A stretch of 38,600 bases of DNA. Origin: Candidatus Levybacteria bacterium GW2011_GWA1_37_16. Its GTDB lineage: Bacteria; Patescibacteriota; Microgenomatia; Levybacterales; UBA12049. Of the stretch, positions 1 to 38,600 are shown piece after piece. How positions within the stretch are numbered: the stretch's first letter is position 1; each line of letters opens with the position of its first letter. The stretch lies in NCBI GenBank assembly GCA_943354875.1, contig CALRDJ010000004.1, positions 1 through 38,600 on the forward strand. The letters run 5' to 3'. Under the pieces are notes generated by a model. It made no database searches. It worked only from the letters and a program-made list of their open reading frames with translations, and had not been told where the DNA came from. The translations under genes and the position numbers were made by a program.

Positions 1-14
1 GGAAGGTCTACGTG

Positions 15-20
15 TATAAT
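15..20 (+). promoter_or_regulatory. -10 box of tRNA-Ser
   Basis: A perfect TATAAT lies 14 bases upstream of the first acceptor-stem base of the tRNA. The -35 region would fall at or beyond the window edge and cannot be judged. Confidence 0.5.
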
Positions 21-34
21 TGAAATCTAAACTG

Positions 35-119
35 GGAGAGGTCGCATAGTGGCCTAGTGCAGAGGTTTACTAAACCTCCGTATCGCAAGATACCGCGAGT
101 TCAAATCTCGCCCTCTCCG
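35..119 (+). tRNA. tRNA-Ser, anticodon ACT
   Basis: The acceptor stem GGAGAGG (35-41) pairs with CCTCTCC (112-118), and the discriminator base is G119. The anticodon stem GAGGT (62-66) pairs with ACCTC (74-78) around the 7-base loop TTACTAA, so the anticodon is ACT (69-71). A long variable arm with stem GTATC / GATAC and loop GCAA makes this a type II tRNA. The T arm is GCGAG / CTCGC with loop TTCAAAT. The long variable arm and the discriminator G fit serine, and ACT reads the AGT codon. CCA is not encoded. Bacterial tRNA-Ser for AGY codons normally carries GCT, so A34 is unusual. Confidence 0.9.
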
Positions 120-147
120 CCCTAATTAATTTCCAACTTTAATCTGC

Positions 148-153
148 TATACT
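148..153 (+). promoter_or_regulatory. Extended -10 box, leaderless promoter of the 160-483 gene
   Basis: TGC-TATACT is followed by exactly six bases and then the ATG at 160. Transcription starting about 7 bases after the -10 would begin on the start codon. No Shine-Dalgarno sequence precedes the gene. Confidence 0.6.
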
Positions 154-159
154 CATATC

Positions 160-483
160 ATGAAGGTAAACATTCGCCTCATATATCTCTATCTCTTTTC
201 CTTTATAGGACTCACTATTTTGGTCATCGGACTTATCCGCATGGTAGATTTGGGCATAAAAGTCTTCGTATTTAAAGACGCAGATAAATTCGAATATTCT
301 ATGCCAATTCCTGTGGAGGGTGGAAAAGATGTTATAGATCCAAAGACGGAAAAAATGAGACAAGAAACAGAACAAACCAGATCCAGACAACGCGAAACCT
401 CGGGGTCAGTCGCCATGATTCTCGTGGGACTTCCTCTCTACATCGCCCACTGGAGAATGATTAAAAAAGAAAATAAAAGCTAA
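160..483 (+). CDS. Small membrane protein of unknown function
   Basis: 107 residues. A hydrophobic helix at about residues 8-30 and a shorter one near 85-98 flank a hydrophilic middle rich in Glu, Gln, Arg and Lys (residues 55-82). The protein therefore probably sits in the cytoplasmic membrane with one soluble loop. I do not recognise a family and assign no function. The start is supported by the extended -10 box six bases upstream. The gene follows the tRNA and is monocistronic, because a hairpin terminator begins two bases after the stop codon. Confidence 0.65.
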   Translation: MKVNIRLIYLYLFSFIGLTILVIGLIRMVDLGIKVFVFKDADKFEYSMPIPVEGGKDVIDPKTEKMRQETEQTRSRQRETSGSVAMILVGLPLYIAHWRMIKKENKS

Positions 484-484
484 T

Positions 485-503
485 AGTTCTCCGAAGGACT
501 TTT
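485..503 (+). terminator. Rho-independent terminator
   Basis: The stem AGTTCT (485-490) pairs with AGGACT (495-500), with one G-T pair, around the loop CCGA, followed by TTTATTAT. It lies directly after the stop of the 160-483 gene. Confidence 0.6.
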
Positions 504-527
504 ATTATGCAGGGGTAGACGTAGGGC

Positions 528-1070
528 TTATCGATCTGGATTTTTTGCTTCTCTCATTATTTCGTCCATAATACTCCAATAGTCTGATTCTTTTCTCGCA
601 CGAAGCTGTTCGGGACTATTCAAGGGAAGAATCGCAGCACTCTTTTTCGCATCAGAAAACCTTTCTTTCGCATGGTTCTCCAAATCACTCAATGTTAATG
701 CTCGTATCGCAGTAAGATCTGCCTGAGTTGTACCATACTTACTAAACTCATCTGCTCTCATATTTTTCCAGCCATCAAATTTTTCACGAATTTTTCCTAC
801 TACTTCTCTTCTCGGTGTATTTTTCACCCAATCAGGATTTATTCCTATAAAAAAAATGCGCATATGACCATCTAACCGACTCTGCAGGCCTTCATCAGCT
901 AGGTCATTTGATCGTCCGCCTTCAGGCACCATATCTTGAGCAAATTCAGTACTATGGAAGGACCCACGTGTTCTTGGAGGAAATAAAGGCTCGTCTGGCC
1001 TCCTGGCTCTAAAAAGTGCGTCTAAGGCATCTGCGGTTCCACTATTTGGCACGTCTTCTGGTCCATTCAT
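528..1070 (-). CDS. Uncharacterised single-module protein, paralogue of the 1117-2397 gene
   Basis: 180 residues. Residues 1-65 are hydrophilic and probably disordered. Residues about 68-175 form one copy of a module found three times in the neighbouring 426-residue protein. Its marks are an Arg-Glu-x-Phe-Asp-Gly-Trp-Lys core, an Ile-x-Ala-hydrophobic-x-x-Leu-Thr-Leu stretch leading into a helix with His-Ala-x-x-x-Phe, and a terminal Ser-x-Tyr-Trp. No signal peptide or membrane helix is visible, so it is probably cytoplasmic. The function is unknown and I know no named domain that matches. TATACT six bases before the ATG supports a leaderless start. The gene has its own promoter and is not in an operon with its paralogue. 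Confidence 0.7.
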   Translation of the reverse strand: MNGPEDVPNSGTADALDALFRARRPDEPLFPPRTRGSFHSTEFAQDMVPEGGRSNDLADEGLQSRLDGHMRIFFIGINPDWVKNTPRREVVGKIREKFDGWKNMRADEFSKYGTTQADLTAIRALTLSDLENHAKERFSDAKKSAAILPLNSPEQLRARKESDYWSIMDEIMREAKNPDR

Positions 1071-1076
1071 ACCTAT

Positions 1077-1085
1077 AGTATAACA
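1077..1085 (-). promoter_or_regulatory. Extended -10 box of the 528-1070 gene
   Basis: Read on the minus strand this is TGT-TATACT, then six bases, then ATG at 1070. The upstream 25 bases closely match those upstream of the paralogue at 2397, including a shared TAGCCTCAAT block. Confidence 0.6.
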
Positions 1086-1116
1086 AAATTGAGGCTAGAA
1101 ATCAAATCTACCGCTC

Positions 1117-2397
1117 CTATTCGACAGCTATCGAAATAGTCTGGTAATGTGCTTCCCAGTACTGTGATTTCCCTACCGCTTCTTTCTGATCATAGCTATA
1201 AGACTCAAGCATACGTGCAGCCTTGGCGTAACTATCAAATTTTTTATGTGCGTGTGCAGCCACATCCTCTACTCTCATTCCTCTAACAGCTGTCACTTCT
1301 CTCTTTCCTGCAAAACGCGCTTCTAAATCTTGTGATCTGGCTGACCTCCATCTCTCGAAGAATTCACGCATGTACCGACCGTCACGCTCTGCACCTGGAA
1401 TATCATGCATTTCTTTATCCAATGCGAAGAAAAACATATCCGTATGTTTCTCTATCTTTCTTCGTAACTCATCATCTGCAGCTTCGATTATAGGACTAAA
1501 AAGCTTGCTCACCACATTCCAATACTGCATTCTATAGGTTTTCATATCATGAGACCTGCTCACAGCACTAGGAATCTCATGGTCTGCTTGCGCTTTTTCG
1601 AACTGACCTCCCGCATATCTGGCCACATCTTCCAGAGATAACTCATGTATCGCATGTCTTTCGCTTATTGAGCTTAGTTTTATATCCATCCCGTGCGAGA
1701 GAGCTGCCTTCCAAGCTAAAAAATGCTCACGAACATGATTCAAGACTACTGCTCTAGGTAATCCATTTAATTCTTCTGCGGAGGTAGTGTCTCGGATAAA
1801 CCCGTCTATACGACAATCAAGAGATCTCTTAAATCTTTCATTTTCTGGCTCTGTCGCAGAGCTAACGAGGTCATCGATACCTGCCCAATGCTTCGCTAGT
1901 CTTTCTGAGTCTGCCTGCCGAGTGTTATCGATCTGGATCGAGTCTGCCTGATATAGGTAGTACTGCGCTTGTTCGTGAGCATAAGAAGCGATATCACCAA
2001 GTGTTAATTTCCTGAATGCGTCTATATCCTGCTCAGGCACGAATTCTACTTGCAGCAAGTATGCCCGAGAAGCTTTCCATCCATCAAACGATGTATGTAT
2101 GTGATCAATCTCATGTTTTCTGTTAGGATTATGAGGAGCATCTGGACTTATTGTCCGTACAAAATCTAACATATGATACGTCAATCTACCGCGCTCCTCT
2201 TTTTCTGTCTGTGTCGAAACGCCTGCCTCATGCCTTTGGAGCGGACTCTCGACATAACGAGCGAGAAGAAACTCCTGAGAAACCACAGACTGACCCAGAA
2301 GCTCTTGACGGGCGCCTGACCAATTCTCAAGGAAAAGATTATGCACTTCTTCTGCCAACTGCTGACCTTCTGATAATTGCTCTGGACCTTTTTGCAT
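1117..2397 (-). CDS. Uncharacterised protein with three tandem copies of a novel module of about 110 residues
   Basis: 426 residues, largely helical and charged, with no signal peptide or membrane segment. Three modules can be aligned by eye at residues about 70-178, 187-300 and 310-420. Each has a Phe-x-x-Trp-(Lys/Arg)-x-(Ala/Ser) core, then a (Leu/Val)-(Ser/Thr)-Leu-x-Asp-(Ile/Val)-Ala segment with Tyr-Ala or His-Ala, and ends near a conserved Tyr/His-Trp. Residues 21-34 look like the core of a fourth, truncated copy. The neighbour at 528-1070 carries one copy. Such tandem helical repeats often serve binding or scaffolding, but nothing here names a partner. The start is supported by TATACT six bases upstream of the ATG. 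Confidence 0.7.
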   Translation of the reverse strand: MQKGPEQLSEGQQLAEEVHNLFLENWSGARQELLGQSVVSQEFLLARYVESPLQRHEAGVSTQTEKEERGRLTYHMLDFVRTISPDAPHNPNRKHEIDHIHTSFDGWKASRAYLLQVEFVPEQDIDAFRKLTLGDIASYAHEQAQYYLYQADSIQIDNTRQADSERLAKHWAGIDDLVSSATEPENERFKRSLDCRIDGFIRDTTSAEELNGLPRAVVLNHVREHFLAWKAALSHGMDIKLSSISERHAIHELSLEDVARYAGGQFEKAQADHEIPSAVSRSHDMKTYRMQYWNVVSKLFSPIIEAADDELRRKIEKHTDMFFFALDKEMHDIPGAERDGRYMREFFERWRSARSQDLEARFAGKREVTAVRGMRVEDVAAHAHKKFDSYAKAARMLESYSYDQKEAVGKSQYWEAHYQTISIAVE

Positions 2398-2403
2398 GCA
2401 GAC

Positions 2404-2409
2404 AGTATA
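2404..2409 (-). promoter_or_regulatory. -10 box of the 1117-2397 gene
   Basis: TATACT on the minus strand ends six bases before the ATG at 2397, giving a predicted leaderless mRNA. The promoter region is similar in sequence to that of the paralogue at 1070. Confidence 0.55.
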
Positions 2410-2455
2410 GCGAGATTGAGGCTAAAAATCAAATTCTGACACCTGTCTATTCTGC

Positions 2456-2461
2456 TATAAT
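2456..2461 (+). promoter_or_regulatory. Extended -10 box of the exonuclease gene
   Basis: TGC-TATAAT lies eight bases upstream of the ATG at 2470, so the message is leaderless or nearly so. The divergent promoter of the 2397 gene lies about 50 bases away. Confidence 0.6.
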
Positions 2462-2469
2462 GATTTCTC

Positions 2470-3087
2470 ATGAACAAACTCTTTTTCGATATCGAGACAC
2501 TCCCCGCCTCTACTGAAAGCCACACGATCCTCCAGGAAATATACGACAGGCGAGTCAGTCATGCAGCTCCAGGAAAACCAGTGCCACCATTTACCGAATA
2601 TGTAGAAAAAAGTTCTTTTGATGGGGCGTTTGGTCGAATTGCCTGTATTTCATATGCGATAAATGACGATCCTGTCCAGACACTCTCAGGAGAAGAAAAA
2701 GATATACTCACGAAATTCTGGGAAATCGCCAGGAAAGTCGATGTGTTCGTCGGATTTAATATCATAGACTTTGATATGCGTTTTATTTTCCAGCGTTCGG
2801 TCATCTGGAACGTACGACCTACGAAGTATTTAAGTTTTGCCAGATACCGAAGTGATCCGATGTTTGATGTCATGTATGAATGGTCGAAGTGGAACATGCA
2901 GGATAAAATATCTCTAGATAGCCTAGCTAAGGCACTCGGCTTTCCCAGTTCGAAAGGTGGCACGATCGAAGGAAAAGACGTAGCCCAAGCATACCTCGAT
3001 GGCCGGATAAAAGAAATTTGTCAGTACTGCGAAAAAGACGTAGAGCTAACACGAAAAATCTATAAGAAAATGACCTTCGAGGCCTAA
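2470..3087 (+). CDS. DEDDy 3'-5' exonuclease, PolB-exonuclease-like
   Basis: 205 residues, a single RNase H-fold exonuclease domain. The three motifs are visible: Exo I as Phe-Phe-Asp-Ile-Glu-Thr at residues 5-10; Exo II as Gly-Phe-Asn-x-x-x-Phe-Asp near residue 95; and Exo III as Tyr-Cys-Glu-Lys-Asp near 187-191, the Tyr-x-x-x-Asp form of the DEDDy class. Such proteins resemble the proofreading domain of family B polymerases but lack a polymerase domain, and remove nucleotides from DNA 3' ends using two metal ions. The residue Asp in 'Leu-Asp-Ser-Leu' near 150 is also typical. It is cytoplasmic. The biological role is not shown by the neighbours. It is convergent with the 3093-4346 gene, five bases away. 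Confidence 0.88.
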   Translation: MNKLFFDIETLPASTESHTILQEIYDRRVSHAAPGKPVPPFTEYVEKSSFDGAFGRIACISYAINDDPVQTLSGEEKDILTKFWEIARKVDVFVGFNIIDFDMRFIFQRSVIWNVRPTKYLSFARYRSDPMFDVMYEWSKWNMQDKISLDSLAKALGFPSSKGGTIEGKDVAQAYLDGRIKEICQYCEKDVELTRKIYKKMTFEA

Positions 3088-3092
3088 CACTC

Positions 3093-4346
3093 TTACATCA
3101 TTCCGAAGTGAGGATACACACCCCATATGCTGCCACTGTACAAACAGTTAAACAAAACTCCTAAGATAATAAGCCCTATTGCTGTTTTGGACAATTTCCC
3201 ATCGAGACACGTGAGGAGGAGAATAATAAGAAATGGCATGAAATCGAGGGCATATCGATACCCAAATTGGGCATATCCGATACTGTACCACAGGAAAACC
3301 GGAAGTGTCAGTAGTAAGGTAGTGATAGCAGCAGACAGTGTATATTTTCCTTTTTTCCAAGCTAAAAGAAGCAGGAAGAGAGGAGAGGTGATCCATATCG
3401 CTACCCCCCATGGATTTGCTTTCATATAAGGAAACTTCAAAACCATTCCTCCATACACATCGACAAGTACTGGATCTGGAGGCATAAAAAGAAACGCATA
3501 AAGATTTGCAGGAAGATGTACGATACTTATCTCCTTCCCGTATTTTAGATTAACCCCTATAGGGAGATCGTGTGTCGAGATATTGTATCCATATCCTGTT
3601 TCAAACACTGAATGAAAACGTCGATTATTATATACTCCAAATGCTCCCAGCGCCAAAATGACCGGAATCATGAGCAAGACAAGCGAACGAAAAGAAAATC
3701 TTTTCTGCAAAAACTCCATACCGAAAAACATAAGGCTCAGCAGCAGAGTAAACCTACTCAGGAATGCCATGCTGATAAAAAGCCCTATGAGAAGTGGATG
3801 TTTTTTCGAAAAATATGCCCACAAACTGAGCAGTATAAACGCAAAACCAAGCGCCTGAACTTCATACGCGGATCCATTTATCACACTCGTACTAAATAAA
3901 ACGGTTGAGAAAACTATGAAAACTGAAAGCCACAGACTATCGACCCGATCAAATTTGAATTTCTTAGCTATAGAATAGGTAGCTATAAAAGAAGTGATTA
4001 GAGAAAATATACCGATACTGACCTGCGGAAATGACTGCCCAAAAACCAAAACAAATGGCATAAGCAAAATCGAAGATAACGGCCCAAAGTAGATATAGAA
4101 GTTGTTATGATAATTCGCTATATCTCGAACTGGTAAATTAATTACCGGAAGATCGAGATTCCAATGCAGAAACTGGTAAGCCAAAACCACGAGATCTATA
4201 TCATATCCTCTTTGACCTATGGTGAGATACAAATAAGTAGAATAAATCCCAAACCCAAGCATGAGAAGGAATAAAAATAATTTCCCATATTGCCTCAGGT
4301 ATAAAACTACGCTCATGAGTGAATTGTAGTACATCCAGCCTAACAT
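3093..4346 (-). CDS. Polytopic membrane protein, GT-C glycosyltransferase-like
   Basis: 417 residues with about ten hydrophobic helices spread along the whole length. An acidic pair (Tyr-Asp-Ile-Asp-Leu) in the first external loop, near residues 49-53, is followed by a Phe-Gly-Pro-Leu stretch. That layout matches the GT-C fold (ArnT/PMT-like), where a loop Asp is catalytic and the sugar donor is a polyprenyl phosphate. The inferred role is transfer of a sugar to lipid or protein at the outer face of the membrane. The assignment rests on topology and the loop acid, not on a clear family signature. Alternative starts exist at codons 5 and 11. It is the last gene of the LapA-Nudix operon. Confidence 0.6.
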   Translation of the reverse strand: MLGWMYYNSLMSVVLYLRQYGKLFLFLLMLGFGIYSTYLYLTIGQRGYDIDLVVLAYQFLHWNLDLPVINLPVRDIANYHNNFYIYFGPLSSILLMPFVLVFGQSFPQVSIGIFSLITSFIATYSIAKKFKFDRVDSLWLSVFIVFSTVLFSTSVINGSAYEVQALGFAFILLSLWAYFSKKHPLLIGLFISMAFLSRFTLLLSLMFFGMEFLQKRFSFRSLVLLMIPVILALGAFGVYNNRRFHSVFETGYGYNISTHDLPIGVNLKYGKEISIVHLPANLYAFLFMPPDPVLVDVYGGMVLKFPYMKANPWGVAIWITSPLFLLLLAWKKGKYTLSAAITTLLLTLPVFLWYSIGYAQFGYRYALDFMPFLIILLLTCLDGKLSKTAIGLIILGVLFNCLYSGSIWGVYPHFGMM

Positions 4347-4370
4347 TGCAGAGCAGGTTTGTTTATATAC

Positions 4371-4853
4371 TCAATTTAAAGTAGTAGCTCTCTTCAGAAG
4401 TTTTTTCTCATGAAGAGTGTGCTCGATAACGAAAAGCTGTTTTTTCGAAAGCAGTGGAAGATCATCAAAAGCGAAAAACTTCGCCTCGGTTACTTCGGCA
4501 CTTTTCCGAAATTCTCCACCGATAAATTTTCCTAAAAATCCGATCTCGATACGAGATGATTCTCTGTCGGTTCTGATTTCTAGTTCTTCATCCACGCTCA
4601 CGATAAGACCTGATTCTTCTTCGATTTCTCGCTCGAGAGCTTCCTGCGGGTGCTCTTTCGCTTTTATATATCCACCAGGCAAACTCCACGGTGTCTGGCG
4701 ATAGGTATGTCGAAAAAGCAGAACTTCATTCTTATCATTCAGAATAATTCCGGATACACCGATGAGAAACTGATCCTGAAGAATCCGCATGACGAAAAGC
4801 TGTAGAGGTTTTGATAATTTAAGCGCGCGCCAGATTTTAGCGAGGGTTCCCAT
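4371..4853 (-). CDS. Nudix hydrolase
   Basis: 160 residues. A complete Nudix box (G-x5-E-x7-R-E-x-x-E-E-x-G-hydrophobic) spans about residues 57-80, with Gly-Gly-Tyr-Ile before it and Arg-Glu-Ile-Glu-Glu-Glu-Ser-Gly inside, so the metal-binding glutamates are intact. The family hydrolyses nucleoside diphosphates linked to another moiety; the substrate cannot be read from the sequence. An N-terminal extension of about 30 residues precedes the fold. The ATG lies two bases after the stop of the LapA-like gene, so the two are co-transcribed, and the membrane protein gene follows 24 bases later. Confidence 0.88.
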   Translation of the reverse strand: MGTLAKIWRALKLSKPLQLFVMRILQDQFLIGVSGIILNDKNEVLLFRHTYRQTPWSLPGGYIKAKEHPQEALEREIEEESGLIVSVDEELEIRTDRESSRIEIGFLGKFIGGEFRKSAEVTEAKFFAFDDLPLLSKKQLFVIEHTLHEKKLLKRATTLN

Positions 4854-4855
4854 GA

Positions 4856-5197
4856 TTATAAAGATTTATCATCCGCTGGATGACCTGATTCTGCTCTGAG
4901 GCGTTCGTTTTCGAGTTCTATCTGATGTACCCGTTTCGTCAATTCGGCTACTTCCTTATGCGCATCTTTTAGCGCACTATCTTTTCCATGAATTCTAAAA
5001 TATGAAGAAACCCCATCTACCAGACTTATCAGCCAGCTCACGACAAATCCCACGAGCAAAGATCCGAGGGCGATCAGATACAGTGGGATCCCTGAATAAG
5101 AATAATTAGCCAGGGTTATGGAAGCCGTTTGGGTATTTTGGGTAGCGAAATACGCTCCACCAATACCGAATAAAACCAATACTACGAGAACAAACAT
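4856..5197 (-). CDS. LapA-domain (DUF1049-like) membrane protein
   Basis: 113 residues. Two transmembrane helices (about 2-18 and 40-60) are separated by a short outer loop with the Gln-Asn-x-Gln pattern followed by Val/Ile-x-Leu that marks LapA proteins. After the second helix comes a cytoplasmic coiled coil (about 75-105) rich in Glu, Leu and Arg. In other bacteria LapA pairs with LapB in controlling lipopolysaccharide assembly; here, without an outer membrane, that role would not apply, so only the fold is assigned. First gene of a three-gene operon with the Nudix and GT-C-like genes. Confidence 0.7.
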   Translation of the reverse strand: MFVLVVLVLFGIGGAYFATQNTQTASITLANYSYSGIPLYLIALGSLLVGFVVSWLISLVDGVSSYFRIHGKDSALKDAHKEVAELTKRVHQIELENERLRAESGHPADDKSL

Positions 5198-5319
5198 AGC
5201 TAATTAGAATATAACCTGATTTTCCTCCATTTGCAAGAACTAGGATGTGAATGCTTAAGTATTTTACCTATATTGAAAAGCTTATATCTTTTAAAGTACC
5301 TAATGAGTAGAGCTTACAC

Positions 5320-5353
5320 ACGATTAAGACTTAGCTAGCTGAGTCTTAATCGT
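5320..5353. repeat. Perfect 12-bp inverted repeat
   Basis: The 12-base arm at 5320-5331 (ACGATTAAGACT) is the exact complement of 5342-5353, with a 10-base loop that itself contains two AGCT copies. It lies 15 bases beyond the stop of the frameshifted stress-like gene and 120 bases upstream of the LapA-like gene. No T-run follows on either strand, so it could be a terminator of a non-canonical type, a protein-binding site or a scar. The rest of 5198-5368 shows nothing clear. Confidence 0.7.
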
Positions 5354-5368
5354 AATCTCTTAGAGAAG

Positions 5369-5897
5369 TTATTTCGAGTCTACGGATTTAATATCCGATG
5401 CATCATTGTTATTGAATACATCTTCTACCTCATTTATTTCTTCTCCTTTTACAGGAACTGCCACCACTATTCCACCTTCGTTTACTCTAGTTTCGTATAA
5501 CTTAGATTCATCTTCGGTTAATCCTAAGTTAGCGAATCCACCCAGCAAACCTCCTGCAACTGCTCCTGTAGTAGCTCCAGAAACGGTTGTTGCGACTGCA
5601 CCAGTCAAGCCAAGTGCTGCAGCAATAGGACCACCTATAAAGATAGCTCCAAGTCCAGGAAGTACCGCTGCTGCAACGAGACCAGCTAGTCCTCCAAGTA
5701 TCAACCCTGCGGTTGCACCTGAGGTAGCTCCCTCTGCTACATCTGTACCGGCACTTTTTTCTAGTACTTGTCTATCTTCTTTGTTTTTAAGAATAAATGG
5801 ATAAATCTTTTGGATTATATCCCAACTCCTTTAGGTCGGAAATTGCAGATTCTGCATTTTCTCGATCTGTAAAAACTCCTAGTACTGTTTTCTTCAT
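5369..5897 (-). pseudogene. GSP17M/YflT-like glycine-zipper protein gene with a +1 frame break
   Basis: From an ATG at 5897 with an excellent Shine-Dalgarno (AGGAGGTGA, 8 bases upstream), 36 codons read as the start of a GSP17M (YflT) domain: Val-Leu-Gly-Val-Phe, then Asp-Arg-Glu-Asn-Ala-Glu. A TAA (5787-5789) then stops this frame. The next frame continues without a gap as the rest of the same family: about 60 residues of Gly/Ala-rich helix pairs (glycine zipper), then Glu-Ser-Lys-Leu-Tyr-Glu and Gly-Gly-Ile-Val-Val-Ala-Val. One base too many between about 5787 and 5839 would explain this. It is a mutation, a sequencing error or a programmed +1 shift. The intact C-terminal part argues for a recent event or recoding. 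Homologues are general-stress proteins of unknown mechanism. Confidence 0.7.
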
Positions 5898-6002
5898 ATT
5901 ATTTCTCACCTCCTTTCTTTTCTTAATCTGGATCAATAATAGGAAAAACAAATTAAAGTACCATGATAGTTAAGTAAGAGGAATGTAAGATGCGAGGATT
6001 TC

Positions 6003-6024
6003 AGTAGTTAATTATTCTGCCGTA
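6003..6024. repeat. Degenerate direct copy of the ftsZ 3' end (outer left att candidate)
   Basis: Twenty of 22 bases match 13610-13631, the last codons, stop and first downstream bases of ftsZ, in the same orientation; only the two central bases differ (AT against CC). On the minus strand it reads as a Leu-Arg-Gln-Asn-Asn-stop tail. It lies about 7.6 kb from ftsZ, with an integrase and accessory genes between. I read it as the displaced att half-site left by site-specific integration. Confidence 0.65.
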
Positions 6025-6067
6025 AGGATCTGACTCACATTGCTAAAGGAGAACGAGCCTCGCCTTT

Positions 6068-6100
6068 TTAATTTCGTTGACGTAAAAATGCGGGAATTCC
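6068..6100 (-). repeat. Second copy of the ftsZ tail-coding sequence (inner left att candidate)
   Basis: Read on the minus strand, this encodes [10 protein letters not shown]-stop; the real FtsZ ends [10 protein letters not shown]. Five of the nine shared codons are identical and the other four differ only synonymously. A 12-base block, AAATGCGGGAAT, is identical at 6086-6097 and 13633-13644 and is a good candidate crossover core. No complete gene surrounds it: the frame is closed by a TGA about 100 bases upstream and has no ATG. Confidence 0.7.
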
Positions 6101-6111
6101 TAAGACAAGTC

Positions 6112-6182
6112 CTTTCTTTGAAGCTAATTTCAAACTAAAGCACCCTATTGAAAAATTTACCTTTTTAAGCCTTCGAAGAAAG
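6112..6182. other. Long-stem hairpin upstream of the reverse transcriptase gene
   Basis: Bases 6112-6123 pair with 6171-6182 over 12 positions (11 Watson-Crick, one G-T), enclosing 47 bases, with further partial pairing just inside. It ends 35 bases before the -10 box of the reverse transcriptase gene. Several Abi/UG reverse transcriptase systems use a nearby structured RNA, so this is the first candidate for one here. I see no independent promoter clearly driving it. The rest of the 5898-6228 gap holds the ftsZ-tail copies and the Shine-Dalgarno of the 5897 gene. Confidence 0.45.
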
Positions 6183-6213
6183 AATAGTACATTTCAGCAA
6201 AAATTTCAATCTC

Positions 6214-6222
6214 TGGTATAAT
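6214..6222 (+). promoter_or_regulatory. Extended -10 promoter of the reverse transcriptase gene
   Basis: TGG-TATAAT followed by exactly six bases and ATG at 6229 predicts a leaderless mRNA. The -35 position holds only a weak match (TTCAGC at 6193-6198). Confidence 0.65.
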
Positions 6223-6228
6223 TCACCC

Positions 6229-7722
6229 ATGAAGAATACGATTCTAGATATAGACCATGATGAAGTAAACAAATTTTTCTTAAATCAAGATTCATATATC
6301 ACTACTGAGATACCTCCCTATTACAGGTTTAATCGAATACTTTCACTAGTTTCTAAGAAGATGAACGGCTCTACAGTGATGGAAAAACGTCTGGAAGCAG
6401 CAAAAAAAAATAGCAATGTTAACCATGTAATATACGGGAACAAAAATGGAAAATATGAATGGCGTAAGTTTGAGCTTATACATCCTGTCCTATATATATC
6501 CTTAATCAACACCCTGACCAGTGAAGAATCATGGAAAACTATTCGAGATCGATTTGAAGAAATTGGTCAAAATAGCTCAATTGAATGTATGAGCATACCA
6601 GTACTCCCCAGAAATAAACAAAAACAAAAAGCCTCACAGATAACCGAATGGGTTGAATCTATGGAAAAAGAATCCATAAAACTTTCTTTGGATTATGAGT
6701 ATCTTTTTCAAACAGATATCTCAAATTGCTATGGATCAATTTACACTCATTCTATCTCATGGGCTCTCCACGGCAAAGAAGTCGCAAAAAATAATAGGAG
6801 ATATAAAGACCTACTAGGCAATAGGATAGATTGCCATCTCCAAGCTATGTCTTACGGGCAGACGAACGGAATTCCCCTAGGAAGTCAGGTTATGAATTTT
6901 ATTGCAGAGATAGTTTTGGCATATGCAGACGAGAAATTATCTGAAAAAATAGGCAGACGTATAAAAAAAGGTGATTATCATATTTTGCGCTACCGTGACG
7001 ACTACAGAATATTCGTACGGACTCCCTATAATGGCGAGTTCATTATGAAAGCATTAAGCGAAATATTGATTGATCTTGGGATGACACTAAGTGCAAAAAA
7101 AACCATTAGGAGTGAAAAAATTGTCATTGATTCAATCAAGCCAGGCAAAATTGCTTCTTACCATGAGTTAACACCTAAAGTATTTACTCATCATTCGCTA
7201 CGAAAAGAGCTTCTTATGATTTATGAATTTGGTACTAAATTTCCTCACAGTAGAATCATTGATAAAAGACTGGAACACGTCCTTAAAGCCACAGCTCCAA
7301 ATATACTTCAAGATAATTATGAGGAAATCGTTGCCATACTTACAAACATAGTTTTTGAAAATCCTAATTCTTTTCCAGTAGCAGCAGCCCTAATAAGCAA
7401 AGCTATTTATCCACTTAAAAAAGGAGAGACAAGAAAAATATTAGATAAGCTTTTTAGGAAAATTCATCTACTACCAAACTCAGGAATTTTAGAAATCTGG
7501 CTACAAAGGATAACAGCGGCAAATAAAGTTGACTATCCGTACTACGAAAAGCTCTGTTCCGTAACAAAAGGGGATAAGGTATCACTATTCAACTCAGAAT
7601 GGATTATTAGTGATTCTATGAAGCAGATAGTCGAGGAGACACTAATTGTCGACCCTGAAGAGATAGAAAATCTCGATAGGATTATTGAAAATAAGGAAGT
7701 GGAACTATATAGACCTTATTAA
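6229..7722 (+). CDS. Reverse transcriptase of the Abi/UG (defence-associated, DRT-like) type
   Basis: 497 residues. Palm motifs are visible in order: motif A with Gln-Thr-Asp-Ile-Ser-Asn-Cys-Tyr near residues 163-170, followed by Tyr-Thr-His-Ser-Ile; motif B as Gly-Ile-Pro-Leu-Gly-Ser with a downstream Ala-Glu-x-x-Leu and Asp; and the catalytic Tyr-Arg-Asp-Asp near 260-263. Leu-Ser-Ala-Lys-Lys-Thr follows as motif D. The Gly-(Ile/Leu)-Pro-x-Gly motif B and a helical C-terminal region of about 190 residues without a maturase domain fit the Abi/UG groups that include phage-defence reverse transcriptases. I cannot assign the exact group. It stands alone on the plus strand inside the putative element. 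Codon use looks more A-rich than in the wall genes. Confidence 0.85.
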   Translation: MKNTILDIDHDEVNKFFLNQDSYITTEIPPYYRFNRILSLVSKKMNGSTVMEKRLEAAKKNSNVNHVIYGNKNGKYEWRKFELIHPVLYISLINTLTSEESWKTIRDRFEEIGQNSSIECMSIPVLPRNKQKQKASQITEWVESMEKESIKLSLDYEYLFQTDISNCYGSIYTHSISWALHGKEVAKNNRRYKDLLGNRIDCHLQAMSYGQTNGIPLGSQVMNFIAEIVLAYADEKLSEKIGRRIKKGDYHILRYRDDYRIFVRTPYNGEFIMKALSEILIDLGMTLSAKKTIRSEKIVIDSIKPGKIASYHELTPKVFTHHSLRKELLMIYEFGTKFPHSRIIDKRLEHVLKATAPNILQDNYEEIVAILTNIVFENPNSFPVAAALISKAIYPLKKGETRKILDKLFRKIHLLPNSGILEIWLQRITAANKVDYPYYEKLCSVTKGDKVSLFNSEWIISDSMKQIVEETLIVDPEEIENLDRIIENKEVELYRPY

Positions 7723-7990
7723 CGCTCTGCGTCGCAGAAGGTGAGATTTATGACGCGGTGTTGAAGCTAGAGTGTGATTCTGGAGGCCTTCCCTATCCCA
7801 TAGCATGAAAATAGCAAGGGTTTGATTAGGTCTGATCTCTTTCTAAGACTTCCCTGTCTTAACGGGGAATAATCGCTTAGCATCACTCATCCAGAAAGCA
7901 ATCCCGCTGTAGAATTTACTCGTAAAGGGGAGAGCTTTTATGGTAGTAAGGGGTTGGTGTAATTCCCGCCAAGATTTTTTCTGTGCGAAT

Positions 7991-8248
7991 TTATCTGAAT
8001 TTTTTAGGAGTTGTCTTAAAAGGATTAACGGTGCCCATTTTGCCACTGAAAGGGTTTATGTTACCTTTTGAAGAGAAATTATCCAGCTTTGATTTGTTAG
8101 GTGATGTTTTATAATGCGGAGCAACATAACTACCATTTTTTTTCGTGTAACCTTTTACCCCTTGTAACGCTTCTACGCTTGGTACAGAGGCTAAGGAGAA
8201 AGATGTTATTAAAAGAAATGCTAGTAAGCCAAAAAGAATCTTCCTCAT
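7991..8248 (-). CDS. Small secreted protein with GYTKKNGSYVAPHY-type motif
   Basis: 85 residues from the ATG at 8248, which is chosen because TATAAT (8255-8260) ends six bases upstream; an upstream TTG is less likely. Residues 1-27 form a signal peptide (Lys, then a long hydrophobic stretch, ending Ser-Val-Glu-Ala). The mature part has the Gly-Tyr-Thr-x-Lys-x-Gly-x-Tyr-Val-x-Pro-His motif, then Gly-Asn-x-Asn-Pro-Phe-x-Gly-Lys and Gly-Thr-Val-Asn-Pro-Phe. I know this motif set from many small exported bacterial and phage proteins of unknown function. It is exported, possibly surface-bound. The 268 bases between the reverse transcriptase stop and this gene hold only a short TCTG/CAGA hairpin and no convincing gene. 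Confidence 0.75.
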   Translation of the reverse strand: MRKILFGLLAFLLITSFSLASVPSVEALQGVKGYTKKNGSYVAPHYKTSPNKSKLDNFSSKGNINPFSGKMGTVNPFKTTPKKFR

Positions 8249-8272
8249 AAATTTATTATATAACAATTATCT

Positions 8273-8620
8273 CTATTCATTCTCGTCAACATATGATTGC
8301 ATGCCCTCCCTAAATGACTCAGAATTGCCCGAATAGTCATCGACATCATCTTGTGTTATACCCTTCTCCTCAGCCCACTCATAACCTGCCTCATGTCCAC
8401 TACAATCCTCTGTACAAGGATCTCCGTTAAATTCTAGGCCATTTGTTGTATCAATATTTTCCTCCGTTTGCTCAGATTCAATATCCTCATCAGGATAATC
8501 ATCAGAATTAACGGTAGAGACTGATGAACTTTCGCTTCTTGCAGTGCTAGAGCTTGATGAAGAACTAGAAATGAATAAAATTAAAATAGAAAAAGTAGCG
8601 ACTATTAAAATCCACTTCAT
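8273..8620 (-). CDS. Secreted or anchored acidic protein with Cys/Gly-His-Ala-Gly-Tyr motif
   Basis: 115 residues. A hydrophobic segment at 3-18 is followed by a run of eight serines and an acidic linker rich in Asp, Glu and Ser (to about residue 65). The C-terminal 45 residues contain Cys-x-x-x-Cys-x-Gly-His-x-Ala-Gly-Tyr-x-Trp-Ala and later Ser-x-Ser-Phe-x-Glu-Gly, a small domain seen in many exported proteins of unknown function. In relatives I recall, further cysteines sit near the second half; here those positions are not Cys. Membrane anchoring by the uncleaved N-terminal helix is likely. Same strand as its neighbours, 24 bases from the next gene. Confidence 0.65.
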   Translation of the reverse strand: MKWILIVATFSILILFISSSSSSSSTARSESSSVSTVNSDDYPDEDIESEQTEENIDTTNGLEFNGDPCTEDCSGHEAGYEWAEEKGITQDDVDDYSGNSESFREGMQSYVDENE

Positions 8621-8637
8621 ATAATTACAACTCGTGA

Positions 8638-8841
8638 CTATTTTAGCCTACAGTACGACTTATGACAATGATACTGATTTAAATTTACCCCATATTTAGC
8701 ACAATAACTCTTACTTTTTCTGCAGTGGTGCCCGCCATTCCTATCTAAACCACCAGGAGATGCTTCTGCGGGTCGTGCCGTAGTCAATGAGAAGGAAAAC
8801 ATTAATGCAAGAGCAATTAAACTAAGAAAAACCTTTTTCAT
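8638..8841 (-). CDS. Small secreted Cys/His-rich protein (YHCH-type motif)
   Basis: 67 residues from the ATG at 8841. That start is preferred to the in-frame ATG at 8859 because TGC-TATGAT lies six bases upstream of it and would overlap the longer version. The signal peptide runs to about residue 27 (Ala-Glu-Ala). The mature part, Gly-Gly-Leu-Asp-x-Asn-Gly-Gly-His-His, ends in Tyr-His-Cys-His and three more cysteines, like the small zinc-binding YHCH segment found attached to secreted nucleases. It is much shorter than those nucleases and has no catalytic domain, so only metal binding and export are inferred. Confidence 0.7.
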   Translation of the reverse strand: MKKVFLSLIALALMFSFSLTTARPAEASPGGLDRNGGHHCRKSKSYCAKYGVNLNQYHCHKSYCRLK

Positions 8842-8848
8842 GACCTGA

Positions 8849-8953
8849 TCATAGCACATATCTACATACTGTCGTCTGGTTTGGGGGATTTTTTCTAAGT
8901 TCCTGCTGAACCCGCTGATAATTCAGGTACTCTTTCCAGGCTTGCTTGAATGC
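8849..8953 (-). pseudogene. Possible coding remnant
   Basis: This minus-strand frame reads Ala-Phe-Lys-Gln-Ala-Trp-Lys-Glu-Tyr-Leu and continues for 34 codons with a protein-like, amphipathic composition, but it has no start. It is preceded in frame by a TAA (8954-8956) and about 17 further plausible codons. It overlaps the promoter of the 8841 gene. It may be the decayed end of an element gene. No family is recognised. Confidence 0.3.
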
Positions 8954-9012
8954 TTAATCCGCTGTTTTCCTTTGGTTGAAGTAAGGGTGATTAGTCGTTT
9001 CATATGCAGTCG

Positions 9013-10050
9013 TTATATTGGATACTGGGAATTACACGTGATTACGGCCTGATCGTAGTATCCCTGACTTATTTGTATACATGCAGGACCAGTGCTACTC
9101 TGCATGCCATATAGATTTATACACTGTTGTTTCTGATTATTGAACGTAAGCGCTGCATCAGTTTTACATTCCTGATTGAGCTCAGAATTATTATTCTGCT
9201 GTTGTATTACAGGATCAGGAGTAACTACAGCCTGTGTATTGCTTGATGGAATGTATGGCTTGTCGGAGCTCTTAAATGAATCACAAGAGGATTGCGTTAA
9301 TTGATACGTTCCATAACTAAGAGTACACGTTACTAATGGCTGTGCAGAAGAACCTGTCTGTGTAGGTATTTGTGGCGGTTTAGTATTGTGTAGGGCGGTA
9401 AGTGCATTTTGATCTTGCACACACTTGTCTTTTGAATTATAAAAAAGCCACTGAGGACCAATTTGACAGCAGGTTGTCTGGGAACATGCATTTTTTCTTA
9501 ACCGAACACTTCCTCCCCCACAGTTACTGCTTATGTTACAGGTAACGAATGGGTCTGGGTCAGGAATAGGGGTAGGGGCTTTATAAACAGGCTGAGCGAC
9601 AGTAGGAACCGCATATACAGGAGCGCTTGTTGGTACTTCTATTTCTGGCGCTAGAGATTGAGGCACAGATTTCGTATACAGCCCGAGTACGAAATTTAGT
9701 GCAGCGTCGTTCGTACTCAAGAGGATGAGGAACCCCACGATAATCACTGCCAATACAAGGTTTATCCACGGAAGCACTCTTTGTATTTTATCTTGCTCAA
9801 CCCATTTTTTAACTCGAAAATAAGGTTTCACTTTCCCCATCTTTTTAATAGAAACTCCTTTGTCTCCAATGCTTAGATAGTCATAGCCTCTATTTTCAAA
9901 CTCAGCACGTAAGGCTCCATGATATTCTCCTCTTGCACTTACCCAACCTGGATTTCCTACATCTCGATTAAAAGCATCTATAAGTTCTTTATCGCTCATG
10001 GCCTTAAACCGTTTCTGAAATTCATTATAGTGTCTTTGTATCTGTTTCAT
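9013..10050 (-). CDS. Single-pass membrane protein with exported Cys-rich region
   Basis: 345 residues. Residues 1-75 form a small cytoplasmic domain (Met-Ser-Asp-Lys-Glu-Leu-Ile, Trp-Val-Ser-Ala-Arg, Glu-Phe-Glu-Asn-Arg-Gly-Tyr-Asp), similar to short hypothetical proteins of phages and plasmids. One transmembrane helix follows at about 93-115. The exported part has a Pro/Ala/Val-rich linker and then about a dozen cysteines, including Cys-x-x-x-x-Cys-Cys, probably forming disulphides. The function is unknown; the build suggests a surface receptor or binding protein. It is the third gene of an operon behind 10668-11204 and 10063-10671 (12 bases downstream of the latter). Confidence 0.65.
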   Translation of the reverse strand: MKQIQRHYNEFQKRFKAMSDKELIDAFNRDVGNPGWVSARGEYHGALRAEFENRGYDYLSIGDKGVSIKKMGKVKPYFRVKKWVEQDKIQRVLPWINLVLAVIIVGFLILLSTNDAALNFVLGLYTKSVPQSLAPEIEVPTSAPVYAVPTVAQPVYKAPTPIPDPDPFVTCNISSNCGGGSVRLRKNACSQTTCCQIGPQWLFYNSKDKCVQDQNALTALHNTKPPQIPTQTGSSAQPLVTCTLSYGTYQLTQSSCDSFKSSDKPYIPSSNTQAVVTPDPVIQQQNNNSELNQECKTDAALTFNNQKQQCINLYGMQSSTGPACIQISQGYYDQAVITCNSQYPI

Positions 10051-10062
10051 TTATAAAAACTC

Positions 10063-10671
10063 TTACAGAGCATGTTTTCTGTCGTGAAGATAAACCCCGT
10101 ACTGCTTTTGGATTTTCTGCATTTCTTTCTCTGTGAAATTTTTGTTTTGCCAGAATCCTCGTAACTCGTAACTGTCGTCTGCAAGCTTATAAATCCACAC
10201 ATTAAAAAGTCTGTCCTGCTTATCTTGGAAAATGATATTTATCTCCTTACCGCCTGCGACACTATCATTTATCCCGAAAACAATAAATTTGCTTTTATAA
10301 TAGTCTTTACTAAAAGAGTCTAAGCCAGCAATGGTTCCATCCTCTGCTTTATCTGGCGGTATCGCAAGTAACTCTATCCCTTCATTTTTTCCTGCTAAAT
10401 AATTAACAAAAGCTTTTCTGATATGTAAAACGAAGGGATTAGTATACGAAGTATAATAGCTCTGAAGTTGTTCTTCAGTAAAATGGAGTTCCTGCACCTT
10501 CTCTTCTGTTGGCGCTACCGCGAGGCTAATAGCTAGCTCCTTTCCCGTATGGGTCGTTGAATTTTTACCACTGCTTCGATAGGACACGAGGAAAAAACCT
10601 AGCAATAGGATGACTACGGAAAGTAATGTTATTGTCTTCTTGCTTATCATTCTATACGACCTGCTCCTCAT
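10063..10671 (-). CDS. Membrane-anchored exported protein of unknown function
   Basis: 202 residues. A basic N-terminus and one hydrophobic helix (about 10-31) precede a soluble domain of about 165 residues with mixed helix and strand character. It has no cysteine and no recognised motif. It could be a signal anchor or a cleaved signal peptide. The ATG overlaps the stop of the upstream gene by four bases (ATGA), so the two are translationally coupled. An internal ATG at codon 8 is an alternative start. No function is assigned. Confidence 0.6.
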   Translation of the reverse strand: MRSRSYRMISKKTITLLSVVILLLGFFLVSYRSSGKNSTTHTGKELAISLAVAPTEEKVQELHFTEEQLQSYYTSYTNPFVLHIRKAFVNYLAGKNEGIELLAIPPDKAEDGTIAGLDSFSKDYYKSKFIVFGINDSVAGGKEINIIFQDKQDRLFNVWIYKLADDSYELRGFWQNKNFTEKEMQKIQKQYGVYLHDRKHAL

Positions 10672-11204
10672 GAGCTCTCACAAGGAATTCCGTTATTGTC
10701 TGAATCAAGATTGTATGGATCATATGTTTCTTTGTGTTCCACAAGAATCGTTCTTAGGGTAAAATAACTGTTAGGATCATCACTATTATCTAGAATTCTT
10801 AATGCACTCTGATTGTTCATACCCCCTATATATTCATAAAACTGTCGGGCTTCATCTCTGTCTGCGAAATCGGAGCATCGAATATCTGATTTATTATCGA
10901 TTAGCGTATCAAACATCTTCTTAAGAGGGTCATACTCACGTGCTAATACAAAACACGTGTTAATATCCTCTCGCGTCACTGTAGGCTTGTATACTTCCTT
11001 ACATAGTTCGTGTAGATCAGAAATATTCATAACCGATGTGTGGTTTTTTATTCCAGACTTTTTAATATATGAACTTAACGGTCTCCAGATCATGATACTA
11101 AGTAAAAGTAGTGATATGCTAGCCATCAAAATATACAAAAAATTGATTCTTTTTGTATCTGATTGACTGTTGTAATTTTTTTTATTAACTTCTGTATGAT
11201 TCAC
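10668..11204 (-). CDS. Membrane-anchored protein with split Excalibur-like motif
   Basis: 178 residues from a GTG at 11204 with GGAGGG about six bases upstream. A transmembrane helix lies at about residues 21-42. The exported part contains Cys-Ser-Asp-Phe-Ala-Asp-Arg-Asp-Glu-Ala and Tyr-Ile-Gly-Gly, and about 40 residues later Asp-Pro-Tyr-Asn-Leu-Asp-Ser-Asp-Asn-Asn-Gly-Ile-Pro-Cys-Glu. These are the two halves of the Excalibur calcium-binding domain, which are normally contiguous; here they are separated by an insert. Export and calcium binding outside the cell are inferred. First gene of a three-gene operon, directly behind the folded RNA leader at 11205-11332. Confidence 0.65.
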   Translation of the reverse strand: MNHTEVNKKNYNSQSDTKRINFLYILMASISLLLLSIMIWRPLSSYIKKSGIKNHTSVMNISDLHELCKEVYKPTVTREDINTCFVLAREYDPLKKMFDTLIDNKSDIRCSDFADRDEARQFYEYIGGMNNQSALRILDNSDDPNSYFTLRTILVEHKETYDPYNLDSDNNGIPCESS

Positions 11205-11332
11205 AAAAAGCCCTCCGCCAGCGATGAGTTACCTCACCTGCTATCCTTTCGGATAACAGCCTCGTGAGCGCTCTGACGAAGAGCTTACTACTCACGAGGA
11301 CTTATATGCCATGCTCAAAAATGAGTTTAGGC
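11205..11332 (-). ncRNA. Highly structured 5' leader, riboswitch-like or independent RNA
   Basis: Read on the minus strand, a promoter-like TGA-TATACT (11348-11356) is followed by a chain of helices. ATGCC/GGCAT encloses CTCA/TGAG (11309-11332). A 9-bp stem CCTCGTGAG/CTCACGAGG (11261-11299) holds an inner AGCTC... pairing. CTGTTATCC/GGATAGCAG has a GAAA loop (11238-11259). GTGAG/CTCAT has a GTAA loop (11224-11237). Then comes the GGAGGG ribosome-binding region of the 11204 gene. Two GNRA tetraloops and tight packing are marks of a folded functional RNA. It matches no riboswitch or ribozyme consensus that I can recall. Confidence 0.55.
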
Positions 11333-11540
11333 ATCCGTATTCTACGCTTAGTATATCATAGCGTCAAAACATTCCCTTTTCTAGGATATAAGACTGATGT
11401 TTCCTTCCCCTGATAACTAATACTCAAAGCCAAATACTCCGTTAATCCCTCTGTCTACAGGATTAATTTTCCTTTCCATCCTATATCATACTTACACTTC
11501 TTGACTTCGACAGATAATTTATGATATCCTCTCGGAGAGA

Positions 11541-11663
11541 AGATCGAGGAAAGCTAAACCGTCCTTAAAGTGCTTCCACTTGCGAGATAATTTCTTGCCA
11601 CATTTTGGAGCCACGATTTTCTGACACTTGTCGTGAGACAGTCAGAATTTCCGTGGTTTTTTT
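11541..11663 (+). ncRNA. Possible small RNA ending in an intrinsic terminator
   Basis: On the plus strand, TTGACT at 11501-11506 and TGA-TATCCT with an 18-base gap form a plausible promoter. About 120 bases later a large hairpin (11611-11656) is followed by seven T's. Between them a small hairpin AAGTG-CTTC-CACTT is visible. This could be a free-standing RNA or an attenuated leader of the 11675 gene. The promoter is only moderate and the RNA is not matched to any known class. Confidence 0.35.
11611..11663 (+). terminator. Intrinsic terminator hairpin with T-run
   Basis: CCACG/CGTGG, then TTCTGAC/GTCAGAA, then TGTC/GACA capped by GTGA form a three-part stem, followed immediately by TTTTTTT (11657-11663). 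It sits 11 bases upstream of the ATG at 11675, so it either ends an upstream RNA or attenuates the following gene. Confidence 0.65.
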
Positions 11664-11674
11664 GTGACAAAATT

Positions 11675-12073
11675 ATGCGCAATGTATATGAAACCGCCAA
11701 GAAAGCCTTAAACAGGAATGCTTCTGTTAGAGGAAACGATACTGGTACCTACAAACAAGAGCATAACTCCGAGGAAAAATCACGCAAATTGGAAGCAATC
11801 CAAAGATTAAAACGTTTAAATTACCGCACCCCAGCATCGGAGATTGAGTCATGCCTGAACATAATCTTTGATCCTTGGGAAAAGAACCCCGAATATTGGC
11901 TCCACATCGCCCAACACTATACCCCAAAAACGATTAACAGTATTCTCGCCCAGATGATTAAGCAGCACAGGAGAAAAGACATAAGCATTAAAAACACAGG
12001 CGCCTATTTTTCTTCTGTAATCAAATACCGACGTAAAAGGAAAATTTTTAGACGTACCAATGGAACTCGATAA
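11675..12073 (+). CDS. Hypothetical basic protein of the element
   Basis: 132 residues from the ATG at 11675. A GTG at 11633 would extend it, but that lies inside the terminator hairpin and is unlikely. The protein is basic and helical. The second half has Tyr-Thr-Pro-Lys-Thr-Ile-Asn-Ser-Ile-Leu and Lys-Asn-Thr-Gly-Ala-Tyr-Phe, a pattern resembling the C-terminal helical segment of some plasmid and phage replication proteins (Asn-Pro-Gly-Ala-Tyr-x); that likeness is weak. There is no signal peptide or membrane helix. It is followed three bases later by the 12077 gene, so both are probably co-transcribed. Confidence 0.55.
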   Translation: MRNVYETAKKALNRNASVRGNDTGTYKQEHNSEEKSRKLEAIQRLKRLNYRTPASEIESCLNIIFDPWEKNPEYWLHIAQHYTPKTINSILAQMIKQHRRKDISIKNTGAYFSSVIKYRRKRKIFRRTNGTR

Positions 12074-12076
12074 TTC

Positions 12077-12331
12077 ATGAATAATTACACATTAAAACTT
12101 TACAAAAATAACGGAGAGGTAGAAACAGTCAGAACCAAGAAAAAGAAACGTTTTTTTAGAATTTTACGCATGATAGATTGGCAAAATCACATTAAAAATG
12201 CCTATCTTAAAATATCTTATGGAAAGAAGAAATGTACCGAAGGATGTCTATGTGATTTTTATAACGATGGTTATTACGCCAATAAAGAGGATATGCTGGA
12301 GACTTTTAAATATTTTAATGAGGAGAAGTAA
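12077..12331 (+). CDS. Small hypothetical protein with Cys pair
   Basis: 84 residues, very basic in the first half (a Lys-Lys-Lys-Lys-Arg run near residue 22), with Cys-Thr-Glu-Gly-Cys-Leu-Cys near 55-61 that could bind a metal, and an acidic C-terminus. There is no signal peptide. The ATG lies three bases after the stop of the 11675 gene. I do not recognise the family. The downstream gap to the convergent integrase (12332-12442) holds one copy of the repeats that flank the integrase. Confidence 0.5.
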   Translation: MNNYTLKLYKNNGEVETVRTKKKKRFFRILRMIDWQNHIKNAYLKISYGKKKCTEGCLCDFYNDGYYANKEDMLETFKYFNEEK

Positions 12332-12366
12332 CCGATGGAATTTTTGAAAACCCACACAATTTCTAA

Positions 12367-12407
12367 TTCTTGCGAGGGATAAGGAGGAGTGGCTTGTGGT
12401 TTGAGAG
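12367..12407. repeat. Left copy of paired repeats flanking the integrase gene
   Basis: Two motifs occur here: TTCTTGCGAGG (12367-12377), identical to 13495-13505, and a 22-base motif at 12386-12407, matching 13468-13489 at 19 of 22 positions. They lie just beyond the 3' end of the integrase gene. They could be arm-type recombinase sites. Confidence 0.5.
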
Positions 12408-12442
12408 TGAGGACTAGGAAACTAATCCTCACAAACGAAATC

Positions 12443-13456
12443 TCAAGATTTAATAGAAATATCAAATCTTATTCTCCCACTTTCTTCGATCATATTGTAT
12501 TCGAAGCGCGGATCGCTTTTTAAATGTAGGTTTTCAAAATTTTCTTTTATAATTCTTAGAATCTCTTGTGGGTCGATGTTTTTTCTCACCATTGGATGTC
12601 GCATAGCTGCTCTTTCCAGTGTCTTGTCCGCTAAGTGCATGTAGGTACTGTAGGTCGTCTGAATGTCTTTGTGCCCAACCAATGTTGCCACTTCCGTAAT
12701 GGGAACTCCTGCCTCAAGCATGTGCGTAATATACGAATGTCTGAAGTTGTGAGGAAACGTACGCTTAATTACTCCTGCAGCGATGGCTCTCCGTTTTAAA
12801 TCCGCGCTAAAATCGGTTACCTGAATCTGAGACTCCATAGAATTTCTAAAAACTCTATCTTTTGGCTTCCTATCTCTTATCATCTCTATCAGATTGCTCT
12901 TCAGTGGTTCTGTAAAATACGCTGTCCTATTTTCATTTGTCTTCGTGTTCACGAACGTGGCTTTTCCTGCACTTATATCGACGTGCTCAGCCGTTAATTC
13001 TGCCGCCTCTGAATAACGGCACCCTGTATAAGCAAGAAACATGGTCATCGTTCTGAAACGAAAATCTAAAAAATTACTGTCTTTTCCATGAAACTTACCA
13101 TAGGTAAGTTTTGTATTCAATATCTTTTCAATTTCTTCAGGAGTAAAAATCACGATGTCTGGCTTGGTCTTCTTAAACGATTTGAAACCATCGAAGAAAT
13201 CTGAAGGAAATCCCCTGTCTTTACAGTATAAAACCAGTTGTCGGAAAGCAAACTGGTAGGTGTTGAGGGTGTTGTTCTTTAATCTTTTCTCCTTTAACTG
13301 GAGAAAGAAGAGTTCTACATTTTCTTTCGTTAATTCTTTATCTGCAAACCACTCATTAATGATCCCGACACGACACATGCAGTGACGGATACTCTGCGGT
13401 GCTAAACCGAGTTTAATCGTAATAAATGATCTGAAATCTGATTCGACGATCTGCAT
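12443..13456 (-). CDS. Tyrosine recombinase / phage-type integrase
   Basis: 337 residues. The N-terminal SAM-like core-binding domain (1-105) is followed by the catalytic domain. The catalytic set is present: Arg in Thr-Gly-Cys-Arg-Tyr-Ser-Glu, the His-x-x-Arg box as His-Asn-Phe-Arg-His, a second His in Val-Gly-His-Lys-Asp, and the nucleophile Tyr in Tyr-Ser-Thr-Tyr-Met-His. About 50 residues follow the tyrosine, longer than in XerC/XerD. It would integrate and excise the surrounding element; its position 160 bases from the ftsZ 3' end, next to the repeat, matches int genes beside their att site. The start region lies in a hairpin that hides the ribosome-binding site. Confidence 0.9.
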   Translation of the reverse strand: MQIVESDFRSFITIKLGLAPQSIRHCMCRVGIINEWFADKELTKENVELFFLQLKEKRLKNNTLNTYQFAFRQLVLYCKDRGFPSDFFDGFKSFKKTKPDIVIFTPEEIEKILNTKLTYGKFHGKDSNFLDFRFRTMTMFLAYTGCRYSEAAELTAEHVDISAGKATFVNTKTNENRTAYFTEPLKSNLIEMIRDRKPKDRVFRNSMESQIQVTDFSADLKRRAIAAGVIKRTFPHNFRHSYITHMLEAGVPITEVATLVGHKDIQTTYSTYMHLADKTLERAAMRHPMVRKNIDPQEILRIIKENFENLHLKSDPRFEYNMIEESGRIRFDISIKS

Positions 13457-13473
13457 ACTCCCCTTTGGGAGTA
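13456..13473 (-). promoter_or_regulatory. Hairpin over the integrase ribosome-binding site
   Basis: TACTCCC (minus strand 13473-13467) pairs with GGGAGTA (13462-13456) around the loop AAAG. The stem contains the GGGGAG Shine-Dalgarno and the first base of the ATG. When folded it should limit integrase translation. Confidence 0.5.
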
Positions 13474-13558
13474 GCTTGTGGAATGAGAGGAATGTTCTTG
13501 CGAGGAACTATTGTATTATAACAATACTTGCTCTAAAATTCAACCCATTCCGCTACTC
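13468..13558. repeat. Right copies of the integrase-flanking repeats
   Basis: The 22-base motif at 13468-13489 is followed by TTCTTGCGAGG at 13495-13505. A shortened, inverted copy lacking TTGT, CATTCCGCTACTC, lies at 13546-13558. Together with 12367-12407 this gives three related copies around the int gene and near the ftsZ att site, as expected for arm-type binding sites. Confidence 0.45.
13515..13523 (-). promoter_or_regulatory. Extended -10 promoter of the integrase gene
   Basis: TGT-TATAAT on the minus strand, about 58 bases before the ATG. Unlike most genes here, the integrase thus has a leader of about 50 bases, which contains the repeat motif and the hairpin over the start. A clear -35 is not seen. 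Confidence 0.5.
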
Positions 13559-13566
13559 TGCAGACA

Positions 13567-13591
13567 TTAAAAAAGCACCTCATCGGTGCTT
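13567..13591 (-). terminator. ftsZ: Terminator of ftsZ
   Basis: On the minus strand AAGCACC-GATGA-GGTGCTT is followed by a T-run. It is a perfect 7-bp stem 24 bases after the ftsZ stop, ending the division operon before the integrase. If the att interpretation is right, this terminator came with the element. Confidence 0.85.
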
Positions 13592-13609
13592 GATCTGAAA
13601 GTAGCTTCT

Positions 13610-13644
13610 AGTAGTTAATTCCTCTGCCGTAGAAATGCGGGAAT
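13610..13644. repeat. ftsZ 3' end att candidate (right side)
   Basis: This covers the last nine codons, stop and five following bases of ftsZ. Positions 13610-13631 match 6003-6024 (20 of 22), and 13633-13644 match 6086-6097 exactly. Taken as the right-hand attachment site. Confidence 0.6.
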
Positions 13645-14793
13645 GTCCCAGACATCTTCTTTTTCCGTCTCTCGTTCCTTTTCTGGCTGAGTCTGAGAAA
13701 TCGGCTGACTGGATGAGGAGTAATTATTATTTGAAGTCACTGGCGGATTCACCGGCTGAGGCATAGAATTTCCCTGTCCTCCCATACTTATATTCGTCAG
13801 GCGTTCTGGGGTATTTATAAATCCTTTTAGCGTCTGCTTCGTCGAGTCAAAACCAGTAGCGATGACGGTGATCTTTATCTGATCTCTCATACTCTCATCG
13901 ATAGTGGCTCCGAAAATGATATTCGCATCTGGATCCGCTGCATTTGATATGATTTTCGCTGCTTCGTCCACCTCTGCCATAGTAAGGTCAGGTCCACCGA
14001 TGATGTTGAAGAGCACTCCGCGAGCACCATCCATAGAAATTTCTAGTAATGGCGAGGCTATCGCTGAACGAGCTGCTGTCTGTGCCCTGTTCTCTCCTAC
14101 TCCGCTTCCTATTCCCATAAGAGCTGATCCAGCATTTGTCATGATACTTCGGACGTCTGCGAAATCGACATTGATGAGTCCTGGTAACGTGATGAGATCA
14201 GAAATTCCCTGTACGCCCTGAGTCAGTACTGAATCTGCGACTTTAAAAGCTTCCAGTAGTGATAATTTTTTATCGACCACATCGAGGATTCTTTGGTTTG
14301 GAATGACAATCAAAGTATCTACTTTATCTTTTAGATTTTCTAGTCCATCTTCAGCCGAAACCTGTCGCCTAGTTCCTTCAAAAGTAAAAGGCTTCGTGAC
14401 CACTGCGATGGTCAATGCACCGACTTCCTTCGCGATACTCGCGATCACCGGAGTAGCACCAGTTCCGGTACCGCCTCCTAGACCAGCGGCGAGAAAAACC
14501 ATGTCAGAACCTTCCAGGAGACTCTTTATTTTCTCTGCACTTTCCTCAGCTGCTTGTCGTCCGATATCAGGGTCTCCACCAGATCCCAAACCCTTCGTGA
14601 GATTATCACCGATCTGAAGTTTTGTCGGAGACTGGTTGAGAAGGAGTGCTTGCGCATCGGTATTTACAGCCACGAAATCGACTCCCTGGATTTGTCCTGA
14701 AGCGATCATGGAGTTTATAGCATTTGTACCACCACCACCAACACCTAGTACGCGGATCTTAGCAAAATTCGTAGTTTGAGGCTTAATCAGCAT
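13615..14793 (-). CDS. ftsZ: Cell division protein FtsZ
   Basis: 392 residues, tubulin-like GTPase that polymerises into the Z-ring. The start is the ATG at 14793; a TTG two codons earlier is less likely. The glycine-rich nucleotide loop (Gly-Val-Gly-Gly-Gly-Gly-Thr-Asn-Ala) is near residue 20. The tubulin signature Gly-Gly-Gly-Thr-Gly-Thr-Gly is near 108, and the T7-loop region Asn-Val-Asp-Phe-Ala-Asp-Val near 209. A disordered Gln/Ser/Pro-rich linker (about 330-380) leads to the conserved C-terminal peptide Asp-Ile-Pro-Ala-Phe-Leu-Arg that binds FtsA and other partners. That tail overlaps the inferred attachment site of the neighbouring element. A 389-base gap with repeats separates it from ftsA, so it probably has its own promoter. 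Confidence 0.98.
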
Positions 14794-14847
14794 TTGCAAG
14801 AATCCTAACAGATCGTATATTTTTTTGCAAGCCCTGTTTCGATTGTC

Positions 14848-15057
14848 ATCCTGAACTTGTTTCGGGATCTCCCTCGTTTACCCTGAGCTTGTCAAAGAGT
14901 TATTTTAAATGCAAATGAAGAATTTTTATTCTCTCCAATACTTTTGTAACCAAAAGTATACAAAAGAATCTCTTGCTACGAAGTCTGACTAAAAATCTTC
15001 AGTCGTTAGTCGGGGGATTGTCCTCCCCCTTCAGCAATTCGCTGGATTCCCCCTGAC
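14848..15057. repeat. Palindromic intergenic repeats between ftsA and ftsZ
   Basis: The 389-base gap (14794-15182) has no gene. It holds three clear hairpins: ATCCTGAA/TTCGGGAT (14848-14868), within a 'GTCATCCTGAAC...GGATC' motif of the widespread REP-like type; a 9-bp palindrome ATACTTTTG-TAAC-CAAAAGTAT (14938-14959); and a GTCGGGGGA/TCCCCCTGAC stem (15009-15057) enclosing CAGC/GCTG. 'TACCCTGAGCTTGTCAAAG' (14880-14898) is a second half-site of the first type. These look like a small non-coding interspersed element. Confidence 0.6.
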
Positions 15058-15182
15058 AACTCCTTCAGATTTTCTTAACGCCCTTTGTTCTGACGCAAGA
15101 AACGAAAGAAATACTCTAAATACTTAATGTAAAATACTAAATACAATTTTCTAGGATCTAACATCTAGGATCTTGTAGTGGC

Positions 15183-16496
15183 TTACGGGATAAACGATTT
15201 GATGAGGTCAATTACCTTTTTGAAAAACTTTCCACCGGATACACCGCGGAGAAACGGAATCTGTGGCATATTCATACCAAAAGGTAGCGTTGACTCACTC
15301 TCCAAAGTAGACCCATACATGGCTAGCCCTATAACAGTCGAGAATGCAGGACTTTGTACTTCATCGATAATACCTTTCATCTCCATAGGATATCCTACCC
15401 GTACTGGCATAGCGAGCATACGTTTCGCTGCATCCACAACACCTATCGTGAGTGCGCCACCGCCTGATATAACGAGTCCTGCTGGCATTTGCCCCCCATA
15501 CCCACTTTTCTTAATTTCAATCCCTACCATGGTAAATATCTCATTCAACCGCGGACGGATAATACCATCGATAAGGGTTTTTTTCGAAATCTTTCGTACT
15601 TCTTCAGGTAAATTAAGTGAGCTTACGTCGATTTCATCTTTTTTCTCAGTAGAAACAGGCTCTCTACCCACAGACATGTCATCTTCATGACGCAAGACTT
15701 TCCGCTCTATTTCTTTCGATAAGTATAACTTTATCTTCTCAGCACTCTCGAGCGAAATACGAAGTCCAATAGCCAAGTCATTTGTAATATGACGTGCGCC
15801 GATGGGCAAAACAGATGAATATGCTACTGATCCTTCTACATAGACACAAATATCAGTCGTACCAGCACCGATATCGACTAAGACTACTCCCAATTCTTTT
15901 TCTGTTTCAGATAGCACTGCAAGACTACTGGCATATCCACTAAAGACTACGCTGTCTACATCTACTCCTACCCCTCCGAGCGCTTTTTCTAAGTTACGCA
16001 GCGATGTAGCATTTGCTGAAATAATATGAGTATCTACTTCTAACCGAACACCAGTCATCCCTATCGGATCTTTAATACCTTCTTGTCCGTCTACTGTGTA
16101 GTTACGAGGCAGTACATGCATAATATCTCGAGAAGATGGCATGGAAACAGCACGCGCAGCATCGATCACACGACCTAAGTCACTTGGACTAATTTCTCCA
16201 TCTGGTGAAGAAACAGCTACGACTCCTCGTGAATTCTGACTTTCGATATGACCTCCGCTTACAGAAACGATTACGTGAGCAGCGGAATACCCTGCCATGC
16301 GCTCTGCAGACTCCAAAGATCCATTTATCGCAGATACTGCTTCTTCTATGTCGACGATCTGACCTTTTCTAATACCGAGTGCTTTATGCTCTGAGACACC
16401 GAGGACGTTTACCACATCGTCAATCCTAGCGATAACGGTTACGATTTTCGAGGTTCCTATATCAATCCCTACTACTATTTTTCCGTCTGTAGCCAT
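15183..16496 (-). CDS. ftsA: Cell division protein FtsA
   Basis: 437 residues, actin-like ATPase that anchors FtsZ filaments to the membrane. Phosphate-1 motif Gly-Ile-Asp-Ile-Gly-Thr-Ser-Lys is at residues 10-17, phosphate-2 Val-Asp-Ile-Gly-Ala-Gly-Thr-Thr-Asp near 210, and the adenosine motif Ile-Ser-Gly-Gly-Gly-Ala near 345. The C-terminus ends in an amphipathic helix with alternating Phe/Ile/Leu and Lys, the membrane-targeting sequence. Length is close to the usual 420. It follows the ftsQ-like gene by six bases, in the same order as in classical division clusters. Confidence 0.97.
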   Translation of the reverse strand: MATDGKIVVGIDIGTSKIVTVIARIDDVVNVLGVSEHKALGIRKGQIVDIEEAVSAINGSLESAERMAGYSAAHVIVSVSGGHIESQNSRGVVAVSSPDGEISPSDLGRVIDAARAVSMPSSRDIMHVLPRNYTVDGQEGIKDPIGMTGVRLEVDTHIISANATSLRNLEKALGGVGVDVDSVVFSGYASSLAVLSETEKELGVVLVDIGAGTTDICVYVEGSVAYSSVLPIGARHITNDLAIGLRISLESAEKIKLYLSKEIERKVLRHEDDMSVGREPVSTEKKDEIDVSSLNLPEEVRKISKKTLIDGIIRPRLNEIFTMVGIEIKKSGYGGQMPAGLVISGGGALTIGVVDAAKRMLAMPVRVGYPMEMKGIIDEVQSPAFSTVIGLAMYGSTLESESTLPFGMNMPQIPFLRGVSGGKFFKKVIDLIKSFIP

Positions 16497-16502
16497 ATCT
16501 AT

Positions 16503-16940
16503 TTATTTTAACTCAATCACAGGCTTATCAAACCGCAAATCCAAGCGCTTCACAGCCTTACCTTCTATTGTAAGTCTCGAGAGTATGAGTTGTAAAGAGG
16601 CGACCTGATCATGAAGGTTTTTCTCGCGAGAAAATAAAATTTCTTCTCCTCCAGAAAGCCTTACTTGAAATCCTGCTGAATCACTCGAGACAGATAGAGA
16701 CGATGGTACTACATGAATAGCTTGTAACTCATCTCTGAGTGGAGACAACTCATCTGATGAGGCATGAAGGAATGTTTTTTCAGAAAGAGGATTTAAAATT
16801 ACGGGCTGGAAATAAAACTGATAAGCAAGCGCATAAAAAAAAGCTGGAGACAGAAGCAATAAAAGTATAAGGAGAAAAAGAAGAGGAGATTTTTTTCTCG
16901 ATTTTTTCTGAAGCTTAGCACTGCGACGTGATGTAAACAT
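16503..16940 (-). CDS. ftsQ: FtsQ/DivIB-like division protein
   Basis: 145 residues from the ATG at 16940. A basic cytoplasmic tail (Arg-Arg-Ser-Ala-Lys, Lys-Lys-Ser-Arg-Lys-Lys) is followed by one transmembrane helix (about 19-42) and a short outer domain. The last residues, Arg-Leu-Asp-Leu-Arg-Phe-Asp-Lys-Pro-Val, match the Asp-Leu-Arg-Phe ending of FtsQ. It is much smaller than typical FtsQ (about 250-280), and the POTRA region is not evident, so the call rests on position between murG and ftsA, topology and this tail. FtsQ links early and late divisome proteins. The start lies one base after the murG stop. Confidence 0.7.
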   Translation of the reverse strand: MFTSRRSAKLQKKSRKKSPLLFLLILLLLLSPAFFYALAYQFYFQPVILNPLSEKTFLHASSDELSPLRDELQAIHVVPSSLSVSSDSAGFQVRLSGGEEILFSREKNLHDQVASLQLILSRLTIEGKAVKRLDLRFDKPVIELK

Positions 16941-16941
16941 A

Positions 16942-18063
16942 CTATGAAGCCACAACTCCATGAAGAACTCGGATAATACCATCTGCTGCATTTTCTAAAG
17001 TGTTTTTTATGGAAACTTTCGTTTTATAGGTATCAATATTCTCCATCATGGTCTGAATTTTTTGAGAGAGAATATCTGGCGTAAGACTTTGCTGATCCAT
17101 TATCTCTGAGAGTCCTGCATCTTTTAGCATCTGGGCGTTTTTTCCTTGCTCGTTATTTTGAGAAATAGGAAGAGGGATAAGCAGACTCGGCTTTTCAAAG
17201 TACAAAAGCTCTGTCACTGTGTTCATACCGCTTCTGGATATAATCAAATCTGCTTTTTCCAAAATCTGTGCGACCTCTTCGGGCTTTACAAATTTCGTAA
17301 CTATATATCGGTCTTTTTCTTCCCCCAAGGATTCTCGTTTTTCAATTAATCGGTCAAAGTCGCCATACAACTTCGCATCTCCTGTTTGGTGAATAATGCG
17401 GTATTTTTTTATCAGTTTTTCCAGTGCTCCCTCGACTAACTCATTTATTGCATGCGATCCACTACTTCCACCAGTAATATACAGCAATGGGTCTTCCCCA
17501 TTTGGTATTGGAAGTTGCTCGCCTCGCTTCACGGTCGAAGCGGGGGTATTAGAAATTGGGTATTTTCGTACCGGATTACCGGTCAATACCGTTTTAGATG
17601 CAGGAAAAAATGGCGCAGAGGACTCCCAGGAAATACAAATTTTTCGAGCAAATTTTCCTACAAATATATTTGATGCTCCCGCTTCGAGTGTTTGTTCGTG
17701 AACTACGATCGGAATTCTCAAAAGCTTGGCAGCGATAGCTACGGGAACTGCCACATACCCACCAAAAGATAATACGACATCCGGTCGAAGCGTCCTGAGT
17801 CCGATATAAGCCTGAATAAGTCCATAGGGAGTTTTCAGGAGAGATGGAATCGTATGTCGACTAAAGTGGCGCTGGAGTCGTCCGGTCATCAGAGAGATAA
17901 ACGGGATGTTCCGACTCGTCATCGTCTGATACTCCAGAGAGAGCGCAGTATCTTCTTCGAATGCATGCTTTCTTCCCATCACGATTACCTTATCTTCTTT
18001 CGGTAATCGTTCGATAACTGCTAATGCTGGCGATAAATGGCCTCCACAAATAATAATACGCAT
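16942..18063 (-). CDS. murG: UDP-GlcNAc:undecaprenyl-PP-MurNAc-pentapeptide GlcNAc transferase MurG
   Basis: 373 residues, GT-B glycosyltransferase of family 28 that converts lipid I to lipid II on the inner membrane face. Visible are His-Glu-Gln-Thr (about residue 128), Gly-Gly-Ser-Ser-Gly-Ser near 200, Ile-Ser-Arg-Ser-Gly-Met-Asn-Thr near 277 and Ile-Pro-Leu-Pro with Gln-x-x-Asn just after. The N-terminal loop is short: Cys-Gly-Gly-His-Leu-Ser-Pro-Ala replaces the usual Gly-Gly-Thr-Gly-Gly-His. The gene starts four bases after ftsW and ends one base before the ftsQ-like start. Confidence 0.95.
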   Translation of the reverse strand: MRIIICGGHLSPALAVIERLPKEDKVIVMGRKHAFEEDTALSLEYQTMTSRNIPFISLMTGRLQRHFSRHTIPSLLKTPYGLIQAYIGLRTLRPDVVLSFGGYVAVPVAIAAKLLRIPIVVHEQTLEAGASNIFVGKFARKICISWESSAPFFPASKTVLTGNPVRKYPISNTPASTVKRGEQLPIPNGEDPLLYITGGSSGSHAINELVEGALEKLIKKYRIIHQTGDAKLYGDFDRLIEKRESLGEEKDRYIVTKFVKPEEVAQILEKADLIISRSGMNTVTELLYFEKPSLLIPLPISQNNEQGKNAQMLKDAGLSEIMDQQSLTPDILSQKIQTMMENIDTYKTKVSIKNTLENAADGIIRVLHGVVAS

Positions 18064-18066
18064 ATA

Positions 18067-19170
18067 CTAAAACTTTCTGATGGTGCTCTCTATTTTACTA
18101 CGTGACTGCCGAGAAATACTCAGCAATATTCCGATCGCACACATGTCTATGACAAGCGCTGACCCACCATATGAAATAAATGGCAACGGTATACCGGTCA
18201 GAGGAATAAGAGCGGTTTGGGCTGCCAAATTTATAAATGCCTGAACTGCCAAAAATGAAATGATTCCTCCTGCTAACAGCTTACCAAATGTATCTTTCGC
18301 ATTTACTGCAATTACAAACCCCCGCCATACAACCGCCATGAAAATGAGAACTAAAATAGTCGATCCTATAAATCCGACCTCTTCAGCGATAATGGCAAAT
18401 ATAGAGTCAGTCGTATTTTCAGGAAGATATGCATATTTCTGTAATGAATTACCAAGCCCCAGACCAGTAATCCCACCAGATCCCAGAGCGATCAAAATTT
18501 GTCTTACATGATACGTCGCATGCTCAGGAGAATCTCCTATATTCATAAACGTAGCAAGTCTCGCCGCGCGATATGGAGAGAATTTTATGAGTAGAAATCC
18601 TGCTACCCCTACGACCGGAACAGCTGCGAGAAACTTCCAAATGCTTCCGCCAGAAAGAAAATAAATAACTGCAGCTTCTACTAAGATGACTGATGCTGTT
18701 CCCATATCAGGCTCTAACATTACGAGCCCTAAAACTAGCCCGATAAGCAGGCAAAACGCCAAAAATCTTCCATTTTCTTTTCGAGAAAACCATGCTGCTA
18801 GATAAATCGCTAGTCCCAGCTTTACATATTCTGCCGGCTGGATAATAAAGAATCTCGCATCGATCCATCGATTAGCACCCAATGCATATATGCCGATTCC
18901 GGGGATAAAAACTCCTACCAACAGGACTATGGCAGAAATGAGAATAGGTAGTGATAAATTATAGAGCTTACGATAATCAAAAAACGTTGCCACGGTCATA
19001 GCGGTCAGTCCGAGTGCGACCCATTGAAATTGATCTCTGATATAGCGATATTTATCTCCGAAATCTCGATATGCGATATATGAAGATGCATTGAATATGC
19101 TAAGAAGTCCGAAGCTCACGAGTATAAGTACGAAAATTAAGAGTGGAAAATCGATTTGAATTTTCTTCAT
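18067..19170 (-). CDS. ftsW: SEDS peptidoglycan polymerase FtsW
   Basis: 367 residues with about ten transmembrane helices. The SEDS signatures are present: Tyr-Val-Lys-Leu near residue 115, Gly-Leu-Gly-x-Gly-x-Ser-x-Gln-Lys near 240, Glu-Asp/Glu-Glu-Val-Gly-Phe near 264, and Pro-Phe-Ile-Ser-Tyr-Gly-Gly-Ser near 333. It polymerises lipid II glycan strands at the septum with its partner class B PBP, here the 34379-36064 gene. FtsW is preferred to RodA from its place between mraY and murG. A TATATT six bases or so before the ATG may give a secondary promoter. Confidence 0.95.
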   Translation of the reverse strand: MKKIQIDFPLLIFVLILVSFGLLSIFNASSYIAYRDFGDKYRYIRDQFQWVALGLTAMTVATFFDYRKLYNLSLPILISAIVLLVGVFIPGIGIYALGANRWIDARFFIIQPAEYVKLGLAIYLAAWFSRKENGRFLAFCLLIGLVLGLVMLEPDMGTASVILVEAAVIYFLSGGSIWKFLAAVPVVGVAGFLLIKFSPYRAARLATFMNIGDSPEHATYHVRQILIALGSGGITGLGLGNSLQKYAYLPENTTDSIFAIIAEEVGFIGSTILVLIFMAVVWRGFVIAVNAKDTFGKLLAGGIISFLAVQAFINLAAQTALIPLTGIPLPFISYGGSALVIDMCAIGILLSISRQSRSKIESTIRKF

Positions 19171-19219
19171 ATGAATATAATAAGTATAAGGTGAATGCTA
19201 GAGAATTGGAAGAGAAATT

Positions 19220-20224
19220 TTAGATAAATGCGATGTACAAACCGACTATGGCAAATACAAATCCGAGAAGCCAAGCTCTCATGACAATCTTTGGCTCTTC
19301 CCATCCACGTTTTTGAAAATATAAATGAAGAGGTGCGGCAGCGAATAACTTTCTTCCTAAGAATCGTTTCGACAAAAGCTGGATAAGTGACGAACCGATC
19401 TCAAGAACAAATACTCCACCAATTACTGCAATTGCTATCGTTTTTCCAGTCAGAAGTCCTATGACTGCCAGCACTGCTCCGAGCGATAACGCGCCCACGT
19501 CACCCAACCAAATGCGAGCCTTATAAATATTGAAATATAAAAAGGCCGCCACACTTCCCATGAGTATAGCGATAAAGATACCCAGCGTCTCATCTAGCTG
19601 CCTTGAGGAGATAGCTAAGAATGCTACCAAGCAAATAATCAAAAGTCCTGGGGCAAGTCCATCCAGCCCATCGGCGATATTCACTGCATTTACGAAAGAA
19701 ACGATCACAAAGGCTGCAAAGGGTATAAAGAGGAATCCCATATTTGCCAATCCAAATCCATGAACGAAAAGAAAGTCGTAACCAAGCTGTGCATAGAAAA
19801 CATAGGCGATAATAAATGCCATAATCCATTGGATTAAGAATTTATAACCGAAAGAAATACCGAAGAAACCATTTTTTCCACCGACCAATTTCTTCACATC
19901 ATCATACAGCCCCAGCAGTCCAAAACCGATGAATGCGAACAGCATAACGAAGAGCTCCCATGGCTTTATGTGAATACCAAAGATTCCATATGCCCACAGC
20001 GTCAATATAGTAACTATAGCGATTATGAGAATCCCGCCACCAAATGGCGTTCCTACTTTCCACGCATGAAATTTATCAAAAAGTGGTGTAAGCTGATTAA
20101 ACGGATCTTTTGTTTTTTGCTCTACCCTACGAAGTTTTATTTTATAGAGAAAGTCTATAAAAGGCACGAAAAGAATACCGCTGATCACAAAAGAAAGGAT
20201 AGATAGCCCCAAAAGCTGCGCCAT
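19220..20224 (-). CDS. mraY: Phospho-MurNAc-pentapeptide transferase MraY
   Basis: 334 residues with about ten transmembrane helices. Catalytic motifs: Tyr-Asp-Asp-Val-Lys-Lys near residue 106, Asn-Ala-Val-Asn-Ile-Ala-Asp-Gly-Leu-Asp-Gly-Leu near 178-189, Gly-Asp-Val-Gly-Ala-Leu near 242, and a cytoplasmic His-Leu-Tyr-Phe-Gln-Lys-Arg-Gly-Trp-Glu near 297. It transfers phospho-MurNAc-pentapeptide to undecaprenyl phosphate, making lipid I. It heads the mraY-ftsW-murG-ftsQ-ftsA block. A gene on the opposite strand starts 94 bases upstream, so a new transcription unit begins here. Confidence 0.97.
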   Translation of the reverse strand: MAQLLGLSILSFVISGILFVPFIDFLYKIKLRRVEQKTKDPFNQLTPLFDKFHAWKVGTPFGGGILIIAIVTILTLWAYGIFGIHIKPWELFVMLFAFIGFGLLGLYDDVKKLVGGKNGFFGISFGYKFLIQWIMAFIIAYVFYAQLGYDFLFVHGFGLANMGFLFIPFAAFVIVSFVNAVNIADGLDGLAPGLLIICLVAFLAISSRQLDETLGIFIAILMGSVAAFLYFNIYKARIWLGDVGALSLGAVLAVIGLLTGKTIAIAVIGGVFVLEIGSSLIQLLSKRFLGRKLFAAAPLHLYFQKRGWEEPKIVMRAWLLGFVFAIVGLYIAFI

Positions 20225-20232
20225 ATCTCACT

Positions 20233-20238
20233 ATTATA
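20233..20238 (-). promoter_or_regulatory. -10 box of the mraY unit
   Basis: A perfect TATAAT on the minus strand ends eight bases before the mraY ATG. The message is therefore nearly leaderless. Confidence 0.55.
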
Positions 20239-20317
20239 CTCTTCCTGAGGCTGTTATTCAAACTCCCGAAAGCAAGCTTGCGTTTTCCCGTTCTTAGTAG
20301 TATAGTGCTTCACTATA

Positions 20318-21487
20318 ATGGCAGGAGAATACGGTCCACAAGGAAACCCACTGAATAAAAACTCTCAGCGGGAGGTTACCAGATTTTCTGGACCTCAACT
20401 GCGTGAGATTAATACCCAAGCTTCTTCATATCTAGATGCACATCCGGAAGCAGATAGAGACACTCTCGTATCCCAATTTAGCACCAATACCAAACAAGCC
20501 GAGCGGTTTCAGAAAGGCCTGGATGTACTGAATCAAATGGCAGTTTTTAACTCTGACGGCTTTGATCCGGCCCAAAACATCCTGACCGTTGTCGTGCGCG
20601 AGGATACTTCAAATCCTGTAAAAATAGAGCCAGTTGAGGGAAAATTTCATCACCATTATGAAACTTATTGGATTAAAGCCCCTGTGGAAAAACCAAAGGC
20701 TGAATCAAAAGTCGAACCAAAACCGGAAGCTCAGGACATAATTTATCCATTCGCCTCAGGAACTCGAAATACGACTCAACCAAGAAACAATGGGTTCAGA
20801 GAGGGTAAAGAGGACAGACGTAGCAGAGAAAGAAGAGAAGAACGAAGACGAATTTCGAAAAAATATTTTGATACCATTATCCTAGATGAAGGAAGAATGC
20901 ATGGAGGAGAGACCATGGCACTCAATATGTTAAGAGTAAATCTAGGAGATGATGGAAAAGCAATACTACTATATAAAAGAGACTTGTACAGAAAAAATCC
21001 CGATGGTACCGATCATCTTATCCAAATTGACAGAGAAACTGGAGCACTAATTACTGATGACCCGACCTATAGATATGAGGGGATTAGACCAGATAATCTA
21101 CGATACTATGAAGCACATGCGAAAGCACTTGAAGAAGGAAAAGCCGTTGACTATCAACCTCCTCCACTCCCTGAGGCTGAAATAGCATCGGTTTACCATC
21201 AAGCAGTGTCTGAAGGTTTTATTCAAGTCATAACCACTAGTAACGGGGTAGTTGAATTTGCTTATGAGGCAGACTCTTACTTTGGAAGAACCTATTCAAA
21301 AGCAGACTTAGAACAAGGAGTTTTGATTGATGCCTTGTTTTCTCATTTTTCAAAACTAAAACGCCCATTACGTCCTCAATTCGTCACTCATCTAAAAACA
21401 GTAAAGGCAGGGCTGGAACACGATTTCGCCAACAAATCAAAGAAGCTAAATAGTCAAAAACCCATGGATCCTAGTACCCCTTCATAA
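20318..21487 (+). CDS. Hypothetical soluble protein inserted against the wall-gene direction
   Basis: 389 residues, hydrophilic, with no signal peptide or membrane helix. Residues about 1-120 form one domain. They are followed by a Lys/Glu/Pro-rich linker and a very basic stretch with Arg-Arg-Ser-Arg-Glu-Arg-Arg-Glu-Glu-Arg near residue 170. A second mixed domain covers about 180-380. I recognise no family. The last 17 bases overlap the end of the convergent FemAB-like gene. TATAGT at 20301-20306 gives a transcript with a leader of about five bases. Its composition suggests nucleic-acid or phospholipid contact through the Arg patch, which is inference only. Confidence 0.6.
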   Translation: MAGEYGPQGNPLNKNSQREVTRFSGPQLREINTQASSYLDAHPEADRDTLVSQFSTNTKQAERFQKGLDVLNQMAVFNSDGFDPAQNILTVVVREDTSNPVKIEPVEGKFHHHYETYWIKAPVEKPKAESKVEPKPEAQDIIYPFASGTRNTTQPRNNGFREGKEDRRSRERREERRRISKKYFDTIILDEGRMHGGETMALNMLRVNLGDDGKAILLYKRDLYRKNPDGTDHLIQIDRETGALITDDPTYRYEGIRPDNLRYYEAHAKALEEGKAVDYQPPPLPEAEIASVYHQAVSEGFIQVITTSNGVVEFAYEADSYFGRTYSKADLEQGVLIDALFSHFSKLKRPLRPQFVTHLKTVKAGLEHDFANKSKKLNSQKPMDPSTPS

Positions 21488-22490
21488 TCTTAGATACGTA
21501 TTCGATCATGTAGGTCTTCCAATAGAGTTTTTTTAGTGGAATATCATGAGCGTGCACAAATTCACGAATTTCTCCACCAAATCCCTGCTTAAACAGTGTT
21601 AAGCCAGTCCACGGATGCTTCTTCGAATCAGTAGGTGCGATGCCCCAGAAATTGTAGAGTTTCTTTCCTCGCTTCTTCGCTTCTTTTATGGCTTCCCACT
21701 GCAACACATACGATGCGGGCACATGACGATACGCAGAAGCAGATGCACCATGATGATAAATGGCCATATCACCGACGAACAAGATAATAACACCTGCAAT
21801 TATCTTTTCCTCAAATTTACAAAGCATCATGATAGCCTCGTCATTCGAGCCAAATATCTCCATTTCATCTTTTACTCCCCGATGAGCAACAAAATGCTTC
21901 CTGAGTGAAAGATCCACATATAGTCTGAGAAACGAACTCATATATTGGAGGCTTTTTGCTTTTATAATTTTTAAGTTAAATTCAGGTGCTTTTTTTATCA
22001 GATACCGGTGAGATTTCCGCATGTCCATTAACAATTGCTCTTCTGTCTTTTCCAAAGGCAGTGTCCAACAGGTCTCAGCATCCATATTATGAATAGGAGC
22101 GCTCATGTATTTCTTCTCTTTGAAAAATCTTGTTATAACTGGACTCTTGGCAAGAAGAGGACTGAGGCGGATAAACGAAACGTTTTTTTCCTTTCCCAGC
22201 TTTTTTATATACTCCATAAAGAAATCGAAAAGCGTTTCTGAAAAAGGTGCCACGACTGGACCATGACGAAGATGCAGATAGTGACCACGTCGTGCCCGTA
22301 TTACTACTATCTGACATACTCCGACCAGCTCATCGTGTTCAAAAAGCCCGAGACGAATCACTTCCATATTCAGCTTCTTTTGGACCTCTCCCCAATTCCA
22401 TGACTGAAAAAGCGGATACATCTCCACTTCTTTTTTCGATAGAAAATCTTCCCACAGTTTTTTATCAGTAATTTTACTTATTCTTTTCAT
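21471..22490 (-). CDS. FemAB/MurM-like aminoacyl transferase
   Basis: 339 residues from the ATG at 22490. Paired GNAT-like folds are expected; visible markers are Trp-Asn-Trp-Gly near residue 30, Arg-His-Gly-Pro-Val near 75, and the C-terminal Tyr-Asn-Phe-Trp-Gly-Ile with Leu-Thr-Leu-Phe-Lys-Gln-Gly-Phe-Gly-Gly that marks FemX/MurM. The family uses aminoacyl-tRNA to add bridge amino acids to the Lys of lipid II or precursors. The amino acid used cannot be told. The start overlaps the aminotransferase-like gene by 17 bases, and the neighbours are wall genes, supporting a peptidoglycan role. The in-frame start at 22523 is less likely as it lies deeper in the upstream gene. Confidence 0.85.
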   Translation of the reverse strand: MKRISKITDKKLWEDFLSKKEVEMYPLFQSWNWGEVQKKLNMEVIRLGLFEHDELVGVCQIVVIRARRGHYLHLRHGPVVAPFSETLFDFFMEYIKKLGKEKNVSFIRLSPLLAKSPVITRFFKEKKYMSAPIHNMDAETCWTLPLEKTEEQLLMDMRKSHRYLIKKAPEFNLKIIKAKSLQYMSSFLRLYVDLSLRKHFVAHRGVKDEMEIFGSNDEAIMMLCKFEEKIIAGVIILFVGDMAIYHHGASASAYRHVPASYVLQWEAIKEAKKRGKKLYNFWGIAPTDSKKHPWTGLTLFKQGFGGEIREFVHAHDIPLKKLYWKTYMIEYVSKIMKGY

Positions 22491-23712
22491 ACTCTTTAAT
22501 AGATAAAACGACTGTTTCAACATCTGCTTCTGTCATGGTAGGATAACAGGGCAAATTCACGATTTCCCGACTCTGTCGCTCTGCATTTGGACATGACCCC
22601 ATAACATACCCAACAGTTCCTAAGTCAGTTCCCTTCGGGTCGATCACTGATGAATACCAATTCCCTACATATATTCCCTTATTACGGAGAAATGCAGTAA
22701 ATTCTATTTTATTTTTCACCAACAAGGGGAAGCGTAAAAGCGGCATAGGTTTTTTCAAAATAGAGCTTACGAATTTAATAGTTTTTAGCGCTTCGATATA
22801 CTTACCTACAAACGAAGTGCGAAGAGCATTAAACTTTTCTACTCGCTTTAACTGAAAAAGAGCTACGTGAGCTAATTGGTTGGGCATAGTACGAACTTGT
22901 ACGGTATAGAAATGTCCTTTTTTTTCTTTCTCAGAAACAGGAAGCGACAAAAACTGCATATTTTGCGCCATAACGATAAGTAATTTTCCAAAAGGATTAT
23001 TATAAATAGGTAAAACAAACCAAAAGAAAAACGGATGAAATAGTTGCTGCATGGTCCAAAGAAACGAGGGATGTTTCAGACTTTTTTGATATATTTTTAA
23101 TTTCTTTCCAAGCGCTTCAGATCTCGTAATCACCATGCCCCCAAACACAGAAGAAAAAGCTTTATCTCTTCCAAAACTAAAAAACCCGGCGTCAGAAAGA
23201 CTACCTAATTTCTTTTTGTTAAAATCCCCTCCTATGCTATGAGCGCTATCTTCAATAAGAAGTAGTTTATGTTTTTTCGCAATTTCTGAAATAGCATCCA
23301 TATCTGTCGGAATACCAAATGTATGCTGAACGACTACTACTTTCGATTTTTTCGTAATTTTATTTTCCAAATCTCCTGGGTCCATCACTAATGTATCCGT
23401 GGTATCCACATATACAGGACTCGCAGAAAGAGCGGTAATAGAGTTGGGCACTACTACGCAGGTGAATGCCTGAATTAATACTTCGTCGCCAGATTTTACT
23501 CCCATGCATTTTAAAATCGCATAAAGAGCTGACCGACCACTATTAAAACTGATCGCATGACCTACCTTAAAATACGTACAAAACCATCGCTCTAACGCGC
23601 GCGCACCATCTGACTTAAAATATACACTGGGAGAAAAAAAAAGACGAAGTGCCAATATCGCATCGTTTTTCTCTACATTCGGCGCTATGGAGATGGCTAT
23701 CGGTCGATTCAT
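22474..23712 (-). CDS. DegT/DnrJ/EryC1-type PLP aminotransferase
   Basis: 412 residues, fold type I PLP enzyme. Visible marks: Asn-Ser-Gly-Arg-Ser-Ala-Leu near residue 55 (phosphate cup), Gln-Ala-Phe-Thr-Cys-Val-Val-Val-Pro near 80, Glu-Asp-Ser-Ala-His near 154-158 (the Asp that contacts the pyridine nitrogen), and Phe-Gly-Arg-Asp-Lys-Ala near 178, where Lys should form the Schiff base. Members aminate nucleotide-linked sugars. The substrate here is unknown; the position between murF and the FemAB-like gene suggests an envelope sugar or a stem-peptide precursor. The start lies two bases after the murF stop. Confidence 0.85.
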   Translation of the reverse strand: MNRPIAISIAPNVEKNDAILALRLFFSPSVYFKSDGARALERWFCTYFKVGHAISFNSGRSALYAILKCMGVKSGDEVLIQAFTCVVVPNSITALSASPVYVDTTDTLVMDPGDLENKITKKSKVVVVQHTFGIPTDMDAISEIAKKHKLLLIEDSAHSIGGDFNKKKLGSLSDAGFFSFGRDKAFSSVFGGMVITRSEALGKKLKIYQKSLKHPSFLWTMQQLFHPFFFWFVLPIYNNPFGKLLIVMAQNMQFLSLPVSEKEKKGHFYTVQVRTMPNQLAHVALFQLKRVEKFNALRTSFVGKYIEALKTIKFVSSILKKPMPLLRFPLLVKNKIEFTAFLRNKGIYVGNWYSSVIDPKGTDLGTVGYVMGSCPNAERQSREIVNLPCYPTMTEADVETVVLSIKEYEKNK

Positions 23713-23714
23713 AA

Positions 23715-25322
23715 TTAAACTACACGAGAAAGAGAACGAAAAGATTCTTTTCCTTCAAATACGACTACGTCTCCTGCTTTTAGATCTTTTGTAATAAATT
23801 CCTCAATCTCATTTGGTCGAGCAACCTGCACCAGACATTCATATGGAGTATCCGAAACACCTTTTTCTACAGACCGCAGGAAATTTCGATTTGTAAGAAA
23901 AAGATTATCGCAGACTTTAGCTATTTCTTTCGCTATACGATAGTGCTCCTTTTTACTGTTTTTTCCCAGCTCTATCATGGGCTGCAAAACTATCACTTTT
24001 TTCCCTTTATACATCTTCATATATTTAAGTGCTGAGAGTACTGACTCAGGATTTGCGTTAAAAGTGTCATCAACTACCGTCGGTCCATGAGAAAGCTGAG
24101 ATACGATCATGGTTTTTTCAATAGGTTTTAAATTTAAAACCGCTTGCTTAATATCTCGCTCAGACATCTTTAAGTGACGAGCGATATAAATAGCAGGTAA
24201 AATATTTTCTACATTATGTTCTCCGATAAGCAGCGTCTTATAGCGAGACGAGGTAGCGCCTTGCACTACGTCAAACTCTATATGTGTTTTATGAGAATCT
24301 ATATTTTCCGCAAAAATCCTAGATGACCCCCTACCCAATTCCCCTGGTAAGACATGAGTAGAATACAAAACCTTTTCTATTTTAGTCTTTTTATACAAAG
24401 AGACGGCATTATCGCTTTCACCATTAAAAAGCGCTAGACCATCTTTCGGCAAAGATTCTATCAGCTCATATTTCGCACGCATAGTATTTTCAATACTGCC
24501 AAAAAGAGAGAGATGTTGATCATTCACTGCGGTTAAAATACCAATTTTCGGATGAACCATTTGAGATAGCTGAGCGATTTCACCTCTTTTGTATGCTCCC
24601 ATCTCTACTACGAAAATTTCTGTGGTATCTTTTAGTCCTCGCAAAATCGTGGATGCTATTCCTATCGGAGTGTTATTCGTTCCCAGTGTTTTTAACACTC
24701 TAAATTTTTTGGCTAAAACTTGTGCGACAAATTCTTTCGTAGAACTCTTTCCGTAACTTCCTGTAACTCCTATAATTAAAACGTTCTTATTCTTACTTAT
24801 TTTTTTTATAGAATTTTCTATTTGTATATCACGATAAAATTCAGTTGGAAAATACAATGCTAATACGAAAAATGCAGTAAGAAAAATCACTAACCGCTCG
24901 ATAAAAAGAAGCCATACAAATCTATCCAGAGGAGGGATCATATATACCATCCATATAAGTATTCCAATTACCAGAAGCATACATATACTTTTAATGGTAA
25001 ATATTGGCCTACGTAATACATGAAGAGATATCTCCCTTAAAACCATGATACCCTGCGCAATTATGAGTACTGAAATAAATAGTTCATACCCAGTAATAAG
25101 AGAAATATTAAGAATAAAAAAGAAATATACACCAATCGTGATAATTTTTAGCCAAAGAAAAGGTGATAAGAAAAGAGATCTTCCCTGTAGTGTCTCAGTC
25201 AGATGAACATACATGCGATCAAGACGATATTCTTTTATCTGCCATAACCAAACCCAAAAAAATACAGTCCTGACAACACTCAGTAAGAAAAAAACGCTTG
25301 TAATGAAAAAAACTACATTCAT
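23715..25322 (-). CDS. murF: MurF-type Mur ligase fused to an N-terminal membrane region
   Basis: 535 residues. About 1-165 form five hydrophobic helices where MurF usually has its UDP-binding domain. From about residue 180 a Mur ligase follows: ATP loop Gly-Val-Thr-Gly-Ser-Tyr-Gly-Lys-Ser-Ser-Thr, then Thr-Asn-Asn-Thr-Pro-Ile-Gly, Glu-Met-Gly-Ala near 245, Gly-Glu-His-Asn-x-x-Asn near 365, and Asp-Asp-Thr-Phe-Asn-Ala-Asn-Pro-Glu-Ser near 413, all typical of MurF. It would join D-Ala-D-Ala to the UDP-MurNAc-tripeptide, here at the membrane. The start overlaps the alpha/beta hydrolase stop by four bases. Confidence 0.88.
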   Translation of the reverse strand: MNVVFFITSVFFLLSVVRTVFFWVWLWQIKEYRLDRMYVHLTETLQGRSLFLSPFLWLKIITIGVYFFFILNISLITGYELFISVLIIAQGIMVLREISLHVLRRPIFTIKSICMLLVIGILIWMVYMIPPLDRFVWLLFIERLVIFLTAFFVLALYFPTEFYRDIQIENSIKKISKNKNVLIIGVTGSYGKSSTKEFVAQVLAKKFRVLKTLGTNNTPIGIASTILRGLKDTTEIFVVEMGAYKRGEIAQLSQMVHPKIGILTAVNDQHLSLFGSIENTMRAKYELIESLPKDGLALFNGESDNAVSLYKKTKIEKVLYSTHVLPGELGRGSSRIFAENIDSHKTHIEFDVVQGATSSRYKTLLIGEHNVENILPAIYIARHLKMSERDIKQAVLNLKPIEKTMIVSQLSHGPTVVDDTFNANPESVLSALKYMKMYKGKKVIVLQPMIELGKNSKKEHYRIAKEIAKVCDNLFLTNRNFLRSVEKGVSDTPYECLVQVARPNEIEEFITKDLKAGDVVVFEGKESFRSLSRVV

Positions 25323-26020
25323 AAGAAATTCTCTATAGATTTTAAAAATCCTTTTGGATTTTCGTACGGCAATTTATGTCCGTATTTCTCTATGACGACA
25401 CTTTCACCATTTGCGATATAACCAGAAATTTCAGATACATCCGAAGCTGGCGTCAACTTATCCGTTTCTCCCCAAACGAGAAAAACAGGTATCGTGATTT
25501 TTTTGACATACTGTAATAAATCCTCAGAAATTACTTTTTTAAATGTTTCAGAAAGTGGTCCTGATTTGTAATAGTCCCATTCACCTATGGAAAAATACAA
25601 CACTTTTCGAATAATATCGTATGCAGTTAAAGGTATTTTCTTAAGTATTACTCTTCCTATGAAAGCCGCTATATAAGCAATTTGTTTTTTCGCACTCATA
25701 TGTCGAATTATCGGAACACCCGTCAGCACTAGCTTAGAAAAATCTTTTGGGTAAAACGCAGCTAATCGAACTGCAATTCTTCCTCCAAATGAGTGAGCTA
25801 TGACGACAGGCTTTACTATTTTATTTTTTCGCATATATGAACGAACGAAATCCACATAATCTGCCAGCTCCATGGAGGTCTTTAGCATTTTCTGTTTTCC
25901 AAATCCTGGTAAGTCTGGTATGTAAACTACAAAACCTTTTTTTCTCAACAATTTTTCTAAAGGTTCATATTTTCCCGACGACACTCCCCATCCATGTAAT
26001 ATAAGAATTGGTCTTTTCAT
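25319..26020 (-). CDS. Alpha/beta hydrolase
   Basis: 233 residues. The oxyanion region His-Gly-Trp-Gly is near residue 9, and the nucleophile elbow His-Ser-Phe-Gly-Gly near 77 (Ser). The acid is Asp in Trp-Gly-Glu-Thr-Asp-Lys near 190, and the catalytic His lies in Tyr-Gly-His-Lys near 216. There is no signal peptide, so it is cytoplasmic. The substrate is unknown; the family covers esterases, lipases and haloalkane-type enzymes. It is embedded in the wall operon, 22 bases after glmS and overlapping murF by four bases, so a link to precursor or lipid-carrier metabolism is possible but not shown. Confidence 0.88.
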   Translation of the reverse strand: MKRPILILHGWGVSSGKYEPLEKLLRKKGFVVYIPDLPGFGKQKMLKTSMELADYVDFVRSYMRKNKIVKPVVIAHSFGGRIAVRLAAFYPKDFSKLVLTGVPIIRHMSAKKQIAYIAAFIGRVILKKIPLTAYDIIRKVLYFSIGEWDYYKSGPLSETFKKVISEDLLQYVKKITIPVFLVWGETDKLTPASDVSEISGYIANGESVVIEKYGHKLPYENPKGFLKSIENFL

Positions 26021-26042
26021 AGCGATAAATACGAAACGAAGA

Positions 26043-27803
26043 TCACTTTACCGTAACGCTTTTAGCCAAATTTCGCGGTTTGTCTGGATCACAATTATTA
26101 TCTATGGCTAAAAAGTATGAGAAAAGCTGAATAGGAATAATCTGCGCAACTACTGTGGCTTCTCCCATATCTTTCACTTCTATAAAATGGTCAAATACCT
26201 CAGCATTTTTATGACTTACTCCGATAATTACTCCTCCTCTGGAGCGAATCTCAGTAGCATTAGAAATCATAGCGCTGTATGTTTCGTCATTCGGCGCAAA
26301 AACAATACACGGGGTACCTTTCGAGATGAGGGCAATAGTTCCATGTTTTAGCTCGCCTCCTGCCAGTCCTTCCGTATGAATATAACTTACTTCTTTTATT
26401 TTTAAAGCAGCCTCTAATGCGCTTGGATATGAAACACCTCGCCCTATTACATACATGTTTTTAGCATTTTTAAATATGCTAGATAATTTCTTTATATGAT
26501 CTACTTGCTCCTTCTCGAGAAGCCTATCAACTTCTTTCGCAGCATGTAATAACAGCTCCTTTGCCTTCTTGGTTTCTTTTTGTATCCCATATGCCAACAT
26601 AATAACGATAGAAAGCTTTGCTATGTATGCCTTTGTTGAGGCGACTGCTTTTTCAGGACCTGCGCCAAGAAGTAACTTATGATGTGCCATGCGATAAATC
26701 GATGAGCCGAGTACATTTGTGATAGCAACTATCTTACTTCCTTTTTCTTTCGCTCGACTGAGGGGCTCTATAACGTCGATGGTTTCTCCAGATTGGGAAA
26801 ATGCCATAATCAAACTCTTATCAGTTAAAAAATCCTCTAAATAATTAAACTCTGAAGCCACCGATGTATTAATATGTTTTTTCGCAATTTTTGAAAAGAG
26901 ATATACTCCTACCAAACATGCATGAAATGCTGTTCCAGCGCCGATAAAAAATGTCCCGACTGCATTACGCATAACCTCTGCTAGCTCTTCAATAGATTCA
27001 GTATATGTATTGGCAATATTTGTAATTACCTTCGCCTGATCATAAATCTCTTTTATCATAAAGTGCTCATGCTCTCCCTTATCTACATCTTCGACTTTCC
27101 AGTCTATTACTTCAAATTCAGGGACGATTTTTTCTCCAGTAGAGAGACTTAGAAGCTGAATACCATCTCCCAAAATAACCATCTCATTATCTTTCAAAAA
27201 CAACACCGATGTCGTATGCTTTACAATTCCAGAAAAATCGGATGCTAAATAAAAATCTCCATCTTTTTCACCCACCACAAGAGGAGAACCATTTTTCGCA
27301 GCAATAATTTCTTTCGAATCAGCATTTGCGATGACTATCGCATTTAAACCATCAAGTCTGTTGAATGAGATACGAACAGCAGTACTAAAATCATTTGTTT
27401 TTATGTTTTCCTCAATGAGGTGGACTATAACTTCTGTATCTGTTTCAGAAACAAACACATGGTCTTTTTTTAATAATTCTTCTTTTAGTATTTGATAGTT
27501 TTCTACGATTCCGTTATGAATAAGTGCAAGTTTTTTAGTGCAATCCAAATGAGGATGAGAATTCTCCCTTGTTACTCCTCCATGAGTAGCCCATCTGGTA
27601 TGTCCGATTCCTAAATTACTCTTTGGGAGATTCACTGTCGCATTACCAATTTTTCCCACATGCTTATCTATAGAAATTTCTTTTCCTACTTTTACCGCAA
27701 CGCCCCATGAGTCATATCCTCGATATTCAAGGAGTTTTAACCCATCCAGAACGAGTTCTGCTGCAGTATCTTGTTTTCCTATGTAACCAAAAATTCCACA
27801 CAT
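26043..27803 (-). CDS. glmS: Glutamine-fructose-6-phosphate aminotransferase GlmS
   Basis: 586 residues. The N-terminal glutaminase begins Met-Cys-Gly-Ile-Phe-Gly with the nucleophile Cys2, then Gly-His-Thr-Arg-Trp-Ala-Thr-His-Gly near 69. The two SIS sugar-isomerase domains carry Ser-Gln-Ser-Gly-Glu-Thr near 340 and the C-terminal Pro-Arg-Asn-Leu-Ala-Lys-Ser-Val-Thr-Val. It makes glucosamine-6-phosphate, the first step to UDP-GlcNAc. It lies seven bases after the HAD gene. I see no glmS ribozyme in the short upstream gap. Confidence 0.98.
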   Translation of the reverse strand: MCGIFGYIGKQDTAAELVLDGLKLLEYRGYDSWGVAVKVGKEISIDKHVGKIGNATVNLPKSNLGIGHTRWATHGGVTRENSHPHLDCTKKLALIHNGIVENYQILKEELLKKDHVFVSETDTEVIVHLIEENIKTNDFSTAVRISFNRLDGLNAIVIANADSKEIIAAKNGSPLVVGEKDGDFYLASDFSGIVKHTTSVLFLKDNEMVILGDGIQLLSLSTGEKIVPEFEVIDWKVEDVDKGEHEHFMIKEIYDQAKVITNIANTYTESIEELAEVMRNAVGTFFIGAGTAFHACLVGVYLFSKIAKKHINTSVASEFNYLEDFLTDKSLIMAFSQSGETIDVIEPLSRAKEKGSKIVAITNVLGSSIYRMAHHKLLLGAGPEKAVASTKAYIAKLSIVIMLAYGIQKETKKAKELLLHAAKEVDRLLEKEQVDHIKKLSSIFKNAKNMYVIGRGVSYPSALEAALKIKEVSYIHTEGLAGGELKHGTIALISKGTPCIVFAPNDETYSAMISNATEIRSRGGVIIGVSHKNAEVFDHFIEVKDMGEATVVAQIIPIQLFSYFLAIDNNCDPDKPRNLAKSVTVK

Positions 27804-27810
27804 AATTTAT

Positions 27811-28509
27811 TTAAAGATTTTTAATCGCCTCTTCTGCTTCACTCATATCTAATACTGTCGCATCAGGAAGAAATCCTTCCAGCTCGGGTTGTGCGTGTGC
27901 ATATCGTCCTCGCTTTATCCAAATAGTCCTAACTTTCGCATCTGCTTTTTTAGCAGCTGCAAGCATGATAAGCATATCATCTACATAATAAACATCATAA
28001 TCCAAATAGCGCTCAAATATGCTTTCCATCTGAGATCTTTTATCCAAATGAATATGGATATGTTCAGAACTTAAGTAACGCAAAAAGCTTACCAACTTGG
28101 TTCTCTGAAACCGATCTTCCCCCTGAGATAAGATACCAAGCTCTCCAAGCTGAGACAAGCGATCCAACACATCCATAACCTCCGCATGAACATGGAGTTT
28201 GGTATATTCAGGCTTATACAAATGAGCTACGATATCTGCTCTTTTATCCACAGATACATGAAATTTTTCAAGTATCGTATCGACAAATTTTTCTGTATCA
28301 AACATACCGGTTCCCCTCACCATAGTATCTGCAAGCTCATGGCATGACCGTACGAAATCTTCTTTTTTTTCATTATGACCAAGCTCCTCGCAAATTCTCT
28401 CAAAAAGTGTTACACGATACGCACCGGAATCAAAAACCGTATTATCTATATCCAACAAAATTAATTTTTTCTTCTGAGGCAGGTTTGAAGAATTATTTGA
28501 TGATATCAT
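27811..28509 (-). CDS. HAD-superfamily phosphatase
   Basis: 232 residues from the ATG at 28509. Motif I is Leu-Leu-Asp-Ile-Asp-Asn-Thr-Val near residue 18 (nucleophile Asp and acid/base Asp), Ser in Leu-Ser-Gln-Gly near 110 fits motif II, and Tyr-Val-Asp-Asp near 179 fits motif IV. A helical cap lies between I and II. It is a small-molecule phosphatase of unknown substrate; its position between UDP-GlcNAc genes and glmS hints at a sugar phosphate. The start overlaps the upstream acyltransferase by 17 bases; a start at 28551 would overlap by 59 and is less likely. Confidence 0.85.
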   Translation of the reverse strand: MISSNNSSNLPQKKKLILLDIDNTVFDSGAYRVTLFERICEELGHNEKKEDFVRSCHELADTMVRGTGMFDTEKFVDTILEKFHVSVDKRADIVAHLYKPEYTKLHVHAEVMDVLDRLSQLGELGILSQGEDRFQRTKLVSFLRYLSSEHIHIHLDKRSQMESIFERYLDYDVYYVDDMLIMLAAAKKADAKVRTIWIKRGRYAHAQPELEGFLPDATVLDMSEAEEAIKNL

Positions 28510-29128
28510 TATGATTATGTACTCCTCGTACCGATGTAAGTGGATACACAAGTACTTTCTTTCCCAGTATCGTACCAGGATTTAAGACTGCATTCGCTCC
28601 GACTTGCGAGTCGTCGCCGATAATAGCTCCCAACTTTCTAAGATTAGTATCGATTTTTTCATTTCCCGAAACTACTTGAATTGAATTACCGTCAAGTCGT
28701 AAGTTGGCTGTTTTTGCTCCACTTGCTACATTAACTCTATTTCCTATAATACTATCTCCAATATATCCCAAGTGTGTGCCCACCGAATCATTAAGCATGA
28801 TAGAGTGTTTTAATTCTGTGCCATGCCAAATCTTTACGTTGTCACCTGTCAGGACATAGTCTCTAATATATGCACCATGTGCTATAGTACAGTTTTTTCC
28901 GATTATCGCAGGACCCTTTATATACGCCCCTTCTTCGATAATAGTTCCCTCTCCGATAAAAACCATTTTACTTTTATCATAGTTTTGTGGCAAACCACCA
29001 TCAAATTGAGATTTGATATATTCCTCTAGCTTTGACAAAACCTCCCAAACATCTTCTACCCCATCAAAAATATCTTTGTTCGGAAACTGTGAAATATCGA
29101 AAAACTGCTCTGTTTTAAATGTGTCCAT
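28493..29128 (-). CDS. Left-handed beta-helix acyltransferase, GlmU C-terminal-like
   Basis: 211 residues. From about residue 48 hexapeptide repeats are visible (Ile-x-x-Gly-Ala-Tyr-Ile, Ile-Gly-x-Asn, Val-Gly-x-x-x-x-Tyr-Ile-Gly-Asp-Ser, Ile-Gly-Asp-Asp-Ser-Gln-Val-Gly-Ala-Asn-Ala). With the preceding nucleotidyltransferase it covers what GlmU does as one chain, so the probable reaction is acetylation of glucosamine-1-phosphate, using acetyl-CoA. The repeat region also resembles archaeal GlmU-like proteins. It follows the uridylyltransferase by 11 bases and overlaps the HAD gene. Confidence 0.78.
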   Translation of the reverse strand: MDTFKTEQFFDISQFPNKDIFDGVEDVWEVLSKLEEYIKSQFDGGLPQNYDKSKMVFIGEGTIIEEGAYIKGPAIIGKNCTIAHGAYIRDYVLTGDNVKIWHGTELKHSIMLNDSVGTHLGYIGDSIIGNRVNVASGAKTANLRLDGNSIQVVSGNEKIDTNLRKLGAIIGDDSQVGANAVLNPGTILGKKVLVYPLTSVRGVHNHNDIIK

Positions 29129-29139
29129 AATTTTTATAT

Positions 29140-29871
29140 CTAAAGTAAGTTCTCTGCTTCATGCAACTCGTCCAGCGTATTAACCCCTCTCCATTGTATA
29201 GGTCCGGCTACTACTGTTTCAATCAGCTCTTTATGGCTAATTGCTAAGTCAATGAGACTGGTTAAATAATATTCACCGGTCACATCACTTTTTTTAATTT
29301 GCGGTAAATACTTTTTAAGAAAAGCTGTTTTGAAAATATAACATGCTGGATTTACCTCTGTGATCAACCTTTGGGTGTCAGTCGCGTCTTTTTCTTCAAC
29401 GACCACAATCACGTTGCCCAGATCATCTCGAACTACACGACCCAAACCGGCTGGATTTTCCATTTCGACCGTTAAAAATGTCATCTGAGCACCTGATGAT
29501 CTATGAGTATCCACTAAGCTTCTTATAATTAATGGCTTAAAAAATGCTGAGTCGTCACCTTGCATAACAAATACATCGGTAATAACTTTCGGCAGTTTTT
29601 CCAAAGCCACTCGTACCGCATCTCCAGTACCTTTTTGCTCAAGCTGCTCTACAAATTCTATATCGTAGCGAGATAATGCCTGGATCACTGAGTCTTTTGC
29701 AAAACCTACTACTACAAAGATTTTCCGCACTCCTACCTTCAGCAACAGGTCTACCGTGTGAACGATCATGGGCTTATTCTTTAAAGGAAGCGTTACTTTA
29801 TTTACATCAGAAACCCGCATTCGCTTTCCTTGACCAGCTGCTAAAATAATTGCAGATATATCTTCTTCCAT
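29140..29871 (-). CDS. Nucleotidyltransferase, GlmU N-terminal-like (UDP-GlcNAc pyrophosphorylase)
   Basis: 243 residues, Rossmann-like NTP transferase. Signature Leu-Ala-Ala-Gly-Gln-Gly-Lys-Arg-Met near residues 10-18, then Lys-Val-Thr-Leu-Pro-Leu, Gln-Lys-Gly-Thr-Gly-Asp-Ala near 80 (GlmU has Gln-x-Gly-Thr-x-His/Asp-Ala), Gln-Gly-Asp-Asp near 104, and Glu-Val-Asn-Pro-Ala-Cys-Tyr near 187. It probably makes UDP-GlcNAc from UTP and GlcNAc-1-phosphate. The acetyltransferase half is a separate gene downstream. It starts one base after the murA stop, and murA uses its product. Confidence 0.85.
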   Translation of the reverse strand: MEEDISAIILAAGQGKRMRVSDVNKVTLPLKNKPMIVHTVDLLLKVGVRKIFVVVGFAKDSVIQALSRYDIEFVEQLEQKGTGDAVRVALEKLPKVITDVFVMQGDDSAFFKPLIIRSLVDTHRSSGAQMTFLTVEMENPAGLGRVVRDDLGNVIVVVEEKDATDTQRLITEVNPACYIFKTAFLKKYLPQIKKSDVTGEYYLTSLIDLAISHKELIETVVAGPIQWRGVNTLDELHEAENLL

Positions 29872-29872
29872 C

Positions 29873-31213
29873 TTATTCTTCCACTCGTTTTATATCGGCG
29901 CCAAGTATTCCAAGACGCTGATCCAACCGCTCATATCCACGATCTAAATGATGCACTCCAAATATTACGCTCTCACCTATTGCTGCGAGTGCTCCTAGAA
30001 TTAGGGTAGCTCCCGCTCGTAAATCACTAACGGTAACTACTCCATTATGGAGATTTGTAGGGCCATTAATTTTTGCCGCATGAAGATATTCCGGCCTATC
30101 ATCTAAAACGTTAAAATTATAAACCTTTTCCGCATCATCTATCACCGGATTAAATAGCTCTATGTGCGCACCCATTTTCCGAAGCTCCCCTACATAACTA
30201 AAACGATTTTCATACACTGTCTCGTGAATGATTGACTCGCCATGAGCCTTGGTCATCAGAACTGCCCATGGACCCTGCCAGTCTGTCATAAAACCTGGAT
30301 ATGGAGCAGTCGTAATATGAGTCGCTTTTAATGGCCCTTTGTAAAAAAATCTCATTCCGTCTTCAACCTCTTCAACTCCTCCGCCAATCTTTTCAAGTTC
30401 ATGAAGAAATTCTTTTAAATGCGATTTATGAGCATCTTGCACGACTATGTCCCCTTCAGTAATAATAGCTGCTACTGCGAGAGTAACGATTTCGTTTCGA
30501 TCCGGACTAATTCTAAAAGTAGTACCATGTAGTTTCTCAACGCCCTCGATAGAAATAGTTCGCATATTACTTCTCGTAATACGAGCACCCATAGAATTTA
30601 AAAGCTCTATGAGCTCATCTACTTCTGGCTCTTCTGCAGCATTTTCTAAAATAGTTTTACCAGATGCCAAAACTGCAGCTAAAATCAAAGTTTCTGTTCC
30701 TGTGTGAGTGTTTTTTTCAAAAACATAGGTTGTACCAGTCAAAAATGGAGAGGAATTTTTTTTCGTTCGAGCATGAAAATTACCATCTTCACTCATGTAA
30801 TCAATCTCAGTTCCCATAGCGGTCAATCCATCTATTACTCGATCTATGGGTCTTGCACCGATACGACAACCTCCCGGATTAGGAATTACTGCCTGTCCAG
30901 TACGAGCCAAGAGAGGAGCCAGGAACATCGATGACGCTCGAATATTTGCAGCCTTGGTCAAAGCCACATCGCTTTTCCTAAACGACTTCATCTCTATAGT
31001 CGCCGTGTGGTCCTGAATCGTCACATTTCCACCAAGCTCTCCAATAATTTCAGTCATTACGTGAAAATCTGAAATCAAAGGAATATTTTCTATAATAACG
31101 GGGTCTTCGGTAAGACATGCTGCAACGAGTGCCTTGAGGGCTACATTCTTCGCACCCGAAACAGAAACAGCTCCCGAAAGCTTTCTACCCCCTGCTACAA
31201 TCAATTGCTCCAT
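29873..31213 (-). CDS. murA: UDP-GlcNAc 1-carboxyvinyltransferase MurA
   Basis: 446 residues, the usual MurA length being about 420. Lys-Asn in Ser-Gly-Ala-Lys-Asn-Val-Ala is near residue 20. The catalytic Cys sits in Pro-Gly-Gly-Cys-Arg-Ile-Gly-Ala-Arg-Pro-Ile-Asp-Arg near 118, so fosfomycin sensitivity is expected from family knowledge. Asp-Arg-Asn-Glu near 238 and Asp-Leu-Arg-Ala-Gly near 402 are also present. It adds enolpyruvate to UDP-GlcNAc. It has a 103-base gap and its own promoter upstream. Confidence 0.97.
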   Translation of the reverse strand: MEQLIVAGGRKLSGAVSVSGAKNVALKALVAACLTEDPVIIENIPLISDFHVMTEIIGELGGNVTIQDHTATIEMKSFRKSDVALTKAANIRASSMFLAPLLARTGQAVIPNPGGCRIGARPIDRVIDGLTAMGTEIDYMSEDGNFHARTKKNSSPFLTGTTYVFEKNTHTGTETLILAAVLASGKTILENAAEEPEVDELIELLNSMGARITRSNMRTISIEGVEKLHGTTFRISPDRNEIVTLAVAAIITEGDIVVQDAHKSHLKEFLHELEKIGGGVEEVEDGMRFFYKGPLKATHITTAPYPGFMTDWQGPWAVLMTKAHGESIIHETVYENRFSYVGELRKMGAHIELFNPVIDDAEKVYNFNVLDDRPEYLHAAKINGPTNLHNGVVTVSDLRAGATLILGALAAIGESVIFGVHHLDRGYERLDQRLGILGADIKRVEE

Positions 31214-31240
31214 AATAAAATCAGCTGAAACTGTTTGCTT

Positions 31241-31249
31241 ATTGTATCA
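31241..31249 (-). promoter_or_regulatory. Extended -10 promoter of murA
   Basis: TGA-TACAAT on the minus strand, 27 bases before the murA ATG, within the 103-base gap between murC and murA. Confidence 0.45.
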
Positions 31250-31316
31250 TTTACTGAGCCTGAGGACAAATGACGAACCTATAAAAAATCATGGTTTTGG
31301 AAGACACTCTCTAGCC

Positions 31317-32741
31317 TCAAACCTTATCTGACAACGTTAGGTTATCCAATGCTTTATAAATATTTCCAGCCCCCATGATCACGACTATTGTTTTACTGCT
31401 ATATGGATCTTCTGAAAGAAGTGTGTGTACTTCGTCAACGCTCGAAATATGTCTAGCTTTTATACCTGACTCTATCAGTTTTTTTACCAACATCTCAGAA
31501 GAAATAGTCTCATCTTTTTCTTCACGAAGTGAAGCATAAATATCAGTAATTACGACTTCTTTTGCACCATCAAATGCTTTGGAAAAGTCGTCAAATAGTG
31601 CTTTTGTACGAGAATAAGTATGAGGCTGGAAAATACATACAATCTCTGACTTTGGATATCTGTCTTCTAGTCCTTTTAGTGTTTTTTTAATTTCTGTAGG
31701 GTGATGAGCGTAGTCATCGAAAACACGTGCGCCCGATGGCAAAAGTCCTCTAAACTCCAAACGCCTCTTCGTACCTCTGAATTCCATAAGCCCTTTTTTT
31801 ATAACATCCAGAGATAATCCAAGCTCGAGCCCTACCACAAGTGTTGCCAGCGCATTCAAAGCGTTATGATCACCGGGTACTTTAATACTGAACTCTCCTA
31901 GATCTGTGCCATTACTTTCTACCCAGAAAAAAGTCTGTTCTCCTGAATGAGAGACTTTCGAAATACGAAAATCGTTTCCCTCTAAAAATCCATATGTGAT
32001 CACACGCGTTTGCATGAAATTCATAATTTTTCGTACTTCTCGATCATCACCACACGCCACGAGTACCCCGCCACTCTCTATACCGTTTGCAAACTGGAGA
32101 AATGCGTTAGAAATATCCTCCAAGGTCGGATATAGATCTGTGTGATCGAGCTCTATATTCGTTATCACTCCAATTTCCGGATGTTGCCATAAAAATTTCG
32201 GAGTTTTATCGTGCTGAGGCTCAGTGGCATACTCATCTGCTTCTGCTACGAAATAGCTACCATGTCCAAAATGACCGGATGATCCAAGCGGAAGCAGTTC
32301 ACTAGTGCCAACTAGGTATGATGGATCTTTCATCGCATGAGAAAGCATAGTGGCGATAAAAGCAGTCGTGGTGGTTTTTCCATGAGATCCAGCCACAGAA
32401 ATACCGGTGAGAGATCTGTTGAAAAACGCTCCACTCATAAAAAGCCCTGCTGCTTCTCCCTGAGTAATCACATCCATACTCAAAAGCTTAGCCACTTTTA
32501 CTTCAGGGTTATCATATCCTCCATGCGCTCCAGTAGTAATAACTATATCTACGCCATTTAAGTGATCTTTGGAAAAACCAATAAGCGGCTCTATGCCAGC
32601 TTTTTTTAACTGAATATCTGTAATAAACTCTTCTGCGATATCACACCCAGTCACGGTAAATCCTGCCTCTTTTGCTATTACCGCTAAAGGGGCTATTCCA
32701 ACCCCTTTTACTCCTATAAAATGAATATGTTTCTTCTTCAT
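31317..32741 (-). CDS. murC: UDP-MurNAc-L-alanine ligase MurC
   Basis: 474 residues from the ATG at 32741, which overlaps the murE stop as ATGA; a longer frame from 32780 lies fully inside murE. Domain 1 has Gly-Val-Lys-Gly-Val-Gly near residue 10. The ATP loop is Gly-Ser-His-Gly-Lys-Thr-Thr-Thr near 118. Asp-Glu-Tyr/Asn-Ile-Glu-Leu-Asp-His lies near 187-209, Asp-Asp-Tyr-Ala-His-His-Pro-Thr-Glu near 342, and Phe-Gln-Pro-His-Thr-Tyr-Ser-Arg-Thr near 370. It adds the first amino acid to UDP-MurNAc. The related recycling ligase Mpl is less likely given the cluster. Confidence 0.93.
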   Translation of the reverse strand: MKKKHIHFIGVKGVGIAPLAVIAKEAGFTVTGCDIAEEFITDIQLKKAGIEPLIGFSKDHLNGVDIVITTGAHGGYDNPEVKVAKLLSMDVITQGEAAGLFMSGAFFNRSLTGISVAGSHGKTTTTAFIATMLSHAMKDPSYLVGTSELLPLGSSGHFGHGSYFVAEADEYATEPQHDKTPKFLWQHPEIGVITNIELDHTDLYPTLEDISNAFLQFANGIESGGVLVACGDDREVRKIMNFMQTRVITYGFLEGNDFRISKVSHSGEQTFFWVESNGTDLGEFSIKVPGDHNALNALATLVVGLELGLSLDVIKKGLMEFRGTKRRLEFRGLLPSGARVFDDYAHHPTEIKKTLKGLEDRYPKSEIVCIFQPHTYSRTKALFDDFSKAFDGAKEVVITDIYASLREEKDETISSEMLVKKLIESGIKARHISSVDEVHTLLSEDPYSSKTIVVIMGAGNIYKALDNLTLSDKV

Positions 32742-33910
32742 GCTTTCAAAGCCTTTTCTACCACTTCTTGATCGCTCCATGGAACTTCTCCTTGACCTAG
32801 ATTCATCGATAATTCATGTCCTTTTCCAGTAATTACTACAGTATCGTCTTTTTTCGCCAAAGACAATGCCTTCCATATCGCATTCTCCCTGTTTGGAATT
32901 TTTAAAACTTCGATTTCTTTCAAGTTCTTAATCCCAGCCTCTATATCCTCAATAATATTCTCCACCCGCTCACTTCGCGGATCTTCGGCTGTTAAAATAA
33001 TAACATCTGCATACTGCGCAGATGCTGCACCCATAAATGGTCTCTTACTCGTATCCCGGTCCCCAGCTGAGCCAAACACATGAATGATCCTACCCGCCGT
33101 TTCGCCTCTCAATGCCTGCAGTACATGGGAAATAGCGTTTGGGGTGTGAGCAAAATCAACCACTACCTGAAATCCATCGTCATGAACAAGCTCCATCCGT
33201 CCTTTTGGCAATAAAAATGTTCCAAGTGATCCACGTATGGTTTTTTCTGCAATTTTTAACTCTTTTGCGACTGCGACCGCTGCCAAGCAATTATATTTAT
33301 TAAAGTTTCCGATCAGTTTTGTCTTAAACAAAAAATTGATCGCATTTACGTCGCCACTTTTCAACCCATAGGTAATAACCATTTTTCCATTCTCCAGCTG
33401 AGGCCTCACGATTTCGTAGGACTGATCCTCTATATTAACTACTGCAACAGCTGAGGTTTCCAACAGTTTTATTTTAGTTTTTACATACCGCTCATATGTC
33501 TTATGATAATCCAAGTGTTCATGAGTAACATTCGTAAGTACCCCGATTAAAAAACTTATTCCCCATACTCGATACTGATCTAGGGCGTGAGAGGTAACTT
33601 CAAGCACCATATACTCATCTCCCGAATCAATTGCTTTTCTCAGAAACTTCTGTACAGCCCAAGGAGATGGAGTAGTAACATGAAAACCAGTATCATACAC
33701 TTTTCCACTTATAACTGCAGAGACAGTTGATACCATAGAAACTTTTTTTCCTGCATCACGAAGTATGTGATAAATAAGTGAAGTAGTCGTAGTCTTTCCA
33801 TCAGTACCAGTTACCCCTATCACAGTGAGTTTCTGACCCGGAAATCCATACCATATGACTGCCAAAACTGCTATACACAGATGGTAAATATTTTTAATAC
33901 TCTGCTGCAT
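32738..33910 (-). CDS. murE: MurE-type ligase lacking the N-terminal domain
   Basis: 390 residues, about 100 shorter than classical MurE. After a short hydrophobic segment (residues 5-22) the ATP loop Gly-Val-Thr-Gly-Thr-Asp-Gly-Lys-Thr-Thr-Thr starts near 33. Then come Thr-Thr-Pro-Ser-Pro near 79, Glu-Val-Thr-Ser-His-Ala-Leu near 103, Asn-Val-Thr-His-Glu-His-Leu-Asp near 126, Asn-Lys-Tyr-Asn near 197 and Asp-Phe-Ala-His-Thr-Pro-Asn-Ala near 255. The third-residue amino acid is uncertain: Glu-Asp-Pro-Arg is present where diaminopimelate enzymes have Asp-Asn-Pro-Arg. The first transcript of the murE-murC pair is leaderless. Confidence 0.9.
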   Translation of the reverse strand: MQQSIKNIYHLCIAVLAVIWYGFPGQKLTVIGVTGTDGKTTTTSLIYHILRDAGKKVSMVSTVSAVISGKVYDTGFHVTTPSPWAVQKFLRKAIDSGDEYMVLEVTSHALDQYRVWGISFLIGVLTNVTHEHLDYHKTYERYVKTKIKLLETSAVAVVNIEDQSYEIVRPQLENGKMVITYGLKSGDVNAINFLFKTKLIGNFNKYNCLAAVAVAKELKIAEKTIRGSLGTFLLPKGRMELVHDDGFQVVVDFAHTPNAISHVLQALRGETAGRIIHVFGSAGDRDTSKRPFMGAASAQYADVIILTAEDPRSERVENIIEDIEAGIKNLKEIEVLKIPNRENAIWKALSLAKKDDTVVITGKGHELSMNLGQGEVPWSDQEVVEKALKA

Positions 33911-33916
33911 GCCTGT

Positions 33917-33938
33917 ATTATATCCAAACTGCTATAAT
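33917..33938. promoter_or_regulatory. Face-to-face promoters of murE and the Nudix gene
   Basis: The minus-strand TATAAT (33917-33922) ends six bases before the murE ATG at 33910, and the plus-strand TGC-TATAAT (33930-33938) ends six bases before the Nudix ATG at 33945. The two start codons are only 34 bases apart, so the promoters must overlap and polymerases compete. Confidence 0.65.
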
Positions 33939-33944
33939 AAAGCC

Positions 33945-34376
33945 ATGCAAAAGGGCGTTGATTATATAGGAGTAGGCGTCGGAGCAATCATATTGAATGA
34001 GAAAAACCAAGTATTTATGTCCAAACGCGGAAAAAAATGTCGCAATGAAGTGGGACTATGGGAGTTTCCAGGCGGAGCAGTCGAATTCGGACATTCTCTT
34101 GAAGACAGCATACGACGAGAAGTAAAAGAAGAGTTTGGAATAGAGATAGAAGTTCTAGAATTATTTGACGTTTGCAATCACATCATTAAGAACGAAAATC
34201 AACATTGGGTTTCGCCTACTTTTTTATGTAAAATCAAACAAGGTACACCTCAAATCATGGAACCTGAAAAATGTGATGAGATTGATTGGGTTGAGCTAGA
34301 AGATGTAGACAAGCGCCCTTTAAGCCTGGTTACCGCAAATAGCCTCCCAGCGCTTCGTCAAAAATTCAGCAAATAA
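33945..34376 (+). CDS. Nudix hydrolase
   Basis: 143 residues from the ATG at 33945, chosen for the extended -10 box six bases upstream; an in-frame ATG at 33909 lies upstream of that promoter and would not be transcribed from it. A complete Nudix box spans about residues 42-65 (Gly-Gly-Ala-Val-Glu-Phe-Gly, then Arg-Arg-Glu-Val-Lys-Glu-Glu-Phe-Gly). Relatives hydrolyse 8-oxo-dGTP, CTP or other nucleotides; the substrate is undetermined. It is on the opposite strand within the wall cluster and convergent with ftsI, two bases apart. Confidence 0.9.
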   Translation: MQKGVDYIGVGVGAIILNEKNQVFMSKRGKKCRNEVGLWEFPGGAVEFGHSLEDSIRREVKEEFGIEIEVLELFDVCNHIIKNENQHWVSPTFLCKIKQGTPQIMEPEKCDEIDWVELEDVDKRPLSLVTANSLPALRQKFSK

Positions 34377-34378
34377 CC

Positions 34379-36064
34379 TCACTGACTTGGCGCAATACCG
34401 TAATGCGCAAATAAGTCTCTGGCGATATCGAAAAAGACTGGTGCTGCTGTTTCTGCTCCATAGATAGAACTCGTAGGGCGATCTATAACAACGAGCATAG
34501 CGAACTTGGGATCTTGCGCAGGGGCAAAACCGATAAATGAAGCAATCGTTTTAGTAGGATCATAATGTCCTGCAATAGGAATCTGAGCTGTTCCTGTTTT
34601 TCCAGCTACACGATATCCTTTTATTTTTGCAAATTGCGCTTCTCCTTTATCTACTGCATTTACGAGTATTTCTGTCATGACTTTAGCAGTGGCCTCCGAA
34701 ACTGGTTGGCCTACTAGCTTAGGCGGTATAGTAATGATCTGCCCTTCAGGTGTTTGAATTTCTTTCACTATATGAGGCTCCATACGCTTACCACCGTTGG
34801 CTAGAGATGAAAAAGCAGAAAGTAATTCGATAGGAGTAACTGATATTCCCTGCCCAAAGCTTAAGGTTGCCACATCAATTGGATACCAATTTTTCGACGG
34901 ACGAAGTCCCACTGACACCTCCCCCTGCAAATCTACACCTGTTAAGTCACCAATACCAAATTTCTTCAGATAATCAAGCATACGATCGATCCCCAACTGC
35001 TGAGATACATACACCATTCCTGTATTATCTGAATGAATAATAACTTCAGTCATATCAATATCTTTTTTATATTGATTATTCCAGGTTCTCACTTCATACC
35101 CACCTATAGAAAGTGGACTTGCACAGATAGGACATTTGGTATCAGGCTTTACCACCTTACTATCGATGCCAGCCGCCATTATCAAGGCTTTAAAGGTAGA
35201 ACCAGGCTCGTATAAATTTGTAATAAGAGGATTTTTATAGGTATTCACGTCATAGTCGCGATATGATCTCGGGTCAAATGACGGAAATGATGCCATCGAT
35301 AAAATACTACCAGTCTTTGGGTCCATAATAATTACCATGCCAGAGACAGCACCAAAGTTCTCAATTCCCTTTTTTAACTTTCGCTCAACCAAAAACTGTA
35401 TCGCCCGATCAACCGTAAGAGTAAGATTACGACCATTTATTCGCCCTGAATCATTATTCATCTTCGCTAAAATCGGCCTTCCCACGGCATCATCTATCTG
35501 TATCGCAACTCCTCCTTTTCCTCGAAGTTGCCTATCATAGTATCCTTCTATGCCAAAGTACCCTTTATCTTCACCAGTGTCGTTTTTACCGACGAATCCA
35601 ATCAACTGCGCTGCCATGGAAGCTTCTGGATAAAATCTCACATATTGCTCTTCAAATCCTACGCCTGTTAATGTAAGTTTTTCCAATTCATCTTTTACAG
35701 AAACATCAATATTTTTTTCAATAGGTACCCAAAAAAGATCCTGACGCAATTGAGCACTCACCGATGCTGGATCTAGAGACAACTTTTCAGACAAAATAAT
35801 AGATATTTTTTCTTTATCGACCTCTGAAATTTCTTTCGGATTCGCATACAAAAGATACGAAATTTTATTTGATGCTATAGGAAATCCATCGGAAGTACGA
35901 ATTTCTCCTCGCTCAGGAGATATAACGATTTGCTTACCGTATTGCGAGGCTCCCATAGCTGACAGCTCTTCAGCTTTTACGACCTGCCAGTAAAATAACC
36001 GAGTTATGATAAGAAAAAATAACCCGAGGAAGACGAAAAGAGATAAGCGGTACCGCCACTTCAT
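34379..36064 (-). CDS. ftsI: Class B penicillin-binding protein, FtsI/PBP2-like transpeptidase
   Basis: 561 residues. One membrane helix (about 5-25) is followed by the PBP dimerisation domain (Pro-Glu-Arg-Gly-Glu-Ile near 49) and the transpeptidase. Active-site motifs: Ser-x-x-Lys as Gly-Ser-Thr-Phe-Lys near 288, Ser-x-Asn as Ser-Asp-Asn near 345, and Lys-Thr-Gly-Thr near 490. It cross-links stem peptides at the septum, paired with FtsW. The start overlaps the ftsL-like stop by four bases. Position in the mraZ cluster favours FtsI. Confidence 0.95.
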   Translation of the reverse strand: MKWRYRLSLFVFLGLFFLIITRLFYWQVVKAEELSAMGASQYGKQIVISPERGEIRTSDGFPIASNKISYLLYANPKEISEVDKEKISIILSEKLSLDPASVSAQLRQDLFWVPIEKNIDVSVKDELEKLTLTGVGFEEQYVRFYPEASMAAQLIGFVGKNDTGEDKGYFGIEGYYDRQLRGKGGVAIQIDDAVGRPILAKMNNDSGRINGRNLTLTVDRAIQFLVERKLKKGIENFGAVSGMVIIMDPKTGSILSMASFPSFDPRSYRDYDVNTYKNPLITNLYEPGSTFKALIMAAGIDSKVVKPDTKCPICASPLSIGGYEVRTWNNQYKKDIDMTEVIIHSDNTGMVYVSQQLGIDRMLDYLKKFGIGDLTGVDLQGEVSVGLRPSKNWYPIDVATLSFGQGISVTPIELLSAFSSLANGGKRMEPHIVKEIQTPEGQIITIPPKLVGQPVSEATAKVMTEILVNAVDKGEAQFAKIKGYRVAGKTGTAQIPIAGHYDPTKTIASFIGFAPAQDPKFAMLVVIDRPTSSIYGAETAAPVFFDIARDLFAHYGIAPSQ

Positions 36065-36345
36065 GGTCGTATAGCGAGTGGTAATGGCGCAGATAAGACT
36101 ATCGGTGACTTACTCGTGATAAATCCCAGGTCTGCAGCACTCGATGCTATCGTATTATATGACGACAATACCAATAACTGCTGGGCTAACAGAGTGTTTT
36201 CTGTCTTATATGTTTTGATTTGGTCTTGTAAGCCCCCCAATACTATTCCTGTAGTCGACAATTTATTTGAAACGACGATCTGAATTATCGATAAGACAAA
36301 TATTATTCCGATAACTAATGTGATAAATGTTACTGCTTTTTTCAT
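36061..36345 (-). CDS. ftsL: FtsL-like division protein
   Basis: 94 residues from the ATG at 36345, one base after the rsmH stop; a TTG start at 36360 inside rsmH is unlikely. A transmembrane helix at about 3-26 is followed by a periplasm-side coiled coil (about 38-62, with Leu/Ile heptads) and a short tail. Sequence similarity is low in this family, so the name rests on size, topology and the rsmH-ftsL-ftsI order. FtsL links FtsQ to the FtsW/FtsI synthase. Confidence 0.72.
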   Translation of the reverse strand: MKKAVTFITLVIGIIFVLSIIQIVVSNKLSTTGIVLGGLQDQIKTYKTENTLLAQQLLVLSSYNTIASSAADLGFITSKSPIVLSAPLPLAIRP

Positions 36346-36346
36346 A

Positions 36347-37237
36347 TTACTTTTTCTCAAAAACTCTCAATTTCGCACTTCTACTTCTTCTGTTCTCCTC
36401 TTGTTCTAAGTCAGATGGAATTATTGGTTTTTTCGTAACTATAATTCCAAGATTTTTCTCTTCAAACTCTTTGAAAACATTCTTAACTATTCTGTCTTCC
36501 AGCGAGTGAAAAGATATAACCGCTAGCCTTCCACCCGTACTGAGTAGCGCAAGTGCCTTCGGCAAACTCTCAGTGAGCCCATGCAGCTCATCGTTCACTG
36601 CTATCCGAAGCGCTTGAAATACTTTCGTCGCTGGATCTGTTTTCGCAAATGTTCTCTTCGGTCCCCGTATGAGCTCTGCCAATTCACTCGTAGTAACTAT
36701 TGGCTTTACTCCACGGGCGCTGATAATACGATCACAAATGGCCCGAGCATTATATTCTTCACCCAATGTAATAAATAGTTCATATAATTCATTTTTCGTT
36801 AATCCATTTACTAGATCTGCGGCAGTAACTCCGAGCTCTGAGCTCATCCGCATATCCAGTGGACCTTCTCTTTGGAAACTAAAACCTCTTTCCGGCGTAT
36901 CTATCTGATGACTGGAAACTCCTAGGTCGTATAAAATGCCTGAAACAGCTTCTATTTCTGCTTCCGCTACCAACTTGTCAATGTCCCTGAAATTCCCTCT
37001 TACCAGTTTTACATCCACTCCAATTTTGAACTTTGAGTTTTGAACTTTGAATTTATCCTCAACATAGCTAATCGAATCTGCATCCTGATCAACCCCCAAT
37101 ACTCTTCCGCCCTGCTGAATGATCGCGAGACTGTGTCCTCCGCCCCCCAATGTCGCATCTATATACCAGTGATCTTTCTCGATACGCAATGCCTCCACAA
37201 CTTCTCGTAACAGTACTGATGTATGATAGGTACTCAC
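36347..37237 (-). CDS. rsmH: 16S rRNA (cytosine1402-N4)-methyltransferase RsmH
   Basis: 296 residues from a GTG that shares one base with the mraZ stop. SAM-binding motif Thr-Leu-Gly-Gly-Gly-Gly-His near residues 30-36, Arg-Gly-Asn-Phe-Arg near 80, Asp-Leu-Gly-Val-Ser-Ser near 105, and Phe-His-Ser-Leu-Glu-Asp-Arg near 254 are all diagnostic. It methylates N4 of C1402 in 16S rRNA. The gene is the usual neighbour of mraZ. Confidence 0.97.
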   Translation of the reverse strand: MSTYHTSVLLREVVEALRIEKDHWYIDATLGGGGHSLAIIQQGGRVLGVDQDADSISYVEDKFKVQNSKFKIGVDVKLVRGNFRDIDKLVAEAEIEAVSGILYDLGVSSHQIDTPERGFSFQREGPLDMRMSSELGVTAADLVNGLTKNELYELFITLGEEYNARAICDRIISARGVKPIVTTSELAELIRGPKRTFAKTDPATKVFQALRIAVNDELHGLTESLPKALALLSTGGRLAVISFHSLEDRIVKNVFKEFEEKNLGIIVTKKPIIPSDLEQEENRRSRSAKLRVFEKK

Positions 37238-37674
37238 TAAGCCTTTTTCTCACTTTCAGTAAGTTTTCGGGCTATAGATTCTATATTTTTTTCAAGGTTC
37301 TTTCTGTATTCTTCCCATCGTTTCTTGTCCCATAGCTCCACATATCGATCAATGCCTAAGAATACAACTTCGTTTTGAATTTTTCCAAAGTCTCGTAGGT
37401 AAGCAGGTATAACAAACCTTCCTTTGCTATCGAGCTCCACTGACGTTGCTCCGCCAAGGAGAAAGCGCTGGGTGTCACGTGCTTCTGAGTGAATAAAAGG
37501 CTTGCCTTCCGTTCCTTCCAAGAGTGATTTCCATCCTTCTTCTGATACGATAATAAGCGAGTTTTCATAACCAAATGTGATAATTAACTTATCTCCGAAC
37601 TGTTCTCTAAATTTCTTTGGAAATCCAATTCTGTTTTTCTCTCCAATACTGCTTTCATATTGTCCTAGTACCAT
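37237..37674 (-). CDS. mraZ: Transcriptional regulator MraZ
   Basis: 145 residues with two SpoVT-AbrB-type half-domains. The first has Asp/Glu-x-Lys-x-Arg-Ile-x-Phe-Pro near residue 13-20. The second has Leu-Asp-Ser-Lys-Gly-Arg-Phe-Val-Ile-Pro near 78-87. It forms a ring oligomer and binds direct repeats upstream of its own operon, repressing the division cluster in studied bacteria. Such repeats are present at 37700-37727. A Lys/Glu-rich C-terminal helix extends it slightly. Confidence 0.97.
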   Translation of the reverse strand: MVLGQYESSIGEKNRIGFPKKFREQFGDKLIITFGYENSLIIVSEEGWKSLLEGTEGKPFIHSEARDTQRFLLGGATSVELDSKGRFVIPAYLRDFGKIQNEVVFLGIDRYVELWDKKRWEEYRKNLEKNIESIARKLTESEKKA

Positions 37675-37699
37675 GTTTTCTCTTCACCCTCCGAATCAT

Positions 37700-37733
37700 C
37701 CCACTTTCTCCCACTTTCGACCACTTTATATCA
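37700..37733 (-). promoter_or_regulatory. MraZ operator and mraZ promoter
   Basis: On the minus strand three 10-bp-spaced repeats AAAGTGG(T/G) lie at 37720-37727, 37710-37717 and 37700-37707, the last two being AAAGTGGG. The extended -10 box TGA-TATAAA (37725-37733) overlaps the first repeat by three bases. GTGGG repeats are the known binding sites of MraZ. The remaining upstream sequence to 37883 has TTGACA at 37756-37761, which is too far from this -10 to pair with it. Confidence 0.75.
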
Positions 37734-37883
37734 TTTTGAACCCTTTTCAACACCCTGTCAAGCAGTAGAAGTATGGTTTTTTAGGCGGACAAACACTAAA
37801 TATAGACCCATCTATGCCGATCGACTGAGCTAGGCAGGAAGGTTAAAAAAATAATGTCAGAAGAGTTAAAACAGGAATCGGAA

Positions 37884-38345
37884 TTAGAGGTTTAGAGTCA
37901 TGTCTGCCTGATATGATTTACCATCTGATTTCATAATTTTCAAAAATAACTTTACACTTGTAACTCCTTCATCATACTTACATTTTCCAGATGAACAAGT
38001 ACCCAAATCTATAAAGGTCGACTCCATCTTCGTACCGAGTGGCTCTACGTGGCCGATGGCACCACGAGGAATATCTCCTTTGGTTACATAGCTTAATTCA
38101 TAATCAACCCCTGTGATATCCTTTGCATTCGCGATGACAAATTTAACTGCTTTGTTATCTCCCCTCGCACTCATAGTAAGACCAAGCTCAGATGCAGAAA
38201 GTACCGGCACGGATTCCTCGACCATACCCTCTGATGTAACCGATGACGTTTTCGTATTCTTACTGGACAACATATACACACCACCACCGATAGCAATTAC
38301 TGCCAAAACTGCTATAGCGATAAGAAGCTGCTTATTTTTCATCAT
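37884..38345 (-). CDS. Membrane-anchored exported protein of unknown function
   Basis: 153 residues. Two consecutive ATGs (38345, 38342) are possible; AATAAT six bases before the second favours that one. A hydrophobic helix at about 7-26 is followed by a Ser/Thr/Glu-rich linker (30-50) and a domain of about 100 residues with alternating hydrophobic residues typical of a beta sandwich. It contains Cys-Ser-Ser-Gly-Lys-Cys near 121-126, which could form a small disulphide loop. I know similar short anchored proteins from CPR genomes, but no function. Confidence 0.62.
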   Translation of the reverse strand: MMKNKQLLIAIAVLAVIAIGGGVYMLSSKNTKTSSVTSEGMVEESVPVLSASELGLTMSARGDNKAVKFVIANAKDITGVDYELSYVTKGDIPRGAIGHVEPLGTKMESTFIDLGTCSSGKCKYDEGVTSVKLFLKIMKSDGKSYQADMTLNL

Positions 38346-38390
38346 AGGATTATTGTGACCAATCTGCTATGGATTGTCAACACCCCTGTC

Positions 38391-38419
38391 TTGACAGAAA
38401 GCAAAAAACTTATTAGTAT
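38391..38419 (+). promoter_or_regulatory. Near-consensus promoter of the 38427 gene
   Basis: TTGACA (38391-38396), a 17-base spacer, then TAGTAT (38414-38419), with the ATG starting eight bases after. The transcript is expected to begin on the start codon. This is the only perfect -35 box at correct spacing that I found in the window. Confidence 0.7.
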
Positions 38420-38426
38420 CATTCGC

Positions 38427-38558
38427 ATGGGGAGACACAGCGAATTCGGTCCAAGAAGAATAAAGTTTAGTAAAAAGGGAGGAACATTCATAAGATTAAT
38501 GGACATGAACGCGTTTAGAGGAGATGGCTTCGATGTAAAACGTCGAGGACGAGGATAG
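38427..38558 (+). CDS. Small basic protein of 43 residues
   Basis: Begins Met-Gly-Arg-His-Ser-Glu-Phe-Gly-Pro-Arg-Arg and ends Asp-Val-Lys-Arg-Arg-Gly-Arg-Gly. About a quarter of the residues are Lys or Arg, with glycines spread through the chain, a composition seen in nucleic-acid-binding or ribosome-associated small proteins. An upstream in-frame ATG (38355) lies before the promoter and is not favoured. No family is recognised. The palindromic ATCCTC/GAGGAT at 38585-38598 follows, near the window end. Confidence 0.5.
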   Translation: MGRHSEFGPRRIKFSKKGGTFIRLMDMNAFRGDGFDVKRRGRG

Positions 38559-38600
38559 TTATTTAAACTTTCTTAATTTCCTTCATCCTCTCGAGGATAT

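Follow-up and report, generated by a model that had tools for sequence, protein, structure and literature searches.

A 7.55-kb element with a tyrosine recombinase very probably replaces the end of ftsZ in a Levybacteria genome while leaving the FtsZ protein unchanged

The window analysed here, the whole 38,600-nucleotide stretch of DNA, carries ftsZ on the minus strand, and a second copy of the last codons of this gene, which is single-copy in the genome, lies further along the same strand. The features that define the two gene endings are the following.

13615 to 14799, minus strand: ftsZ, the target gene (Tubulin/FtsZ family PF00091, E 4.4e-50; 394 aa from the called TTG, with an ATG two codons in)
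13633 to 13644, minus strand: core copy at ftsZ, ATTCCCGCATTT, comprising the Ile-Pro-Ala-Phe codons (attL); identical to 6086 to 6097
13615 to 13632, minus strand: resident end of ftsZ, CTACGGCAGAGGAATTAA, encoding LRQRN-stop; apparently element-borne, its 3′ flank matching only ends of related elements
6086 to 6097, minus strand: core copy at the distal end (attR), with 12-bp identity to 13633 to 13644
6068 to 6097, minus strand: displaced ftsZ tail, recognised by sequence comparison with the resident tail

Read on the minus strand from 6097 to 6068, the displaced tail is ATT CCC GCA TTT TTA CGT CAA CGA AAT TAA, i.e. IPAFLRQRN-stop, just as an earlier sequence-only reading of this DNA had translated it. 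The resident tail (minus strand, 13644 to 13615) reads ATT CCC GCA TTT CTA CGG CAG AGG AAT TAA. Four of the nine codons differ between them (TTA/CTA, CGT/CGG, CAA/CAG and CGA/AGG, 5 nt altogether), all synonymously, which is also what had been claimed; of the span given then, 6068 to 6100, the tail proper occupies 6068 to 6097 and bases 6098 to 6100 belong to the element end. The 12-bp core is identical in both tails, and the differences begin directly 3′ of it. A chance origin of the displaced tail is excluded, because none of 82 genomes of the order matches the degenerate tail pattern in reversed form and the peptide would be kept after five random changes with P ~5e-4.

The two tails enclose 7.55 kb of DNA bounded by the cores at 13633–13644 and 6086–6097. 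In our assessment this is very probably an integrative element, the tyrosine recombinase of which targets the 3′ end of ftsZ and replaces the ending of the gene, with the FtsZ protein staying as it was. The element sits in the last codons of ftsZ, and the old ending now lies ~7.5 kb away. From the ftsZ side to the distal end, its features are as follows.

13585 to 13608, minus strand: proximal end motif GAAGCTACTTTCAGATCAAGCACC, a probable arm site; inverted repeat of 6120 to 6144, similar in the sister elements L080, L082 and L134
13573 to 13591, minus strand: terminator hairpin (AAGCACC-GATGA-GGTGCTT plus T run) 3′ of the ftsZ stop, supplied by the element; equivalent hairpin in L080, L081, L082 and L134
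13515 to 13543, minus strand: promoter-like site TTGAAT-17-TATAAT upstream of the integrase gene, called purely by consensus match
12443 to 13456, minus strand: tyrosine recombinase (integrase), 337 aa (PF00589, E 2e-30; PHROG integrase; alignment)
11633 to 12331, plus strand: two small element ORFs, no function assigned in Pfam/PHROG-type profile scans
7991 to 11204, minus strand: other element ORFs, small exported/membrane proteins, one with a weak Excalibur-domain match
10063 to 10671, minus strand: element protein with the motif YYxxYxNPxVxxLRKAxxxYLA, common to the sister elements L080, L081 and L082 (ORFs read)
6229 to 7722, plus strand: cargo, predicted AbiP2-type defence reverse transcriptase, 497 aa (PADLOC AbiP2, E 9e-173, residues 2–495; RVT_1)
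6098 to 6196, plus strand: distal element end, ~95 bp, with the half-site GTCTTAGGA beside the core (on the minus strand), then the end motif 6120 to 6144

The integrase gene starts 158 bp past the ftsZ stop, is intact, adjoins one attachment site and lies inside the mobile unit, between both cores; residues R147, K172, H236, R239, H262 and Y272 are conserved in the alignment. The terminal inverted repeat (13585–13608 and 6120–6144) is matched in score by 2 of 5000 shuffles. Given the full-length profile match, the cargo gene is predicted to be an AbiP2-type, anti-phage reverse transcriptase, here carried by an element of a CPR bacterium (6229–7722, plus strand). A PHROG scan of ten element proteins returned the integrase, the reverse transcriptase and unknowns only, with no phage structural or packaging genes, and no conjugation genes were recognised in the element. 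Elsewhere in the window, at 5369–5951 (minus strand), there is a stress-protein-like gene with an apparent frameshift split near 5810 (MKKTVLGVFTDRENAESAISDLKELGYNPKDLS...), the Gly-rich C-terminal part being in another frame.

Which of the two tails belongs to the host is decided by the flanks and not by tail alignment, since the 30 bp are saturated at silent sites. The 50 bp past the resident stop score 68, 39, 33, 29 and 29 against the element ends of L082, L081, L134, L080 and L075, respectively, versus at most 22–23 against other flanks and shuffles. With a 3′ flank that nothing but the ends of related elements matches, the resident end of ftsZ appears to be element-borne. For the 50 bp past the displaced stop the best match is the flank of the resident ftsZ in genome G026 (26 versus a shuffle maximum of 22). 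In relatives from several genera, host genes (ileS, rodA, rplU) come next after the outermost displaced tail, and a redoxin gene after the displaced tail is common to G003 and G062; the window host is without the ileS neighbour found in relatives, and therefore for the window the host-gene argument is one by analogy. Codon usage favours the displaced tail as the host-like one, but so weakly (lnL −5.5 versus −7.2) that we dropped it as a deciding criterion. Judged by the flanks, then, ftsZ now ends in the tail of the element, and the displaced tail is the ending that ftsZ carried before the insertion. This directly supports the first of two options that the sequence-only reading had left standing, namely that the element swapped the host tail, as the 3′ flank of the resident tail is of element type.

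Silent-only divergence is general among such tails. Across 19 adjacent tail pairs at 16 loci we counted 84 synonymous versus 5 nonsynonymous codon differences, where random change would be expected to yield ~71 nonsynonymous ones, bearing in mind that the tail searches were partly peptide-based and hence deplete nonsynonymous cases. Since copies were found partly by their peptide, codons 6–10 provide a fairer test, and here the count is 51 to 3; some bias remains, as the order-wide pattern fixed those codons too. These numbers fit a history in which each tail would have ended an ftsZ in service before its displacement. The earlier proposal that both tails had evolved under selection as FtsZ ends before being joined holds for the window and extends to the 19 pairs.

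The arrangement recurs in other Microgenomatia. Within the order, 69 of 82 genomes match the tail pattern, and 13 of the 82 do so two or three times, always on the same strand. Integrase relatives from the same family (loci L080 to L082; G064, G062 and G061 at 64, 50 and 43% identity) all adjoin an ftsZ tail or tail array and have another tail 6–7 kb off. An ftsZ tail also adjoins the relatives in other families of the class, comprising profile matches at E <1e-100 in G142, G330, G228 and G322, plus G288. The weaker relatives in G107 and G117 (~1e-58) have no ftsZ motif or tail nearby, and so only close integrase relatives are tied to ftsZ. No match outside the family was detected at 1e-60 among 380 evenly sampled genomes of the phylum, and within that sample the integrase seems restricted to this class; relatives in the public record come from Ca. 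Levyibacteriota, Gottesmanbacteria and Daviesbacteria. In L046 (G027) a good FtsZ tail copy at 2193–2222 (minus strand) lies ~1.7 kb downstream of ftsZ in the opposite orientation to it. G039 has a partial FtsZ match at a contig end.

Phages are found at these tails as well. A fourth relative in the family, in G024 (L083, contig G024:C7), has a distant integrase (26% identical) that adjoins a displaced FtsZ tail on a contig without ftsZ and with phage packaging genes (portal- and terminase-like genes, read by eye); this prophage suggests that phages use the same site. On the viral contig L134 (IMGVR_UViG_3300027835_000014, 70–7385), an FtsZ tail outside any ftsZ forms the junction between a sister element, whose integrase is 74% identical, and a phage that has a second integrase. 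Two further pattern scans of viral contigs found the L134 contig alone. The PHROG scan ruled out that the window element is itself a phage, even if phages do occur at this site in L083 and L134.

The sequences suggest how insertion could proceed. The right recognition arm would be formed by the Phe-Leu-Arg-Gln codons (TTTCTAAGACAG type), inverted relative to a left arm that would be either the Val-Trp-Asp codons of ftsZ itself (GTCTGGGAC) or the element end (GTCTTAGGA). The integrase would exchange strands between the arms, inside ATTCCCGCAT. We place the exchange most likely in the Ile-Pro-Ala codons because the displaced-side half-site TGTCTTAGRAAT is an inverted repeat of ATTTCTAAGACA, a common Phe-Leu-Arg-Gln spelling in the clade; the core is identical in both copies, differences lie only to its right, and the element half-site lies to its left. 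This interval is drawn from sequence identity, and the cores of L113 show two silent differences from each other. Before insertion, ftsZ would have ended TTA CGT CAA CGA AAT TAA, followed by AAAAGGCGAGGCTCG. The element circle, should the element still be mobile, would carry the right half-site with the reading frame intact, the predicted junction being GTCTTAGGA-ATTCCCGCATTT-CTACGGCAGAGG. Since exchange would fall in the Ile-Pro-Ala codons, the element would bring its own tail end, stop and terminator, and insertion would swap the last codons, stop and terminator of ftsZ for these. The previous tail would stay at the far end as the displaced copy, and later insertions at the ftsZ copy would push older tails outward.

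Beyond the displaced tail there are two more features.

6049 to 6066, minus strand: hairpin AAGGCGAGGCTCGTTCTC 3′ of the displaced tail; sole match in the genome, and at the equal position after the ftsZ stop in G026
5999 to 6024, minus strand: older, decayed tail TACGGCAGAATAATTAACTACTGAA, LRQNN-stop (score 35, against a maximum of 24 in 5000 shuffles)

The decayed tail lies 44 bp beyond the displaced one, and has an element-type flank (CTACT); in between is a hairpin unit of the kind that separates tails in other genomes. Given this decayed tail and hairpin unit, the 6068 tail may itself stem from an earlier small-unit insertion. In that case a unit of ~70 bp (tail plus hairpin) would have inserted first, 5999–6024 would be the original host end, and the large element would have come second, a history to which we assign an even chance and which is a variant of the main explanation, not an alternative to it. 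It accounts for the third tail, for the tail-hairpin-tail units that also occur in G026, G061, G070, G072 and G094, and for the hairpin directly after the ftsZ stop in G026. However, the 5999 copy matches the resident tail together with its element-type flank and is without the CCCGC core at left, which would also fit a worn end left by a different element, and the hairpin could be the native ftsZ terminator. The second option of the sequence-only reading, an older element that brought in its own tail, is also plausible for an earlier step. Elsewhere, units of ~45–65 bp that consist of an FtsZ tail and a GC-rich hairpin, with another tail directly after them, were seen in L082 (3953–4040), L124 (1029), L114 (3864), L115 (1341 and 3082) and L060 (14278). 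Such units are possibly the smallest mobile units at ftsZ.

Not all DNA inserted at ftsZ carries an integrase. We built a profile of the 95-bp distal end from five integrase-bearing elements, leaving out the core and tail, and searched 1.0 Mb of ftsZ-flanking DNA with it. In at least eight further genomes it matched (E 1e-10 to 5e-4) ends that lie flush with the tails of cassettes lacking an integrase, with several consecutive ones in G033, where ~six to seven short cassettes, most of them closed by the common 95-bp end, are lined up behind ftsZ (L066, G033:C23, 795–8410) and contain NYN and Fic/Doc genes along with genes without assigned function. Among the cassette cargo are NYN nucleases, Fic/Doc proteins together with a MazE-like partner, DUF3800 and an HSP90-like ATPase. 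The cassettes in L055, L066, L114, L115 and L121 fit the description of CIMEs, which have no integrase but retain attL and attR. A recurrent gene set (an ITRPNHD...NGHGSE protein plus small partners) was observed near the ftsZ tail in L075, L113, L117 and L069, which belong to different families; two L075 proteins of this set have no Pfam or PADLOC match.

These cassettes could reflect integron-like traffic, in which an integrase acting in trans captures and shuffles integrase-less cassettes of one or two genes each with ftsZ as the platform, the window element being one integrase-bearing member. The G033 row and the recurrence of NYN nuclease, Fic/Doc and DUF3800 cargo at ftsZ in different genera speak for it. 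Against it, the window element is self-contained, the decay of larger elements (CIMEs) would yield the same picture, and at eight sites attC-like single-strand folding is absent (z −1.1 to +1.7 versus shuffles), unlike in integrons; we regard this reading as possible but on the doubtful side. The cassette data fit accretion of cis-mobilisable elements (PMC5704250). With slightly more confidence, yet still tentatively, we propose that the FtsZ tail codons may be a standing capture platform in Microgenomatia, at which integrase-bearing elements, prophages and integrase-less cassettes of one or two genes, many of them defence- or toxin-like, stack in arrays; the recombinase family of the elements would also move, in trans, the cassettes, which have the ~95-bp end in common with the elements. 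If true, the system would resemble an integron but act on double-stranded sites that consist of host codons, and the FtsZ C-terminal peptide would have been repeatedly inherited from mobile DNA.

Two explanations that dispense with a gene-replacing element fare far worse. If the end of ftsZ had been duplicated in tandem or gene-converted and had then drifted silently, with no site-specific recombination, two similar tails in direct orientation would result, as observed; but the likeness stops at the core and at the stop, no locus that we read has a duplicated stretch running upstream into ftsZ, the insert is equipped with an integrase, with inverted repeats at its termini and with ends that are conserved between genera, and silent-only drift is not expected in an untranslated copy, all of which makes this account very improbable. 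Least probable of all is an unrelated gene that ends at 6068 and came to resemble the FtsZ C-terminus independently, for although the frame is open for ~40 codons upstream, the longest start-codon ORF up to this stop comprises 21 codons and begins with a TTG, its upstream part is a conserved element end found beside tails in many genomes, and a different full-length gene, the rival that the sequence-only reading had named, was looked for and not found.

The C-terminal peptide of FtsZ is a docking point for division partners and essential in well-studied bacteria. With replacement by an integrative element as the preferred reading, the codons for this tail would also serve as a recombination site that mobile DNA swaps repeatedly without changing the protein, and displaced tails would form an ordered record of past insertions. 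The end of ftsZ would be a marker for the place at which small mobile and defence cassettes reside in uncultured CPR bacteria, among them the AbiP2 reverse transcriptase. Searching for ftsZ tails could make such elements easy to locate in any genome of the Microgenomatia, and the tail looks like a natural integration site that preserves the gene.

PMC12884075 describes in general terms elements that restore the gene into which they insert, and PMC12803456 mentions icd as the site of phage 21 and e14. Gene-rebuilding elements are thus already known, and what appears to be new here is ftsZ as the target gene, the unusually short exchanged segment and the stacking of small cassettes in CPR bacteria; in the part of the literature that we searched, there was no report of ftsZ as the target of such elements. 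In E. coli, the gene end that prophages 21 and e14 supply to icd differs silently from that of the host. The window element resembles these lambdoid prophages in having an intact tyrosine recombinase, a core at both ends and a protein-keeping replacement end in the 3′ coding part of a housekeeping gene; it differs in that its target is ftsZ, ~six codons are exchanged, the host belongs to the Microgenomatia and there are no recognisable phage structural genes. SCC at rlmH likewise occupies the 3′ end of a housekeeping gene, with direct repeats that encode the C-terminus of the gene product and with tandem composites, but SCC uses serine recombinases (ccr genes), whereas the recombinase of the window element is of the tyrosine type. 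In ICESt1-type tandem accretion a CIME is without an integrase, whereas the window element carries its own. Tycheposons also use a tyrosine recombinase, carry interchangeable cargo and repair the gene that they enter; the genes that they restore encode tRNAs, in contrast to the protein-coding gene restored here. Finally, mobile integrons share with the ftsZ system the tyrosine recombinase and, in the case of G033, consecutive cassettes of one or two genes behind a fixed gene, but at ftsZ there is no attC-like fold, the attachment site consists of host gene codons and the integrase moves with the element instead of staying beside a fixed attI.

Follow-up and report, generated by a model that had tools for sequence, protein, structure and literature searches.

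An AbiP2-type reverse transcriptase carried as cargo of an ftsZ-targeted integrative element in a CPR bacterium

Results

An AbiP2 enzyme encoded in the window

The window analysed here is a stretch of 38,600 nucleotides from Candidatus Levybacteria bacterium GW2011_GWA1_37_16 (contig CALRDJ010000004.1). At 6229-7722, on the plus strand, it contains an uninterrupted open reading frame with an ATG start, which encodes a reverse-transcriptase-like polymerase of 497 amino acids. The PADLOC profile for AbiP2 (PDLC03744, 489 positions) matched residues 2-495 of this protein with an E value of 9e-173 and a score of 573 bits, the runners-up being Drt6 (192 bits), UG14 (190 bits) and AbiK (110 bits), with Drt4 also among the best matches. 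Comparison with the solved structure of Abi-P2 (PDB 7r08) using phmmer gave an E value of 1.8e-77 over residues 5-494 of the query. As the alignment runs through residue 494, the protein is predicted by homology to have the helical C-terminal domain that replaces the thumb. A structure model computed from the single sequence, without an alignment, reached a pLDDT of 42 and was set aside.

With regard to a possible DGR enzyme, the best PADLOC matches were Abi/UG families throughout. The group II intron model (TIGR04416) gave 41.8 bits and the retron St85 reverse transcriptase model 25.1 bits, both far below the curated cut-offs of 300 and 235, respectively. No class 2 DRT profile was among the best matches of the enzyme and no conserved cis-encoded ncRNA accompanied it, which sets it outside class 2.

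When eight AbiP2 proteins were aligned, Tyr31, Asp163, Asp257 and Asp258 were invariant, as was the catalytic Tyr-Arg-Asp-Asp block (residues 255-258, nucleotides 6991-7002, plus strand). Tyr31 (6319-6321, plus strand) aligned with Tyr61 of Abi-P2, while the dispensable Tyr46 of the latter is replaced by Phe16. Abi-P2 works alone in vitro; its Tyr61 primes DNA synthesis and the Y61F mutation inactivates the enzyme (PMC9508834).

In a first phylogenetic tree, AbiP2 stayed unresolved in the presence of a very long outgroup, and the tree was rebuilt after this outgroup had been dropped. The second tree united all AbiP2 sequences (support 91/97) and placed the window enzyme beside two AbiP2s from alphaproteobacterial plasmids and the one of G391, a further genome from the window's phylum (98/96); it is a small tree, with long outgroup branches and several distant relatives. 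A previous, sequence-only reading of this DNA had proposed an Abi/UG-type reverse transcriptase with an intact Tyr-Arg-Asp-Asp and a helical C-terminal region, to be checked by phylogeny and to be abandoned if the enzyme fell among group II intron or DGR proteins. The profile scores, the full-length match to 7r08 and the tree all bear this proposal out. Judged by its sequence, the enzyme belongs to AbiP2 and with it to class 1 of the UG/Abi reverse transcriptases; it is the copy, in a CPR bacterium, of a known anti-phage enzyme, and the kind of enzyme is thus not new. Class 1 enzymes synthesize DNA without a nucleic-acid template, ncRNA partners being the mark of class 2 (PMC13174585, PMC13275509).

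AbiP2 was rare in the phylum, with 3 occurrences in 379 sampled genomes, including that of the window, and among the 60 nearest relative genomes the enzyme was present in the window genome alone. A search by peptide pattern returned no close relatives in the viral and genome collections searched. Relatives were found on plasmids of Bacillota and Pseudomonadota and in P2-like prophages. The nearest one, from G391 (41% identity, 627 bits to AbiP2), belongs to a type I restriction operon whose genes run HsdM, SLFN, HsdS, AbiJ_NTD4, AbiP2, HsdR. Its start overlaps the preceding gene, so that there is no intergenic space and no room for a leader.

A mobile element bounded by two ftsZ ends

The reverse transcriptase gene lies in an element of about 7.5 kb bounded by two copies of the 3' end of ftsZ. 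The integration target is ftsZ itself (13615-14799, minus strand; Pfam Tubulin and FtsZ_C), and sequence comparison identified its 3' end (13615-13662, minus strand) as the proximal attachment site. The distal copy (6068-6115, minus strand) is 75% identical to the real end over 48 nt, with synonymous codon changes, and both carry one identical 12-nt core, AAATGCGGGAAT (13633-13644 and 6086-6097). A tyrosine integrase is encoded at 12443-13456 on the minus strand (Pfam Phage_integrase, E 2e-30), 158 bp away from ftsZ. An integrase and flanking attachment repeats, by which integrative elements are recognized, are thus both present in the window, and the earlier description of the locus as a CPR element can be sharpened to these boundaries. 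No phage structural genes were seen in the element. We infer that it is mobile today.

The remainder of the element encodes small secreted or membrane proteins, all on the minus strand (7991-8266, 8273-8620, 8638-8859, 9013-10050, 10063-10671 and 10668-11204), none of which matched a defence family. The product of 7991-8266 matched phrog_29674 (E 2e-19) and that of 10063-10671 has a 41% relative in a Levyibacteriota element. Inside the element there is also a LOOT RNA (RF03000; 11223-11333, minus strand; 77.9 bits for a gathering threshold of 46.4). A second copy was found at G000:C40, and 9 of 60 relatives have a LOOT RNA. A general link between LOOT RNA and integrases was not supported, an integrase being near only 4 of 11 copies.

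A further copy of the ftsZ tail is present beside the element, at 5990-6024, about 60 bp beyond the first, and extra copies also occur downstream of ftsZ in several relatives (L051, L055, L067 and L072). They are probably scars of older insertions. Elsewhere in the window, a general-stress (YflT-like) gene (5369-5890, minus strand) appears to be split by a frameshift near 5800, and two adjacent genes at 528-2397 share a repeated domain of ~115 aa (29% identical).

Targeting of ftsZ in other genomes

The five close chromosomal relatives of the integrase (41-71% identity), from CPR genomes of Levy-, Davies- and Gottesmanbacteria and two further MAGs, all adjoin ftsZ on its downstream side. Four lie within about 145-240 bp of the ftsZ stop codon and one at ~0.9 kb, behind a Fic/Doc module. 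The assignment of the window to CPR bacteria drew, in this analysis, on the named organisms among these integrase relatives and on the small genome size of related organisms. Together, loci with this integrase family or with FtsZ tails are L157, L158, L159, L160, L161, L153 and L155. Two contigs showed an FtsZ tail alongside an integrase with no ftsZ gene there: an IMG/VR contig (integrase 74% identical) and a phage-like contig in G024 that encodes terminase subunits (integrase 29% identical). Inspection of more distant integrases in relatives (29 loci) showed an FtsZ tail at the G024 locus only.

The Levyibacteriota element (L157) is collinear with that of the window, save for an inverted integrase module, and it carries two more FtsZ tails. 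Two FtsZ tails of L157 (9195-9957) enclose nothing but a Fic/Doc gene and a gene for an antitoxin-like protein of 80 aa, a unit that resembles a small cassette without an integrase. In the IMG/VR contig (L155:3914-6787), one FtsZ tail is flanked by two different integrases, one 74% like that of the window and the other like that of the G024 phage; compared with the window, the integrase module has the opposite orientation.

In G026, a stretch beyond the ftsZ stop codon matches the flank on the outer left side of the window element, which fits an insertion between ftsZ and this flank in the window. G026 was rejected as a plain empty site, because it is not clean, having its own copy of the left-end sequence (region A, see below) about 2.5 kb further on. 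No near-identical strain with an exact empty site was found among the sequences compared. A literature search, which was not exhaustive, returned no report of ftsZ as an integration site.

A cargo slot inside the conserved left end

The left end of the element contains a conserved sequence, region A (6085-6172), which recurs in four other copies: at G000:C12 (74%, E 1e-7 to 2e-7), in the Levyibacteriota element (L157), in G026 (L147) and in Gottesmanbacteria (L161). The cargo next to it differs from copy to copy. At G000:C12 it consists of a proteasome-like gene and a second, small gene, at L157 of an apparent HNH-type gene (assigned from its sequence, with no match in Pfam), in G026 of an AAA ATPase gene and at L161 of a small gene without assigned family. 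Beyond the cargo, at the opposite side of the slot, region B (7726-7806) is 65% identical to G000:C12, where it occupies the same relative position around other cargo. About 70% of the window's genome (732 kb) was read directly in this work. The reverse transcriptase is swappable cargo in a slot just inside the conserved left end of the element.

Region B holds a 13-nt palindrome, TCTGCGTCGCAGA (7726-7738), which reads TCTACGTCGTAGA at G000:C12 (L025:2498-2510), with a matched change in both arms. This palindrome, at the slot's far edge, possibly binds a protein. We also considered that regions A and B might be copies of each other, as integron-like direct repeats, and rejected this idea because 64-100 of 500 shuffles gave equally good matches.

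The reverse transcriptase gene is preceded by an extended -10 promoter, TGGTATAAT (6214-6222, plus strand), whose TATAAT hexamer (6217-6222) is separated from the ATG by 6 nt. In the window genome, a TATAAT ending at -9 to -4 was found for 40 of 530 ORFs, while the other bins contained 1-9; the exact spacing of the reverse transcriptase was the most frequent one (18 ORFs), and no Shine-Dalgarno sequence was present among ORFs with the hexamer at -9 to -4. Over the 530 ORFs of the genome as a whole, TATAAT showed a strong peak ending 6-8 nt before the ATG and Shine-Dalgarno sites were few. Leaderless transcription seems to be common in this organism. Because the hexamer sits at the commonest leaderless spacing of the genome, the transcript of the reverse transcriptase should begin at its ATG and be leaderless.

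The upstream hairpin

The sequence-only reading had noted a hairpin upstream of the gene (6112-6182), which overlaps region A, and its geometry was exactly as described: the arms 6112-6123 (CTTTCTTTGAAG) and 6171-6182 (CTTCGAAGAAAG) form 12 bp including one G-U, the loop has 47 nt, and the hairpin ends 46 nt before the ATG. The suggestion that the enzyme might work with this RNA was not supported. A lack of hairpin conservation among close homologues had been named in that reading as grounds for giving the proposal up, and such a lack was observed. Were it correct, an ncRNA containing the hairpin, or else one from 7723-7990, would bind the reverse transcriptase and template or scaffold DNA, as in DRT2, DRT9 and DRT10.

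Taken by itself, the stem stands out weakly beyond chance. Among dinucleotide shuffles of the nearest 129 nt, 3% produced a stem with 12 or more pairs, which places the real stem above the other 97%; for shuffles of the whole 329 nt upstream, the share was 11%. Stems of this length also occur in 11 of the 117 tiles taken from the window. With its context (6050-6228), the hairpin folded no better than shuffles (z-score +0.9). In a two-sequence alignment, the G000:C12 copy keeps 8 of the 12 pairs, with 3 double changes, as a partner RNA would; yet this covariation was equalled by 63 of 500 shuffles and the RNA of that copy adopts another fold. Over the four other copies of region A, 5, 6, 8 and 6 of the 12 pairs are left, and the covariance check proposed for the hairpin came out negative, RNAalifold finding no consensus structure in the five-copy alignment. 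These copies adjoin other genes, the AbiP2 of G391 has no intergenic space in which such an RNA could be placed, and AbiP2 is a class 1 enzyme. Furthermore, the predicted start of transcription at the ATG would leave the hairpin outside the mRNA, upstream of the promoter. The downstream stretch 7723-7990 showed no excess fold stability relative to shuffles (z -0.06), and only region B is shared there, without a reverse transcriptase; it was therefore rejected as a structured RNA. The hairpin is part of the left end of the mobile element and not an RNA partner of the enzyme.

Discussion

The reading that we strongly favour, and consider very probable, is that the window contains a lone AbiP2 anti-phage polymerase, carried as cargo by a ~7.5-kb ftsZ-targeted element, with the hairpin being no component of the enzyme. 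Of the alternatives raised earlier, a one-gene system or one that works with flanking RNAs, the former stands, as expected for AbiP2, and the partnership with the hairpin falls. Untemplated, protein-primed synthesis, assembly as a trimer and protection against phage are hallmarks of AbiP2 and would be expected of the window enzyme as well. By analogy with Abi-P2, phage infection would trigger the enzyme, which would start DNA synthesis on its own Tyr31 and, acting alone, make untemplated single-stranded DNA; this activity would halt or kill the host cell and thereby bring the infection to an end (abortive infection). How untemplated DNA blocks phage is still unexplained for class 1 as a whole (PMC13275509). 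The tyrosine integrase would insert the element at the 3' end of ftsZ, and the reverse transcriptase, placed in the slot at the left end, would be read leaderlessly from the left-end promoter.

It is unlikely, though worth weighing, that the reverse transcriptase serves the element instead of phage defence, by stabilizing it or by excluding competing elements or phages from the ftsZ site. Its position as cargo beside the left end would agree with such a role, as would the attachment sequence shared with a related phage and the fact that Abi-P2 of E. coli is itself carried by P2 prophages. Elsewhere, however, AbiP2s occur on plasmids or within restriction operons and have no element of the window type around them, and the exclusion of rivals would also count as defence, so that the difference concerns mainly the target. 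We regard it as improbable that the gene is a passenger or a decaying gene without present function: it does occur in the window genome alone among the 60 nearest relatives, but the ORF is full-length, its catalytic and priming residues are complete and its promoter has the modal spacing. An ncRNA partner, from either flank, is very improbable in view of the comparisons given above.

Beyond the enzyme as a lone AbiP2, we consider it somewhat probable that CPR bacteria host a family of integrative elements, with one related phage or more, whose integrases direct them to the 3' end of ftsZ, an essential gene. Such elements would re-supply the C-terminal peptide of FtsZ and swap a single cargo behind a conserved, promoter-bearing left end, and small units with an FtsZ tail on either side, like the Fic/Doc one, would accumulate in tandem. 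The cargo set would then comprise the AbiP2 reverse transcriptase of the window, the HNH-type gene of Levyibacteriota, the AAA-ATPase of G026 and the proteasome-like pair of C12. The newer part of this work is this ftsZ-targeted element with exchangeable cargo, rather than the reverse transcriptase.

The present data extend AbiP2 to CPR bacteria, which have been little studied for phage defence, with a precise vehicle and promoter. They also indicate that what seems to be a reverse-transcriptase-associated RNA can turn out to be the end of an element. The integration hot spot at the 3' end of ftsZ offers a sequence by which mobile elements, phages and defence cargo that can be exchanged may be located in CPR genomes generally.

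Comparison with known systems

Class 2 DRTs (DRT2, DRT9 and DRT10) belong with the window enzyme to the superfamily of defence-associated reverse transcriptases; they use a conserved cis-encoded ncRNA, whereas none is supported for the window enzyme. The AbiP2 of G391 differs from that of the window in being part of a restriction operon with an AbiJ-like gene and in its overlapping start. As for the vehicle, the phage contig G024:C7 resembles the window element in having a tyrosine integrase (29%) next to an FtsZ tail, but it has terminase and connector genes, which the window element lacks. The closest parallel is Abi-P2 of E. coli P2 prophages (P2-EC30 ORF570, PDB 7r08), to which the window enzyme is homologous over its full length. 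Identity is about 33%, the host is a CPR bacterium and the vehicle, unlike a P2 prophage, is an ftsZ-site integrative element in which no phage structural genes were seen. Both enzymes have the Arg-Tyr-Arg-Asp-Asp-Tyr-Arg-Ile-Phe block, the priming tyrosine and, as predicted for that of the window, the helical C-terminal domain, and both are encoded by a single gene that travels as cargo of an integrative element.
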